Assembly: GCA_021324295.1 (NCBI GenBank)
Contig: JAJPJJ010000077.1
Span: 1 to 47,651, forward strand
Reading direction: 5' to 3'
DNA: 47,651 bases
From: Bacillota bacterium
Lineage (GTDB): Bacteria; Sysuimicrobiota; Sysuimicrobiia; Sysuimicrobiales; Segetimicrobiaceae
The position numbers were made by a program, and so were the translations under genes. Shown piece after piece: positions 1-47,651 of the stretch. The notes under the pieces were generated by a model. That model ran no database searches. It was not told the origin of the DNA and saw only the letters and a program-made list of their open reading frames with translations. Numbering within the stretch: position 1 is the stretch's first letter; the number at the start of each line of letters is the position of its first letter.

Positions 1-62
1 AACCACCGGTAGGCCGTCTTGGGATGGATGCCAGCTTGTCTGGCCCACGCTGCCAGTTTCAC
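1..62 (-). CDS. IS607-type serine recombinase (TnpA), N-terminal fragment cut by the window edge
   Basis: Reading the minus strand from a GTG at 62-60 gives V-K-L-A-A-W-A-R-Q-A-G-I-H-P-K-T-A-Y-R-W and then the window ends. This matches the MerR-like helix-turn-helix that opens IS607-family serine recombinases (MKLxxWARxxGIxxxTAYRW). The catalytic serine domain would lie to the left of the window. The sequence just upstream (62-135) is visibly AT-richer than the neighbouring genes, as expected near an insertion element. Only about 20 residues are visible, so the family call rests on the HTH alone and the element's state (intact or broken) cannot be judged. Confidence 0.6.
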   Translation of the reverse strand, partial: MKLAAWARQAGIHPKTAYRW

Positions 63-315
63 GACTCGATGATAGCATACACGAATACACGTTTGCCATC
101 ATTTATGTCCAAATCGGCAAACTGTTGGAAACCCTCCTGACGGTCCACGGATGCTGCGATCGGTGCGCGACATCGAAGGAGCCCCACTGACCGGGCCGGC
201 AGGCGGGCTGCCGCGCGCCCCGCGCACCATTTTGCATCGTCGTTCGCCCCCACGAGCGATCAGGGCGGGCCGCCCGCACGGCGCCTGCGGGCTGCTCATC
301 GGGATGCCGGGGGCC
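63..315. other. Intergenic region beside the IS607-type gene
   Basis: About 250 bases without a recognisable gene between the recombinase start and the end of the fused permease. It contains a 7-bp inverted repeat (GTTTGCC at 91-97, GGCAAAC at 116-122). On the minus strand a TTGGAC hexamer precedes TGTATT by 17 bases, a weak promoter candidate for the recombinase. Open frames across this stretch have no recognisable protein features. Confidence 0.35.
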
Positions 316-2103
316 TCACGTGCGCAGGGCCGTCCCGCGGGACGGCCCCAGGCGGAAATGCTCGAGCGCACGGTACGCTGCGGCGACGAGGACGACGACG
401 GGGGCGAGGGAGGCGACGAGCGCCGCCGCCGCCGTCGGCCAGTCGAGGTCGCGCTCGAAGAGAAAGAAGTCGCTCACCGCGACCGGGATCGTCCGGATGC
501 GGGGGAGGGCCAGCGCGAGCGGCACCAGGAACAGATTCCAGTTGAGGATGAACACGAGCACCGACGTCGCTGCCAGCCCCGGGGCAGCCGCCGGCGCCAC
601 GATGGCTCGAAGCACCTGGGGAACCGACGCCCCGTCGAGGCGGGCGACCTCCTCCAGTTCCACGGGGATCTGGCTCAGATAGCCCCATAGGATGAACACG
701 GCAAGCGGCGCGTACACGGCCACGGATGCCAGCGCGACGCCGCCAAAGGTATCGTGTAGGTGCAGCCGGCGCGCGAGATCGCCGAGCGGGACCACGTACG
801 CCATCACGGGCAGGGTCGCGAGCACCAGGAAGCCCTGGACGAGCATGGGCATGCCGCGCGCGCGCCACCGCGACAGGCTGTACGAGGCGAGGAAGGCAAT
901 GGCCGCGGTGAGCACGGTGGCAGTCGTCGACAGGGCGACGGTCGTCGCAAGCTCACGCGGAAATGCCGGCTCCGCGACGACGACCTCGGTGTAGCCCCCC
1001 AGCGATGGCGGCCACGTCCACGCGGGCGGCTGGCGCGCGTCGTCGGGCACGACCCCGACCGACGCCAGCGCCGTCCAGAGGAGCGGCAGGACGATCGCGA
1101 GCACGGAGGGGGTGAGCACGATGAGCCGCACCGGGCCGCCGCGGCGGCCCGGCGGCGCAGTTCCCGACCCGTCGGCGGCGCCGGGCTCGAGCTCCACCGA
1201 CCTCCTGATCGCGAGGAGATAGGCGCCGCCCACGAGGAAGACCATGCCGGCGGTGAGCCAGGCCGCGGTGACCCCCGCCGGCCAGTTGGACGCCAGAAAC
1301 GCCTGCTGGTAGCTGTAGAGAGCCGGGGTCAGCGTCTCCGACCCCGGACCGCCCCCGGTCAGCATGAGGATGCTCTCGAAGCTCACCAGCGTGTCGGCCA
1401 CCAGCAGCAGGGCCGTCATGAGGAGCATGGGGTGCAGCCGGGGCACGACGAGATGGCGGAGCCTCCCGAGCGGGGCGATGCCGTCCAGCGTGGCCTGCTC
1501 CCAGAGCTCCGGCGGGAGCGTCAGGAGGCCCGGCAGCAGCAGGAAGCCCGCAAGGGGCGCCTTTCTCCAGACGTCCACCGCGACGACGGCCGGCAGGGCG
1601 TGCCCCGGCAGTCCGAGCGGCGAGGGCAGGGTGGGGAGCCGGAGGAGCGCCAGCCAGTAGCTGGGCAACCCCTTCGTCCCGTCGTACAGGAAGTGCCACA
1701 TGACGCCGGCGGCGATCGGGCTCACCGCCCACGGCACCAGGAGCAGCACACGCACCGCGCCGCGTCCGCGAAAGGGCTCACGGAGCACGTACGCCAGCAG
1801 GATGCCGATCGCGAGCTCCACCGGGACAGCGACCAGCGCGAGGGTACCGACGGTGCGGAACGCCGCTCGAAACTGGGGATCCGCGAGCACGGCCGCGTAG
1901 TTCGAGAGGCCCACCGGGTGCACGCCGGGCCGGGCGGGGGCGTAGTCGGTGAAGGTGGACGCCAGCCCGAGGAGCGCCGGCACGATCAGCCCGGGCAGAA
2001 GGGCCAGCCCGAGCGGGGCGAGCAACAGCCACCGCTGGCACGGGGTCGGCATCACGGCGGCGAGAGCGCCTCTGTGAGCGTGCGATCGGTTCCCGTCTTG
2101 CAC
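316..2103 (-). CDS. Fused MalF-MalG-type sugar ABC transporter permease
   Basis: A 595-residue inner-membrane permease that joins two binding-protein-dependent permease units in one chain. The first half (about 1-300) carries a classic EAA loop around ELWEQATLDGIAPLG; a Gly/Pro/Arg-rich linker follows near 310-325; the second half has its own EAA loop around VELEEVARLDGASVPQVLR. Each half shows about six hydrophobic segments. In the CUT1 sugar transporters these two units are normally separate MalF-like and MalG-like proteins that form a heterodimer. The GTG start at 2103 is preceded by an AGGGGAGG ribosome binding site seven bases away. No binding protein or ATPase gene lies within the window on either side, so the substrate cannot be inferred. 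Family call is firm; the fusion is read directly from one uninterrupted frame. Confidence 0.85.
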   Translation of the reverse strand: MQDGNRSHAHRGALAAVMPTPCQRWLLLAPLGLALLPGLIVPALLGLASTFTDYAPARPGVHPVGLSNYAAVLADPQFRAAFRTVGTLALVAVPVELAIGILLAYVLREPFRGRGAVRVLLLVPWAVSPIAAGVMWHFLYDGTKGLPSYWLALLRLPTLPSPLGLPGHALPAVVAVDVWRKAPLAGFLLLPGLLTLPPELWEQATLDGIAPLGRLRHLVVPRLHPMLLMTALLLVADTLVSFESILMLTGGGPGSETLTPALYSYQQAFLASNWPAGVTAAWLTAGMVFLVGGAYLLAIRRSVELEPGAADGSGTAPPGRRGGPVRLIVLTPSVLAIVLPLLWTALASVGVVPDDARQPPAWTWPPSLGGYTEVVVAEPAFPRELATTVALSTTATVLTAAIAFLASYSLSRWRARGMPMLVQGFLVLATLPVMAYVVPLGDLARRLHLHDTFGGVALASVAVYAPLAVFILWGYLSQIPVELEEVARLDGASVPQVLRAIVAPAAAPGLAATSVLVFILNWNLFLVPLALALPRIRTIPVAVSDFFLFERDLDWPTAAAALVASLAPVVVLVAAAYRALEHFRLGPSRGTALRT

Positions 2104-2563
2104 GGCGAACCTCCCCTGGGTGCCGACTTGCCGCTCGTGCCTCGTCGCTGCAAGCCTCCTGGTCCCGCGGAGGCCCCTGCCGCCACGGCTTTCTCTTGGG
2201 CTCCATCGGAGGGAACCCTGCCCCAGTGCATGGTCTCCGAAGCCTGACGACCGTTGTAGAGAGACGGATCGGCCGCGGGGGTGCCCCGCGCGTCCGGTCG
2301 AGGAACGGCGTCCCGCCCCAACGAATCGCGGGGGCAGGCCGGTTCGGTTGGGGATCCCGGGAGGGCGCGCACGGCAGGCCCGCCGCGTCCCCTCGCCGAA
2401 AGTGGCCGACGCTGCACCAAAGGATGAACGCTTCTATAGGGGATCCGGTTGATCAGTTGTCGCATATCGCCGGGGGACTCATGCTGCCCGGGGCCTTGGT
2501 GCCCGAGCACGTCCGCTGATCACGCGGAGTTGCCATAGCACTGGGACGGGTGATGGCGCGGTC
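2104..2563. other. Divergent intergenic region between the fused permease and ctaG
   Basis: About 460 bases separating two divergent genes. It holds a copy of the dispersed GC-rich repeat (2261-2399, listed separately). TGATCA occurs at 2451-2456 and again at 2517-2522. No convincing coding frame and no clear sigma-70 promoter could be picked out, although a TATAGG hexamer lies near 2434. Confidence 0.4.
2261..2399 (+). repeat. Dispersed intergenic hairpin repeat, copy A
   Basis: About 139 bases that reappear as an inverted, nearly identical copy at 18341-18476 and as a diverged copy at 27629-27755. The shared core runs GAGACGGATCGGCCGCGGGG, then GTCCGGTCGAGGAACGGC, then a hairpin opening CCCCAACGAA and closing TTCGGTTGGGG (one bulged base), then CCCGGGAGGGCGCGC and GGCAGGCCCGCCGC. 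It lies wholly between genes. No transposase or open reading frame is associated with it. Confidence 0.75.
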
Positions 2564-3352
2564 ATGGTAGCGACGCTCAGGTGGACCGACTGGTCCTGGG
2601 ATCCACCGATCGTGGCGGGCCTCCTGGTCCTGGGGCTCGCGTACCGGTGGCTGCTGCGCCGCGCGCCCGCGAGGGGCCGGCAGCCGCTGTGCTTCTGGAC
2701 CGGATACGCGGCGCTCGTCCTCGCCCTCCTCTCGCCGGTCGACGCGGGGGCCGCCTACCTGTTCACGCTGCACATGTTCCAGCATATGCTGCTCATGATC
2801 GTGGCGCCGCCGCTGCTTGCGCTCGGCGTGCCGGCTACGGCTCTGGGCTGGGTGTACCGGCGGCCCGTGCTGCGCCGGGCCTACCAGATCCTGTGGTCGC
2901 CGGTCGTGGCCACGTCCGTCTACAACGGGGTGCTCCTCCTCTGGCATCTTCCCGCGGCCTACGATGCGACGCTGCGGGATCCGCTCGTCCACGCCGTCGA
3001 GCACGCGAGCTTCGGCCTGTCCGGCCTCCTGTTCTGGGGGGTGATCGTCTCGCCCTCGCCGCGGCTGCATGCGGCGCTCGGCGTGCGCCTCGTGATGCTG
3101 CTTGCCTCCGATGTCGTGAACTTCATCCTCGGGTTCGCCCTCGCGTTCGCCGGGCACCCGCTCTACGCGCCGTACGCCGCCGTGCCGCGCCTCTGGGGGC
3201 TGGGGGCGCTCGAGGACCTCCGCTTGGGCGGCGCGCTGATGTGGGTGATGGGACAGATGATGTACGCGATCCCGTTGCTCGTGCTCCTCTCCCGGTTTCT
3301 GTGGCGGCGCGGCGACCGTGACGAGCCGGCCGCTCCGTCTGCCGCGGCGTGA
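2564..3352 (+). CDS. ctaG: CtaG-type (caa3) cytochrome c oxidase assembly membrane protein
   Basis: A 262-residue integral membrane protein of the CtaG_caa3 family, which supports maturation of the copper centres of caa3-type cytochrome oxidases. The chain has about seven hydrophobic segments. The conserved histidines of the family are visible: H70 and H74 in LHMFQHMLL, H128 in LLLWHLPAAYD and H142/H146 in VHAVEHASFG. The tail is short, charged and Ala/Pro-rich. It stands alone: no oxidase subunits are in the window, and the next gene begins 114 bases downstream. The ATG start has only a weak GGG-type ribosome binding site. Not to be confused with the unrelated Cox11-type CtaG of proteobacteria. 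Confidence 0.85.
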   Translation: MVATLRWTDWSWDPPIVAGLLVLGLAYRWLLRRAPARGRQPLCFWTGYAALVLALLSPVDAGAAYLFTLHMFQHMLLMIVAPPLLALGVPATALGWVYRRPVLRRAYQILWSPVVATSVYNGVLLLWHLPAAYDATLRDPLVHAVEHASFGLSGLLFWGVIVSPSPRLHAALGVRLVMLLASDVVNFILGFALAFAGHPLYAPYAAVPRLWGLGALEDLRLGGALMWVMGQMMYAIPLLVLLSRFLWRRGDRDEPAAPSAAA

Positions 3353-3466
3353 GCGCGGCGGGCCCCCGAGAGGAAGCGGGCCGCGGCGGCTGGAAGGCTA
3401 CCTCCCGAAGGATGCGGGCCGCCCCGCGCGTCTACGCGCCTCGGGCGGATCGCGTGGAGGCGATCG

Positions 3467-4804
3467 ATGGCCACCCTTGAGCTTCGCCGCATCGCCGAGC
3501 AGCACGAGGACGAGATCGCGGCCCTGGCGCGCGATCTCGTCCGGATCGACACCACGAACACGGGCCGGATGCCCACCGGCAACGAGACGGAGGCCGCGAC
3601 GCTCCTCCGGCAGCGGCTGCTGGCCGAGGGGATCGACGCCGAAGTCCGCGGCCGGGTGCCCGAGCGCGGGAACGTCTTTGCCAGGCTGCCCGGGCGCAGC
3701 GGGAAGACCGCGCTCGTGCTGCTCTCGCACACCGACGTCGTCCCGGCCGGAGACGCGTCCCAGTGGAGCCACCCGCCGTTTGCCGGCGTGATCGAGGACG
3801 GGTACCTGCACGGGCGCGGGGCCGCGGACATGAAGGGCACCGTCGCGGCGCAGGCGATGGCGCTGATCCTGTTGCGCCGCCTCCGGGTGCCGCTCGCCCA
3901 CGCCGTCGGGTTCGTGTGCGTGGCGGACGAGGAGGCGGGGGGCGCCTACGGGGCCGGGTGGGTGGCGCGCGATCAGCCCGACCGGCTGCGCGCGGAGGTC
4001 TGTCTCAATGAAGGCGGCGGCTCGTTCGTGCACCTGGACGGCCGCGAGTGGTGCCTGCTGGGGGTGGGCGAGAAGGCCCGGTACGAAGTGCGGGCGACGT
4101 TCCACGGCCGCGGCGCCCACGCCGCCCGGCCGTGGCAGGGGGAGAACGCCTTCTACAAGGCCGCCGCCGCGCTCGCGCGGCTCCAGGCATACGAGCCCGA
4201 GCGCGATACGCGCGGGCCGATCTTCGGGCCGCTCGGGCGCGTCACCGGACCGGTCACCCCGGCGAACGTGGACGCCGTGATCGAGCGCCTCGGCCGGACC
4301 TCCCCGCGCCTGGCCGACCATCTCCGGCAGGTCTCCCGGATGCTCGTCACGCCGACGCTGATCGCCGGCGGCGTCAAGTCGAACAGCGTGCCCGATGTGT
4401 GCCACCTGACCTGCGACGTCCGCGCGCTGCCGCACCAGGGGCCGGCCTACGTCGAGGCGCACGCCCGCCGGCTGCTGGAGGGGGCGGACCTCTCGATCGA
4501 GCAGACCGCGGTGGCGAACACGTCCGCGGCGCCGGACGATCTCGTCGGGATGCTCACCGACGTGATGCGCCGCGTGCTCGACCGGCCGATCGACGTGGTG
4601 CCGAGCATCAGCGGGGGGTTCACCGACTCGCGGTTCGTGCGGGAGCTCGGGGCCCGCGCGTACGGGTTCGCGCCCGGCCACCCGGACAGCGATGCGTCCC
4701 ACCACCGCGCGCACGGCCCGAACGAGTCCGTCGCGCTGCGCGACCTGGTCGTGCAGACCGCCGTCTACCTGGAGGTCGCCCGGCACCTCGCGGGCGCGGG
4801 GTGA
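3467..4804 (+). CDS. M20-family metallopeptidase (ArgE/DapE-like)
   Basis: A 445-residue di-zinc hydrolase of the M20 family, which removes acyl or peptidyl groups from amino acids and small peptides. Metal and catalytic motifs are in order: SHTDVVP (H88, D90), GRGAADMKG (bridging D121), ADEEAGG (general base E155 and metal ligand E156) and NEGGG (E182). A lid/dimerisation domain fills the middle, and the C-terminal metal histidine lies in the HHRAHGPNESV segment. Length is normal for DapE/ArgE relatives. GGAGG sits six bases before the ATG. It lies 18 bases upstream of the Lrp-like gene and runs into the 2-oxoacid dehydrogenase genes, so they may share a transcript. The substrate cannot be set from sequence: acetylornithine, succinyl-diaminopimelate or a generic acyl-amino acid are all possible. 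Confidence 0.88.
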   Translation: MATLELRRIAEQHEDEIAALARDLVRIDTTNTGRMPTGNETEAATLLRQRLLAEGIDAEVRGRVPERGNVFARLPGRSGKTALVLLSHTDVVPAGDASQWSHPPFAGVIEDGYLHGRGAADMKGTVAAQAMALILLRRLRVPLAHAVGFVCVADEEAGGAYGAGWVARDQPDRLRAEVCLNEGGGSFVHLDGREWCLLGVGEKARYEVRATFHGRGAHAARPWQGENAFYKAAAALARLQAYEPERDTRGPIFGPLGRVTGPVTPANVDAVIERLGRTSPRLADHLRQVSRMLVTPTLIAGGVKSNSVPDVCHLTCDVRALPHQGPAYVEAHARRLLEGADLSIEQTAVANTSAAPDDLVGMLTDVMRRVLDRPIDVVPSISGGFTDSRFVRELGARAYGFAPGHPDSDASHHRAHGPNESVALRDLVVQTAVYLEVARHLAGAG

Positions 4805-4822
4805 AGCGGAGGAGGCGGAGCG

Positions 4823-5119
4823 ATGTTCACCGCGTTCGTGATGGTCCAGGCAGAGCGTCGCCGGATCCAGGAGGTGGCGCGCCGGATCGCGGAGATCCCC
4901 GGGGTCGAGGAGGTGTACTCCGTGACCGGCGAGTGGGACATCATCGCGATCCTCCGGCTCAAGGACTACGCGGACCTGGCCGAGCTCGTGACCGGAAGGA
5001 TGGTGGAGATCCCGGGGATCGTCCGGACCAACACGCACCTCGCGTTCCAGGCGTTCCCGCAGTCGCTCCTCGAGCGGCCGTTCTCCGTGGGGCTGGAAGA
5101 GGAAGGAGACCAGCGATGA
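4823..5119 (+). CDS. Stand-alone Lrp/AsnC ligand-binding (RAM) domain protein
   Basis: A 98-residue protein made only of the Lrp/AsnC C-terminal RAM fold (beta-alpha-beta-beta-alpha-beta), starting MFTAFVMVQAERRRIQEVAR and including VEEVYSVTGEWDIIAILRLK, typical of this domain. There is no helix-turn-helix, so it cannot bind DNA in the usual Lrp way. Stand-alone RAM proteins are known to bind amino acids or to form mixed assemblies with full-length Lrp proteins. A GGAGGAGG ribosome binding site precedes the ATG. Its stop overlaps the E1 alpha start (ATGA at 5116-5119), so translation is probably coupled to the dehydrogenase genes, and a sensing or modulating role in that operon is a reasonable inference. 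Confidence 0.85.
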   Translation: MFTAFVMVQAERRRIQEVARRIAEIPGVEEVYSVTGEWDIIAILRLKDYADLAELVTGRMVEIPGIVRTNTHLAFQAFPQSLLERPFSVGLEEEGDQR

Positions 5120-6111
5120 GCAGCACGAGCGGCACGGTGGCGGAGATCCCGGCGGAGCTGAGCCCGGCGCAGCTCGTGGGGATGCTGCGCATGATGCTGC
5201 GGATCCGCCGGTTCGACCAGCGCGCCCTGGAGCTGTACCGCGAGGGGGCGATGCGGGGGACGACCCACCCGTACATCGGGATGGAGGCCGTCGCGGTGGG
5301 GGCGTGCGCGACGCTGCGGCCTCAGGATCGGATCACGAGCACGCACCGCGGCCACGGCCACTGCCTAGCGAAGGGCGGGGACCCGCGCCTGATGATGGCC
5401 GAGCTGCTCGGACGGGCGACCGGCTATTGCAAGGGCAAGGGCGGGTCGATGCACATCGCGGACGTGGACGCCGGCATCCTCGGCGCGAACGGAATCGTGG
5501 GCGGCGGCATCGGGCTGGCCACCGGGGCGGCGCTCGCGGCCCGGCTCGCCCGGCGCGACGACGTGAGCCTGTGCTTCTTCGGGGACGGCGCGCTCAACCA
5601 GGGGATCCTGCACGAAGCCGCGAACCTCGCCGCGATCTGGAAGCTCCCGGTCGTCTACGTCTGCGAGAACAACCAGTACGCGATGTCCGCGCGCGCGGAT
5701 GCGTTTACCTCGGTCCCCGACCCGGCGGTGCGCGCCGCCGCGTACGGCTTCCCGGGCGCAAGCTGCGACGGGATGGACGTCCTGGACGTGTACCGGGCGG
5801 TCGGCGCCGCCGTGGCGCGGGCCCGCGCCGGTGACGGCCCGTCGCTCGTCGTGTGCGTCACGTACCGGTTCATGGGGCACCACGTGGGCGATCCGCTGAA
5901 CTACCGGGACAAGGCGGAGGTCGAGCGGTGGCGGGCGCGCGACCCGATCGAGCGGTTCCGGCGGGTGCTCGTCGCGCAGCGGATCCTCACGCCGGCGGAG
6001 GCGGACGCGCTGGGGGCCGAGGTGGAGCGGGAGATCGAGGAGGCGGTCGCGTTCGCCAAGGCGAGCCCGGAGCCGGAGGCGAGCGCGCTCGAGGAGGACG
6101 TGTACGCATGA
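5116..6111 (+). CDS. 2-oxoacid (pyruvate/acetoin-type) dehydrogenase E1 component, alpha subunit
   Basis: A 331-residue thiamine diphosphate enzyme subunit of the PdhA/AcoA type. It decarboxylates a 2-oxoacid (or acetoin) and passes the acyl group to the lipoyl arm of E2. The TPP-binding motif is visible from [10 protein letters not shown] to CENNQYAMS, with the phosphorylation-loop-like segment [11 protein letters not shown] later on. The start overlaps the upstream RAM gene by four bases, and its own stop overlaps the E1 beta start (ATGA at 6108-6111). The order alpha, beta, E2 is standard for these complexes; no lipoamide dehydrogenase (E3) gene is present. Pyruvate, acetoin and branched-chain 2-oxoacids cannot be told apart from the sequence with certainty. 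Confidence 0.88.
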
Positions 6112-7133
6112 GCCATCCGGGGATCGCAACACCTCCCGCGGCCCCGGCCGGGACGCGCGTGCTCACCTACGCCGAAGCCCTCAACGAGGCGCTCCGGGAG
6201 GAGATGCGGCGCGATCCGCGGGTGTTTGTGATGGGCGAGGACGTCGCCGTCTGAGGCGGCGGCGGGGTCTTCGGGGTGACGCGCGGCCTCGTCGAGGAGT
6301 TCGGGCCGGAGCGCGTGCGGGACACGCCGATCTCCGAGGAGGCTATCGCCGCGCTCGGCGTGGGCGCGGCGATGGCCGGCGCCCGGCCGGTCGTGGAGTT
6401 CATGTACGCGGACTTCATGGCGCTCGCGATGGAGCCGATCGTCAACCAGGCGGCCAAGATCCGGTACATGTTCGGCGGGAAGGCGCGGGTCCCCGTCGTG
6501 TTCCGGGCGCAGGAGGGCGCCGGCCGGGGGAACGCGGCGCAGCACTCGCAGTCGCTCGAAGCGTGGTTCTGCCACATCCCGGGCCTCAAGGTCGTCACCC
6601 CCAGCACGCCGGCAGACGCCAAGGGGCTGCTCGTCACCGCGATCCGCGACGACAACCCGGTCGTGTTCCTCGAGCACAAGCTGCTGTACAACACGAAGGG
6701 GCCCGTGCCGGCCGGGGAGCACGCCGTGCCGTTCGGCGCCGCGGACATCAAGCGCGCCGGCCGCCATGTGACGTGCGTGGGGATCCACACGATGGTCCAC
6801 AAGGCGCTCGCGGCCGCGGAGACGCTCGCGCGGGAGGGGATCGAGCTGGAGGTCGTGGATCCCCGCACGCTCGTGCCGCTCGACATCGAGACGATCCTCG
6901 CCTCGGTCCGGAAGACGGGGCGGCTGCTCGTCACGCACGAGGCGTACGAGCGGGGAGGGGTCGCCGGCGAGATCATCGCGCAGGTCGTCGCGGCGGCGTT
7001 CGATTGGCTCGACGCGCCGCCGGTGCGGCTGTGCGGCAGGAACGTGCCGATCCCCTACAACGGCGCGCTGGAGATGGCCGCGCTGCCGCAGGCGGACGAC
7101 ATCGTCGTCGCCGCGCGCCAGCTCGTGGCTTAG
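6108..7133 (+). pseudogene. 2-oxoacid dehydrogenase E1 component, beta subunit, interrupted by an in-frame TGA
   Basis: The frame from ATG 6108 to TAG 7133 encodes a normal-length E1 beta (342 codons with the stop) but codon 49 (6252-6254) is TGA. Before it the chain reads [14 protein letters not shown] and right after it GGGGVFGVTRGLVEEFG, so homology continues in the same frame with no base gained or lost. In relatives a tryptophan or tyrosine commonly sits near this point, so a single TGG-to-TGA change would explain it. Downstream motifs are intact (RVRDTPISEEAI, MYADFMALAMEPIVNQAAKI, HSQSLEAWFCHIPGLKVVTP). A GTG at 6276 could restart translation but would yield 285 residues lacking the first TPP-site loop. 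Possible causes are a sequencing error, a real nonsense mutation or stop readthrough; other genes here use TGA as a true stop, so general recoding is unlikely. Confidence 0.85.
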
Positions 7134-7155
7134 CGTTCCGTTGGCGCCATGTCGT

Positions 7156-7197
7156 GGCAGCGTCGCCTTCCCCCTCCGGTGGCAAGGCGACGCTGCC
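7156..7197. repeat. Perfect 14-bp inverted repeat between E1 beta and E2
   Basis: GGCAGCGTCGCCTT at 7156-7169 pairs exactly with AAGGCGACGCTGCC at 7184-7197 across a 14-base loop. It is followed by a GC-rich tail (CCCGGGAGCGGCGGGCAGAC) resembling the tails of the dispersed repeat copies. There is no T-tract, so it is not an ordinary intrinsic terminator. It may stabilise RNA ends or set the ratio of E1 to E2 expression. Confidence 0.6.
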
Positions 7198-7251
7198 GCC
7201 CGGGAGCGGCGGGCAGACCCCGCCCCCGTGTCTGCCGGTCAGGGAGATGCC

Positions 7252-8481
7252 GTGGTGGCAACTGAGGTCATCCTGCCGCAACTCGGCCTCACCCAGGAAG
7301 AGGGCACGATTGTCCGCTGGCTCGTGGCGGAAGGCGCCCGCGTGGTCAAAGGGGAGCCCCTCTTCGAGGTCATGACCGACAAGGCGACCGTAGAGGTGGA
7401 GGCGCCGGCCTCGGGCGTCCTGCTCCGGATCCTCGTGCCCGAGGGCGGGACCGTGCCGGTGGCCGCGCCGATCGCGCTGATCGGTGAGCCGGAGCAGGCG
7501 CGGAGCGCACCGACGGCGGGCGCCGCCCCCGCCGATGCGGCCGCCGGCCGCACGGGCCCGCCCCCCGCCCGCCCTGCCGCCGCGGGGCCGGCGCCCGCCG
7601 CACCGGGTGCGGCGGGCGCGGCCCCCCGGATCAAGATCTCCCCGCGGGCACGGGCGCTCGCCGCCTCGCATGGGGTCGATATCCGCGCGCTCGCGGGCAG
7701 CGGGCCGGGCGGGCGCATCATCGAGCGGGACGTGCAGCAGGCGCTGGCCGCGCGCGCCGCGATCGCACCCGCCGCGAAGCCGGTCGCGGCGGCGCCCCCG
7801 CCCGTGGCCTCCCGGATGCGCGCGATCATCGCCCGGCGGATGATGGAGAGCGTGCGCACCACCGCCCAGCTCACGCTCACGACCGAGGTCGACATGGCGG
7901 AGGCGGTGCGGCTGCGCGACGAGGTCGGCCCGGAGCTCGAGCGGCGCGAGGGCGTCCACCTCAGCTACACCGATCTCGTTGTGCGGGCCACGGCGATCGC
8001 GCTGCGCGAGCACCCGGGGATGAACGCGCGGTGGGAGGGGGAGGGCGTCCGCCGCCTCCCCGAGGTGCACATCGGCGTGGCCGTCGCGCTCGACCAGGGG
8101 CTCCTGGTCCCGGTCGTCCGTCATGCGGACCGTGCCACGCTCGCGCAGATCTCGGCGGCCGTGCGCGACCTCTCCGGGCGCGCGCGGGCGATGGCGCTGC
8201 GGCCGGACGAGATGCAGGGGGGCACGTTCACGGTCACGAACCTCGGCATGTTCGACGTCGATGCGTTCACCCCGATCCTCAACTCGCCGGAGGCGGCGAT
8301 CCTCGGCGTCGGGCGCCTGCACCGGAAGCCGCTCGCCGTGGGAGACCGCGTGGAGATCCGCCCGGCGATGGTGCTATCGCTGACCTTCGACCACCGGGTC
8401 GTCGACGGCGCGCCCGCCGCGCAGTTCCTGCAGCGGATCAAACATCTCCTGGAGCACCCGTACCTGCTGCTCCTACCGTAA
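7252..8481 (+). CDS. 2-oxoacid dehydrogenase E2 (dihydrolipoamide acyltransferase)
   Basis: A 409-residue E2 core protein. Domain order: lipoyl domain (about 1-77) with the lipoylated lysine in FEVMTDKATVEVE (K44); a long Ala/Pro-rich linker; a peripheral-subunit-binding domain (KISPRARALAASHGVDIRAL to GRIIERDV); a second Ala/Pro linker; and the catalytic CAT domain ending with LTFDHRVVDGAPAAQFL, which holds the HxxxDG active-site motif. A single lipoyl domain is typical of bacterial acetoin or branched-chain type E2s and many pyruvate E2s. I place the start at GTG 7252 because AGGGAG lies five bases before it; GTG 7255 is an alternative, and longer upstream frames run through the hairpin repeat. 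Its E1 partner is the alpha/beta pair upstream. Confidence 0.88.
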   Translation: MVATEVILPQLGLTQEEGTIVRWLVAEGARVVKGEPLFEVMTDKATVEVEAPASGVLLRILVPEGGTVPVAAPIALIGEPEQARSAPTAGAAPADAAAGRTGPPPARPAAAGPAPAAPGAAGAAPRIKISPRARALAASHGVDIRALAGSGPGGRIIERDVQQALAARAAIAPAAKPVAAAPPPVASRMRAIIARRMMESVRTTAQLTLTTEVDMAEAVRLRDEVGPELERREGVHLSYTDLVVRATAIALREHPGMNARWEGEGVRRLPEVHIGVAVALDQGLLVPVVRHADRATLAQISAAVRDLSGRARAMALRPDEMQGGTFTVTNLGMFDVDAFTPILNSPEAAILGVGRLHRKPLAVGDRVEIRPAMVLSLTFDHRVVDGAPAAQFLQRIKHLLEHPYLLLLP

Positions 8482-8525
8482 CCGGCGGCCCGGCGCGGCG
8501 CCCCGGTCCCGAGGCGGCCGCGTGC

Positions 8526-8531
8526 TACAAT
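8526..8531 (+). promoter_or_regulatory. Extended -10 element for the J-domain gene
   Basis: TGcTACAAT (TACAAT at 8526-8531) matches an extended -10 element; no good -35 hexamer is seen. Transcription would begin at about 8538, only a few bases before the ATG at 8541, so the message could be leaderless. Confidence 0.4.
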
Positions 8532-8540
8532 GAGGGCGCG

Positions 8541-9002
8541 ATGCGATTCCGTCCCGAGGTCGACTACTACGAGATCCTGCAGGTGCATCCCCGGGCGTCC
8601 CAGGAGATGATCAGGAAGGCGTACCGGACGCTCATGGGAGAGCTGGGCGCCCATCCCGACGTCGGCGGCGACGAGGAGCGCGCGAAGCTGATCAACGAGG
8701 CCTACACCGTGCTCGGGGATCCGGAGCTGCGGCGCGCCTACGATCGGGCGCGCGCGGGGCTGGCGCCCGGGGAGGCGGCCCGCGGCCCGGCGCATCCCTC
8801 CGGCGCGAGCGGGCCTGGTCGCGAGCTCGAGGCGCTCGCCGGGCTCGCGACCAAGGTGCTCCTGTCGGCGGTCATCGTCCTGACCGGGACGATGCTCGCG
8901 CGTCTGCTGAAGAGCCCGGCGCTGGACCTCGCGGATCTCGTCGCGATGATCGTCGTGCTGCTCCGGATCTGGAGCCAGGCGGCGGTCCTCCGCCCGCGCT
9001 AG
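8541..9002 (+). CDS. Membrane-anchored J-domain (DnaJ-like) protein
   Basis: A 153-residue protein with an N-terminal J domain (about 8-70) containing the diagnostic HPD tripeptide (H38-P39-D40) and the helix IV pattern ELRRAYDRAR. A Gly/Ala/Pro linker follows, then two hydrophobic stretches (about 105-122 and 131-150) that should anchor it in the membrane. It lacks the Gly/Phe, zinc-finger and C-terminal substrate domains of DnaJ, so it is a type III J protein that probably recruits a DnaK-type chaperone to the membrane. The partner is not in the window. The ATG was chosen because the J domain begins right after it and a -10 element sits just upstream. Confidence 0.85.
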   Translation: MRFRPEVDYYEILQVHPRASQEMIRKAYRTLMGELGAHPDVGGDEERAKLINEAYTVLGDPELRRAYDRARAGLAPGEAARGPAHPSGASGPGRELEALAGLATKVLLSAVIVLTGTMLARLLKSPALDLADLVAMIVVLLRIWSQAAVLRPR

Positions 9003-9119
9003 CCCCGGGGCCCTGTCGGGGTGCGCCCTCGTCCCCGGCCGCGCGCGTCTGTGCCGCCGCGCGGCGCCGTACGGCGCTGCGACCGCGCGCCGGTGCCGGG
9101 CGGATGCGTCCAAATGTCT

Positions 9120-9141
9120 CCCCGCCGCGCTCGCGGCGGGG
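9120..9141. terminator. GC-rich hairpin between the J-domain gene and the DinB gene
   Basis: CCCCGCCGC (9120-9128) pairs with GCGGCGGGG (9133-9141) around a four-base loop. No T-run follows, so it may act as a Rho-independent-like or RNA-stabilising hairpin; the termination call is weak. Confidence 0.35.
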
Positions 9142-9160
9142 TCAGCGGGAGGCGAATGCG

Positions 9161-9667
9161 ATGAGTGGAGGGGCTGCACCGACGCTCGGGGCGCTTGTGG
9201 TCGACCATCTGCGCACGGCCCTCCTGCCCGAGGAATGGCAATGGCAACCATCGCTCACAGAGGCGCTCGAGGGCCTTGGGGCCGCGCAGGCGGCGTGGAA
9301 GCCTGCCCCGGAGCGGCACTCCATCTGGCAGATCGTGCGTCACCTGATCCTCTGGAAGCGCGGGGTGCTCGACGCCTGGGACGGGGATCCGCCCGATGGG
9401 AGGCAGCTCGAGGCCGCGGACTGGCAGGAGGCAACCGGCGGCGAGGCCGACTGGGACAGGGATCGCCGAACGCTGCTGGAGATCTCCGCCGAGTTCCTCG
9501 CCCGGGCGCAGGCCCTCGACGACGCGGGCCTCTCGAAGGAGATCGTCTGGTACAAGGGCGGAGCGACTCAGCCGCTCGCGCTGCGGCTGGTGCGGACGAC
9601 GACCCACGACGTCTACCACGCAGGACAGATCAGATACCTGCGAGCACTGCAAGGCATCCCGGGTTAG
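9161..9667 (+). CDS. DinB-family (four-helix bundle) protein
   Basis: A 168-residue protein of the DinB/YfiT-like superfamily of small four-helix bundles that bind one divalent metal through three histidines. The likely ligands are H61 in WQIVRHLILWKR and H149 and H153 in TTHDVYHAGQIRYL, which match the family pattern. Members include thiol-dependent transferases (bacillithiol or mycothiol S-transferases) and damage-inducible proteins, but most have no known reaction. The ATG at 9161 is preceded by GGGAGG at seven bases. It is convergent with the stress-protein gene 67 bases downstream. Family is clear; function is open. Confidence 0.82.
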   Translation: MSGGAAPTLGALVVDHLRTALLPEEWQWQPSLTEALEGLGAAQAAWKPAPERHSIWQIVRHLILWKRGVLDAWDGDPPDGRQLEAADWQEATGGEADWDRDRRTLLEISAEFLARAQALDDAGLSKEIVWYKGGATQPLALRLVRTTTHDVYHAGQIRYLRALQGIPG

Positions 9668-9734
9668 TGGACGATCGCGAGGACAAACAGACCCCACGCC
9701 CTCCCGTGTCCGCCGCGGACCTCCGTCATGCCGC

Positions 9735-10250
9735 TCAGCCGCGGGGTCCGGCGTAGAGCAGCAACACGTCGCACGGCGCGTGGTCCACGACGAAGCGCAC
9801 GGTCGGGGTGAGGCGGCGGTGCGGGAACCGAGCCCGCGGCCCCGGGCCCGGAGGCGCCGGGCCCGCCGGTTCTTCCGCCGCCCCCAGCACGATGAGGTCG
9901 GCGCCGACCTCGTAGGCGGCTGCGACGATCTCGTGCTCGGGCACGCCGGTGCGCTGCAGCCGCCGGATCGCGCCGCCGGCGGCACGCCGGGCTGCGACCA
10001 GCGCCTCGGCCTCCTCGAGCATGCGCCGGCCCGCCTCACCGCCGAGCGCCCCCATCGCCCGCATCTGCTCCGCGGCCCGCCCGGTGCGCGCGGGCAGCGC
10101 TCCGGCCGCGAGCCCGAACTCGGCGAGGGGCCGCGTGTCGACGACGTGCAGCAGGTGCAGCTCCGCATCCTGCCAGTGGAGCTGTCCCAGCGCGCGGTCG
10201 AGGAACTCCGCGAGCATGAGGCCGCTGAGCGCGACGAGGATGCGCCTCAT
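9735..10250 (-). CDS. Universal stress protein (UspA)-like single domain
   Basis: A 171-residue protein beginning MRRILVALSGLMLAEFLDRA, with the UspA alpha/beta Rossmann-like pattern: first strand and loop at the N terminus, LHLLHVVDTR as the second strand, and EVGADLIVLG late in the fold. The usual C-terminal ATP loop (G-2x-G-9x-G-S/T) is degenerate here, replaced by a Pro/Gly-rich segment, so nucleotide binding is doubtful. Its ATG overlaps the stop of the ArsB-type gene (ATGA around 10247-10250), so it is translationally coupled to that permease and may modulate it or respond to it. Confidence 0.78.
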   Translation of the reverse strand: MRRILVALSGLMLAEFLDRALGQLHWQDAELHLLHVVDTRPLAEFGLAAGALPARTGRAAEQMRAMGALGGEAGRRMLEEAEALVAARRAAGGAIRRLQRTGVPEHEIVAAAYEVGADLIVLGAAEEPAGPAPPGPGPRARFPHRRLTPTVRFVVDHAPCDVLLLYAGPRG

Positions 10251-11539
10251 CGGAGGGTCGCCCGGAGCGCGATGGCCGCCAGCGCCGCCGCGAGCACGAG
10301 CGGCACGGTCACCACGCTCACGCGGAGGTATTCCAGCGCCGGGACCTCCACCCCCTGCCGGCGGGCAAACGCGAGCCAGAGCATCGTCGCGAGCGATCCG
10401 ACGGTCGTGAGCGCCGGGCCGATGTTCACGCCGGCCAGCGTTGCAGCGGCCAGGTCCGCGCGCGCGCCTTCGGGGGCGGCGGCGAGCACGGTGAGCATCA
10501 GCAGCGTCATCGGGATGTTGTTGAACACGTTGGCGCCCGCCGCGGCGACGGTACCGATCAGGATCACCGCGCCGCCCGGCGCGGCGGCGTGGCCGAGGAC
10601 GAGCCGCCCGAGCCCCGCGGTCAGCCCGGCGTGCGCGATCCCCCGCACGACCGCCGTCATGCCCCAGACAAACGGGAAGAGCGGCCACGAGACCCCCGCC
10701 GCGAGCGCGCGGAGGTCTCGCTTTCCGATCGTGTGCGCTGCGCACGCCAGCGCGGCTCCGCCGGCGAGCGCCACCGGCCACAGCGGCCACCCGGCCAAGC
10801 CCGTCAAGAAGAGCCCGGTCAGGACGGCCCCGAACACGCCGAGGGAGATCCGGAAGAAGGGCGTCCGCGACACCCCGCCCGCCGCGGCCGGCAGGGGGTC
10901 GGGCAGGCGCCGGGGCAGCCGGTCGCGGAACAGCCACAGGAAGACCGCGGCGTTGGTGGCCACGGCGACGACGTTGGGGAGGACCATGCGTGCGCTCATC
11001 GGCCAGAACCCCAGGGCGAGCCGGTCGACGACGAGCAGGTTGGTGAGGTTGCTCATCGGAAACACGAGCGAGCCGGTGTTGGCGACGAACGTGCAGGCGT
11101 ACAGGTAGGGCAGCGGATCGATCCGCAGCGCCACCACGGTCGCGTACACGATCGGCGTGAGGACGATCACGGTGACGTCCAGCGAGAGCAGCGCGGTGAC
11201 GAGGGCGCCGAGGGCAAAGACGTTGAGGAGCAGGCGGCGGCAGCGGCCGCCGCTGGCGCGCGTCGCGTAGGAGGCCGCCCACGTGAACACGCCGGCCATC
11301 TCCAGGACCGTGGAGAGCATCATCATCCCGAGCAGGAAGAGCAGGACGCCCGCCGTCGCGCGCGCGGCGCCGAGGAGATCGGCGGGCCGGAGCAGCCCGA
11401 GCGCAACCAGGGCGCATGCGCCCGCGACCGCGGGCCAGGCCTCGTTGAGGCCGCGCGGCCGGAAGATCGCGAGCGCCATCACCGCGAGAAAGACGACGAG
11501 GCCCAGGAGGGCACGGGTGTCGAGCCCAGGCGAGATCAC
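10247..11539 (-). CDS. ArsB/NhaD-superfamily ion transporter
   Basis: A 430-residue polytopic membrane protein of the ion transporter superfamily that holds ArsB arsenite pumps and NhaD antiporters. Family-type segments are visible: SLDVTVIVLTPIVYATV, NTGSLVFPMSNLTNLLV, GANVFNNIPMTLLML and NIGPALTTVGSLATMLWL. These are closest to ArsB in my reading, so arsenite or antimonite efflux is a fair guess. However, no arsR, arsC or arsA lies nearby, and the neighbours are an amidase and a stress protein, which leaves another anion or a Na+/H+ exchange role open. The GTG start follows the amidase stop by 27 bases. Confidence 0.78.
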   Translation of the reverse strand: MISPGLDTRALLGLVVFLAVMALAIFRPRGLNEAWPAVAGACALVALGLLRPADLLGAARATAGVLLFLLGMMMLSTVLEMAGVFTWAASYATRASGGRCRRLLLNVFALGALVTALLSLDVTVIVLTPIVYATVVALRIDPLPYLYACTFVANTGSLVFPMSNLTNLLVVDRLALGFWPMSARMVLPNVVAVATNAAVFLWLFRDRLPRRLPDPLPAAAGGVSRTPFFRISLGVFGAVLTGLFLTGLAGWPLWPVALAGGAALACAAHTIGKRDLRALAAGVSWPLFPFVWGMTAVVRGIAHAGLTAGLGRLVLGHAAAPGGAVILIGTVAAAGANVFNNIPMTLLMLTVLAAAPEGARADLAAATLAGVNIGPALTTVGSLATMLWLAFARRQGVEVPALEYLRVSVVTVPLVLAAALAAIALRATLR

Positions 11540-11566
11540 GCGGCCCCGCCGCAGGGAGGCACTACG

Positions 11567-12943
11567 CTACAGCGGTGGAGCCTCGTGCACCCACGGCGTC
11601 GCGGCTTCGTAGGCCGCGGCGGCGCGCAGGATCGTGACCTCGTCGAACGGCCGGCCGGCGAGCTGCAGGCCGAGCGGGAGCCCGGAGACCGTCCGGCCGC
11701 AGGGGACGGTCAGGCTCGGGAACCCGAGGAAGCTGAACGGTCGGTTGTAGACCGGCGATCCGGTGGACACGAGCCCCTGCGGCGCGGGCCCCGGGGCGGC
11801 GGGCGTCGCGAGCACGTCGGTGTCCTCGAGGAGCGCCCGCATCGCCCCGATCAGCACCGTGCGGATCTGTTGCGCCCGCACGTACGTCGGCGCGGGGATC
11901 ATGAGGCCGGTCTCGATGATCGCCCGCAGCTTCTCCCCGTAGTCGGCCGCGCGCGCGCGATACCGGTCGACGTGAACGGCCGCTGCTTCCGCGTTGTGGA
12001 TGATCTCGTGGGCGTCCATTCCGGCTTCGAACGTCGGGGGCAGCACGACGTCACGGACCTCGGAGCCGAGGCGGGCCAGGTCGTCGACCGCCGCGCGGTA
12101 GGCGCGCGCGGCCTCCGGGTCGATGCCGTCGGTGAAGTACCGGTCCGGGACGCCGACGCGCAGGCCGCGGAGCGGGCGCGACGAGGCCTCGATCGCGTCC
12201 ACGGCCGCAACGTACCGCGCGGCCGGCGGGGCCCCAAGCGTCGCGGCGTCGTGCGGGTCCGGGCCCGCGAGCACCTCCAGCAGCAGCGCCGCGTCGCGCA
12301 CGGTCCGCGTCATCGGCCCCGGATGGTCCAGCGTCCAGGCAAGCGGATGGACGCCGTGCCGGCTGACGCGGCCGAACGTCGGCTTGAGCCCGACGACCCC
12401 GCAGAACGCGGCCGGCCGCACGATCGACCCGGACGTTTGAGATCCGAGCGCGCCGTGGCACATCCGCGCCGCCAGCGCGGCCCCCGAGCCGCTGCTGGAC
12501 CCGCCCGGTGTGTGATCGAGCGCCCACGGGTTGCGGGCGGGCGACGGATCGAAGGATGCGAACTCCGTGGTGTGGGTCTTCCCGAGGATGATCGCGCCGG
12601 CCCTCCGCAGGCGGGTCACCGCCGTCGCGTCGTACGCGGGGACGAACCCGGCCATGATGCGAGACCCGCACGACGTCTCCACGCCTGCGGTGTAGAAGAT
12701 GTCCTTGACGCCGATCGGGATCCCGTGCAGCGGGCCCAGGACCTCCCCGGATGCCAGGAGCTCGCCGAGGCGTCTCGCCTCCCGGCGCGCCTCCTCTCGC
12801 AGGAGGCGGGCCCACGCGAGCACCCGGGGCTCCACGCGCTCGATCCGGCCGAGGACGGAGTCGAGCAGCTCGGACGGGGAGAGCCGCTGCTCCCGGATCG
12901 CGGCCGCCGCTGCGCCGAGGGACAGGTCATAGGGCTCGGTCAT
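11567..12943 (-). CDS. Amidase-signature hydrolase (AtzE/GatA-like)
   Basis: A 458-residue amidase with the Ser-cisSer-Lys triad: K80 in GIPIGVKD, cis-Ser S149 in GGSSSGSGAA and nucleophile S173 in SQTSGSIVRPAAFCG. Such enzymes split carboxamides; members include GatA, AtzE (1-carboxybiuret hydrolase) and many aryl or aliphatic amidases. It is unlikely to be the GatA of tRNA-Gln formation because no gatB is adjacent. The small gene immediately upstream resembles AtzG/GatC-type partner subunits, which favours an AtzE-like two-subunit enzyme. GGGGAG precedes the ATG. It appears to be in one transcript with the ArsB-type and stress-protein genes. Confidence 0.87.
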   Translation of the reverse strand: MTEPYDLSLGAAAAAIREQRLSPSELLDSVLGRIERVEPRVLAWARLLREEARREARRLGELLASGEVLGPLHGIPIGVKDIFYTAGVETSCGSRIMAGFVPAYDATAVTRLRRAGAIILGKTHTTEFASFDPSPARNPWALDHTPGGSSSGSGAALAARMCHGALGSQTSGSIVRPAAFCGVVGLKPTFGRVSRHGVHPLAWTLDHPGPMTRTVRDAALLLEVLAGPDPHDAATLGAPPAARYVAAVDAIEASSRPLRGLRVGVPDRYFTDGIDPEAARAYRAAVDDLARLGSEVRDVVLPPTFEAGMDAHEIIHNAEAAAVHVDRYRARAADYGEKLRAIIETGLMIPAPTYVRAQQIRTVLIGAMRALLEDTDVLATPAAPGPAPQGLVSTGSPVYNRPFSFLGFPSLTVPCGRTVSGLPLGLQLAGRPFDEVTILRAAAAYEAATPWVHEAPPL

Positions 12944-12976
12944 CGAGGCGCTCCCCGATCCGCGCCGCAGGCGCGC

Positions 12977-13162
12977 TCAGGCAGCGGCGCCCTGGAGCCG
13001 TGGCGCTCCCGCCGGCTCGACCTCGAAGGCGACCGGGACGTCGTGCACGGCTTCGATCCGGCGGCGCACGATGGCCCACTCCTCGGCAAGCTGCGCGCCG
13101 CTCTCCGCCGGGAGCGCAAGCAGCGCGCGGGTCCATGCAACGACCGGCCGGTCACGATCCAT
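12977..13162 (-). CDS. Small AtzG/GatC-like amidase partner protein (DUF4089-like)
   Basis: A 61-residue protein beginning MDRDRPVVAWTRALLALPAE and ending near VAFEVEPAGAPRLQG. A strong AGGAGG lies six bases before its ATG, and the amidase starts 33 bases after its stop, so it is a real gene. The pattern of a short helical chain, a VRRRIEAVHDVP helix end and an FEVEPA tail resembles AtzG-like (DUF4089) and GatC-like subunits that wrap around amidase-signature enzymes and stabilise them. The similarity is by pattern only; the position in front of an amidase is the strongest support. Confidence 0.6.
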   Translation of the reverse strand: MDRDRPVVAWTRALLALPAESGAQLAEEWAIVRRRIEAVHDVPVAFEVEPAGAPRLQGAAA

Positions 13163-13288
13163 CGATCGCCTCCTGAGGGATGCGCCCTGGCTCGTGAAAT
13201 CTCGAAGCGGTAGGGAGGTGTTGGCGCGCGGGCAGGGAACCTCCTGCCAGCCTGCTCCTTGCCCGCCCCATCGCGAAAGGAGAGCACG

Positions 13289-14824
13289 GTGTCGACGGTG
13301 TCCCCGCGGGCGGCCGAACCGCCGCTCGTGCTCGCGCTCGACCTGGGCAGCTCCTCGGCGCGCGCGATCGTGTACGATGCCGCGGCGCGGGAGGTCGAGG
13401 GCACGGAAAGCCGGTCCCCATGGGAGTGGCGGCGGAGCGCGGACGGGGGAGTGGAGGCGGATCCCGACGCGCTCCTCGGGCAGACGCTCGACGCCGTCGA
13501 CCGATCGCTGGCTGCGGCGGGGGCGGCCGCCGCCGCGATCCGGGCCGTCGGACTCTCCACGCTGTGGCACAGCATCATGGGGGTCGGCGCGGACGGCCGC
13601 CCGCTCACGCCGCTGTACTCCTGGGCCGATCGGTGCAGCGGCGCCGCCGTGCGGGCGCTCCGGGAGCGGCTCGACGAGGAGGCCGTCCGGCGGCGGACCG
13701 GCTGTGTCCTGCACTCCAGCTATCCGGCGGCCCGGCTGTTCTGGCTGCGCGCGACCGCGCCGGACGTGTATCGGCGCGTCCGCCGCTGGGTCAGCATCGG
13801 GGAGTACGTGGCCCTCCGCTGCCTCGGGCGCGCCGTCTGCAGCCTCTCGATGGCCTCCGGCACCGGGCTGCTGGATCAGCGCCGGTGCGAGTGGGACGCG
13901 GAGCTGCTGGACATCCTCGGCCTCACGCCGGATCACCTGGGGACGCTCGGGGATCTCGACACGCCGCTGTCGGGCCTCGCTGCTCCGTTCGCCTCGCGCT
14001 GGCCCGCGCTGCGGGCGATCCCCTGGCTCCCCGCCGCCGGCGATGGCGCTCTCGGCAACCTCGGGACCGGCTGCGTTTCCTCCTCGCGCGCGGCGCTCGC
14101 GATCGGGACGTCCGCGGCGCTTCGAGTGCTGTGCCGCGCGCCGGCGGACCGCACCGCGGCGCCGTGGCGGGAGCCGCTGCCGCGGGGCCTGTGGCTCTAC
14201 CGCCTGGACCGCGCGCGGGTCCTGGTGGGCGGCGCGGTGAGCAACGGCGGCAACGTCTACCGCTGGGTGCAGGGGCAGGTGGCGCTGGGCCCCCCCGACG
14301 AGGTCGAGGAGGCGCTCGCGCGGCGGCCTCCTGCCGCGCACGGGCTCGTGGTCCTTCCCTTTCTCGCCGGCGAGCGGAGCCCGGACTGGCCGGTGGCGGC
14401 GCGTGGCGCCGTGGTGGGGATGACGCTCGCGACCGAGCCGCTCGACGTGCTGCAGGCGGCTCTCGAGGCGGTCGCCTACAGGATCCGGCTGATCTGGGAG
14501 CTGCTGCGCGGCGCGGTCCCCGGCGTCGCGGAGATCGTCGCGAGCGGCGGCGCGCTGCGCCATTCGCGCGCGTGGACGCAGATCCTGGCCGATGCGCTCG
14601 GGCACGAGGTCGTCGCCTCGGGCGAGCCGGAGGGCAGCAGCCGTGGGGCCGCCCTGGCGGCGCTCGAGGTGCTGGGCGCGGTCCGCGCCGAGGCGGTGCC
14701 CGCGCCGCTGGGTGCCACCTTCCGGCCCGATCCCCAGCGCCACGCCCGCCACCTCGCGGCCGCCGCGCGCCAGCGGCGCGTGGAGGAGGCGCTCCTGCCG
14801 CTCCAGGGCGACGTCGCGCCGTAG
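13289..14824 (+). CDS. gntK: FGGY-family carbohydrate kinase, probably gluconokinase
   Basis: A 511-residue two-lobed sugar kinase. The N-terminal phosphate-binding loop is VLALDLGSSSARAIVYD, and the second lobe carries GTSAALRVL, GGAVSNGGNVYRW and the ASGGALRHSRAWTQILAD adenosine-site segment. FGGY kinases phosphorylate gluconate, xylulose, glycerol and related polyols. Because it heads a cluster of transketolase, transaldolase, gnd, zwf, opcA and pgl, gluconate (giving 6-phosphogluconate for Gnd) is the best guess; xylulose is the main alternative since its product would feed transketolase. GTG 13289 is chosen over an upstream TTG because AAAGGAG is placed six bases before it. It is divergent from the amidase operon. 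Confidence 0.8.
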   Translation: MSTVSPRAAEPPLVLALDLGSSSARAIVYDAAAREVEGTESRSPWEWRRSADGGVEADPDALLGQTLDAVDRSLAAAGAAAAAIRAVGLSTLWHSIMGVGADGRPLTPLYSWADRCSGAAVRALRERLDEEAVRRRTGCVLHSSYPAARLFWLRATAPDVYRRVRRWVSIGEYVALRCLGRAVCSLSMASGTGLLDQRRCEWDAELLDILGLTPDHLGTLGDLDTPLSGLAAPFASRWPALRAIPWLPAAGDGALGNLGTGCVSSSRAALAIGTSAALRVLCRAPADRTAAPWREPLPRGLWLYRLDRARVLVGGAVSNGGNVYRWVQGQVALGPPDEVEEALARRPPAAHGLVVLPFLAGERSPDWPVAARGAVVGMTLATEPLDVLQAALEAVAYRIRLIWELLRGAVPGVAEIVASGGALRHSRAWTQILADALGHEVVASGEPEGSSRGAALAALEVLGAVRAEAVPAPLGATFRPDPQRHARHLAAAARQRRVEEALLPLQGDVAP

Positions 14825-14903
14825 CCGCGCGCGGCCGGCACCCCGATCGGGCCGCGGGAATAGCGGAGCGCGCGGCGGCGCTGTTGTGGGGGGAGGGCGC
14901 CGG

Positions 14904-14933
14904 GTGACACTGCCCCGTCCGGGTCGGTAAAAT
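14904..14933 (+). promoter_or_regulatory. Candidate sigma-70-type promoter for tkt
   Basis: GTGACA (14904-14909), 18 bases, TAAAAT (14928-14933). The TAAAAT lies in an AT-rich patch unusual for the surroundings, 46 bases before the tkt ATG. It suggests tkt and the following genes can be transcribed independently of the kinase. Confidence 0.5.
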
Positions 14934-14979
14934 TACTAAGGTAGGCTACGAGGATCGCGCCGAAGGAGCGAGGAGAGGC

Positions 14980-17130
14980 ATGGCGGTCAGGACGCAGGCG
15001 GATATCGACGACCTCTGCATCAATACGATCCGCACGCTCGCGATGGACGCCGTCCAAAAGGCGCGCTCCGGCCATCCGGGGATGCCGATGGGCGCCGCCC
15101 CGATGGCCTACGTCTTGTGGATGCGCCACCTGCGCTACAACCCGCGCGCCCCCGACTGGCCCGATCGCGACCGGTTCGTCCTCTCCGCGGGGCACGGCAG
15201 CATGCTGCTGTACAGCCTGCTGTACCTCACCGGCTACGATGTCACGATGGAGGACCTGCAGCAGTTCCGGCAGTGGGAGAGCCGGACGCCGGGCCACCCG
15301 GAGCGGCACTGCGCCCCGGGCGTGGAGGTCAGCACGGGCCCGCTGGGGCAGGGCATCGGGAACGTCGTGGGCATGGCGATCGCGGAGCGGTGGCTGGCCG
15401 CGCAGTTCAACCGGCCCGGCCATACGATCGTGGACCACCGCACCTATGCGATCGCGAGCGACGGCGACATGATGGAGGGTGTCGCGTCCGAGGCCGCCTC
15501 GCTCGCCGGCCATCTCCGGCTGGGCCGGCTGGTCGTGCTGTACGACGCCAACCTGGTCAGCCTCGCCGGCAGCACCTCCGTGACGTTCACCGAGGACGTG
15601 GGACGACGCTTCGAGGCGTACGGCTGGCACGTCCAGCACGTCGGCGACGGCAACGACATCGAGGCGATCGATCGGGCGCTCGCGCAGGCGCGCGCGCAGG
15701 AGGACCGGCCGTCGCTCGTCATCGTGCGGACGCACATCGGCTACGGGAGCCCCCACAGGCAGGACACGTACAAAGCGCACGGGGAGCCGCTCGGCGAGGA
15801 CGAGGTGCGGGCCACGAAGCGGAACCTCGGGTGGCCGGAGGACAGAACGTTCTACGTCCCCGAGGAGGCGCTGCGGGAGTTCCGGAACGCGGTGCCGCGG
15901 GGGCAGGCGCTCGAGATGGAGTGGCGCGAGCGGGTCGAGGCGTACCGGGCGGCGTTCCCCGACCTCGCCCGGGCGTTCGAGCGGGCCGTCGCGGGAGAGC
16001 TGCCGCCGGGGTGGGAGGCCAATCTGCCGACCTTCGACGCCTCCGACAAGCCGATCGCGACCCGGGAGGCGTCCGGCAAGATCATGAACGCGCTCGCCGC
16101 GGACCTCCCCACGCTGATCGGGGGATCCGGCGACCTCGATCCGTCGACGCACACGCAGCTTGCGGGCCAGGGCGACTTCGAGAGCCCGGAGGTCCCGCAC
16201 GAGGGCGCCCAGGGGACCTCGGGCGGCCCGTGGAGCTACGCCGGGCGCAACATCCACTTCGGCGTGCGCGAGCACGCGATGGGCGCGATCGCCAACGGCC
16301 TGGCCGCGCACGGCGGCGTCCGCCCGTACGCGGCGACGTTTCTCGTCTTCTCCGACTACATGCGGCCGAGCGTGCGGCTGGCCGCGCTGTCCCACCTGCC
16401 GGTGATCTATGTCTGGACGCACGATAGCATCGGACTCGGCGAGGACGGGCCGACCCACCAGCCGATCGAGCACCTGGCCAGCCTGCGAGCGATGCCCAAC
16501 CTGGTGGTCATCCGGCCGGCCGATGCGAACGAGACCGTGGAGGCGTGGCGGACCGCGCTCCGCCACACCGGTGGGCCCGTGGCGCTCGTGCTGTCGCGGC
16601 AGAAGCTGCCCATCCTCGACCGAACCAAGTACGTGTCGGTCGGAGTCGCCGCTCAGGGCGCGTACGTGCTCGCGGAGGCGCAGGCGTCGGGGGGCGGCCG
16701 CGCGGAACGGGCCGGCGAGCAGGTTGCCGCTGCGGCCGGCGGCGCCGCGCGCCCGGATGTGATCCTGATCGCCACCGGTTCGGAGGTGGCCCTCGCGCTG
16801 GAGGCCCACGAGCGGCTGGTGCAGGAGGGCATCCGCAGCCGCGTCGTCTCGATGCCGAGCTGGGAGCTGTTCGAAGCGCAGCCGCAGGCGTACCGGGACG
16901 CCGTCCTGCCCCCCCAGGTGCGCGCACGCGTCAGCATCGAGGCGGCGGCGACGTTCGGGTGGGAGCGGTGGGTGGGGCCCGACGGCGCGAGCATCGGGGT
17001 GGACCGGTTCGGGGCGTCGGCGCCGGGGCCCGTCGCGATGCGCGAGCTCGGGTTCACCGTCGAGCACGTGGTGGCGACGGCCAAAGCGGTGGTCGCCCGG
17101 GTGACCGGACGAGAGGAGGGACACGCATGA
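14980..17130 (+). CDS. tkt: Transketolase
   Basis: A 716-residue TPP enzyme that moves two-carbon ketol units between pentose and hexose phosphates. Visible signatures: [20 protein letters not shown] at the N terminus, the TPP motif [19 protein letters not shown] to [18 protein letters not shown]-like sequence near [13 protein letters not shown], and the pyrimidine domain with [33 protein letters not shown] and the C-terminal domain starting [15 protein letters not shown]. Just before that last domain there is an extra Gly/Ala/Arg-rich stretch of about 25 residues (around 570-592) not usual in transketolases, probably a disordered linker. AGGAG lies a few bases before the ATG. Its stop overlaps the transaldolase start. 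Confidence 0.95.
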
Positions 17131-18323
17131 CGGACGCACCCAAGCAGACGGGCACGCCCCCGACGGGCGCAGGCAGGAATCCGCTGCAGGCGCTGCGCGA
17201 GGCGGGGCAGAGCATCTGGCTGGACTACATCCACCGGGGGATGCTACGCTCCGGGGAGTTTGCGCGGCTCGTCGCCGATGGGGTGAGCGGCGTCACGAGC
17301 AACCCGACGATCTTCGAGAAGGCGATCACCGGGAGCACCGACTACGACGATGCGCTGGACGCGCTCGTGGCGCAGGGGCAGAGCGCGGAGGAGATCTACG
17401 AGACGCTGATCACGGAGGACATCCGGGCGGCGGCCGACACCCTCCGGCCGGTCTTCGACAACACGGGCGGGGCGGACGGCTACGTGTCCGTGGAGGTCTC
17501 GCCGCTGCTCGCCCACGACACCACAAGCACGATCCAGGAGGTCCGCCGGTGGTTTGCGCAGATCGACCGGCCCAACCTCAAGGTCAAGATCCCGGCCACG
17601 CGCGAGGGCATTCCGGCGATCGAGCAGATGATCGCCGAGGGGCGCAACATCAACATCACGCTCATCTTCTCGCTCGAGATGTACCGGGAGGTGATCGAGG
17701 CGTACCTCCGCGGCCTGGAGCGGCGCGTGGCGGACGGGCAGCCGGTGGATCGGATCGCGTCGGTGGCGAGCTTCTTCGTCAGCCGGATCGATACCGAGGC
17801 GGACCGGCGTCTGGAGGCCCGGGCCCAGGCTGCGCGCGATCCCACCGAGGCCGAGCGCATCCGCGCCCTGCGGGGGACCGTCGCGATCGCGAACGCGAAG
17901 CTGGCCTACGAGATGTTCCGCGAGGTCTTCGGGAGCGCCCGGTTCCGGGCGCTCGCGGCGCGGGGGGCGCGGGTCCAGCGGCCGCTGTGGGCCAGCACGA
18001 GCACCAAGAACCCGGCCTATCCGGACCTGCTCTACGTCGAGTCGCTCGTGGGGCCGGATACCATCAACACGCTGCCGCCCCACACGCTGGAGGCGCTGCG
18101 TGACCACGGCCGCATCACGCCGGGGACGGTGATGCAGGACCTGGACGGCGCCCGGCGCGTCTTCGCGCGCTTGGCGGAGATCGGGATCAGCATGGACGAC
18201 GTGACACAGACGGTCCTGGACAACGGCGTGAAGCTGTTCTCGGACTCCTTCGAGCAGCTCTTCCGGAGCATCGAGGAGCGCCGCCAGGCGGTGATCGGCG
18301 CCGCCTCCGCGAAGGCGACCTAG
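17127..18323 (+). CDS. tal: Transaldolase
   Basis: A 398-residue class I aldolase-type enzyme that transfers dihydroxyacetone units between sedoheptulose-7-phosphate and glyceraldehyde-3-phosphate. The long actinobacterial/cyanobacterial-type form is recognised from [19 protein letters not shown], the Schiff-base lysine in [11 protein letters not shown] (K154), [20 protein letters not shown] and [20 protein letters not shown]. It overlaps tkt by four bases (ATGA at 17127-17130), so the two enzymes are translationally coupled and made in similar amounts. About 250 bases, including an inverted repeat copy, separate it from gnd. Confidence 0.95.
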
Positions 18324-18340
18324 TGGCGCGTCGCGCACTG

Positions 18341-18476
18341 TCGACGAGGGGCCGCGGCGGGCCTGCCCCGCGCGCCCTCCCGGGGCCCGCAACGGTTCGC
18401 CGTGCTCCCGCGGCTCGTTGGGGCGGGACGCCGTTCCCCGACCGGACGCGGGGCACCCCCGCGGCCGATCCGTCTC
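18341..18476 (-). repeat. Dispersed intergenic hairpin repeat, copy B (inverted)
   Basis: The reverse complement of this stretch matches 2261-2399 closely along its whole length, from GAGACGGATCGGCCGCGGGG to GGCAGGCCCGCCGCGGCCCC. The central hairpin reads CCCCAACG pairing with CGTTGCGGG, so the stem persists with changed flanks. It fills most of the gap between tal and gnd. Confidence 0.75.
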
Positions 18477-18572
18477 GCCGCCCCCCCCCGTCAGACGTCG
18501 GAGATCATGCGCGAGGCGCCCCTCGCGCACCATCACGAGCAGGGCATGGGCGAGCCCAGGAGGGAAAGTGGC

Positions 18573-19472
18573 ATGAAAGTCGGATTCGTCGGGTTCGGCC
18601 GCATGGGCGGCAACATGGTGGCCCGCCTTCTGGGCCGCGGCCACGAGGCGGTCGTGTACGCCCGCCGGGCCGAGGTGCGGGCCGAGATCGAGTCCCGGGG
18701 CGCCGTGCCGGCCTCCTCGCTCGAGGACCTCGTGAGCAGGCTGCCGCAGCCCCGCCTCGTGTGGCTCATGGTGCCCGCCGGTGAGGCGACGGAGCAGAAC
18801 ATCGGGGCGCTGTTGCCGCTGCTCTCTCCCGGGGACATCCTCGTCGACGGGGGAAACTCGTACTACAAGGACTCGATCCGGCGCGCTGGGGCCGCGCGCG
18901 CGCTGGGGCTCCACTTCATCGACGCGGGCACGAGCGGAGGGATCTGGGGCCTGCAGGTGGGGTACTGCCTGATGGTCGGGGGCGAGCCGGAGCCGGTCGC
19001 GATCGCGGAGCCCGTCTTCCGTGCCCTCGCCCCCGAGGGCGGCTACCTCCACGTGGGCCCCAGCGGGGCGGGGCACTTCGTCAAGATGATCCACAACGGG
19101 ATCGAGTACGGGATGCTCCAGGCGTACGCGGAAGGCTTCGCGATCCTCCACGCATCCCCGTTCCGCTTCGACCTCCGCGCGATCAGCGCGCTGTGGAACC
19201 ACGGGAGCGTCGTGCGGTCCTGGCTGCTGGAGCTGGCCGAGCGCGCGTTTGCCGAGGATCCGGATCTCGGGACGATCCGCGGGTACGTCGAGGACTCCGG
19301 GGAAGGCCGGTGGACCGTGCAGCAGGCGATCGAGCAGGACGTGCCGGCGCCCGTGATCACCCTCTCGCTCCTCCAGCGGTTCCGGTCGCGCGAGGAGCAG
19401 GACTTTGGCGACAAGGTCATCGCCGCGCTGCGGCACCAGTTCGGCGGGCACGCGGTGCGCGCCGCCGAGTGA
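18573..19472 (+). CDS. gnd: 6-phosphogluconate dehydrogenase, short (YqeC/GndA-like) type
   Basis: A 300-residue NAD(P)-dependent decarboxylating dehydrogenase that converts 6-phosphogluconate to ribulose-5-phosphate. The Rossmann loop is GFVGFGRMGGNMV at the N terminus; substrate motifs are ILVDGGNSYYKDS, DAGTSGGIWGLQVGYCLMVGG and the catalytic-lysine segment GHFVKMIHNGIEYGMLQAY. At 300 residues it is the short form (about 300 against 470 for the classical enzyme), which commonly prefers NAD. AGGAGG lies eight bases before the ATG. It is 26 bases upstream of zwf, so these two oxidative-branch enzymes are co-transcribed. Confidence 0.93.
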   Translation: MKVGFVGFGRMGGNMVARLLGRGHEAVVYARRAEVRAEIESRGAVPASSLEDLVSRLPQPRLVWLMVPAGEATEQNIGALLPLLSPGDILVDGGNSYYKDSIRRAGAARALGLHFIDAGTSGGIWGLQVGYCLMVGGEPEPVAIAEPVFRALAPEGGYLHVGPSGAGHFVKMIHNGIEYGMLQAYAEGFAILHASPFRFDLRAISALWNHGSVVRSWLLELAERAFAEDPDLGTIRGYVEDSGEGRWTVQQAIEQDVPAPVITLSLLQRFRSREEQDFGDKVIAALRHQFGGHAVRAAE

Positions 19473-19498
19473 GCCCGCTCGCGAGCGGAGGAAGTGCG

Positions 19499-21055
19499 AT
19501 GCGCGTGATCTCTCCGGCCACCGTCTCCCCCTTGCGCGAAGGCCTCCGGCTGCGGCGCATGCCGGAGCCGTGTGTGGTCGTCATCTTCGGGGCCACCGGC
19601 GATCTAACGCACCGTAAGCTGATGCCGGCGCTCTATACGCTGATGCGGCTCGGCATGATCCCTCCCGCCTGCTCGGTCATCGGCGTGGCCCGGCGGCCCA
19701 AGACCGACGAGCAGTTCCGCGAGGAGATGGCCGCGGCGGTGCTCGGGCCCCACGCCTCCCCCGCCGACCGGGCGCTGTGGGAGACGTTTGCCCAGGGGCT
19801 GTTCTACGTCCAGACCGAGTTCCGCGACCCGGAGGGATACGCGCGGGTGCGCGCGACGCTCGAGCGCGTGGACCGCGAGCGCGGCACCGGTGGCAACCGC
19901 GTGTACTACCTGGCCACGGCTCCCGAGTTCTACGGGGAGATCGTGCACAACCTCGGCCAGTCCGGCCTCATCGAGCGGCACGCCGGCCAGCGGGACGGCC
20001 GCCGGCCCTGGTTGCGTGTGATCGTCGAGAAGCCATTCGGCCGCGACGTGCGGAGCGCCGAGGAGCTCAACCGCACGCTCCTCCGGGTGTTCCGGGAGAG
20101 CCAGGTCTACCGGATCGACCACTACCTGGGCAAGGAGACGGTCCAGAACATCCTGGTGTTTCGCTTTGCCAACGGCATTTTCGAGCCGCTCTGGAACCAG
20201 CACTACATCGACCACGTCCAGATCACCGTGGCGGAGTCGATCGGGGTCGAAGACCGCGCGGGCTACTACGAGACGGCCGGCGTCATCCGCGATATCGTGC
20301 AGAACCACATGATGCAGCTCCTGACGCTCGTCGCGATGGAACCCCCGGTGGCGTTCGAGGCCGACGAGGTGCGCAACGAGAAGGTCAAGGTGATCCGCGC
20401 GGCCCGGCGGCTGGCGCCCGATGACGTCCCCGCGAGCGTCGTCTTCGGCCAGTACGGGCCAGGGGCGATCGGCGGCGAGGAGGTCCCGGGGTATCGCCAG
20501 GAGCCGCGGGTGGCCGCGGGCTCACGGACGCCGACGTTCGTAGCGATGCGCCTGTTCCTGGACAACTGGCGATGGGCCGGCGTGCCGTTCTACCTCCGGT
20601 CCGGCAAGCGTCTCCCGAAGCGGGTCACCGAGATCGCCGTGCAGTTCAAGCAGGCGCCGCTCCCGCTCTTTCACGACGGCGCCCGCGATCCCAACCTGCT
20701 CGCGTTCAACATCCAGCCGGACGAGGGCATCTCCCTCCGGTTCGTCGCCAAGGCGCCAGGCACCACGATGAGGCTCCGGCCGGTCAACATGGGGTTCCAG
20801 TACGGCACCGCGTTCGCGGGCGAGGAGCTGAGCGCCTACGAGCGGCTGCTGCTCGACTGCATGTTGGGCGACCAGACGCTGTTTACCCGGCGGGACGAGG
20901 TCGAGGAGGCGTGGGCGCTGCTCGAGCCCGTGCTGACCTGGTGGGAGCGATCGTCGCCGCCCCCGGAGCTCCAAACCTACGAGGCGGGGACGTGGGGGCC
21001 CCCGGCCGCGTGGTCCCTGATCGAACGCGACGGGCGGCGGTGGCGCCGCTTGTGA
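19499..21055 (+). CDS. zwf: Glucose-6-phosphate 1-dehydrogenase
   Basis: A 518-residue enzyme that oxidises glucose-6-phosphate to 6-phosphogluconolactone. The coenzyme motif VIFGATGDLTHRKL (GATGDLTHRK at 31-40) and the active-site signature YRIDHYLGKETVQN (205-213) are both intact, and IVEKPFGRD and FYLRSGKRLPKRVTEI are typical. Length is standard. The ATG at 19499 has GGAGGA about six bases upstream. It is followed four bases later by its assembly partner OpcA, which suggests the redox-sensitive, OpcA-dependent form known from cyanobacteria and actinobacteria. Confidence 0.95.
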   Translation: MRVISPATVSPLREGLRLRRMPEPCVVVIFGATGDLTHRKLMPALYTLMRLGMIPPACSVIGVARRPKTDEQFREEMAAAVLGPHASPADRALWETFAQGLFYVQTEFRDPEGYARVRATLERVDRERGTGGNRVYYLATAPEFYGEIVHNLGQSGLIERHAGQRDGRRPWLRVIVEKPFGRDVRSAEELNRTLLRVFRESQVYRIDHYLGKETVQNILVFRFANGIFEPLWNQHYIDHVQITVAESIGVEDRAGYYETAGVIRDIVQNHMMQLLTLVAMEPPVAFEADEVRNEKVKVIRAARRLAPDDVPASVVFGQYGPGAIGGEEVPGYRQEPRVAAGSRTPTFVAMRLFLDNWRWAGVPFYLRSGKRLPKRVTEIAVQFKQAPLPLFHDGARDPNLLAFNIQPDEGISLRFVAKAPGTTMRLRPVNMGFQYGTAFAGEELSAYERLLLDCMLGDQTLFTRRDEVEEAWALLEPVLTWWERSSPPPELQTYEAGTWGPPAAWSLIERDGRRWRRL

Positions 21056-21059
21056 TTCG

Positions 21060-22229
21060 ATGGTGATACGCATTCCCGACTCACCGGCGCCGGTCGACGT
21101 TCGCGCCATCGAGCGGGAAGTGAACCGCCTCTGGCAGGCGGCGAGCGAGCGTCCGGAGCTTGCCGGCGCCGGGGGCGCGCCGGAGGGTCTCACGCGCATC
21201 TGCATGCTCACGCTCGTGGCGGTCGCGCGAGACGCCTCCACCCTCTCCCGCCTCACCGACGTGATCCAGCGCCTGACCCCGCGGTACCCCAGCCGCAGCA
21301 TCCTCGTGCGGTGCGGCGCCACGGGCAGCGACGAGCTCGGCGCGTGGGTCTCGGTGCACTGCGAAGGCGCCGACCGCGGCCGGCCGCGGGTTTGCTGCGA
21401 GCAGATCGTGCTCGCCGCGGGTGGCCGCGCGCTGTCGCGTGTCCCCGGGATCGTGCTCCCGCTGCTGGTCCCGGACCTCCCGGTGTATCTGTGGTGGGGC
21501 GAGGACGTCCCCATGGCAGAAGGGGCCGCGGCGGAGGTGGCCCGCCATCTCGTGGCCGCGTCCGACTGCCTGGTCGTCGATTCGGCGACCACGGCGCGGC
21601 CGCTCACGACGCTGGCTGCGGCCGCCGCCCTCGCCGCTCCCCTGACCGGGGGCCTGCGCGACCTCACGTGGGGACGGCTCACGCCCTGGCGCGAGGTGAT
21701 CGCGCAGAGCTTTGAGCCCGCGCCGATGGCCGCGATGCTCGACCGGCTGGAGCGTGTCGCCGTCGCCGCAGATGCGACGGGCTCGGAGGCGGACCCGATC
21801 GAGGCGCTGCTGCTGATCGGGTGGCTCGCGAGCCGCCTCGGATGGGAGGTCCTCCAGGGGTCCGCGGAGCGGCACGCTGGTGGGATCCGCGTACTCTGCC
21901 GCAGGTCTGGCGCCGCGGCCAGCCCGGGGAGCCAGCCGGGCGAGACGGTCAGCGTGGAGATCCGCGGAGGCCCCGGCCCCGTATCGGCCGTGGAGCTCTG
22001 CGCCGGCGGTCCCGACCCCGCCTGTGCCGTCCTCACGCGAGGCCGGCGCGACGACGGCTACGTGGAGGTCGAGATCCGGCCGGGCCGTGGCCGTCCGCGG
22101 CGGCACACGATCCCCTTTGCTGTGCCGGACGATGTTGCGCTGCTCGCGGCCGAGCTGGACCTCGTCACGCCCAGCCGGGGCCTCGCGCGCGCCCTGGATC
22201 TCGTGCGCCGCGCCGTCCCCGGCGCGTGA
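21060..22229 (+). CDS. opcA: Glucose-6-phosphate dehydrogenase assembly protein OpcA
   Basis: A 389-residue protein of the OpcA family. In cyanobacteria and actinobacteria OpcA binds Zwf and promotes its active oligomer. Recognisable segments are TRICMLTLVAVARD near 65-80, HPSRSIL-like RYPSRSILV, EQIVLAAGG, LVPDLPVYLWWGEDVP and PIEALLLIGWLASRLGW. The ATG lies only four bases past the zwf stop, so it depends on translational coupling, and pgl follows after 34 bases. The gene order zwf-opcA-pgl is itself good evidence. Confidence 0.9.
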   Translation: MVIRIPDSPAPVDVRAIEREVNRLWQAASERPELAGAGGAPEGLTRICMLTLVAVARDASTLSRLTDVIQRLTPRYPSRSILVRCGATGSDELGAWVSVHCEGADRGRPRVCCEQIVLAAGGRALSRVPGIVLPLLVPDLPVYLWWGEDVPMAEGAAAEVARHLVAASDCLVVDSATTARPLTTLAAAAALAAPLTGGLRDLTWGRLTPWREVIAQSFEPAPMAAMLDRLERVAVAADATGSEADPIEALLLIGWLASRLGWEVLQGSAERHAGGIRVLCRRSGAAASPGSQPGETVSVEIRGGPGPVSAVELCAGGPDPACAVLTRGRRDDGYVEVEIRPGRGRPRRHTIPFAVPDDVALLAAELDLVTPSRGLARALDLVRRAVPGA

Positions 22230-22263
22230 GCGCGGGATCGACCACGGCACCCGGGGGCGGACC

Positions 22264-23070
22264 ATGGCCGATGTCCCAGTAGGTCCGGAGATCATCGTGC
22301 TGCCCGACGCCGCGTCGTTCGTAGCCGCGGCCGCGGAGCGCGTGTCCCGCCGATGCGCCGACGCCATCGAGGAGCGCGGGGAGTGCGCGATCGCGCTCAC
22401 AGGGGGCGACACGCCGCGGCCGATCTACGCGCGACTGGCCCGCGAGCCGTACCGGAGCCGCCTGCCCTGGGACCGCGTCCGCGTGTTCTGGGGCGACGAG
22501 CGGTGCGTGCCGCCCGAGGACCCCCGCAGCAACTTCCGGATGGCGCAGGACACGCTGCTGCAGCACGTGCCGATTCCCCCGTCCCGCGTGCACCGCATGC
22601 CGGCGGAGCGCGCGGACCTCGTGGCCGCCGCGCTCGACTATGCGGAGGAGCTCAGCGCCCACCTGCCGCCGGGCGACGGCGGCGTTCCTCGGTTCGATCT
22701 CGTGCTGCTCGGGATGGGCGAGGACGGCCACATCGCATCGCTGTTTCCGGGAGCGCCCGCGCTCCGGGAGACTCGACGCACGGTCGTGGCGTACTACGTC
22801 CCCCAGGTCACCATGAACAGGATGACGCTGACGGTGCCGGTCCTCACGCACGCCGCGGAGGTGTGCGTCCTGGTATCGGGAGCGCAGAAGGCGGATGCGG
22901 TGTGGTGGGCGTTGGAGGGGCCGCCGGAACCGGAGCGGGTTCCGGCGCAGCTCCTCAGGCGGTCCGGTGGCCGGGTCGTCTGGCTCGTGGACGCCGCCGC
23001 GGCGTCGCGCCTCTCCGACCGACCCCCGTCCGGCGCTGCTCCGCCGGAGGGCCGGGAAGCCGGCGGCTGA
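22264..23070 (+). CDS. pgl: 6-phosphogluconolactonase
   Basis: A 268-residue lactonase of the DevB/SOL family that hydrolyses the product of Zwf to 6-phosphogluconate. Motifs: IALTGGDTPRPIYARLA, VRVFWGDERCVPPEDPRSNFRMA and LGMGEDGHIASLFPG. Its 3' end overlaps the RsbW-like gene on the other strand by 116 bases, and the last 25 or so residues (PSGAAPPEGREAGG region) are low-complexity, so the true conserved domain ends just before the overlap. Confidence 0.93.
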   Translation: MADVPVGPEIIVLPDAASFVAAAAERVSRRCADAIEERGECAIALTGGDTPRPIYARLAREPYRSRLPWDRVRVFWGDERCVPPEDPRSNFRMAQDTLLQHVPIPPSRVHRMPAERADLVAAALDYAEELSAHLPPGDGGVPRFDLVLLGMGEDGHIASLFPGAPALRETRRTVVAYYVPQVTMNRMTLTVPVLTHAAEVCVLVSGAQKADAVWWALEGPPEPERVPAQLLRRSGGRVVWLVDAAAASRLSDRPPSGAAPPEGREAGG

Positions 23071-23560
23071 GGGTCACCGTCGTCCCGTCGGGGTTCTGCT
23101 CGACCCCCCAGGCATCCGTAAAGCACTGGATCACGAAGAACCCCCGGCCCCCCTGGGCCATGAGATCGGGCAGCACGGCGGGGGGCGGCGTCATCGTCCA
23201 GCCGGTCCGCGGGCTCGTAACCGCGATCCTGGCCCAGCGGTCCTCGACCGCGAGCGTCACGGTCAGCACGTCCGCGCCCGACTCCCGCCGTCCGCGCGCG
23301 CTCGGGCCGCGGCGCTCCGGCGCGGGCGGGCCTCCCGTCGGGATGGGGCTGCCGAGGGCCGCGTGATCCTCCGCGCCCGCCGGGGCCGCCGTGGTCACCC
23401 GCCCGCCGTGCAGCACGGCGTTCGTCACGGCCTCGCTCGCGGCCACCAGCAGCTCGTCGACGACCTCGGGAGAAAACCCCAGCGCACGGAGCCGTGGCCG
23501 CAGGAAGCGCCGTGCATCCCGTGGCGCCGTTACAACACGCGCAAGGGTCAGTGTCGTCAC
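22955..23560 (-). CDS. RsbW-like anti-sigma factor / serine kinase (HATPase_c_2)
   Basis: A 201-residue ATP-binding protein of the RsbW/SpoIIAB type. The N box is visible as AASEAVTNAVLHGG and the G1 box as QGGRGFFVIQCFTDAWGVEQ, with a final strand DGTTVTLSRRL. A Gly/Pro/Arg-rich insert sits between them (about residues 55-95). Such proteins bind sigma factors or act as phosphatase-switch kinases; no sigma factor or STAS partner is in the window. The C-terminal 30 residues are Arg-rich and lie in the antisense overlap with pgl. The GTG at 23560 lacks a clear ribosome binding site, so the start is uncertain. Confidence 0.75.
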   Translation of the reverse strand: MTTLTLARVVTAPRDARRFLRPRLRALGFSPEVVDELLVAASEAVTNAVLHGGRVTTAAPAGAEDHAALGSPIPTGGPPAPERRGPSARGRRESGADVLTVTLAVEDRWARIAVTSPRTGWTMTPPPAVLPDLMAQGGRGFFVIQCFTDAWGVEQNPDGTTVTLSRRLPGPPAEQRRTGVGRRGATPRRRPRARRPGHRTA

Positions 23561-23715
23561 ACGATCGGTCGCGCGCCGCGTCCCCTCCACACCCTTCTTC
23601 TTTTTCCCAGCGCGTGCCCGAGCTAGCCTCCCGGAGGGACCGGGCGTGCGCGGCCCGCGCGGGGCAGGGTTTCCGCCCGCACCTGGCGGAATATCCTGGG
23701 GCCGACTCGGCTCCA

Positions 23716-23748
23716 CGCCCCCGGCCCGGCACCGCCGGGCCGGGGGCG
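23716..23748 (+). promoter_or_regulatory. Perfect 14-bp GC hairpin in the leader of the substrate-binding-protein gene
   Basis: CGCCCCCGGCCCGG (23716-23729) pairs perfectly with CCGGGCCGGGGGCG (23735-23748) around a CACCG loop. It ends five bases before a GGGAGG ribosome binding site and 19 bases before the ATG. It may be an mRNA-protecting or regulatory hairpin. I looked for a guanidine-I, -II or -III riboswitch consensus here and did not find one. Confidence 0.5.
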
Positions 23749-23767
23749 GACAGGGAGGTGTGCTCGT

Positions 23768-24760
23768 ATGGGGCGCGGGGGGAAGTGCGCGATTCTCGTT
23801 CTGATCGGCGTGCTGCTCGCGGCGCCGGTCTCGTGGCAGGCGGCGCCGGCCCGGGCGGCGGCCGAGACGCTGCGCATCGGGTACTCGACCTGGGTCGGGT
23901 ACGGCCCGCTGTTCCTGGCGCGGGACAAGCGGTTCTTCGACGAGACCGGCGTGAACGCCGAGCTCGTGAACATCGAGGATCCCAAGCTCCGGTTCGCCGC
24001 CCTCGCCGCGGGCAAGCTGGACGGGCTGGTGACGACCCTCGATACGATGAGCCTCTACTGGAAGCCTACGTTCCAGTTCCAGGCCGTGCTCGGTCTCGAT
24101 GACAGCAAGGGCGGCGACGGCATCGTCGCGCGGACCACGATCAGGGCGATCACGGACCTGCGCGGGAAGCGGGTAGCGGTCAACCGGGGCTCGGTGTCGG
24201 ACTTCTTCCTCAACGTCATCCTGCACGATCACGGCATGACGGAGAAGGATCTGACCATCGTCAACATGCGGCAGGACGATGCGGGCGCGGCGTTCCTCGG
24301 CGGCAAGGTGGATGCCGCGGTGACGTGGGAGCCGTGGCTCTCCCGCGCGAAGCGCGCGCCGGGCGGGCACGTCCTGATCGACAGCAGCAAGACGCCGGGC
24401 TTGATCGTCGACGTGCTGCTGTTCCGGCGGGATGTGATCAAGGCGCACCCCGAGGCGATCAAGGCGGTCGTCGCCGGGTGGTATCGCGCCGTCGACTACT
24501 GGAAGCAGAATCCCGATGATGCCGACGCCGTGATGGCGAAGGCGGTCGGCGGCTGGCTCAAAGACGTGAAGACGTTCAAGGAGACGCTCGACGGCGTGCG
24601 GTACTACGACCAGGCGATCAACAAGCAGTACATGGCGCCCGGCGGTCAGATCTACGTGACCGCTCAGAAAGCGATCGACACGTGGACCGCGTTCGGAAGG
24701 ATCACGGTGAAGATGGGCGCGGGCGACCTGGTCAATGCCGAGTTCGTCCGGGCGATGTAG
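23768..24760 (+). CDS. NitT/TauT-family ABC transporter substrate-binding protein
   Basis: A 330-residue periplasmic or lipid-tethered binding protein. A signal peptide is clear (GKCAILVLIGVLLAAPVSWQ, cleavage likely after AARA-type sequence near residue 31). The mature part opens ETLRIGYSTWVGYGPLFLAR, typical of the NMT1/SsuA/TauA-like family that binds small nitrogen or sulfur compounds such as nitrate, taurine, thiamine precursors or guanidine. VTWEPWLSRA is another family hallmark. The next genes are its permease and ATPase, then a ureohydrolase, which favours a guanidino compound as ligand. GGGAGG precedes the ATG. Confidence 0.88.
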   Translation: MGRGGKCAILVLIGVLLAAPVSWQAAPARAAAETLRIGYSTWVGYGPLFLARDKRFFDETGVNAELVNIEDPKLRFAALAAGKLDGLVTTLDTMSLYWKPTFQFQAVLGLDDSKGGDGIVARTTIRAITDLRGKRVAVNRGSVSDFFLNVILHDHGMTEKDLTIVNMRQDDAGAAFLGGKVDAAVTWEPWLSRAKRAPGGHVLIDSSKTPGLIVDVLLFRRDVIKAHPEAIKAVVAGWYRAVDYWKQNPDDADAVMAKAVGGWLKDVKTFKETLDGVRYYDQAINKQYMAPGGQIYVTAQKAIDTWTAFGRITVKMGAGDLVNAEFVRAM

Positions 24761-24780
24761 AGGCAGGTGCGCCACGGCTT

Positions 24781-25620
24781 GTGAGCCTGGCTCAGGTCCG
24801 CCCGTCCTCCCCGCGCCGGGCGCGGCGCACGATCTGGGACGTCCTCCGGCCCCACGAGCCGATTCCGCGGGGGACCTATCTCGCGATCCTCGCGGGCAGC
24901 GGCCTCGGCATGGTGGCCGCCTGGTGCGCGTTGACCTACGGCGGCGTCGTCGCGCCCCTGTTCCTGCCGAGCCCGACGACGACCATCCGCTCGGGCATCA
25001 CGCTCGTCGCCGACGGCACGCTCCTGCAAAACGCCGAGGCCAGCCTGTCCGTGATCGTGACCGGGTGGGCGCTCGCCGTCGTCGCCGGCGTGCCGATCGG
25101 GATCCTGATGGGCTCGTTCAAGGCGGTCGAGGCGCTGATCGAGCCGGTGATCGACTTCGTGCGGTACCTGCCGGTGAGCGCGCTCATCCCGCTGCTGATC
25201 CTGTACATCGGGATCGGCACGGCCGAGAAGGTGGCCGTGATCTTCATCGGCACGTTCTTCCAGCTCGTGCTGCTCGTCGCCGATGTCGCCGCGCACGTGC
25301 CGCGGGAGCAGATCGACGTCTCGTACACACTCGGCGCCTCCCGCGCCCAGGTGATCCGGCGCGTCCTCCTGCCCGCGACGCTCCCCGGCGTCATGGACAC
25401 GCTGCGCATCACGATGGGGTGGGCGTGGACGTACCTCGTCGTGGCGGAGCTCGTGTCCGCCGACCGCGGCCTGGGCTTCATGATCCTGGACTCGATGCGC
25501 GGGTTCTTTGTGGACCGGATCTTCGTCGGGCTCGCCACGATCGGAGGCCTGGGGCTCGGCTTCGACCTCGCGTTCAAGTGGCTGCACCGGCGCCTGCTGC
25601 CGTGGTCGCCGAAGGCGTGA
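24781..25620 (+). CDS. NitT/TauT-family ABC transporter permease
   Basis: A 279-residue inner-membrane permease (SsuC/TauC/NrtB type) with about six membrane helices. The EAA loop that docks on the ATPase is visible as IDVSYTLGASRAQVIRRVLLP. The GTG at 24781 follows the binding-protein stop by 20 bases; it has only a distant GGCAGG, so a different start within a few codons is possible. Its stop lies 11 bases before the chosen ATPase start. Confidence 0.88.
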   Translation: MSLAQVRPSSPRRARRTIWDVLRPHEPIPRGTYLAILAGSGLGMVAAWCALTYGGVVAPLFLPSPTTTIRSGITLVADGTLLQNAEASLSVIVTGWALAVVAGVPIGILMGSFKAVEALIEPVIDFVRYLPVSALIPLLILYIGIGTAEKVAVIFIGTFFQLVLLVADVAAHVPREQIDVSYTLGASRAQVIRRVLLPATLPGVMDTLRITMGWAWTYLVVAELVSADRGLGFMILDSMRGFFVDRIFVGLATIGGLGLGFDLAFKWLHRRLLPWSPKA

Positions 25621-25631
25621 CGGAGGTGCCC

Positions 25632-26438
25632 GTGGCGGCCGCCAAGCTCAGCCTGCGGGAGATCACGGTCGTCTTCCGCGCCCGCCGGGCCCCGGAGGTC
25701 GTAGCGATCGACCGCCTGTCGCTGGACGTGGCGGACCGGGAGATCGTCAGCATCGTCGGGCCCAGCGGCTGCGGCAAGAGCACGCTCCTGCGCCTCGTGG
25801 CCGGGCTGGTCCGGCCATCGGCGGGGGAGATCCTCCTGGACGGGCGCGTGGTCACGGACCCGGGCGCGGAGCGCGGGATGGTGTTCCAGTCCTACACCCT
25901 GTTCCCGTGGCTCACGGTGCAGGGCAACGTCGAGTTCGGTCCGCGGATCCGCGGGATGCCGGAGGAGCACTGCCGCGAGGTCGCCGCGCGGTACATCCAG
26001 ATGGTGGGCCTCACCGGCTTCGAGCGCGCGTACCCCAAGGAGCTCTCCGGCGGCATGATGCAGCGCGTCGCGATCGCCCGCGCGCTGGCCAACGATCCCG
26101 AGGTCCTGCTGATGGACGAGCCGTTCGGCGCGCTCGATGCGCAGACGCGCGCGTTCATGCAGGAACTGCTGCTCGACATCTGGCAGAAGACGCCCAAGAC
26201 GATCCTGTTTGTGACGCACGATATCGACGAGGCGCTGTTCCTGGGGAGCCGGGTGTACGTGATGACGGCCCGGCCCGGCCGGCTGCGCGCCGAGGTGTCG
26301 GTCGCCCTTCCGCGTCCGCGCACGCTCGAGATCACCACCTCCGAAGAGTTCGTGGCGATCAAGCGGCGTGTGCTCGCGATGATCCGGGAGGAGGCAGGGA
26401 AGGCGCTCGGGATGGAGACCGCTCCGGCAGTGCCATGA
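25632..26438 (+). CDS. NitT/TauT-family ABC transporter ATP-binding protein
   Basis: A 268-residue ABC ATPase with Walker A (GPSGCGKST), Q loop (MVFQSYTLFPW), signature (ELSGGMMQRVAIARAL), Walker B (VLLMDEPFGALD) and H loop (LFVTHDIDEAL). It energises the permease just upstream. I choose GTG 25632 because GGAGG lies five bases before it; GTG 25617, overlapping the permease stop, would add five residues. The length is standard for SsuB/TauB/NrtD relatives. Confidence 0.9.
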   Translation: MAAAKLSLREITVVFRARRAPEVVAIDRLSLDVADREIVSIVGPSGCGKSTLLRLVAGLVRPSAGEILLDGRVVTDPGAERGMVFQSYTLFPWLTVQGNVEFGPRIRGMPEEHCREVAARYIQMVGLTGFERAYPKELSGGMMQRVAIARALANDPEVLLMDEPFGALDAQTRAFMQELLLDIWQKTPKTILFVTHDIDEALFLGSRVYVMTARPGRLRAEVSVALPRPRTLEITTSEEFVAIKRRVLAMIREEAGKALGMETAPAVP

Positions 26439-26487
26439 GGAGCATGGTGCAGAGCTGCAGGCGTTGCGTGGCAGGAACGGGAGGGTG

Positions 26488-26567
26488 CGAGGTACGGCCT
26501 TCGCCTTCCTTCGAGGGACGGATTCGGCAGGGTGCTCAGGCCGGATCCCCACTTCCCCCCTCACCTG
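26488..26567 (+). repeat. Dispersed intergenic repeat, copy D (hairpin missing)
   Basis: Matches copy C on both flanks: GTCGAGGGACGGATTC-like TTCGAGGGACGGATTC on the left, and GGTGCTCAGGCCGGATCCCC on the right against GGCGCTCAGGCCAGCCCCC in copy C. The central 14-bp hairpin present in copy C is absent, as if precisely deleted. It lies between the ABC ATPase and ureohydrolase genes. Confidence 0.6.
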
Positions 26568-26644
26568 TCACGACGTTGACACGATCGTGCACCGGCGGAC
26601 ACGGTGGGTGAGACCCCGTCGGTGAAGGAGCACGCGGTCCGGCC

Positions 26645-27595
26645 ATGACGGAACCCTTCGAGCCGCCGAACGCGTTCCGGTCCCCGCGGTTCGCCCAGCT
26701 CTCCACGTTCATGCGGCTGCCCTACGCCCGCTACCCCGCCGGGCTGGACGTGGCGATCCTGGGGATCCCCTTCGACGGCGGCGTCAGCTTCCGCTCGGGC
26801 GCCCGGTTCGGCCCGAAGGAGATCCGGTCCAACTCGCTGCTGATCCGGCCCTACAATCCGGTGCTCCGCACGCTCCCGTTCAGCCGGCTCCGCGTCGCGG
26901 ACTGCGGGGACGTCGATACCAACCCGATGGACATCCTGGATACGTACAGGCGCGTCGAGGAGGCGGTGGGACGGATCCTGGCCGCGGGCGCGGTGCCCGC
27001 CTGCGTCGGGGGCGACCACTCGCTGTCGCTACCGATCCTGCGCGCGGTGGCCGGCGCGCACGGGCGGGTCGCGCTCGTCCACTTCGACAGCCACCAGGAT
27101 ATGTGGGAGGAGTACTTCGGCAACCGGTACTTCCACGGGACGCCGTTCCGGCGGGCGCTGGAGGAGGGGCTCTACGATCCCCGGGCCACCGTGCAGGTCG
27201 GCATCCGCGGCCCGGTGTACTCGGACCGGGACTTCGCGTTCGGGGCGGAACACGGGGTCACCGTCGTCCGGGCGGAGGAGGTCCACCGCCACGGGGAGGA
27301 GAGCGTGCGGCCGCACCTCGAGCGGCTGCGGGGCCGGAAGGTCTACGTCTCGTTCGACATCGACTCGGTCGATCCGGCGTTCGCACCCGGCACCGGCACG
27401 CCGGAGGTGGGCGGGCTCACGAGCGCGCAGGCCCTGGAGCTGGTGCGCATGCTGGCGGGCCTCGAGATCGTCGGGTTCGACATCGTGGAGGTATCACCGC
27501 CGTACGACCAGAGCGGCATCACCGCGATGCTCGCCGCCAACGTGCTGTTCGAGCTGATCGCCGTGATCTCGCTGTCCCGTCCGGCCGGCTCCTAG
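26645..27595 (+). CDS. Ureohydrolase (agmatinase/guanidinobutyrase-like)
   Basis: A 316-residue binuclear metal hydrolase that removes urea from a guanidino compound. All six expected metal ligands are present: H125 (GGDHS), D148, H150 and D152 (HFDSHQD) and D238 and D240 (SFDIDSVDPAF). The loop VQVGIRGPVYSDRDF and HGTPFRRALEEGL resemble guanidino-acid hydrolases (GbuA/GpuA) more than strict agmatinases. It follows a NitT/TauT-type transporter, an arrangement seen for the nickel-dependent guanidine hydrolase GdmH of cyanobacteria, but no hypA/hypB nickel chaperones are here. Candidate substrates are guanidinobutyrate, guanidinopropionate, agmatine or guanidine. Confidence 0.85.
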   Translation: MTEPFEPPNAFRSPRFAQLSTFMRLPYARYPAGLDVAILGIPFDGGVSFRSGARFGPKEIRSNSLLIRPYNPVLRTLPFSRLRVADCGDVDTNPMDILDTYRRVEEAVGRILAAGAVPACVGGDHSLSLPILRAVAGAHGRVALVHFDSHQDMWEEYFGNRYFHGTPFRRALEEGLYDPRATVQVGIRGPVYSDRDFAFGAEHGVTVVRAEEVHRHGEESVRPHLERLRGRKVYVSFDIDSVDPAFAPGTGTPEVGGLTSAQALELVRMLAGLEIVGFDIVEVSPPYDQSGITAMLAANVLFELIAVISLSRPAGS

Positions 27596-27628
27596 TCCAG
27601 CTGGGCAGACGTCCCGTGGCCGCTACGG

Positions 27629-27755
27629 TGGGGTGCGGGGGTTCGCCTCCGGTCGAGGGACGGATTCCCACCCCGACGAATCGCGAAAGGACTGCGATTC
27701 GTCGGGGGCCCCGGGGGCGCTCAGGCCAGCCCCCACGCTCCCCCCACACCCGCCT
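27629..27755 (+). repeat. Dispersed intergenic hairpin repeat, copy C
   Basis: Shares GGTCGAGGGACGGATTCCC and flanks with copies A and B. The centre is a perfect 14-bp hairpin: CCCCGACGAATCGC at 27671-27684 and GCGATTCGTCGGGG at 27694-27707 with a nine-base loop. Where copy A has an A:T pair (CCCCAAC/GTTGGGG) this copy has G:C, a compensatory change supporting the stem. It lies just past the ureohydrolase stop and could also end that transcript. Confidence 0.7.
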
Positions 27756-28140
27756 CCGAACCAACGCAACGACGCACTGGTCTTGCTCCACCGTGATGCC
27801 TCCGGCCGGGGGTACCGTCCCCGCGGACGAGCCCCCCGGCTTCCATCCCTGCGGGATCGTCCGCGGCAGGGTGTGACGCCGGCCGGAACACGCGCAAGAC
27901 GCCGCGGCAGCACGGTGCGCCGGCGCTGGTCGTTCCCTGCGGCGCCGATCCGTCGACCTCAGCCCGAGACGTATCGTACGGTCGTGGCCGACGTGGCGCG
28001 AGGCAGGGTCGGGGCGTCCCGTCGCGTCCGGCCGTCCCAGGGGGTGCCCGGGCCGGCGGGGAGCCTGCCGCTGCGGCGTGCCGGTCCGCGGACGTCACGT
28101 GACCAGGCGCACGGGCCGGCGGACGCGGGCCGCAATGGCG
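27756..28140. other. Convergent intergenic region with no recognisable gene
   Basis: About 385 bases between repeat copy C and the end of hutU. Open frames exist on both strands because of the high GC content, but none has a ribosome binding site or recognisable sequence. I see nothing else in it. Confidence 0.4.
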
Positions 28141-29826
28141 TCAGGAGATGGGCCGCGGGGATATCGGCAGTGCCAGACCGTGGCGGCGCGCGGCGTCGAT
28201 GGCCTGAGGGTACCCCGCGTCCGCGTGCCGGACGATCCCGATCCCCGGGTCGGTCGTGAGCACGCGCTCGAGCCGCCGGGCGGCGGCCGGCGTGCCGTCG
28301 GCGACGGCGACCATGCCGGCGTGGATCGAGTACCCGATCCCCACGCCGCCGCCGTGGTGCACCGCCACCCACGTCGCGCCCCCGACCGCGTTGAGGAGCG
28401 CGTTCAAGATCGGCCAGTCGGCGATCGCGTCGCTGCCGTCGGCCATCGCCTCCGTCTCCCGGTACGGTGACGCCACGGAGCCGGTGTCCAGATGATCCCG
28501 GCCGATCACGATCGGCGCCTGGAGATGCCCGCGGGCGACCATCTCGTTGATCGCGAGGCCGAACCGGGCGCGCTCGCCGTAGCCGAGCCAGCACACGCGC
28601 GCGGGGAGCCCCTGGAACGGCACGCGCTCCCCCGCGAGCCGGATCCAGCGGGTCAGGGTCTCCTGCTCGGGGAAGAGGCGCAGCACGACCTCGTCGGTCT
28701 TCCGGATGTCCTCGGGCTCGCCGGAGAGCGCGACCCACCGGAACGGGCCGCGTCCCTCGCAGAACAGCGGCCGGACGTACGCCGGCACGAACCCCGGGAA
28801 CGCGAACGCGTCCGCCACCCCCGCGTCCCGGGCCTGCGCGCGGATGTTGTTGCCGTAGTCAAAGGCGACGGCTCCCTGCCGGTAGAGGGCGAGCATCGCC
28901 TCGACGTGCCGGGCCACCGACGCCCGGGCGCGCGCGACGTACGCCTGCGGGTCGCGACGCCGCAGCGCCGCCGCCTCGGACGCGGAGAGGCCCGCGGGGA
29001 TGTACCCCTCGAGCAGGTCGTGCGCCGACGTCTGATCGGTCACGACGTCCACGCGCACGCCGCGGCGGACGATCTCCCGGTAGACCTCCGACGCGTTGCC
29101 CAGCAGGGCGATCGAGCGGGGGCGGCCCTCCCGGACCGCTTGGTGGGCCAGGTGGAGCGCGGCATCGAGGCTCTGCGTCGTCTCATCGACCCACCCGGCG
29201 CGCGCCCGCCGCTCGATGCGCGCGGGATCCGCCTCCACGACGAGGCCCACGCCCTCGTTCATCGTGATCGCGAGCGGCTGCGCCCCGCCCATCCCGCCCA
29301 GCCCGGCCGTGAGGACGAAGCGGCCCCGCAGGCTCCCCCCGAAGTGCCGCCGGGCGACGGCCGCGAACGTCTCGTAGGTGCCCTGGATGATCCCCTGCGT
29401 GCCGATGTAGATCCACGAGCCCGCGGTCATCTGGCCGTACATCGTGAGCCCCAGCGCTTCGAGCCGGCGGAACTCGTCCCAGGTGGCCCACGCGGGTACG
29501 AGCATCGCGTTGCTGATCAGCACCCGCGGCGCATCCGCGTGCGACCGGAACACCCCCACGGGCTTGCCCGACTGGACGAGCAACGTCTCGTCGTCCCCCA
29601 GCGCGCGCAGGCATCGTACGATGGCGTCGAAGCAGTCCCAGTTGCGCGCCGCCCGGCCGGTGCCGCCGTAGACGATCAGGTCCTCGGGCTTCTCCGCGAC
29701 CTCGGGGTCGAGGTTGTTCATCAGCATCCGCAGCGCCGCCTCCTGCTGCCAGCCGCGGCAGGAGAGGGCGGTGCCCCGCGGGGCCCGGATGGCTCTCGTT
29801 GCATCGCTTCTTCCCGCGTGGTCCAA
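28141..29826 (-). CDS. hutU: Urocanate hydratase
   Basis: A 561-residue NAD+-dependent urocanase that converts urocanate to imidazolone-propionate, the second step of histidine breakdown. Signatures: [14 protein letters not shown] near 51-64, [27 protein letters not shown] and the active-site cysteine C412 in [15 protein letters not shown]. Length is standard. The predicted start is TTG 29826; an AGGAGGAGG site about eight bases upstream supports it, and the conserved family start ([20 protein letters not shown]) begins shortly after. It ends the hut operon and is 78 bases from the ABC permease. Its GC content is very high, unlike the genes just upstream of it. No hutI, hutG or hutF is in the window. 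Confidence 0.95.
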
Positions 29827-29904
29827 TCGGTCCGCCTCCTCCTGATCCTACGCGGTCACGATGCTGGCGGGCATGCTGCGCAGGCGCTGGTTAGCCCTCG
29901 AGCC

Positions 29905-30594
29905 TCATGCATGATGAAGGGAGAAGCGCTTCTCGACCATGCTGACCATCTGTTGTAAGATGATCACCATCACGACGTAGAAGATTGCTGCGAGTGAGTA
30001 GGCTACCAGGTTCTGGAATGTGGCCGCGGCGGCCAGTTGCGCATCCCGCATCAGCTCGGTGACTCCGATCACGGATGCCAGTGATGTCCCCTTGAGCACT
30101 GTGATGAACTCGTTCCCCAACGGCGCGAACGCCACCCTGAGGGATTGCGGGATAATGACGCGCCGCATGGTGAGCCAGTAGGACATGCCGAGAGAACGCG
30201 CGGCTTCGGTCTGCTCGGGGGGAATGGACTGGATGCTCGCCCGAATGATTTCCGTGGAATAGGCGCCACTGTTGAGCGCGAACGCCACTACCGCGGCGAG
30301 GATCCTGTTGTTCAGGGGCGACAGCAGATCCATGAGGAATCGTATTCCGAGGTCGTGGGCCCAGCTCGGAAGCCCGAAGTACACGACGTAGAGGAGGACG
30401 AGGGGGGGTACACCGCGGAAGATAGCCACGTAGCCGCTGGCGAGGGTCCTCACTGCGGGTCTCTCTGACACGCGCCCGAGAGCGCCGACAAGCCCGATGG
30501 CGACGGACCCGAGCATGCTTGTGAGCGTAAGCCCCATGCCAACGACGGCGCCGATCGTGTAGAAGGGAAGATAGTCGCGCGCGAACTGGAGCAT
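29905..30594 (-). CDS. Polar amino-acid ABC transporter permease (HisM/GlnP type)
   Basis: A 229-residue inner-membrane permease of the His/Glu/Gln family. It shows the family N-terminal pattern GMGLTLTSMLGSVAIGLVGA, the FRGVPPLVLLYVVYFGLP loop and the EAA motif EQTEAARSLGMSYWLTMRRV IIPQ region. A single permease could work as a homodimer. It starts eight bases after the ATPase stop. GC content is moderate compared with the flanking hutU. With its binding protein and ATPase it should import a polar amino acid or an amino-acid-like compound. Confidence 0.92.
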   Translation of the reverse strand: MLQFARDYLPFYTIGAVVGMGLTLTSMLGSVAIGLVGALGRVSERPAVRTLASGYVAIFRGVPPLVLLYVVYFGLPSWAHDLGIRFLMDLLSPLNNRILAAVVAFALNSGAYSTEIIRASIQSIPPEQTEAARSLGMSYWLTMRRVIIPQSLRVAFAPLGNEFITVLKGTSLASVIGVTELMRDAQLAAAATFQNLVAYSLAAIFYVVMVIILQQMVSMVEKRFSLHHA

Positions 30595-30602
30595 CGTGGA
30601 TT

Positions 30603-31469
30603 CTACGCCAACGACATGCGCCGTAAGAAGGATTCAATCCGCGGAGTCTGCGGCCTCGTGAAAAACTCCCTGGCACCTTGGTCCACGACGATGGTGCCAC
30701 CCTCCATGAACGCCACGCGGTCCGCAACGTCGCGCGCAAAGGACATCTCGTGCGTCACGACAATCATCGTCATGCCCTGCTGCGCGAGTCTCCGCATGAC
30801 CGCGAGCACTTCGCCGACCAGTTCGGGATCTAACGCGGACGTGACCTCGTCGAACAGCATGACCTCGGGCTGCATACAGAGCGCCCGTGCGATTGCCACA
30901 CGCTGTTGTTGTCCTCCGGACAGCTGGTCGGGATAGGCGGTTACTTTGTCGGCGAGGCCCACCATGTTCAAGACCTCGTAAGCGCGGGTCAGCGCTTCGC
31001 GCTTTGGAACCCTCAGCACGTAGAGCGGTCCCTCTAACAGGTTTCCAAGAACCGTGCGGTGCCGAAAGAGGTTGAACCGCTGGAAGACCATGCCGATCCT
31101 CTTACGCACCTGGTTGACGTTGTGTTCGGAGTCTCGGACGAGCCGACCTCGCTCCTCCCGGTATCCGACCAGTTGGCCGTTGACATACACTCGTCCCGAG
31201 TCGTAGGGTACAAGGAAATTTATGCAGCGGAGCAGCGTCGTCTTGCCGGAGCCACTGGGCCCCACGATCGCAACCGTTTCACCGCGGGCGACCTTGAGGT
31301 TCACGTGGGACAGCGCCGTGGTGGCACCGAAGACCTTGCCGACGTCTATCAGCTCTACGACTGCGCCGTGGGCGCCCTGCGAGGGTGTGGTGGATAAGGC
31401 TGGGGCCGAGAGGACCGCACGGTCAGCGTTCTCTTCTCGGCCCGAGCGCACGAAGGACTCGTTCGGCAT
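30603..31469 (-). CDS. Polar amino-acid ABC transporter ATP-binding protein (GlnQ/HisP type)
   Basis: A 288-residue ABC ATPase: Walker A GPSGSGKTTLLRCINFL, Q loop MVFQRFNLFRHRTV, signature QLSGGQQQRVAIARAL, Walker B VMLFDEVTSALDPEL and H loop IVVTHEMSFARDVADRV. The first 37 or so residues form an extension not usual in GlnQ, before the domain begins at VVELIDVGKVFG; no better internal start codon is available, so it may be a real tail. It begins three bases after the binding-protein stop. Confidence 0.92.
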   Translation of the reverse strand: MPNESFVRSGREENADRAVLSAPALSTTPSQGAHGAVVELIDVGKVFGATTALSHVNLKVARGETVAIVGPSGSGKTTLLRCINFLVPYDSGRVYVNGQLVGYREERGRLVRDSEHNVNQVRKRIGMVFQRFNLFRHRTVLGNLLEGPLYVLRVPKREALTRAYEVLNMVGLADKVTAYPDQLSGGQQQRVAIARALCMQPEVMLFDEVTSALDPELVGEVLAVMRRLAQQGMTMIVVTHEMSFARDVADRVAFMEGGTIVVDQGAREFFTRPQTPRIESFLRRMSLA

Positions 31470-31472
31470 GCA

Positions 31473-32273
31473 CTACATCGACGGGATTAGCTTGATGTCC
31501 CCGAACCACTTCTTGTTGATCTTGTCGAGAGTGCCGTCCTTGATCATCGCCTCGATCGTGTCGTTGACAGCCGCGAGGAGCGCCGTATCCTGCTTTCTCA
31601 GAGCAGCCCCGATGAGCGCCGGTTCATCGGTGAGTTTTTGCCCGGTGACGCGCAGCTTCCCCTTGTACAGCTCCTTGGTGGTATAACCCGCACCGAGACT
31701 CTCCATGACGACCACGTCGAGCCGGCCGAGAACGAGGTCGTTGAACTCGTCAGCGACTGTATTATAGGTGGTGGGTTTGATGCCACCGATCTTCTCGACT
31801 GCGGCCGCCGCCGACGTGTTCACCTGGACGCCTACCCTGAGCTTCGCCAGATCGGCACGGCCCGGATTGAAGCTGGGCTTGTCCGTGCGCACCACCGTTG
31901 TGATCGTTTGTTCCATGTATGGCCGTGAAAACGCCACGACTTCCTTCCGCTTATCGGTGATCACCATGTTGGTGATCGCATCTATTTTGCCGCCGGTCAG
32001 CGCAGGAATGATCCCGTCCCATGCGACGCCCTGGTACTGAAGAGGCACCCCCAGGCGCTTAGCAAGTTCTGTGGCGAAATCCACATCGTAGCCTATCAAC
32101 TTTCCCGCCTTGTCGGCGAACGTGATGGGCCGGAAGTCGGGATCCGCGCCGACGCGTAGCACTTTGAGAGGCACCTTGGTCGCGCCTGGCAGGATCTGGG
32201 GTACCGACAGCGTCAACAAAAGGCAGGTCCCAAGGCCCACAGTGATCGTGAGCCATCGCATCATCCGTCTCAT
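31473..32273 (-). CDS. Polar amino-acid ABC transporter substrate-binding protein (SBP_bac_3)
   Basis: A 266-residue binding protein. A signal peptide covers about 1-30 (hydrophobic LTITVGLGTCLLLTLSVP). The mature domain starts LKVLRVGADPDFRPITFADK and has the family segments GYDVDFATELAKRLGV, WDGIIPALTGGKIDAI and TLDKINKKWFGD. These bind polar amino acids and related compounds. Two features differ from strict arginine/histidine binders, but the ligand cannot be read from sequence. Given the neighbours (histidine genes, HyuAB) an imidazole or cyclised amino-acid derivative is a reasonable candidate. GGGAGG lies six bases before the ATG. Confidence 0.9.
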   Translation of the reverse strand: MRRMMRWLTITVGLGTCLLLTLSVPQILPGATKVPLKVLRVGADPDFRPITFADKAGKLIGYDVDFATELAKRLGVPLQYQGVAWDGIIPALTGGKIDAITNMVITDKRKEVVAFSRPYMEQTITTVVRTDKPSFNPGRADLAKLRVGVQVNTSAAAAVEKIGGIKPTTYNTVADEFNDLVLGRLDVVVMESLGAGYTTKELYKGKLRVTGQKLTDEPALIGAALRKQDTALLAAVNDTIEAMIKDGTLDKINKKWFGDIKLIPSM

Positions 32274-32285
32274 GTATCTACCTCC

Positions 32286-34370
32286 CTAGCGAGATACCGT
32301 TGCCGTCCCCTGGTGATTGTCCCGGGCGGGCCGCACGTGGACCAGCAGGTCTAAGCCATCTTCCATCACCTCCACCGTGTCTCCTGTCGATAGCACGATC
32401 GTCGAATCATATTGCTCAACGATGGCCGGGCCTTCAAGGATCTGGCCTGAACAGAGGGAATCGCGTTGATGGACCGGGCAGAGGGCCGGCTCCGGGTCCG
32501 AGAGCCAGACGAGGCGATGCTGAGGCGCCGCCCCGGCCGGCCGCGCATGCTGCTTCGCTTCGGCGATGTGGTCGGGTGTAGGCCTGCCGTAGACGATGGT
32601 GGCTCGAATGTTGACGACCTCGATTGTGTCGGTGCGCGCGGAATGGCCGTAGCGACGCTCATGCTCGAGGTGGAACGCTTCGGCGGCCCGCGCCACGCCG
32701 GGGGCGCTGAGTTCATCGACTGCGACGGTAAGTGTGTGCGATTGTCCGCGGTAACGCAGGTCCACAGCTCTGTCTATCCGCAGGGGAGCTGCATGCAGTC
32801 CGTCCGATGCCACGCGCGCACCGAGCCCGCCAACGAGTCGATCGAATACCGCTGCTAGCTGCGACACGTCAATCTCGTTCCACGTCCGAAACCATGTCAG
32901 GTAGCCGGAGTAGCTGATGTCTGACGTCAGGATGCCATACGCGGACCATACGCCCGGATAGCGCGGAATGAGGACGCGTGGAACCTCCAGGGACCGGGCG
33001 ACATCTAGCGCGTGAAGAGGTCCTGCTCCGCCGAAGGCGATAAGGGTGAGCCCTCGGGGATCGTGTCCTCGCTCGACGGAGATGGCGCGAACAGCCCGCA
33101 CGATATTTGCGGTGACTACTTCGAGGATTCCCTGGGCTGCTCTGGCCCAGGTGAGGCCGAGGGGCCGGCCGAGTTGTTCCTCTATTCCCCTCGTCGCGGC
33201 GTCGCGGTCAATGACGAAATTCCCGCCCAGCATCGCGTTGGCACCGATGTGGCCGAGGGCTACGTGTGCGTCCGTGACCGTGGGGCGCGTTCCGCCTCGC
33301 AGGTAGCAAATTGGACCGGGATCGGCGCCGGCACTCAGCGGCCCTACGCGCAGGAGGCCAGTGGGGTCGATATATGCAACGGACCCTCCGCCGGCCCCTA
33401 CGGTCTCTACTTCGACGGAAGGAAGGGCGACCGCGTATCCTCCGACGGTGCGCTCATCTGTGTAGGGGAGGGCACCACCTTGTAGGAGCGCGACGTCCGT
33501 GCTTGTCCCACCGACGTCTAGGGTCAAGGCATCGCGCAATCCATGCCGCGTCGCTAAGCGAAGCCCGCCGATGACCCCGCCCGCGGGGCCGGACATGATG
33601 CACCTCACCGGGTACCGGCGAGCCTCTTGAAGGGTGAGGCACCCTCCTTCGGATCCCATGATGTAAACGCGCCGAACCCCCCGGTCCAGCAGCAACTTGA
33701 TACTTTCGATGAAGCGGTCGATCACCAGGGTCGTGGCGGCGTTTATGGCGGTCGTGCTCGTGCGCTCGTATTCGCGAAACACCGGAAGAACCTCGGACGA
33801 TAGAGAGACTGGGACCGCCAGCTCTTGGGCCAGGATTCCCCGCACGGTTTGTTCGTGCGTGGGATTGGCGAACGCGAAGAGGAGGCTGACGGCGACAGCC
33901 TGAACGTCTGCGTCACGAAGGGCCGTAGCGGCGGCTACGACGCTGTCCACATCCAGTGGGCACAGGACTTGCCCGTCGGCGTCGACGCGCTCCCTGACCT
34001 CCAGCCTCAAATGGCGGGGCACGAGGGGAGCCGGCCGGCGCTTCTGCAGATCGTATGGCGCCGGCCGCTCCATCCGGGCGATTTCCAGGACGTCTCTGAA
34101 GCCCTGGGTTGTTATCAGCCCTGTCCGCGCGAGTGTGCCCTGCAGGAGCGCGTTAGTGACCACCGTGGTGCCGATGACGATCGTGTCGATTTCTCCAATG
34201 TTGGCGCCAAACTGCTCAGTAAGCTGCTCAATAGCCTTGAGGAGGCTTTGCTCACGTCCCGCCAACTCGTTGGGCAGTTTCAATACCGCTAGTTCATGGG
34301 TCTCGGCGTCACACATGATAACGTCGATGAACGTCCCGCCCACGTCGATGGCCGCGTGTAGCCTCCCCAT
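32286..34370 (-). CDS. hyuA: Hydantoinase/5-oxoprolinase family subunit A (ATP-binding)
   Basis: A 694-residue subunit of the ATP-dependent N-methylhydantoinase, acetone carboxylase and 5-oxoprolinase family. The actin-like ATP-binding motifs are present: AIDVGGTFIDVIM (about 7-19), TIVIGTTVVTNALLQG (63-78), MSGPAGGVIGG (269-279) and LTLDVGGTSTDVALL (292-306), plus VGAGGGSVAYID. The enzyme phosphorylates the carbonyl of a lactam or cyclic imide so that HyuB can hydrolyse it. It overlaps the hyuB stop by one base (TGATG), so the subunits are translationally coupled, and the ABC binding protein follows 12 bases later. Substrate within the family is not decided by sequence: 5-oxoproline, hydantoins, or another lactam. 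Confidence 0.92.
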   Translation of the reverse strand: MGRLHAAIDVGGTFIDVIMCDAETHELAVLKLPNELAGREQSLLKAIEQLTEQFGANIGEIDTIVIGTTVVTNALLQGTLARTGLITTQGFRDVLEIARMERPAPYDLQKRRPAPLVPRHLRLEVRERVDADGQVLCPLDVDSVVAAATALRDADVQAVAVSLLFAFANPTHEQTVRGILAQELAVPVSLSSEVLPVFREYERTSTTAINAATTLVIDRFIESIKLLLDRGVRRVYIMGSEGGCLTLQEARRYPVRCIMSGPAGGVIGGLRLATRHGLRDALTLDVGGTSTDVALLQGGALPYTDERTVGGYAVALPSVEVETVGAGGGSVAYIDPTGLLRVGPLSAGADPGPICYLRGGTRPTVTDAHVALGHIGANAMLGGNFVIDRDAATRGIEEQLGRPLGLTWARAAQGILEVVTANIVRAVRAISVERGHDPRGLTLIAFGGAGPLHALDVARSLEVPRVLIPRYPGVWSAYGILTSDISYSGYLTWFRTWNEIDVSQLAAVFDRLVGGLGARVASDGLHAAPLRIDRAVDLRYRGQSHTLTVAVDELSAPGVARAAEAFHLEHERRYGHSARTDTIEVVNIRATIVYGRPTPDHIAEAKQHARPAGAAPQHRLVWLSDPEPALCPVHQRDSLCSGQILEGPAIVEQYDSTIVLSTGDTVEVMEDGLDLLVHVRPARDNHQGTATVSR

Positions 34371-36088
34371 CAGGCGCGCTCTCCACGTCTCACGTACGGG
34401 GCCTCCGAACCTGCACGCGGCTCGTGAGTTGGCTCGCCGGAAGCGGACCGCACGTAACCATTGACAATGTCGGATTCGACGAGGTCCGATCCCCGCGCCT
34501 CGGGCGGACCGAAGCCTCCCCCGCCGGCCGTCTCAAGTATGACGAGGTCTCCGGGCTGTGCATCGTAGTGCATGAACGCGTTGACGGTGGTCGCGTGCCC
34601 GCTGGGGGAGACTATCCGTATGCGGGTCGGTGCACCATCGCAACCGCCTCGGAGTCCCATGGGGGCCTTACGGCTCATGCTCACCTGAAACGAGCACGTG
34701 GCTGGCGCCAGGAAACGAAATGAACGCCGGATCCCCAGCCCGCCGCGGAATCGACCAGAGCCCCCTGAGCCTTCCACCAAGCCGTATTCCTCAATCCTGA
34801 TCGGTAGGATCATTTCGAGAGCCTCGACCGGCGTATCGTGCAAGTTGGAGACAGGGGGCATTGCCGCGTTTTCGCCGTCGCCCGATGCGCTGGCGCCGAA
34901 GCCGCCGCCGATCGCTTCGCCATACGCATACAGCTCCCGTGTCCGAGGGTTGAGACCGCCGAATGAGAACACGCCGCCCCCTCCCGAGTCGGCAATGACG
35001 GCGTCGGGTATTACAGCGGCAAACGCGCGCATCAGCGCCTCGAATGTGTGATAGGAGACTTGGGTCGCAGCGGAGACCGCGGCGGGATAGTTGGGGTTGA
35101 GGATGGTGCCCTCGGGGACGATCATCCGGACAGGGCGATATAGGCCGCCGTTCGGCGGGATGCCTCCACCGAGCACGACCCGCAGCGCCATGAACACCGA
35201 CGCGTACGTATTCGAAAGGCAGGAATTGAAAGGACCGCGGCACTGGGGCGATGTGCCGGTGAAATCCACGATGATGCCTTGAAGTTGTTTGCGGATCGTG
35301 ACTTTGATCGGGAACATAGCCGTGCCATAGTCGGCCACGGATTCTCCTTGCCACTCGCCGTCGGGGAGGGCCTGGAGCCGCGTTCGCATGGCTTGCTCGG
35401 ACAGATCCAGGATGCGGGAGACAGCTTCGATCAGCCCATCGGGGTGATAGCGCTGCCCCAGCTCGTCGATGCGTCGCTGTGCGAGACGAACCGTCGCGAT
35501 CTGCGCTCTGAGATCGGCGATCCGTTCGTGCGGCGTTCGCGAATTTGCCGCGATTAGCCTCAGGACGTCGTCGATGATCTCCCATTTTCTCGAGAGCCGG
35601 ATCGGCGGCACCCGCAGCCCTTCCTGGAAGATCTCCGTCGATGTTGCCGGCATGCTCCTCGGGGAAGCCCCGCCGACGTCGTTGTGGTGAGCCATGCTTG
35701 CAGCGAACCCCACCAGCTTGTCTCCCAGGAACAGCGGGCCGGCCACGATGAAGTCGGGTAAGTGGTTGCCCCCGTAGTAGGGATCGTTGACCACGTAAGT
35801 CTCGCCCGGTTCCATTCGCTCCGGGGCGAACTGCCCGAGGATGTGCCCCAGGGCGTATGGCATGACGCCGAGGTGGATCGGGATATGCTCTGCTTGCACC
35901 GCCATTTCACCCCGAGGCGTGTAGATAGAGCACGAGCAGTCCCTTCGTTCCTTGATATTGGGTGAGTGGCTGGAGCGCACGAGAGCCTCGGCCATTTCCT
36001 CGCATACCGAGAGGAGGCTGTTGCGAACGAGTTCGAGCACGATCGGGTCCGACGCCGCACCAGCAGCGTTGTTGTCGCGTGTCGTCAT
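34370..36088 (-). CDS. hyuB: Hydantoinase/5-oxoprolinase family subunit B
   Basis: A 572-residue partner of HyuA that carries out the hydrolytic half-reaction of ATP-dependent ring opening. Family sequence is clear: LELVRNSLLSVCEEMAEALV, SHSPNIKERRDCSCSIY, VQAEHIPIHLGVMP, YVVNDPYYGGNHLPDFI, DFTGTSPQCRGPFNS and the late GGSGRFRGGLGI motif. Length is standard. It starts five bases after the DUF3830 gene stop. GC content is near 55-60%, lower than the hut genes. Confidence 0.92.
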   Translation of the reverse strand: MTTRDNNAAGAASDPIVLELVRNSLLSVCEEMAEALVRSSHSPNIKERRDCSCSIYTPRGEMAVQAEHIPIHLGVMPYALGHILGQFAPERMEPGETYVVNDPYYGGNHLPDFIVAGPLFLGDKLVGFAASMAHHNDVGGASPRSMPATSTEIFQEGLRVPPIRLSRKWEIIDDVLRLIAANSRTPHERIADLRAQIATVRLAQRRIDELGQRYHPDGLIEAVSRILDLSEQAMRTRLQALPDGEWQGESVADYGTAMFPIKVTIRKQLQGIIVDFTGTSPQCRGPFNSCLSNTYASVFMALRVVLGGGIPPNGGLYRPVRMIVPEGTILNPNYPAAVSAATQVSYHTFEALMRAFAAVIPDAVIADSGGGGVFSFGGLNPRTRELYAYGEAIGGGFGASASGDGENAAMPPVSNLHDTPVEALEMILPIRIEEYGLVEGSGGSGRFRGGLGIRRSFRFLAPATCSFQVSMSRKAPMGLRGGCDGAPTRIRIVSPSGHATTVNAFMHYDAQPGDLVILETAGGGGFGPPEARGSDLVESDIVNGYVRSASGEPTHEPRAGSEAPYVRRGERA

Positions 36089-36093
36089 GCCAA

Positions 36094-36543
36094 CTAGGCC
36101 TTCTCGTATCGCACGAGGATGATCTGCTTGGCGAGCGGGTTCAGGGTCAAGTCACCGTAAGGCGCCATCAAGTTTTGCCACGCGCGCTGGCCGACGCGAC
36201 GCAACGTGGGCCAGTGCTCCCTCGGGACGTGGCCCCATACGCTGATTCCCTCGGGCTCGGTGAGCGGTCCGTAGGCGACCACGACGTTCTGTGAGCCCGG
36301 TCCGTACGCGCAATCGCCCGGCCCCATTTGCGTGAAGAGGCGCACGTTCTCACGAGCCAATGTAAACACCGGGGAAGTCGCGAACATCATGAAGCCCGAG
36401 ATGAGAGCATGCCCTTGAACAGACTCCCAGGGCAGTGCATCCCAAAGGAGGTTGCAGATAGTCGGCGCCCTATCGTCCAATAGCTGGATACTGGCGCTGG
36501 CATCCAAGCTCGGCCACGTCATCCGGATGACTCTTGCGGCCAT
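36094..36543 (-). CDS. DUF3830 cyclophilin-like protein, possible cucumopine-synthase N-terminal half
   Basis: A 149-residue protein with the DUF3830/cyclophilin-like pattern: an N-terminal strand with charged start, then LLDDRAPTICNLLWDALPWE (the acidic-loop to helix signature of the fold), a middle strand set SGFMMFATSPVF, and QMGPGDCAYGPGSQNVVVAYG. Cyclophilin-like domains of this family make up the front half of cucumopine synthase, which condenses histidine with 2-oxoglutarate; the helical gene just upstream would be the back half. GGAGGG lies six bases before the ATG. Stand-alone DUF3830 proteins have no assigned reaction. The fold call is good; the catalytic role is inference. Confidence 0.75.
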   Translation of the reverse strand: MAARVIRMTWPSLDASASIQLLDDRAPTICNLLWDALPWESVQGHALISGFMMFATSPVFTLARENVRLFTQMGPGDCAYGPGSQNVVVAYGPLTEPEGISVWGHVPREHWPTLRRVGQRAWQNLMAPYGDLTLNPLAKQIILVRYEKA

Positions 36544-36591
36544 TGTTCACCCTCCGTATTGTGAGGCCGTTGCGCCCATAATGGACTCCCA

Positions 36592-37134
36592 CTACTTCGT
36601 CATGTAAGGGACGGGAGTCCACGGGCCTCGCGCTGCTTGATCCAATACGGTTTGCGCTTCGGCTTGCGTCTTTTGGGTGAGGTGGGCTCCAAGCCCCCAC
36701 GGAAAGACATGCTCCGTCCAGAGATGGAGACGCGCTCCGTAGCCCTTGATTGCCTGTGTAAGTCGAATGAAGGACTCCCGATCTGGAAGCTCGTCGAGTA
36801 GGGCGAAGTATTTTTGGTACAGGTCTCCTAACTCGTGGAGTCCCACGTAGTTCAGGAAGCCAGCGCGATAGACGAAGTGTGCTTTGGCCATCTTCTTGAG
36901 ATGCTCGAGTGTAAAAGAGGGGTCCTGTGCCAGGTTGAGGATAGCGGTGGTCGCGTAGTAGGCGAGGCCGCGGATCTCACTTTGTGCGAAGAGGAGCGTT
37001 GTGAACACCTGCCCGTACGATCCGGCCCCCGAATCGATGACACCGTTCCTAAGGCGCACCAAGTCGTCCGGCTCTGTCAGCCAGATGGCTTTGGTGCGCT
37101 CCTTAATGAGCGCTTCCAACTCCTGCCACGTCAT
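36592..37134 (-). CDS. Helical-bundle protein resembling the cucumopine synthase C-terminal domain
   Basis: A 180-residue, mostly helical protein. Segments such as SGAGSYGQVFTTLLFAQSEI, RGLAYYATTAILNLA and ARLHLWTEHVFPWGLG resemble what I recall of the cucumopine synthase C-terminal helical bundle (LHAW-H-FPWG pattern). Together with the DUF3830 protein (149 + 180 residues) it would match the size of an intact cucumopine or mikimopine synthase, split into two genes. I choose ATG 37134 because AAGGGGGG sits six bases upstream; an earlier in-frame start inside the hutH end is possible. No signal peptide. Identification is from memory of a pattern, so moderate. Confidence 0.6.
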   Translation of the reverse strand: MTWQELEALIKERTKAIWLTEPDDLVRLRNGVIDSGAGSYGQVFTTLLFAQSEIRGLAYYATTAILNLAQDPSFTLEHLKKMAKAHFVYRAGFLNYVGLHELGDLYQKYFALLDELPDRESFIRLTQAIKGYGARLHLWTEHVFPWGLGAHLTQKTQAEAQTVLDQAARGPWTPVPYMTK

Positions 37135-37171
37135 TCGAGGCCCCCCTTTCCTTCGCATGTTCGTTGCGTGG

Positions 37172-38683
37172 CTACGGCGATACGCATGCATGCTCCGTGC
37201 TCTGGGTTATCCTTCCGGACAGCACCAGCTTGAGGGCGTTGTCCAGGTCGTAGGCTACCACGCGATCATCGGCCAGGGGAGGCACAACCTCTCGAACCGC
37301 GCGGTATGCGGCCGCTGTGCCTCGGCCGAGCACCCCTGTGCTCAAGTCTACCGCCTGACACGCGACGACGAGTTCAATAGCCAGCACCTGCTGGCTGTGC
37401 CGCAGCACCCGCATGGCCTTGCGTGCCGCGGTTGCGCCCATACTGACGTGATCTTCTTGATTCGCAGAGGTGGGGATCGAGTCCACGCTCGCCGGGTGGC
37501 ACAGGACTTTGTTTTCGGAGACGAGCGCGGCGGCCGTGTACTGCGCGAGCATGTAGCCGGAGTTGAGCCCTCCGTTGGCCGTCAGGAACGCGGGGAGGCC
37601 GGAGAGCTTGGGGTTGACGAGGCGCTCCGTGCGACGCTCGCTGATGCTGGCCAGAGCCGCTACGGCGAGCGCCGCGTAGTCCAGCGCGACGGCCAGCGGC
37701 TGGCCGTGGAAGTTGCCGCCCGAGAGGACTTCACCCTCGGCGGGGAAGAGCAGCGGGTTGTCGGTGGCGCTGTTGACCTCGATCGCGAGCACGTCGCGGA
37801 GGTGCGCCAGCGCCTGGCGGGCGGCGCCGTGGACCTGGGGCATACACCGCAGCGAGTAGGCGTCCTGGACCCTGTGGTAGCCCCGGCGCACGATGCGGGT
37901 GCTCCCCTCGAGCAGGCGACGCAGATGCTCCGCGCTCGCGACCTGGCCGGGATGGGGGCGGGCGCGGTGGAGGAGCGGGTGGAGGGGCTCGTCGGTCGCG
38001 CAGAGGGCCTCGAGCGTCAGCGCGCCGGCCACATCCGCCAGCGCCACCAAGCGCTCCGCGTCGAGCAGGAACAACGCGCCCAGCGCGGTCATGAACTGCG
38101 TGCCGTTGATGAGGGCGATCCCTTCCTTCGCCTCGAGCACGAGCGGTACCAGGCCGGCGCGCGCCAGCGCTTCTCCTCCAGGTAGCCGCTCGCCCCGATA
38201 CACCGCCTCTCCCTCGCCCATCACCACGAGCGCCAGGTGCGCGAGCGGCGCGAGGTCCCCGCTCGCGCCCAGCGAGCCCTGCTCTGGGACGATGGGGTGC
38301 ACCTGTCGGTTGAGCATCTCGAGCAGGGTATCGATCACAACGGGCCGGATGCCCGAGTACCCGCCCGCCAGCGCGTTGGCCCGCAGCAGGAGCATCGCCC
38401 GCACGGCGCGCTCGTCCACCGGATCCCCGACCCCTGCGGCATGAGAGCGGACGATGTTGCGCTGGAGCCGGCGCGCATCGGACGCCGAGATGACCTGGGT
38501 GCACAGGTCCCCCACACCGGTCGACACGGCGTAGACGGGCTGCCGGCCCGCGAGGATGGCGTCCACCATCTCGTGGGCGGCCTGCACCCGCTCGCGCGCC
38601 GCCGGGGAGAGGCGTACGAGCGTGCCATCGGCGACCTCCTGGATCGCCTCGATCGTCAGCGTCTGCCCGTCGATCTCCAGCAC
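37172..38683 (-). CDS. hutH: Histidine ammonia-lyase
   Basis: A 503-residue lyase that turns histidine into urocanate and ammonia. The self-made MIO cofactor arises from A140-S141-G142 in EQGSLGASGDLAPLAHL. Other hallmarks are YAVSTGVGDL near 51-60, NGTQFMTA, YSLRCMPQVHGAAR, SGGNFHGQPLA and the late SVDSIPTSANQEDHVSMG. The GTG start has GGAGAG upstream; its leader contains a terminator and HutP-type sites, so expression should rise with histidine. The 3' third looks lower in GC than the rest, next to the low-GC cassette. It is followed 37 bases later by the helical-bundle gene. Confidence 0.96.
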   Translation of the reverse strand: MLEIDGQTLTIEAIQEVADGTLVRLSPAARERVQAAHEMVDAILAGRQPVYAVSTGVGDLCTQVISASDARRLQRNIVRSHAAGVGDPVDERAVRAMLLLRANALAGGYSGIRPVVIDTLLEMLNRQVHPIVPEQGSLGASGDLAPLAHLALVVMGEGEAVYRGERLPGGEALARAGLVPLVLEAKEGIALINGTQFMTALGALFLLDAERLVALADVAGALTLEALCATDEPLHPLLHRARPHPGQVASAEHLRRLLEGSTRIVRRGYHRVQDAYSLRCMPQVHGAARQALAHLRDVLAIEVNSATDNPLLFPAEGEVLSGGNFHGQPLAVALDYAALAVAALASISERRTERLVNPKLSGLPAFLTANGGLNSGYMLAQYTAAALVSENKVLCHPASVDSIPTSANQEDHVSMGATAARKAMRVLRHSQQVLAIELVVACQAVDLSTGVLGRGTAAAYRAVREVVPPLADDRVVAYDLDNALKLVLSGRITQSTEHACVSP

Positions 38684-38697
38684 CGTGCTATCTCTCC

Positions 38698-38733
38698 AAA
38701 GAGAAAGGAGCCACGCGCATACGGCGTGGCTCC
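38698..38733 (-). terminator. Intrinsic terminator in the hutH leader (HutP attenuator)
   Basis: On the minus strand GGAGCCACGC (38733-38724) pairs perfectly with GCGTGGCTCC (38716-38707) around a seven-base loop and is followed by TTTCTCTTT. It lies just before the hutH ribosome binding site. An upstream GTGGCT (38758-38753) can pair with AGCCAC (38731-38726) inside the stem, offering a competing structure. This is the place where HutP blocks termination in Bacillus. Confidence 0.8.
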
Positions 38734-38773
38734 CTGTCGTCCCTCGTCTCTAAGCCACTGCCCGTCTATTCTG
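38734..38773 (-). promoter_or_regulatory. Cluster of NAG triplets, candidate HutP-binding RNA site
   Basis: Reading the transcript, triplets occur as CAG (38773-71), UAG (38768-66), CAG (38760-58), UAG (38752-50), GAG (38745-43) and CAG (38736-34), mostly spaced by 4-6 bases. HutP of Bacillus subtilis binds UAG/NAG triplets with about four-base spacing next to the hut terminator. The cluster ends directly at the terminator stem and hutP itself is the preceding gene. Confidence 0.65.
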
Positions 38774-38834
38774 CCTCGACCCCGATCCTCCTGCCGGACG
38801 ACCGTGGATTGTCCGCCCCGGCGAACCGCGGGCC

Positions 38835-39107
38835 CTATGTGAGGTACTCCTGGAGGCTCAGATCGTCCCAGAGGCTCCTCGGGGGCTCCGCGACCTCGGG
38901 GACCCCCGGGTCCCGCGGCTTCGTGGCGTCGATCCCTAGCGTCGTGCCGAGGAGGCGGTTGTCCCGGCTGACCGCGGGCCACGCCGCGTGCCCCGTGGGA
39001 GCGTCGCGCCTGCGCGTGATGGCCGTGACGTCAAAAACCGGCGTGTGCGTCGGAGGGGCGCGGCACAACCAGCAGTCCCCGAACGGTCCATCTGCCTCGC
39101 TTTCCTG
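38835..39107 (-). pseudogene. Relic of a UbiD-family decarboxylase
   Basis: Directly after the hutP stop, in the same frame, the minus strand reads ADGPFGD, then PPTHTPVFDVTAITRRRDA, which matches the mid-protein UbiD pattern (GPFG...PVFxVTAITHRRDxIY). After a jump it continues RDNRLLGTTLGIDATKPRDP and LWDDLSLQEYLT, matching UbiD C-terminal sequence (GIDATxP...). The N-terminal domain and roughly 150 central residues are missing and there is no start codon or ribosome binding site, so this is a decayed remnant. UbiD enzymes decarboxylate aromatic acids with prenyl-FMN. It sits between hutP and the hutH leader, inside the transcribed leader region. Confidence 0.7.
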
Positions 39108-39536
39108 CTACAGGTGCGAGACGCCGAGCCCGACCACCTCGTGCTCGTTGCCTTTGATCGGCTGGCCGATCGTCCCGTAGAGCGCCACCGCGAGCCACGT
39201 CGTGTGGTCGCCCGGCATCCGCGGCCCGCGCACGAGCGCGAAGCGCAGCGCGACGGTGCGCAGGACGCTTCCCAGGGCAAGCTGCCCCCGCCCCACGCCG
39301 TGCAGCGCCTCGATCGTGGCGTGGTACAGGGCATGCTCTTCCGCGTACTCCGTGTTGATGAACCCCTCGCGCCGCGCGGCGGTCTCGATGGCGGCGATGA
39401 CCTTCTGGAGGTCCATCGTGCCGACGTGGCCCGTGACCACCCGGAACCCCTTCGCGGCCGCGATCACCGGGGCGGCGTCGTCCGCCAGCACCGCGAGGAC
39501 GGCCACCCGACCGATCGTATCGGTTCTGACCCGCAT
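39108..39536 (-). CDS. hutP: HutP, histidine-responsive RNA-binding antiterminator
   Basis: A 142-residue HutP. It matches the Bacillus protein along its whole length: GTMDLQKVIAAIETAARREG, EEHALYHATIEALHGVGRGQ (H68, H72 and H79 in the histidine/Mg2+ site), LGSVLRTVALRFALVRG, ALYGTIGQPIKGNEHEVVGL. HutP forms a hexamer that, with L-histidine and Mg2+, binds NAG triplets in the nascent RNA and prevents termination ahead of hutH. Here such triplets and a terminator lie downstream, before hutH. The ATG at 39536 was chosen because the conserved core starts RTDTIGRVAVLAVLAD right after it; GAGG lies upstream. As in B. subtilis, hutP precedes hutH. Confidence 0.93.
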   Translation of the reverse strand: MRVRTDTIGRVAVLAVLADDAAPVIAAAKGFRVVTGHVGTMDLQKVIAAIETAARREGFINTEYAEEHALYHATIEALHGVGRGQLALGSVLRTVALRFALVRGPRMPGDHTTWLAVALYGTIGQPIKGNEHEVVGLGVSHL

Positions 39537-39615
39537 CGAACGCCCTCGTCCTCCCCCCGCCGACGCCCGCGCGGGCCCCGCGAGCGTCCACACGGGCCGC
39601 GGCGGCGCGGGGCCA

Positions 39616-40716
39616 TCACGCCTCCCGTAGCACGGCTGAGAGCGCCTCCACCAGCCGGGCGTTGTCCTCCGGTGTCCCGATCGTGATGCGGGCCCACGTC
39701 GGGAGCCGCCACAGCGTGCCCGGCCGGACGATCACCCCGCGCTCCATGAGACGCTCGGCCAGCTGGTCGGCGGGCCGTCCGAGGTCGACCAGGATGAAGT
39801 TGGCCTGGCTCGGCAGGTGCCGCAGCCCCAGCTCCGTCAGCGCGCGGGAGAGAAATGCCTTCCCGGCCAGGTTGTTCTGGAACGCCGCCCACACGTACCC
39901 CTCGTCATCCAGGACGGCTTCGGCCGCAGCCTGCGCGAGCCGGTCGACCGGGAAGGGCTCGCGGACCCGATCCAGGCAGGCGATGAGCTCGGGGGCGGCG
40001 ACCGCGTAGCCGACGCGGAGGCCGGCCAGGCCGTAGATCTTGGACAAGGTCCGCAGGACCAGGAGGTTGGGGTGCCGGCGGAGGAGAGCGATCGTATCCG
40101 GGAACTCCGGATCCTCGACCCACTCGGCGTACGCCTCGTCCACGACGACGAGCGTGTCGCGACCCACCATGCGGAGAAGCGTCTCCATCTCGTCGTGGGA
40201 CAGGATCGTGCCCGTGGGGTTGTTGGGGTTACAGACGATCACCACCTTGGCGCCCGCGGCGGCGGCCGCCATCGCCGGGACATCGAACCTCCAGTCGCGC
40301 AGCGGCACCTCAACCGGGGTGGCGCCCATCAGCAAGGCGAGGGACGGGTACGCGGTGTAGCTGGGGGCGCCGAGGATGCAGCGGTCGCCCGGATCGAGGA
40401 ACGCGAGCCCGATGCACGTCAGCACGTTGTCCGCGCCGTTGGAGATCATCAACTGATCGGCTGCGACCCCGAGGCGGGCCGCCATCCGGCGGCGGAGCCG
40501 GGTGCACCCCGGGTCGGGGTAGTGGTGGACTCGCTCGAGCGCGGAGACCACCGCGTCTCTGACCCGAGGCGAGACGCCGAGCGGGTTCTCGTTGCTGCCG
40601 AGCTTCGTGACCTGCCCGACGCCGTAGCGCTCGGCGACTTCCTCGGCGGAACGGCCGGGGATGTACGGCTCGAGCGCCGCCAGGGCCCTGCGCGCGAGAG
40701 GATGGCACTCGCTCAC
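39616..40716 (-). CDS. hisC: Histidinol-phosphate aminotransferase-type PLP enzyme
   Basis: A 366-residue fold-type I aminotransferase of the HisC group. Recognisable parts: KLGSNENPLGVSPRVRDAV, HHYPDPGCTRLRRRMAARLG, VCNPNNPTGTILS, VVDEAYAEWVEDPEFPD and the PLP-lysine motif LRTLSKIYGLAGLRVGYA (K236). HisC makes histidinol phosphate in histidine synthesis; paralogs act on aromatic amino acids and imidazole-pyruvate. Its place between an HTH regulator and hutP is unusual for a biosynthetic gene. The GTG start has AAGGAG six bases upstream. No other his genes are present. Confidence 0.85.
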   Translation of the reverse strand: MSECHPLARRALAALEPYIPGRSAEEVAERYGVGQVTKLGSNENPLGVSPRVRDAVVSALERVHHYPDPGCTRLRRRMAARLGVAADQLMISNGADNVLTCIGLAFLDPGDRCILGAPSYTAYPSLALLMGATPVEVPLRDWRFDVPAMAAAAAGAKVVIVCNPNNPTGTILSHDEMETLLRMVGRDTLVVVDEAYAEWVEDPEFPDTIALLRRHPNLLVLRTLSKIYGLAGLRVGYAVAAPELIACLDRVREPFPVDRLAQAAAEAVLDDEGYVWAAFQNNLAGKAFLSRALTELGLRHLPSQANFILVDLGRPADQLAERLMERGVIVRPGTLWRLPTWARITIGTPEDNARLVEALSAVLREA

Positions 40717-40771
40717 AGTTCGCTCCTTCTCAGGACGCGGACTCCGGGCGGCCCGCTGCGCGCCTTCGACC

Positions 40772-41416
40772 TCAACGGTGCTCGCTACTGTGCCGCGAGG
40801 GTGTGGGGTGGCGCCCGGTCGCGCCCGACTCCTCGCGGGTTCGACGGCGCCTCGCGCCGCTCCCGCTGTGCCGTGCGAAGTCGCGCAGCACCAGCGCGGC
40901 ATACCGGCGGAGGATCTCGGGATCGGGCTCGCCGGGCCAGCCCGCGCGGCGCGCCCACGCGCGCAGGCGGGCCGGCGGGAGCGCGGCCGCGTGCTCATCC
41001 GCCGAGACGGGCGTCGCCTGTCGCCCGCGTCTGCCCAGATACGTCCGGGGAGCCTCCTGCGCCACCGCGGGGCGGCTCTCAGGCGGCGGGTAGGCGAGGC
41101 GCCGATCCAGCTCACGCAGCAGGCGAACGTACTCCGCGCGAAGGGGGTCCTGTGCGGGCCGGCCGGGGCCGCCCCGGGCCTGTGCCGCGCCCGACGGCGC
41201 GCGGACCGCCGGGCTCTCGAAGAAGCTCGTGGGGGGAACGTCCAGGACCCTGGCCAGACGGTGCAGGTCCGCGATCGAGATCCGGCGCTGCCCCATCTCA
41301 TACCGGTCGATCGCGCTGGCCGACCGGCCCAGCCTGGCGCCGAGCGCCGCTTGGGAGAGCCCGGCCCGGAGCCGGTACGCGCGCAGCCGTTGCCCCAGCC
41401 TCGCGTAGAACCCCAT
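40772..41416 (-). CDS. XRE-family DNA-binding protein
   Basis: A 214-residue protein with an N-terminal helix-turn-helix (about 7-65): LGQRLRAYRLRAGLSQAALG, then ARLGRSASAIDRYEMGQRRI. The Pro/Arg-rich remainder is not a recognised domain, apart from a helical end PDPEILRRYAALVLRDFARH. It lies 55 bases upstream of hisC and divergent from a second small HTH gene, with an AT-rich intergenic region between them. It may regulate the hisC-hut operon or be an unrelated repressor. Confidence 0.72.
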   Translation of the reverse strand: MGFYARLGQRLRAYRLRAGLSQAALGARLGRSASAIDRYEMGQRRISIADLHRLARVLDVPPTSFFESPAVRAPSGAAQARGGPGRPAQDPLRAEYVRLLRELDRRLAYPPPESRPAVAQEAPRTYLGRRGRQATPVSADEHAAALPPARLRAWARRAGWPGEPDPEILRRYAALVLRDFARHSGSGARRRRTREESGATGRHPTPSRHSSEHR

Positions 41417-41527
41417 CTGGGCCTCGTTGCCGAAATGTCACGTCGAAGATAGAACGAAGATACCACAGAAACCAGACATCTACAAGAATACGGCGCCACA
41501 CAGCGTCGACAATTTGGCAATCCTATA

Positions 41528-41556
41528 TTGACAATCAGTCACAATCCAGCTAAGTT
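41528..41556 (+). promoter_or_regulatory. Candidate promoter for the small HTH gene
   Basis: A consensus TTGACA (41528-41533), 17 bases and TAAGTT (41551-41556). The 41430-41570 stretch is much AT-richer than the neighbouring genes and contains near-repeats of GACAATYYGGCAATCC / GACAATCAGTCACAATCC type, candidate operator half-sites. On the minus strand TTGTCG, 16 bases, TATTCT could serve the divergent XRE gene. Confidence 0.45.
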
Positions 41557-41578
41557 GGACCCCAGAGGATGGACGCTG

Positions 41579-42022
41579 ATGCGGGTCCGTCTGAAGCGTG
41601 CCGCGGTCGAGACAGCCCTAGCGCGCCGGAACTGGACGAAATCGGCGCTGGCCCGCGTCACCGGACTCCACCGGACCCACCTGTCCGATCTCCTCGCGGG
41701 CCGGACCAGCCCCGGCCCCCGGACCCGCGAGCGGTTGCTCGAGATCCTGGGCGGGGAGTTCGACGACTACTTCGAGATCGTCGGCGGGCGCGACGACGTG
41801 TCGGACGAAGAACGGCTGCTGCGGCTCCTCGACTATCTGAGCTGCCGTCAAGGCCCGGAGGTGGAGGCGGGGCGCAAGCGCCTCGCGCAGATGCTCGCGA
41901 CGCTGCGCGGCCGCGGCTGGCTCAGCGCATCCGATCGAACGTGGCTCGCCGAAGAGTGGCACGCGTTCCAGGCGGCGCAGGCCGCGGACAGCCCGCGAGG
42001 ACCGGGACGGCACTGTTCCTGA
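41579..42022 (+). CDS. Small HTH (Cro/C1-type) regulator
   Basis: A 147-residue protein beginning MRVRLKRAAVETALARRNWT, with a Cro/C1-type helix-turn-helix (KSALARVTGLHRTHLSDLLAGRT) and a C-terminal helical part of unknown fold (DEERLLRLLDYLS to LAEEWHAFQAAQAADS). I use ATG 41579 because the upstream in-frame TTG coincides with the -35 hexamer TTGACA. It is divergently placed from the XRE gene, as in paired repressor loci. Function beyond DNA binding is unknown. Confidence 0.65.
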   Translation: MRVRLKRAAVETALARRNWTKSALARVTGLHRTHLSDLLAGRTSPGPRTRERLLEILGGEFDDYFEIVGGRDDVSDEERLLRLLDYLSCRQGPEVEAGRKRLAQMLATLRGRGWLSASDRTWLAEEWHAFQAAQAADSPRGPGRHCS

Positions 42023-42086
42023 GCGGGCCCTGCGGCGCCGCGAGCTTGTCCCGGCCAGCCTCCCCCGGAAGGCCCGGGGCTCCGAG

Positions 42087-43043
42087 TTACAGGCCGGGGG
42101 CGGGCTGGTCGGCGACCCCGGCCTCCTCAACGGAGAGGATCCCCTCGGTCGCGTCCAGGCGGGCGCGCACGCCAAGGGGGAACGTCAGGTGGTGGCTGCC
42201 GTGCCCGCAGGCGAGGCCGTAGATCGCGGGCTTCCCGAGCGGGACGATGAGATCCTCGAGGATCTGCCGGACCGAAAGCGCTTCCGGCTCCGCGGGGTAG
42301 CGGCACTCGCCGATGATGATGCCGGCAACCTGTTGCAGCACGCCCGCCAACCTGAGGTGCGTGAGCTTGCGGTCCAGCCGGTACGCTCGCTCTCCGAGGT
42401 CTTCGAGCACGAGCAGTGTGCCTGCAAACGCGGGCTGGTACGGCGTTCCCAGGAGCGACGAGACGAGCGCGGCGTTGCCGCCGACGAGCTCTCCCTCAGC
42501 CACGCCCGGGACCAGCGTCTCGATCCGCGGCGCGTCGGGCGGGTTGACGAGCCGTCCGAGCGGTGTCGGGCGGGTCACGGCGCGCAGCAGGCCGAGGAGA
42601 TCGTGCGGGTCGGGGCCGGAGAGCGCGGCGGTCATCGGGCCGTGGAACGTGACGAGGCCGGCCTGCGTCTGGAGCGCCAGGTGCAGCGCCGTGATATCAC
42701 TGTACCCGATAAACACCTTGGGGTTCCGCCGGACGAGGTCGTAGTCCAGCGCATCGAGCAGCCTCAGCGCGCCGTACCCGCCGCGAACGCACAGGATACC
42801 CTGGATGCCGGGGTCCGCGAACATCGAGTGCAGGTCGGCCACCCGGTCGGCGTCGGCGCCGGCCAGGTAGCCCCGTACGTCGAGGGCATGGGGAGCCAGC
42901 ACGGTCCGGAATCCCACGTCGGCGAGCCGCCTGCGGGCCAGTTCGATGGGGCCCGGGGGCGAGGCGGTGGGCCCGGAGGGGGACACGAGTCCGATCGTAT
43001 CACCGGGAGCGAGACGCCGGGGCTTGCGGAGCGCTGGCCGCAC
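42087..43043 (-). CDS. S66-family LD-carboxypeptidase
   Basis: A 318-residue serine peptidase of the LdcA/MccF family. The nucleophile elbow is FIGYSDITAL (S115), the catalytic glutamate is E214 in LLVLEDLGERAYRLDR and the histidine is in LACGHGSHHLTFPLG (about H281). LdcA trims the terminal D-Ala from murein tetrapeptides in peptidoglycan recycling; MccF members cleave microcin C, giving immunity. No other recycling gene or microcin cluster is nearby, so the general LdcA role is more likely. GTG start with CGGAGG five bases upstream. It runs opposite to the HTH gene. Confidence 0.9.
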   Translation of the reverse strand: MRPALRKPRRLAPGDTIGLVSPSGPTASPPGPIELARRRLADVGFRTVLAPHALDVRGYLAGADADRVADLHSMFADPGIQGILCVRGGYGALRLLDALDYDLVRRNPKVFIGYSDITALHLALQTQAGLVTFHGPMTAALSGPDPHDLLGLLRAVTRPTPLGRLVNPPDAPRIETLVPGVAEGELVGGNAALVSSLLGTPYQPAFAGTLLVLEDLGERAYRLDRKLTHLRLAGVLQQVAGIIIGECRYPAEPEALSVRQILEDLIVPLGKPAIYGLACGHGSHHLTFPLGVRARLDATEGILSVEEAGVADQPAPGL

Positions 43044-43133
43044 GGAACCTCCGATTCTCCGGCTCCGCGGGCCCCTCCTGTGAGGTCGGCAGCGTCCTCC
43101 CCGCGTGCCGCCGCGCGGATCCCCGCCCGCCCG

Positions 43134-44216
43134 TCAGCCGGGCCGCTCGAGGGCCTGCGTGTCGCGCACGACCGGGCGGCCGTCCGGCGCCTTCAGCACG
43201 AGCTCCGGCCGGGACGCCAAGGTGATGCCCGCCCGCCGGTAGCGGTCGAGCAGCCGCTTGATGAACTCGTGCTTGAGCTGGTACTGGTCGGCGACGTCCC
43301 TGGCGCGCAGCACCACCGTGAACTCGACGCTCGTGTCGCCAAACGTGTGGTAGCGGATCACGGGCTCGAACGTCTCGACACCGCCCGGGGTCTCCCGCAG
43401 CGCTTCCCGCGCCACCTCCAGCGTCACGCGATCCACGACATCGAAGTCGCTCTCGTAGCTGACGCGCACAGGCACCGGCACGGCGACTTCCTTGTCAGGC
43501 TGGTAGTAGTTGGTGATCGTCGCGGATGCCAGCTTGGCGTTGGGCACGATGACCATGTTGTTGGGCGCTTCCTTGATCTTCGTGTTGCGCCACGTGATGT
43601 CGACCACGTAGCCTTCCTCGCCGGTGTTGAGCCTGATGTAGTCCCCCGGCTTGATCTGGCGGGCGGTGATGATGTACAGGCCGGAAAACAGGTTGGAGAG
43701 CGTGTCCTGGAGCGCGAGCGCCACGGCGAGCCCGCCGACGCCGAGGGCCGTGAGGATCGGCGTGATCGCGATGCCGAGTGAATCGAGCACGATCAGGAGC
43801 CCCACGAGCAGCACCAGGAGCTGCGTGAAGTTGACGACGATCGAGGGGGACGGCAGGCCCGTACCGCCGCCGCGCCGGTACACGCGCCGGCTGTAGAAGC
43901 CTACCGCGCCCGCGGCGATCCTCGACGCCGCAAGCGTGATGGACGCGATGACGATGACGAGCAAGACCCTTTGGAGCAGCGCGAGCAGCGCGGGCCTCAG
44001 CGGCACGCTGAGGACGGCGCCGTACAGGCCGGCGACGGCGCACCACACGAACACGATGCCCCGCAAAGATCTGAGCAGCAGGTCTTCCCCCGCCCACTGA
44101 CGCGCGGCCGTGTATCGCTCCAGCCGGGCGAGCACCACCCTCTCGGCGACGAGTCCCGCGGCGACGCCGCCCGCCGGAAACGCGACGGGCAGGACCCACT
44201 GTGCCAGGTCCGGCAT
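43134..44216 (-). CDS. MscS-family mechanosensitive channel
   Basis: A 360-residue membrane protein with three or four N-terminal hydrophobic segments and the MscS pore helix ALGVGGLAVALALQDTLSNLFSGLYI followed by the cytoplasmic beta domain (PGDYIRLNTGEEGYVVDITWRNTK, NNMVIVPNAKLASATITNYY). It opens under membrane tension to release solutes during osmotic down-shock. A GGGAGGTCAGG site supports ATG 44216. It is divergent from dtxR; the shared 250-base region carries AAWTTAGTRTC-like motifs on both sides. Confidence 0.88.
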   Translation of the reverse strand: MPDLAQWVLPVAFPAGGVAAGLVAERVVLARLERYTAARQWAGEDLLLRSLRGIVFVWCAVAGLYGAVLSVPLRPALLALLQRVLLVIVIASITLAASRIAAGAVGFYSRRVYRRGGGTGLPSPSIVVNFTQLLVLLVGLLIVLDSLGIAITPILTALGVGGLAVALALQDTLSNLFSGLYIITARQIKPGDYIRLNTGEEGYVVDITWRNTKIKEAPNNMVIVPNAKLASATITNYYQPDKEVAVPVPVRVSYESDFDVVDRVTLEVAREALRETPGGVETFEPVIRYHTFGDTSVEFTVVLRARDVADQYQLKHEFIKRLLDRYRRAGITLASRPELVLKAPDGRPVVRDTQALERPG

Positions 44217-44311
44217 CCTGACCTCCCTGCCGGTTGGTGCGCCGGTCGAACGTACGCTGGAAGACGGACGAACACTTACGCTCGCGCTTTGGGCGCGCAC
44301 CTTCCCACTAC

Positions 44312-44441
44312 AATTTAGTATCAGGCGATGCCGGCGCCCGGCACCACGGTTCGCCGCCGTCGGGCGGTCCGCGGTTGACCGGGGGGCGCCTGCGCCGTAT
44401 GCTCCAGATGGGCGAAATTAGTGTCGCATAAAATGATTTAG
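44312..44441. promoter_or_regulatory. Divergent control region with TTAG-type motifs
   Basis: AATTTAGTATC (44312-44322) and AAATTAGTGTC (44415-44425) share a motif, and GATTTAG (44435-44441) follows. Bases in this AT-rich patch differ from the GC-rich surroundings. They flank the dtxR promoter on both sides, so they are candidate operators for the DtxR-family protein encoded next door. Spacing and symmetry are not those of a textbook MntR or IdeR box. Confidence 0.35.
44375..44403 (+). promoter_or_regulatory. Sigma-70-type promoter for dtxR-mntH
   Basis: TTGACC (44375-44380), 17 bases, TATGCT (44398-44403). It lies about 67 bases before the GTG start and upstream of the second TTAG-type motif, as expected for a repressor-controlled promoter. 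Confidence 0.6.
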
Positions 44442-44469
44442 CCGGCGTCCTGCCGCGGGAGCGTGTGCC

Positions 44470-45120
44470 GTGCCCGTCGTCACTGGCGCGATGGAAGACT
44501 ACCTCAAGGTCATCTACAAGCTGCAGGAGTCGGGAGGCTCCGCCTCCACGTCGGCGGTGGCCGGGCGGATGGGCGTGTCGGCGGCGTCGGCCACCAACAT
44601 GGTCAAGCGCCTGGCGCGGCAGCGCCTCCTGGTCCACAGGCCGTACCGCGGCTTCGTGCTCACCGCGGCCGGGCGGCGGGTGGCGCTGGAGACGATCCGG
44701 CACCACCGCCTCTTGGAGCTGTACCTGGCCCGGCAGCTCGGGGTGAGCCTCGACCGTGTACACCACGAGGCGGATCAGCTCGAGCACGTCCTCTCCGATG
44801 ACGTGGAGGCCCGGATCGCCGCCACGCTCGGGGAGCCGACGCGCGATCCCCACGGCGACCCGATCCCTGCGCGCGACGGGACCGTACGCGACGTGCGTTA
44901 CCCCAGCCTGACACAGGTGCCGCCGGGCGCCTCCGGCATCGTGGACCGGGTGAGCGATCGGAGCGCGGACGCGCTGCGCCGCCTCGCCTCGCTCGGCGTC
45001 CTGCCGGGCGCTGCGGTGCGCGCGCTGGCCCGCCTCTCGGGCGGCCGGGTGCGCGTCGATGTGGACGGCCACACGCTGATCCTGCCCCGCGAGCTCGCCG
45101 AGGCGGTGTTCGTCCGGTGA
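44470..45120 (+). CDS. DtxR/MntR-family metal-dependent transcription regulator
   Basis: A 216-residue regulator: N-terminal winged helix (MEDYLKVIYKLQESGGSAST, VAGRMGVSAASATNMVKRLA), then the metal-binding dimer domain (HHRLLELYLARQLGVSLDRV, HHEADQLEHVLSDDVEARIA), then a C-terminal FeoA/SH3-like domain. With Mn2+ or Fe2+ these proteins repress uptake genes. Its stop overlaps the start of the Nramp transporter (GTGA at 45117-45120), so it most likely controls manganese (or iron) uptake by that transporter. GTG 44470 has GGGAG eight bases upstream. Confidence 0.9.
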   Translation: MPVVTGAMEDYLKVIYKLQESGGSASTSAVAGRMGVSAASATNMVKRLARQRLLVHRPYRGFVLTAAGRRVALETIRHHRLLELYLARQLGVSLDRVHHEADQLEHVLSDDVEARIAATLGEPTRDPHGDPIPARDGTVRDVRYPSLTQVPPGASGIVDRVSDRSADALRRLASLGVLPGAAVRALARLSGGRVRVDVDGHTLILPRELAEAVFVR

Positions 45121-46433
45121 CGGACGACACGCGTGGCGCGGTCGGCCGCCCGGCGCCCGGCGATATCGCCACCGTGACCGCGGCAGCCGAGGTGCTCGCC
45201 GGTCGCAGCGGCCGGCGCGGAGTCGCCCGGGTGCTGCCGTTCCTCGGCCCGGCGTTCGTCGCCTCCGTGGCGTACGTCGACCCCGGCAACTTCGCGACGA
45301 ACATCCAGGGGGGCGCGGAGTTCGGGTACCGGCTGGTCTGGGTCGTGCTGGCGAGCAACCTGGTCGCGATGCTCGTGCAGGCGCTCTCAGCCAAACTCGG
45401 CATCGCGACCGGCCGCAACCTGGCGGAGATGTGCCGGGAGCAGTTCCCGCGCCCGATCGTGTGGGCGATGTGGGTGATCTCCGAGGTCGTGGCGATGGCC
45501 ACGGACCTCGCGGAGTTCCTCGGGGCCGCGCTGGGGTTCAACCTGCTGTTCGGCCTGCCCCTGTTGCCCGCCGCGCTGTTGACCGGCGCGACGACCCTCG
45601 TCATCCTGGCGATGGAGCGCCGCGGGTTCCGGCCCATCGAGGCGGTGATCACGGCGTTCGTCGGCGTGATCGCGGTCTCGTACCTCGTCGAGACGATCCT
45701 GGACCGGCCGAGCTGGGGCGCCGTGGCGCACAGCATCGTCCGCCCGTCCCTGGGGAGCACCGAGGCGGTGCTGTTGGCGGTCGGGATCCTGGGGGCCACG
45801 GTGATGCCGCACGCGGTCTTCCTGCACTCGTCGCTCACGCAGAGCCGGATCGTGACGCGAAACGCGGAACAGGCGCGGCGCCTGTTCCGCTTTGAGGTCC
45901 TCGACGTGGTGATCGCGATGAGCCTCGCCGGGATGGTGAACGCCGCGATGCTGATCATGGCGGCGTCGACGTTCTGGACGCATGGGCTCGTCCACCTGGG
46001 CAGCATCCCGGAGGCGCACCGGACGCTCGCCCCGCTGCTGGGGACGGCGAGCAGCGTGGTGTTCGCGATCTCGCTGCTCGCATCCGGGCTGTCCTCCTCC
46101 ACCGTGGGCACGATGGCGGGCCAGGTCATCATGCAGGGCTTTATCCATCGCCAGGTCTCGGTGTGGGTGCGCCGGTTGGTGACGATGACGCCCGCGCTGG
46201 CGGCGATCGCCCTGGGGCTGGACCCCACCCGCACGCTCGTGATCAGCCAGGTCGTGCTCAGCTTTGGCCTCCCGTTTGCGCTCGTCCCCCTCGTCCTCTT
46301 TACGCGACGCCGCGACCTGATGGGCGAGCTGACGAACGACCCGCTCACGACGATCGCCTCCGCGTTCGCGACCGCGCTGATCGTCGCGCTGAACGTGTTC
46401 TTGCTCGTGCAGGTCCTGAGCGGGCGGGGATAG
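45117..46433 (+). CDS. mntH: Nramp-family divalent metal transporter
   Basis: A 438-residue proton-coupled Mn2+/Fe2+ importer with about 11 membrane helices. The metal-site motifs are intact: DPGNFATNIQGG in helix 1 (Asp, Asn) and ATVMPHAVFLHSSL in helix 6 (Met, His). It is translationally coupled to the DtxR-family gene. An N-terminal tail of about 40 residues precedes helix 1. Thirteen bases separate it from the tandem stress protein. Confidence 0.93.
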   Translation: MTDDTRGAVGRPAPGDIATVTAAAEVLAGRSGRRGVARVLPFLGPAFVASVAYVDPGNFATNIQGGAEFGYRLVWVVLASNLVAMLVQALSAKLGIATGRNLAEMCREQFPRPIVWAMWVISEVVAMATDLAEFLGAALGFNLLFGLPLLPAALLTGATTLVILAMERRGFRPIEAVITAFVGVIAVSYLVETILDRPSWGAVAHSIVRPSLGSTEAVLLAVGILGATVMPHAVFLHSSLTQSRIVTRNAEQARRLFRFEVLDVVIAMSLAGMVNAAMLIMAASTFWTHGLVHLGSIPEAHRTLAPLLGTASSVVFAISLLASGLSSSTVGTMAGQVIMQGFIHRQVSVWVRRLVTMTPALAAIALGLDPTRTLVISQVVLSFGLPFALVPLVLFTRRRDLMGELTNDPLTTIASAFATALIVALNVFLLVQVLSGRG

Positions 46434-46446
46434 GGGGATAATCGGG

Positions 46447-47460
46447 GTGAGCGCGAGGGAGGGAGGGGACGGTGCCCCGCAGGTGCCGAATCGTGGACCC
46501 GTGAGAACGACGGATGAGGCGCCGGTCATCCTCAAGCGCGTGCTCGTCCCGCTGGACGGCTCCCGGCTGGCCGAATGCGTGCTCCCCACCGCGATCTCGC
46601 TCGGGGCCCACCTGCGCGCGCGGGTCACGCTCCTGCACGTCATGGAGCGCGCGGCCCCGGCCACGGTCCATGGGGACCGGCACCTGACCGCCGCATCGGA
46701 GGCCGCGCGGTACCTCGACGAGGTCGCCCGCCGCGTGGCCGCGGGAGGCGTGGTCGTCGAGAGCCACGTCCACCCCAATCTCGAGGGCGACGTCGCGCAG
46801 AGCATCGTGGCCCACGCGGCCGACCTGGACGCCGATCTGGTGATCCTCGCCACCCACGGGGCGGGCGGGGCCAAGCGCGTGCTCTTCGGCAGCGTGGCTC
46901 AGCAGGTGCTCCGGAAGGGCGTGCGGCCGGTGTTGCTGATCCGCCCCCCGGAGGGGCAGGCCTCCCGGGAGGCGGCGCCAACGGACGTGCGCCGGCTGCT
47001 CGTGCCGCTCGACGGCCAGCCTCCCGCTGAGGCGGCGCTGCCGATCGCCTCGGTGCTCGCCCAGGCGTATGCCGCGGAGCTGGTTCTCATGCATATCGTG
47101 CCGACGCTGACGACGATCCCGGGGGAGCGGGCCAGCGCGGCCCGGCTTGCGCCCAGCGCCACGGCGGCCTCGCTGGACCTCGAGGAGGCGGAAGGCCGGG
47201 CGTATATTCAGCAAATGGCGTCAGGGCTCCGGGAGCGGGGCCTTCGCGTCTCCACCTGGGTCGGCCGGGGGGAGCCGGCGCAGAGCCTGCTGGAGGGCGC
47301 CGCGCACGCCGCGGTGGAGATGATCGTGATGGCGACCCACGGGCGGACGGGACTCGACGCGGTGTTCTCCGGAAGCGTGGCGTCCCGGATCGTCGCCCGG
47401 TTCACCCGGCCGATCCTGCTCGTCCGGGCTCCCCGGGCACAGCAGACCGCGTCGCCCTGA
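46447..47460 (+). CDS. Tandem universal stress protein (two UspA domains)
   Basis: A 337-residue protein with two UspA domains. Domain 1 (about 28-165) opens VILKRVLVPLDGSRLAE and ends THGAGGAKRVLFGSVAQQVL; domain 2 (about 179-329) opens VRRLLVPLDGQPPAEA and ends ATHGRTGLDAVFSGSVASRI. Both have the G-2x-G-9x-G-S/T-type ATP loop (GAGGAKRVLFGSVAQQ; GRTGLDAVFSGSVA), so ATP binding is likely. A GATAAT hexamer (46437-46442) lies right before GTG 46447, so a near-leaderless internal promoter is possible; otherwise it is transcribed with mntH. GTG 46501 is a weaker start choice. Confidence 0.85.
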   Translation: MSAREGGDGAPQVPNRGPVRTTDEAPVILKRVLVPLDGSRLAECVLPTAISLGAHLRARVTLLHVMERAAPATVHGDRHLTAASEAARYLDEVARRVAAGGVVVESHVHPNLEGDVAQSIVAHAADLDADLVILATHGAGGAKRVLFGSVAQQVLRKGVRPVLLIRPPEGQASREAAPTDVRRLLVPLDGQPPAEAALPIASVLAQAYAAELVLMHIVPTLTTIPGERASAARLAPSATAASLDLEEAEGRAYIQQMASGLRERGLRVSTWVGRGEPAQSLLEGAAHAAVEMIVMATHGRTGLDAVFSGSVASRIVARFTRPILLVRAPRAQQTASP

Positions 47461-47478
47461 CGCGCCCCGGCCCGCGCC

Positions 47479-47508
47479 CTGCGGCACCCCCGTGGGAGGG
47501 CCCCGCAG
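47479..47508 (+). repeat. GC hairpin downstream of the stress-protein gene
   Basis: CTGCGG (47479-47484) pairs with CCGCAG (47503-47508), with further pairing of flanking CC and GG. No T-run follows. Confidence 0.35.
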
Positions 47509-47610
47509 AGGCCGTCCGTGCCTCGCGTGGCTTCCGTGGCTTCCCAGGCGTTTCGGAACCCGAGATGGCTGATCGCCCACAGCACCAATAATAGGCTGGT
47601 TGGGTGTTTG

Positions 47611-47640
47611 CCTCTGCCCGTGTGGACAGGGGTTTCTATT
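47611..47640 (+). terminator. Candidate intrinsic terminator
   Basis: CCTCTGCCC (47611-47619) pairs with GGACAGGGG (47624-47632) with one G:U and one mismatch around a GTGT loop, then TTTCTATTTT. It would end the dtxR-mntH-usp transcript. The last 190 bases of the window hold no other recognisable gene. Confidence 0.5.
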
Positions 47641-47651
47641 TTCGCATTCGA

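Follow-up and report, generated by a model that had tools for sequence, protein, structure and literature searches.

Gene content of the locus

The window, meaning the whole 47,651-nucleotide stretch of DNA that was analysed, comes from an uncultured bacterium near Candidatus Sysuimicrobiota. Genes were called with a codon model, a cruder caller being used for loci of other GC content. The features of the locus were as follows.

23768..24760, + strand: substrate-binding protein (SBP), SsuA/NMT1 type (Pfam PF13379/PF09084; NCBIfam TIGR01728)
24781..25620, + strand: ABC permease, NitT/TauT type (PF00528; start from the codon-model gene caller)
25602..26438, + strand: ABC ATPase, NitT/TauT type (PF00005; start uncertain, 25602 or 25632)
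26439..26644, no strand: 206-base spacer holding a copy of a genome-wide repeat (repeat core at 26511)
26645..27595, + strand: ureohydrolase, arginase family (PF00491, 317.7 bits)

All four genes scored far above the cut-offs of their Pfam models (NMT1/NMT1_2, BPD_transp_1, ABC_tran and Arginase), and the SsuA/NMT1 binding protein, BPD_transp_1 permease and ATPase stand together as in an ABC importer of the NitT/TauT type. The first-pass annotation had described the four genes as one unit. They are indeed adjacent, co-oriented and supported by Pfam, but the repeat-bearing gap before the ureohydrolase weakens that description. The spacer is absent from the eight family relatives whose gene order is the same, in all of which the ATPase and ureohydrolase genes overlap by 4 to 20 bases, the exact lengths depending on the start codons picked by the gene caller.

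Active site and placement of the ureohydrolase

The six metal ligands claimed earlier for the ureohydrolase are all there (H125, D148, H150, D152, D238 and D240). Together with the catalytic-type residues H164 and E282, they are kept in 18 of 18 clade rows, and the protein is predicted to be a catalytic ureohydrolase. The best matches among solved structures were GpuA (3nip, 326.6 bits) and GbuA (3nio, 319.9 bits) of Pseudomonas aeruginosa, with proclavaminate amidinohydrolase also among them. Clade profile scores were 386 bits each for GbuA and GpuA, 247 and 240 bits for agmatinases, and 227 and 224 bits for guanidinases.

R68 of the window enzyme aligns with R72 of GbuA and is Arg in all 18 clade rows. 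The same column holds Ala in the agmatinases SpeB and 4dz4, Thr or Gly in GdmH, and His in proclavaminate amidinohydrolase. The substrate of the last also bears a carboxylate, and Arg is therefore not obligatory for carboxylate substrates. In PMC9772407, GbuA R72 is proposed to contact the substrate carboxylate, and the human guanidino acid hydrolase GDAH (formerly AGMAT), placed closest to GbuA, is described as acting on guanidino acids including taurocyamine and as having a carboxylate- or sulfonate-capping Arg. GDAH, which is eukaryotic and was likened by description, shares the position of this Arg with the window enzyme. Because the capping Arg of GbuA is kept, the substrate is most plausibly a guanidino acid, and the guanidino-acid type of active site proposed in the first-pass annotation gains support from R68.

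The likeness to GpuA and GbuA covers all metal ligands and the capping Arg, and for GpuA also the loop GIRGxVYS and Tyr157, which is Y157 in the alignment of the window enzyme. The column of GbuA Met161 holds Tyr in the window enzyme and Met in 30 of 30 GbuA-clade rows; both Met161 of GbuA and Tyr157 of GpuA are residues with a role in specificity. The window enzyme differs from GpuA and GbuA in W154, which stands in place of Asn, in its separate clade and in the adjoining ABC importer. W154, Y157, V47 and a GxRGPxYG loop are shared with an actinobacterial ureohydrolase clade (Streptomyces, Mycetocola and others), which presumably includes the Arthrobacter guanidinobutyrase. This clade is nevertheless separate, and no match to the window SBP was found in its 16 loci among the best 80 of at least 562 relatives.

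The relatives were obtained from a profile scan of genome contigs, and since the best 80 of at least 562 were kept, their counts are no census. Placement against GdmH, GbuA, GpuA and SpeB was determined with a quick tree of 123 rows (128 minus 5 duplicates) and a careful tree of 45 of those rows. The window enzyme fell outside all four clades, in an uncharacterised Sysuimicrobiota/Rokubacteria clade, and the GdmH pair was set apart with support 100/100 in the careful tree. AU tests placed the enzyme outside the GbuA clade (p 0.005) and the GpuA clade (p 0.0075), and gave p 0.032 for grouping with GdmH and p 0.044 for grouping with the agmatinases SpeB and 4dz4. A firm placement among agmatinases or arginases, named at first pass as evidence to the contrary, was not obtained. 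A position beside GbuA and GpuA together was not rejected (p 0.166), and the deep branching order is tentative.

That the enzyme is an agmatinase and the neighbouring transporter unrelated would agree with the two NCBIfam agmatinase models that it passed (TIGR01230, 225.5 bits against a cut-off of 174.3; NF002564, 304.4 against 302). This was deemed unlikely, as the same genome has another ureohydrolase beside spermidine synthase, the usual agmatinase place (C22, L071), and SpeB and 4dz4 have Ala where the window enzyme has R68. The AU result for that grouping also speaks against it, as does the linkage to the transporter, which recurs in other phyla among the best 80 of at least 562 relatives.

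The importer and its pairing with ureohydrolases

The SBP exceeded the cut-off of TIGR01728 (176.8 bits against 163.5). Its predicted fold (AlphaFold2, pLDDT 90.6) was nearest to TauA (6ssy, Z 29.8), with SsuA at Z 28.3 and no other family clearly nearer among the fold matches listed. D117 and D215 align with E106 and D205 of TauA, the two residues that bind the taurine amine (PMC6906117). Of the SBP rows with a residue at these positions, all 49 have Asp at D215 and all 48 have Asp or Glu at D117. Importers whose linked enzymes are of other kinds keep the pair as well, and guanidino acids are therefore not singled out by it.

The likeness to TauABC and SsuABC of E. coli consists of the SBP fold and the TauA acidic pair, whereas identity is 20-21% and the SBP is far below the cut-off of the taurine equivalog (TIGR01729, 65.8 bits against 304). 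Clustering with nitrate or taurine binders had been named at first pass as evidence to the contrary; the SBP lies outside the taurine equivalog and matched no nitrate-binding equivalog of NCBIfam, although its fold is still nearest to TauA. The best equivalog match was TIGR03427, a urea-carboxylase-linked SBP, at 128 bits and below the cut-off of 334. For the ATPase, the best NCBIfam models were the taurine, SaoA and nitrate ATPases, each below its own cut-off.

The transporter and ureohydrolase form a recurrent pair. Within Sysuimicrobiota, the two adjoin in 13 of 18 orthologues of the order, in two gene orders that differ between two families, and the linkage is therefore more than inherited synteny. 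Among the best 80 of at least 562 relatives, the same transporter (SBP 44-54%, permease 58-63% identity) adjoins a GpuA-clade ureohydrolase in Thalassospira and in Tistrella, and on one Hyphomicrobiales contig its neighbour is a third ureohydrolase that is more distantly related. Related forms in Hyphomicrobiales, within the same best 80, have a NitT-type transporter followed by a creatininase, which is often present, and a GpuA-clade ureohydrolase. The gene order in Pararhizobium is SBP-permease-ATPase-ureohydrolase-NTF2-class III aminotransferase. The SBP tree was a quick tree from which three long-branch rows were dropped; the importer clade has 26 rows, 19 beside a ureohydrolase, 6 not and 1 at a contig edge.

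Loci without the enzyme count against an exclusive coupling. In seven genomes of the order, no enzyme adjoins the importer. Two of these (G005, G008) have the importer at the same locus and the enzyme elsewhere, while in the other five (G015, G016, G029, G035, G037) the enzyme clade is absent and the importer has a class III aminotransferase as its neighbour in 5/5 loci, identified in two by family models and in three by clustering with those. Importer and enzyme are both present but apart in G126. Given the seven genomes, the range of zwitterions that the transporter carries may be wider and include, for example, omega-amino acids. A separate reading has the transporter supplying the class III aminotransferase with omega-amino acids or another zwitterion, the ureohydrolase being a facultative partner beside it in some lineages. 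The enzyme-less loci favour this second reading, but we consider it quite unlikely: in all five, the aminotransferase gene is on the strand opposite to the importer, and the presence of importer and enzyme is associated across 41 genomes of the order, of which 15 have both, 3 the enzyme alone, 6 the importer alone and 17 neither (Fisher p 0.0004, kinship uncorrected).

Other pathways considered and the proposed function

The genes hutP, hutH and hutU adjoin the operon on the opposite strand, and the enzyme was for this reason considered as the formimidoylglutamase that the histidine pathway lacks here. In accordance with this, hutU faces the enzyme in the window and in five family relatives, some with genes between, hutU and hutI occupy that place in G010, neither HutI nor HutG was over cut-off in the genome, and hutI has other ureohydrolases as neighbours in G014 and G015. 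The assignment was lowered to very unlikely by a score of 141.6 bits for the HutG model TIGR01227, below the cut-off of 229, and by a glutamate formiminotransferase domain in the genome (PF07837, FTCD_N, C55), which would do that step. Furthermore, the hut genes and the enzyme are convergent and form no operon, and where the pair occurs in the second family or in Alphaproteobacteria, no hutU match was found nearby.

The cyanobacterial guanidine hydrolase operon, as described in PMC12186494 and PMC11410670, comprises GdmH, HypAB and an ABC transporter, and guanidine hydrolysis is stated to require Thr97 and Trp305 of GdmH in Synechocystis numbering (PMC11410670). In the window enzyme, the Trp305 position is T252 and the Thr97 region is V47-S48. 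In agreement with the first-pass annotation, no Rfam family, guanidine riboswitches included, reached the gathering score in the window, and no hypA or hypB was found among the annotated neighbours of the operon. A relaxed threshold around the operon gave only three matches (E 0.09-4.3), none a riboswitch, and in the loci of 7 relatives no family reached the gathering score. A search of the genome for urease alpha gave no match, the control search being positive in 4/14 genomes. A GdmH (64% to 7esr) does lie beside related transporter genes in G139, with SBPs 33% and 37% to that of the window; no guanidine riboswitch was found within 10 kb of this locus, and the riboswitch is therefore not a universal feature of GdmH loci. 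Import and hydrolysis of free guanidine is thus highly improbable despite the shared plan of a NitT-type transporter with a ureohydrolase, the G139 locus and the TIGR03427 match, a GdmH-type enzyme being rejected on its specificity residues, separate clade (AU p 0.032) and riboswitch absence, with the missing urease alpha and the position of GdmH-linked SBPs outside the SBP clade of the window also against it.

We regard it as reasonably probable that the operon is a module for the import and hydrolysis of small zwitterionic guanidino acids, a substrate class suggested by R68, the acidic pair of the SBP and the creatininase and aminotransferase genes beside relatives. The SBP would catch a molecule that is anionic at one end and has a guanidinium group at the other, and the permease and ATPase would import it. 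The dinuclear-metal ureohydrolase would then cleave the guanidino group, yielding urea and the matching amino acid (e.g., beta-alanine, GABA, glycine or taurine), and the latter would be transaminated as a source of nitrogen and carbon. The urea is probably lost from the cell, since no urease alpha subunit was found. Of the guanidino-acid scavenging system proposed at first pass, the substrate class is supported, as are the distinction from GdmH, the guanidino-acid type of active site and the recurring pair of transporter and enzyme. An exclusive coupling is weakened by the seven genomes in which the importer stands without the ureohydrolase.

More tentatively, the SBP clade may represent an undescribed importer family whose substrates are zwitterionic guanidino acids (guanidinopropionate, guanidinobutyrate, guanidinoacetate/creatine or taurocyamine) and which became coupled, in separate events, to three or more ureohydrolase subfamilies, and the related transporter, creatininase and arginase-fold ureohydrolase of Hyphomicrobiales may constitute a creatinine pathway without the classical creatinase. 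A literature search, with most subscription journals outside its reach, found no such importer for guanidino acids; in the papers found, free guanidine is the compound for which ABC uptake linked to a ureohydrolase has been described. If confirmed, the module would show a way by which guanidino acids are taken up, assign a function to a ureohydrolase clade to which models at present give the name 'agmatinase', and point to candidate genes with which Hyphomicrobiales might use creatinine.

As to mobile elements, the SBP was not found in viral contigs, and Pseudomonas plasmids carry SBPs 36% identical to that of the window.

The four-gene locus

A substrate-binding protein (SBP), permease, ATPase and ureohydrolase had been proposed in the first-pass annotation to form one unit, and these were confirmed as four plus-strand genes at 23768-27595, a pairing that recurs in other genomes. 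The further proposal of a guanidino-acid scavenging system stood in part: a module for guanidino-acid uptake and hydrolysis is the best reading of the four genes and is held with modest confidence, while agmatinase, histidine-pathway and amino-acid-importer readings are still live. Pentose-phosphate genes lie upstream on the same strand and a hut cluster (28141-39536, minus strand) lies downstream.

Features of the locus (coordinates in the window, strand, assignment)
17127-18323, +, transaldolase
18507-19472, +, phosphogluconate dehydrogenase
19499-23070, +, putative zwf, opcA and pgl, named by eye from the sequence
23768-24760, +, SBP
24781-25620, +, permease
about 25602-26438, +, ATPase
26645-27595, +, ureohydrolase
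28141-29727, -, hutU
29905-32273, -, amino-acid ABC transporter (hut cluster)
32286-36088, -, hydantoinase A/B genes (hut cluster)
37172-38683, -, HutH (681 over 539)
39108-39536, -, HutP (169 bits over 155)

The window belongs to genome G000 (129 contigs, 96% complete), which shares its order with the compared genome G030. Two copies of a repeat with the core TCGAGGGACGGATTC flank the ureohydrolase (26440-26640 and about 27600-27750). This repeat was found at 15 places in the genome with one mismatch or fewer (reversed control, 0), and some copies contain an inner inverted repeat.

The importer and its linkage to the enzyme

The SBP passed a broad SsuA model (176.8 over a cut-off of 163.5) and no NCBIfam equivalog model, the best being a urea-carboxylase-linked SBP (128 bits vs 334). 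The nearest fold to its AlphaFold2 model (pLDDT 90.6) was TauA, at Z 29.8 and 20% identity (3.3 A over 287 residues), followed by SsuA (Z 28.3, 2.8 A over 285 residues), with other SsuA, CmpA and NrtA at Z 25-26. According to PMC6906117, the taurine amine is bound by E106 and D205 of TauA, and SsuA is without D205. These residues align with D117 and D215 of the SBP, the columns of which hold D/E in 48 of 48 rows and D in 49 of 49, respectively; as judged from this alignment, the pair is compatible with a ligand that bears a positive charge at one end. The acidic pair is also common to importers with other partners, including two G139 SBPs that adjoin guanidine hydrolase (GdmH) and lie outside the window's SBP clade.

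The transporter adjoins 13 of the 18 enzyme orthologues (at least 62% identity) in the order, namely 9 of 12 in its own family (SBP-permease-ATPase-enzyme) and 4 of 4 in a second family (enzyme-SBP-permease-ATPase). The unlinked orthologues belong to family members G002, G005 and G008 and to two others, G017 and G039, on short contigs. The second arrangement was also observed in five Alphaproteobacteria (Thalassospira, Tistrella and relatives; permeases 58-63% identical), whose ureohydrolases fell in the guanidinopropionase (GpuA) clade of a quick tree. SBP matches occurred in 8 of 385 alphaproteobacterial genomes; five carry this linked set, and the SBPs of the other three (36-45%) were not linked or lay at a contig edge. 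A 51% identical SBP adjoins a third kind of ureohydrolase on a Hyphomicrobiales contig, and a Pararhizobium gene row comprises an SBP (38%), permease, ATPase, ureohydrolase, NTF2-like gene and class III aminotransferase. Within a 26-row SBP clade, 19 were linked to a ureohydrolase, 6 were unlinked and 1 lay at a contig edge. The presence of one gene was associated with that of the other across G000-G040: both occurred in 15 genomes, the enzyme only in 3, the importer only in 6 (including G038, with its SBP at a contig edge) and neither in 17 (Fisher p 0.0004, kinship ignored).

Importer orthologues without an adjoining enzyme are evidence against tight coupling. The importer of G005 and G008 occupies the same locus, facing hutU directly, with the enzyme elsewhere in the genome, and G126 has both, apart. 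An amino-acid importer is a live alternative for the transporter, favored by five genomes (G015, G016, G029, G035 and G037) in which the enzyme clade is missing and a class III aminotransferase lies beside the importer.

The ureohydrolase

For the enzyme of the proposed guanidino-acid module, Pfam Arginase gave 317.7 bits. The closest solved proteins were GpuA (326.6 bits), guanidinobutyrase (GbuA; 319.9) and proclavaminate amidinohydrolase (262.8). Agmatinases scored 219.5 bits at most and guanidinases 173.2 and 164.3, and arginases also ranked lower; GbuA and GpuA each reached 386 bits against a profile of 14 orthologues.

The trees placed the enzyme outside GdmH, GbuA, GpuA and the agmatinase SpeB, the four groups against which the first-pass annotation had suggested checking it. 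The quick tree (123 rows) put it within an 18-row clade from Sysuimicrobiota and Rokubacteria (SH-aLRT 95), separate from the GbuA (30 rows, 100), GpuA (30 rows, 98), SpeB and GdmH clades. A careful tree (45 rows) supported the window clade at 94/85 and GbuA+GpuA at 98/97, and left the branching order among three deep groups undecided. AU tests forcing the window clade with other groups gave p 0.044 (SpeB/4dz4, agmatinases), 0.032 (GdmH), 0.005 (GbuA), 0.0075 (GpuA) and 0.166 (GbuA+GpuA). From these p values and the trees, the enzyme was deduced to be a lineage of its own, which may be sister to GbuA+GpuA.

The claim that all six metal ligands are present was borne out; these, the catalytic His and Glu, R68 and T252 are kept in 18 of 18 window-clade rows, and Y157 in 17 of 18. 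GbuA M161 and GpuA Y157 are residues that we take to have a role in specificity. R68 aligns with GbuA R72, which, according to PMC9772407, caps the neighbouring subunit's active site and could contact the substrate carboxylate. T252 occupies the position of a Trp that GdmH needs (PMC11410670), and V47-S48 lies at the GdmH Thr-Thr position.

An agmatinase assignment is live, as two NCBIfam agmatinase models were above cut-off on the enzyme (the arginase model was below), although a likely agmatinase, C22 beside spermidine synthase, is already present in G000. The genome has four ureohydrolases (C22, C63, C89 and C107), three other than the window's, and ABC transporter genes of different kinds lie beside three of the four: the window's is one, C89 adjoins a dipeptide-type SBP and C63 lies in a sugar-type ABC cluster with an amidohydrolase and a PucR regulator. 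A role in the histidine pathway is also live, although the HutG model was below cut-off on the enzyme. Neither HutI nor HutG was found above cut-off in the genome, FTCD_N is present, and the hydantoinase genes may take the place of HutI. Urease alpha was searched for in G000 and not found.

Guanidine hydrolase and creatininase loci

The window module is close to the GdmH operon in its working (transporter plus ureohydrolase), but its enzyme is no member of the GdmH family. A true GdmH (64% to 7esr) was observed in an operon of G139 (L269, C125, 609-7558) with two NitT-type SBPs, a permease, an ATPase and, named by eye, an isochorismatase-like hydrolase and an amidohydrolase-like gene; no Rfam match was found within 10 kb.

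A creatininase lies directly 5' of a GpuA-clade ureohydrolase in at least seven Hyphomicrobiales loci (L087, L096, L104, L105, L128, L144 and L148), the creatininase scoring 311 bits (cut-off 235) in L087, the sole locus scanned of the seven. Upstream in six of them is a NitT-type SBP that shares about 30% identity with that of the window, although in L105 it is only partial; L144 begins within the ATPase gene. These loci tie the pairing of transporter and ureohydrolase to guanidino acids, but their SBP is distant from the window's and its ligand may be different. In L104, an FAD-dependent oxidoreductase of the DAO family comes after the creatininase and ureohydrolase.

A NitT-type SBP with 36% identity to that of the window is encoded on three Pseudomonas plasmids, two of which come from wastewater treatment plants; it clusters with one GdmH-linked SBP in the SBP tree. 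Such strains are presumably metformin degraders. On the P. hydrolytica plasmid NZ_CP100554.1 (L169), the SBP gene is accompanied by those for a nucleoside deaminase and a hydrolase of the isochorismatase family.

Follow-up and report, generated by a model that had tools for sequence, protein, structure and literature searches.

The stretch between hutP and hutH in the window (the whole 47,651-nucleotide piece of DNA that was analysed) very probably carries a HutP-type transcription attenuator, in which HutP, with histidine and Mg2+, would hold an antiterminator hairpin and so switch on the operon from hutH to hutU. Antitermination by HutP, a textbook mechanism, has been examined almost exclusively in Bacillus subtilis. 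The copy described here looks intact, belongs to an uncultured phylum distant from Bacillus and would govern more target genes than the classic hut operon. Because the window shares the Bacillus anatomy, and relatives carry a second copy before the same transporter genes, we propose that the HutP system reaches beyond both Bacillus and the classic operon.

At the sequence level, the case consists of an intrinsic terminator, a competing hairpin that is conserved and covaries, an adjacent HutP and a second site in sister genomes. The first-pass annotation had already suggested a HutP-type attenuator outside Bacillus, and this idea is now supported by the HutP protein itself, by a layout common to nearly all related leaders, by covariation and by a model built from Bacillota only. 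HutP would presumably bind the window RNA in a histidine- and Mg2+-dependent way.

HutP and the leader of hutH

The gene upstream of the leader, hutP (39593..39108, minus strand), encodes an antiterminator protein of 161 aa, whose conserved part begins at about residue 23. Its identity, claimed in the first-pass annotation, was confirmed: the protein scored 168.7 bits against the NCBIfam equivalog NF002838 (cut-off 155) and matched Pfam HutP PF09021 (E 1.2e-24) and the HutP structures 1wmq and 1vea in the PDB (E 3e-40). It also shares 55% identity with HutP of B. subtilis in our alignment A1, in which the B. subtilis sequence agrees with the PDB chain. Residues E55, T56, H73, H77, E81, R88, E137 and H138 of the B. 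subtilis protein, which we take to be metal-, histidine- or RNA-binding, are all conserved in this alignment. On the same strand, 22 nt upstream of hutP, lies hisC (39616-40716, minus; histidinol-phosphate aminotransferase), a biosynthetic-type gene heading a catabolic run.

Downstream, hutH (38683..37172, minus), encoding histidine ammonia-lyase (TIGR01225, 681 bits), starts with GTG 14 nt after the terminator tail. The leader between both genes is long (424 nt). In frame after the hutP stop, at 38836-39107 (minus), we observed a possible remnant of a UbiD-family decarboxylase, whose peptide (...AVSRDNRLLGTTLGIDATKPRD...SLQEYLT, then stop) matches Pfam UbiD with E 3e-4, under the curated cut-off. 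Such a fragment would explain the length of the leader.

An intrinsic terminator lies between hutP and hutH at 38733-38698 (minus), in agreement with the perfect 10-bp stem and T-run described in the first reading of this DNA. The hairpin (38733..38707) has 10 perfect pairs, formed by GGAGCCACGC and GCGTGGCTCC, and a 7-nt loop; directly 3' of the stem follows the T-rich tail TTTCTCTTT (38706..38698), a run broken by two C, which counts against the attenuator reading. Folded alone, the terminator reaches -22.3 kcal/mol (z -5.2), and it is the strongest of 10 terminator-like sites within 28-41.5 kb.

A competing GTGGCT/AGCCAC pairing, also proposed earlier, was borne out and extends to seven pairs: GTGGCTT (38758-38752) pairs with GAGCCAC (38732-38726), forming a predicted antiterminator hairpin (38758..38726, minus; -9.8 kcal/mol) around the 19-nt loop AGAGACGAGGGACGACAGG (38751..38733). 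As GAGCCAC is the terminator's own 5' arm, both structures are mutually exclusive. The terminator outweighs the antiterminator, as it does in Bacillus (-27 versus -10.1 kcal/mol), and thus a protein would be needed to flip the switch.

From the AG positions of related 19-nt loops, this loop is the putative HutP binding site. Six NAG triplets had been reported to end at the stem, and all six are present on the minus strand (CAG 38773, TAG 38768, CAG 38760, TAG 38752, GAG 38745 and CAG 38736), together with an additional, overlapping GAG at 38750. The conserved register is instead that of the loop triplets, namely GAG at 38750-48, an in-register GGG at 38743-41 beside GAG at 38745-43, and CAG at 38736-34; the triplets located 5' of the loop are outside the element conserved in relatives. 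Three NAG triplets therefore lie inside the loop (GAG 38750, GAG 38745 and CAG 38736), with spacings of 2 and 6 nt rather than 4 nt. Since some Bacillota sites likewise deviate from it, the exact 4-nt spacing is not strictly defining.

The 60 nt located 5' of the stem contain 10 AG dinucleotides. On average a 60-nt segment has 2.8, and only 0.006% of those on the minus strand reach 10. When these 60 nt were shuffled preserving dinucleotides, none of 20,000 shuffles gave an equally good hairpin under the strict geometry, and 0.3% passed when the criterion was relaxed. The combination of the hairpin with an overlapping terminator occurs at this sole site in the 47.6 kb, both strands included.

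Related leaders and HutP-type elements in other genomes

When genome contigs were searched, the HutP sequence of the window used singly found no relative, and a HutP alignment found 236. We took 80 HutP loci, 69 of which have hutH directly downstream. The alignment of leaders in relatives, a check named in the first-pass annotation, revealed the same anatomy in 68 of these 69: a short arm, a NAG loop of mostly 19 (19-24) nt and a second arm, which in most of them begins a visible terminator. The remaining leader (L028) shows a close variant of this layout, with 3 pairs. For a few leaders (L022, L033, L045 and L049) the automatic choice of the best hairpin was wrong, and these were judged by eye. 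A typical Bacillus element reads GCCC-atAGatcttAGacgatAGg-GGGC, while deep Clostridia use different arms (GGCTC-acAGccatcAGttgacAGg-GAGCT in L010 and CAAACCC-acAGacgacAGgcAGcAGa-GGGTTTG in L012). The latter locus, from a Dethiobacter MAG, has two elements, before hutP itself (~6000-6030) and before hutH (6592-6624), the second with no obvious T-run.

Among 30 distinct sequences with a 19-nt loop, both sides change in five of the six pairs, giving a covariation score of 0.381; shuffling lowered it to 0.213, and slid versions did not exceed 0.175. Compensatory changes are seen directly: the third pair changes from GC to AU, and the fifth and sixth pairs from CG to UA. The percentage of paired positions is biased upward, as only elements with 4 or more pairs and with AG at two positions of the loop were extracted. 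A scan with Rfam 15 of the window and five loci, B. spizizenii and other hut loci included, gave no match at the gathering score. Thus, our analysis provides a conserved, covarying RNA consensus that is absent from Rfam, and the alignment could seed an Rfam family.

In B. subtilis, a second cluster of three NAG triplets is located ~20 nt away (PMC7430163). Among 69 leaders counted, 56 show at most 2 AG within 45 nt downstream of site I. In the window this segment contains 4, of which some belong to the terminator arm and to the hutH ribosome-binding site. No second cluster could be placed in the window leader, whose other NAG triplets are upstream, in no conserved register.

We then consider the model R1, built from Bacillota only. 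In an unfiltered search of both strands of the window (95 kb of strand), its top match was 38757-38727 (minus), full length and gapless, with 13.2 bits and a weak E of 0.43; the best-ranked position is thus the predicted one. Over the whole genome from which the window comes, a draft in 129 contigs from an uncultured soil bacterium, R1 gave nothing at E <= 10. R1 alone being too weak at genome scale, a sequence pattern was used instead. Whole-genome searches in 21 HutP-bearing genomes returned matches that nearly all precede hutH, and the element is found before hutH even where hutP is not directly upstream (L023, L051, L055, L085 and, more weakly, L009). One exception, in a Clostridia MAG (L011, 6993-7023), is a HutP-type element with a terminator before a gene that by eye resembles a branched-chain-type ABC permease, possibly another transporter target away from hutH. 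A further model match before a panB-like gene (L131) was rejected as chance, because this terminator-like hairpin has an incomplete loop.

In the phylum of the window, 4 of 43 genomes encode HutP (G000, G026, G027 and G038). Exact matches to the pattern GGCTYNNAGNNNNNAGNNNNNAGRGRGCY occur, among these 43 genomes, only in G026 and G027, two in each: one copy lies between hutP and hutH, and the other precedes an ABC transporter operon located on another contig (G026:C16:20416-20444(-) and G027:C27:8180-8208(-)). Like the window element, both transporter elements have a near-identical sequence (GGCTTAGAGAC...AGGGAGCC), a 19-nt loop and their own overlapping terminator, and the arms in G027 are the same as those of the window. 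In contrast to the window, all three triplets are in register, and the elements precede a transporter instead of hutH, so that HutP would act on them in trans. These are apparent HutP sites in trans before a transporter. G028, from the same genus and lacking hutP, has no exact match to the pattern. One-mismatch matches in the hutP-less genomes G001, G017, G023 and G032 were discarded, being no commoner than those of a reversed control pattern. On the hutP contig of G038 no HutP element was found; in that genome a Rossmann-type oxidoreductase gene follows hutP by ~20 nt and is cut by the contig end (L008, 6657-7377).

These distributions bear on whether the structure could be a plain constitutive terminator between hutP and hutH, with NAG triplets there by coincidence. 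In favour of this are the strength of the terminator, the frequency of purine-rich stretches in leaders rich in GC and the middle triplet lying out of register, but hairpin and loop recur with covariation in nearly all hutP-hutH leaders, both in Bacillota and in the sister genomes. Moreover, exact pattern matches follow the presence of hutP within the phylum, and the strict geometry arises in random 60-nt pieces of the window at a rate of only 5e-5. We consider this explanation improbable.

The middle triplet raises another alternative. In all 39 elements with a 19-nt loop, AG occupies positions 3-4 and 17-18 of the loop, as the selection demanded, and in 38 of the 39 it also occupies positions 10-11, which were not part of the selection; the window, with GGG, is the sole exception. 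This GGG may be a real variant, a sign of decay or an assembly error. A decayed site, with the middle triplet mutated, a gene fragment in the leader and hutH no longer under HutP control, would account for the GGG, the 424-nt leader with its possible UbiD remnant and the imperfect T-run. However, a GAG lies two bases from the GGG, the middle triplet is also shifted in some Bacillota loops (L027, L039 and L021) and HutP itself is intact. In addition, the 7-bp antiterminator arms and the perfect terminator are intact and mutually complementary, which drift would have broken. There is, in our view, little chance that the site has decayed.

Mainly translational control, in which a hairpin would hide the hutH ribosome-binding site until relieved by HutP, is scarcely credible: a small GGAGAG hairpin follows the terminator in the predicted fold and the terminator tail runs into the Shine-Dalgarno region, but what competes in the relatives is the terminator arms and not the ribosome-binding site, and the distance from terminator to hutH varies from ~20 to > 400 nt.

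The operon downstream of the predicted attenuator

The predicted attenuator precedes a run of nine genes on one strand (38683-28141), separated by gaps of at most ~80 nt or overlapping. After hutH come genes for a cucumopine-synthase C-terminal-domain protein (37191..36592; PF18631, 2.4e-35) and for its probable partner, a DUF3830-like protein (36543..36094; PF12903, 1.2e-5, with 25.7 bits just under the cut-off of 26). They are followed by hydantoinase B/oxoprolinase-like (36088..34370; PF02538, 4e-169) and hydantoinase A-like (34370..32286; PF01968, 2e-82, and PF05378, 5e-52) genes, and by an amino-acid ABC transporter comprising a substrate-binding protein (32273..31473; PF00497, 2e-41), an ATPase (31469..30603; PF00005, 2e-34) and a permease (30594..29905; PF00528, 3e-28). 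The final gene is hutU, encoding urocanate hydratase (29826..28141; TIGR01228, 943 bits). All are on the minus strand.

Between the genes from hutH to hutU, no strong match to a terminator or promoter was found on this strand, and we infer that the operon is read through from the first to the last. The control of the whole cassette by HutP and histidine gains indirect support from the tight spacing of the nine genes and from the sister transporter, which has its own element elsewhere. The binding protein encoded behind the G026 element is 63% identical to the substrate-binding protein of the window, and a sister transporter with its own HutP-type element supports the window's transporter responding to the same signal. 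A shared origin of the hydantoinase genes found beside the sister transporter was set aside; since hydantoinase B is only 31% identical, only the transporter is taken as a shared target.

Although hutU is present in this operon, no imidazolonepropionase gene (hutI) scored above the cut-off in genomes G000, G026 and G027. The hydantoinase A/B pair could replace HutI, acting on imidazolone- or hydantoin-propionate. The cucumopine-synthase C-domain and DUF3830-like proteins are encoded by two separate genes (36094-37191, minus), and relatives of the former, 30-38% identical, are found on Agrobacterium and Rhizobium plasmids and in Paraburkholderia, where the gene adjoins hisG and is near hisC. 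Among the 44 genomes searched, only that of the window carries this gene. One idea is that the cucumopine-like step of the cassette yields histidine; the HutP-attenuator label is independent of whether this is so.

We offer a tentative model for this phylum: HutP might control a small regulon instead of a single operon, acting in trans on a dedicated amino-acid transporter in the sister genomes. Here the operon that it switches on might serve an imidazole opine, either cucumopine-like or the lactam of such a compound, and histidine freed from the opine might be the signal. The proposed attenuator ties an unusual cucumopine-synthase-like/hydantoinase operon to a testable histidine signal, which helps in guessing its substrate.

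The proposed switch and known antiterminators

In our model, when histidine is absent, RNA polymerase reading through hutP would halt at the 10-bp terminator, before hutH. With histidine and Mg2+, HutP would bind the competing hairpin at the NAG triplets of its 19-nt loop, and the antiterminator held in this way would sequester the 5' arm of the terminator. Transcription would then enter hutH and continue through the cucumopine-synthase-like pair, the genes for hydantoinase B and A, those of the ABC transporter and hutU.

This class of mechanism is already known for HutP (reviewed in PMC7430163), and the hut antiterminator RNA is the subject of Oda et al. 2004, as cited in PMC12456014. The window resembles the B. 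subtilis hut attenuator in having hutP upstream, a terminator before hutH, hutH and hutU downstream, and a hairpin with a 19-nt NAG loop that shares the terminator's 5' arm. It differs in its arms (GGCTT/GAGCC rather than GCCC/GGGC), in the middle triplet being out of register and in its terminator loop, where a second NAG cluster is not clearly seen. Moreover, the operon adds the cucumopine-synthase-like genes, hydantoinase A/B and the amino-acid ABC transporter, and hutI is not recognisable in this genome. The antiterminators of the BglG/SacY/LicT type also stabilise an antiterminator hairpin overlapping a terminator, but they belong to another protein family, and their RNA target is a structured one and not a series of NAG repeats (PMC8934654).
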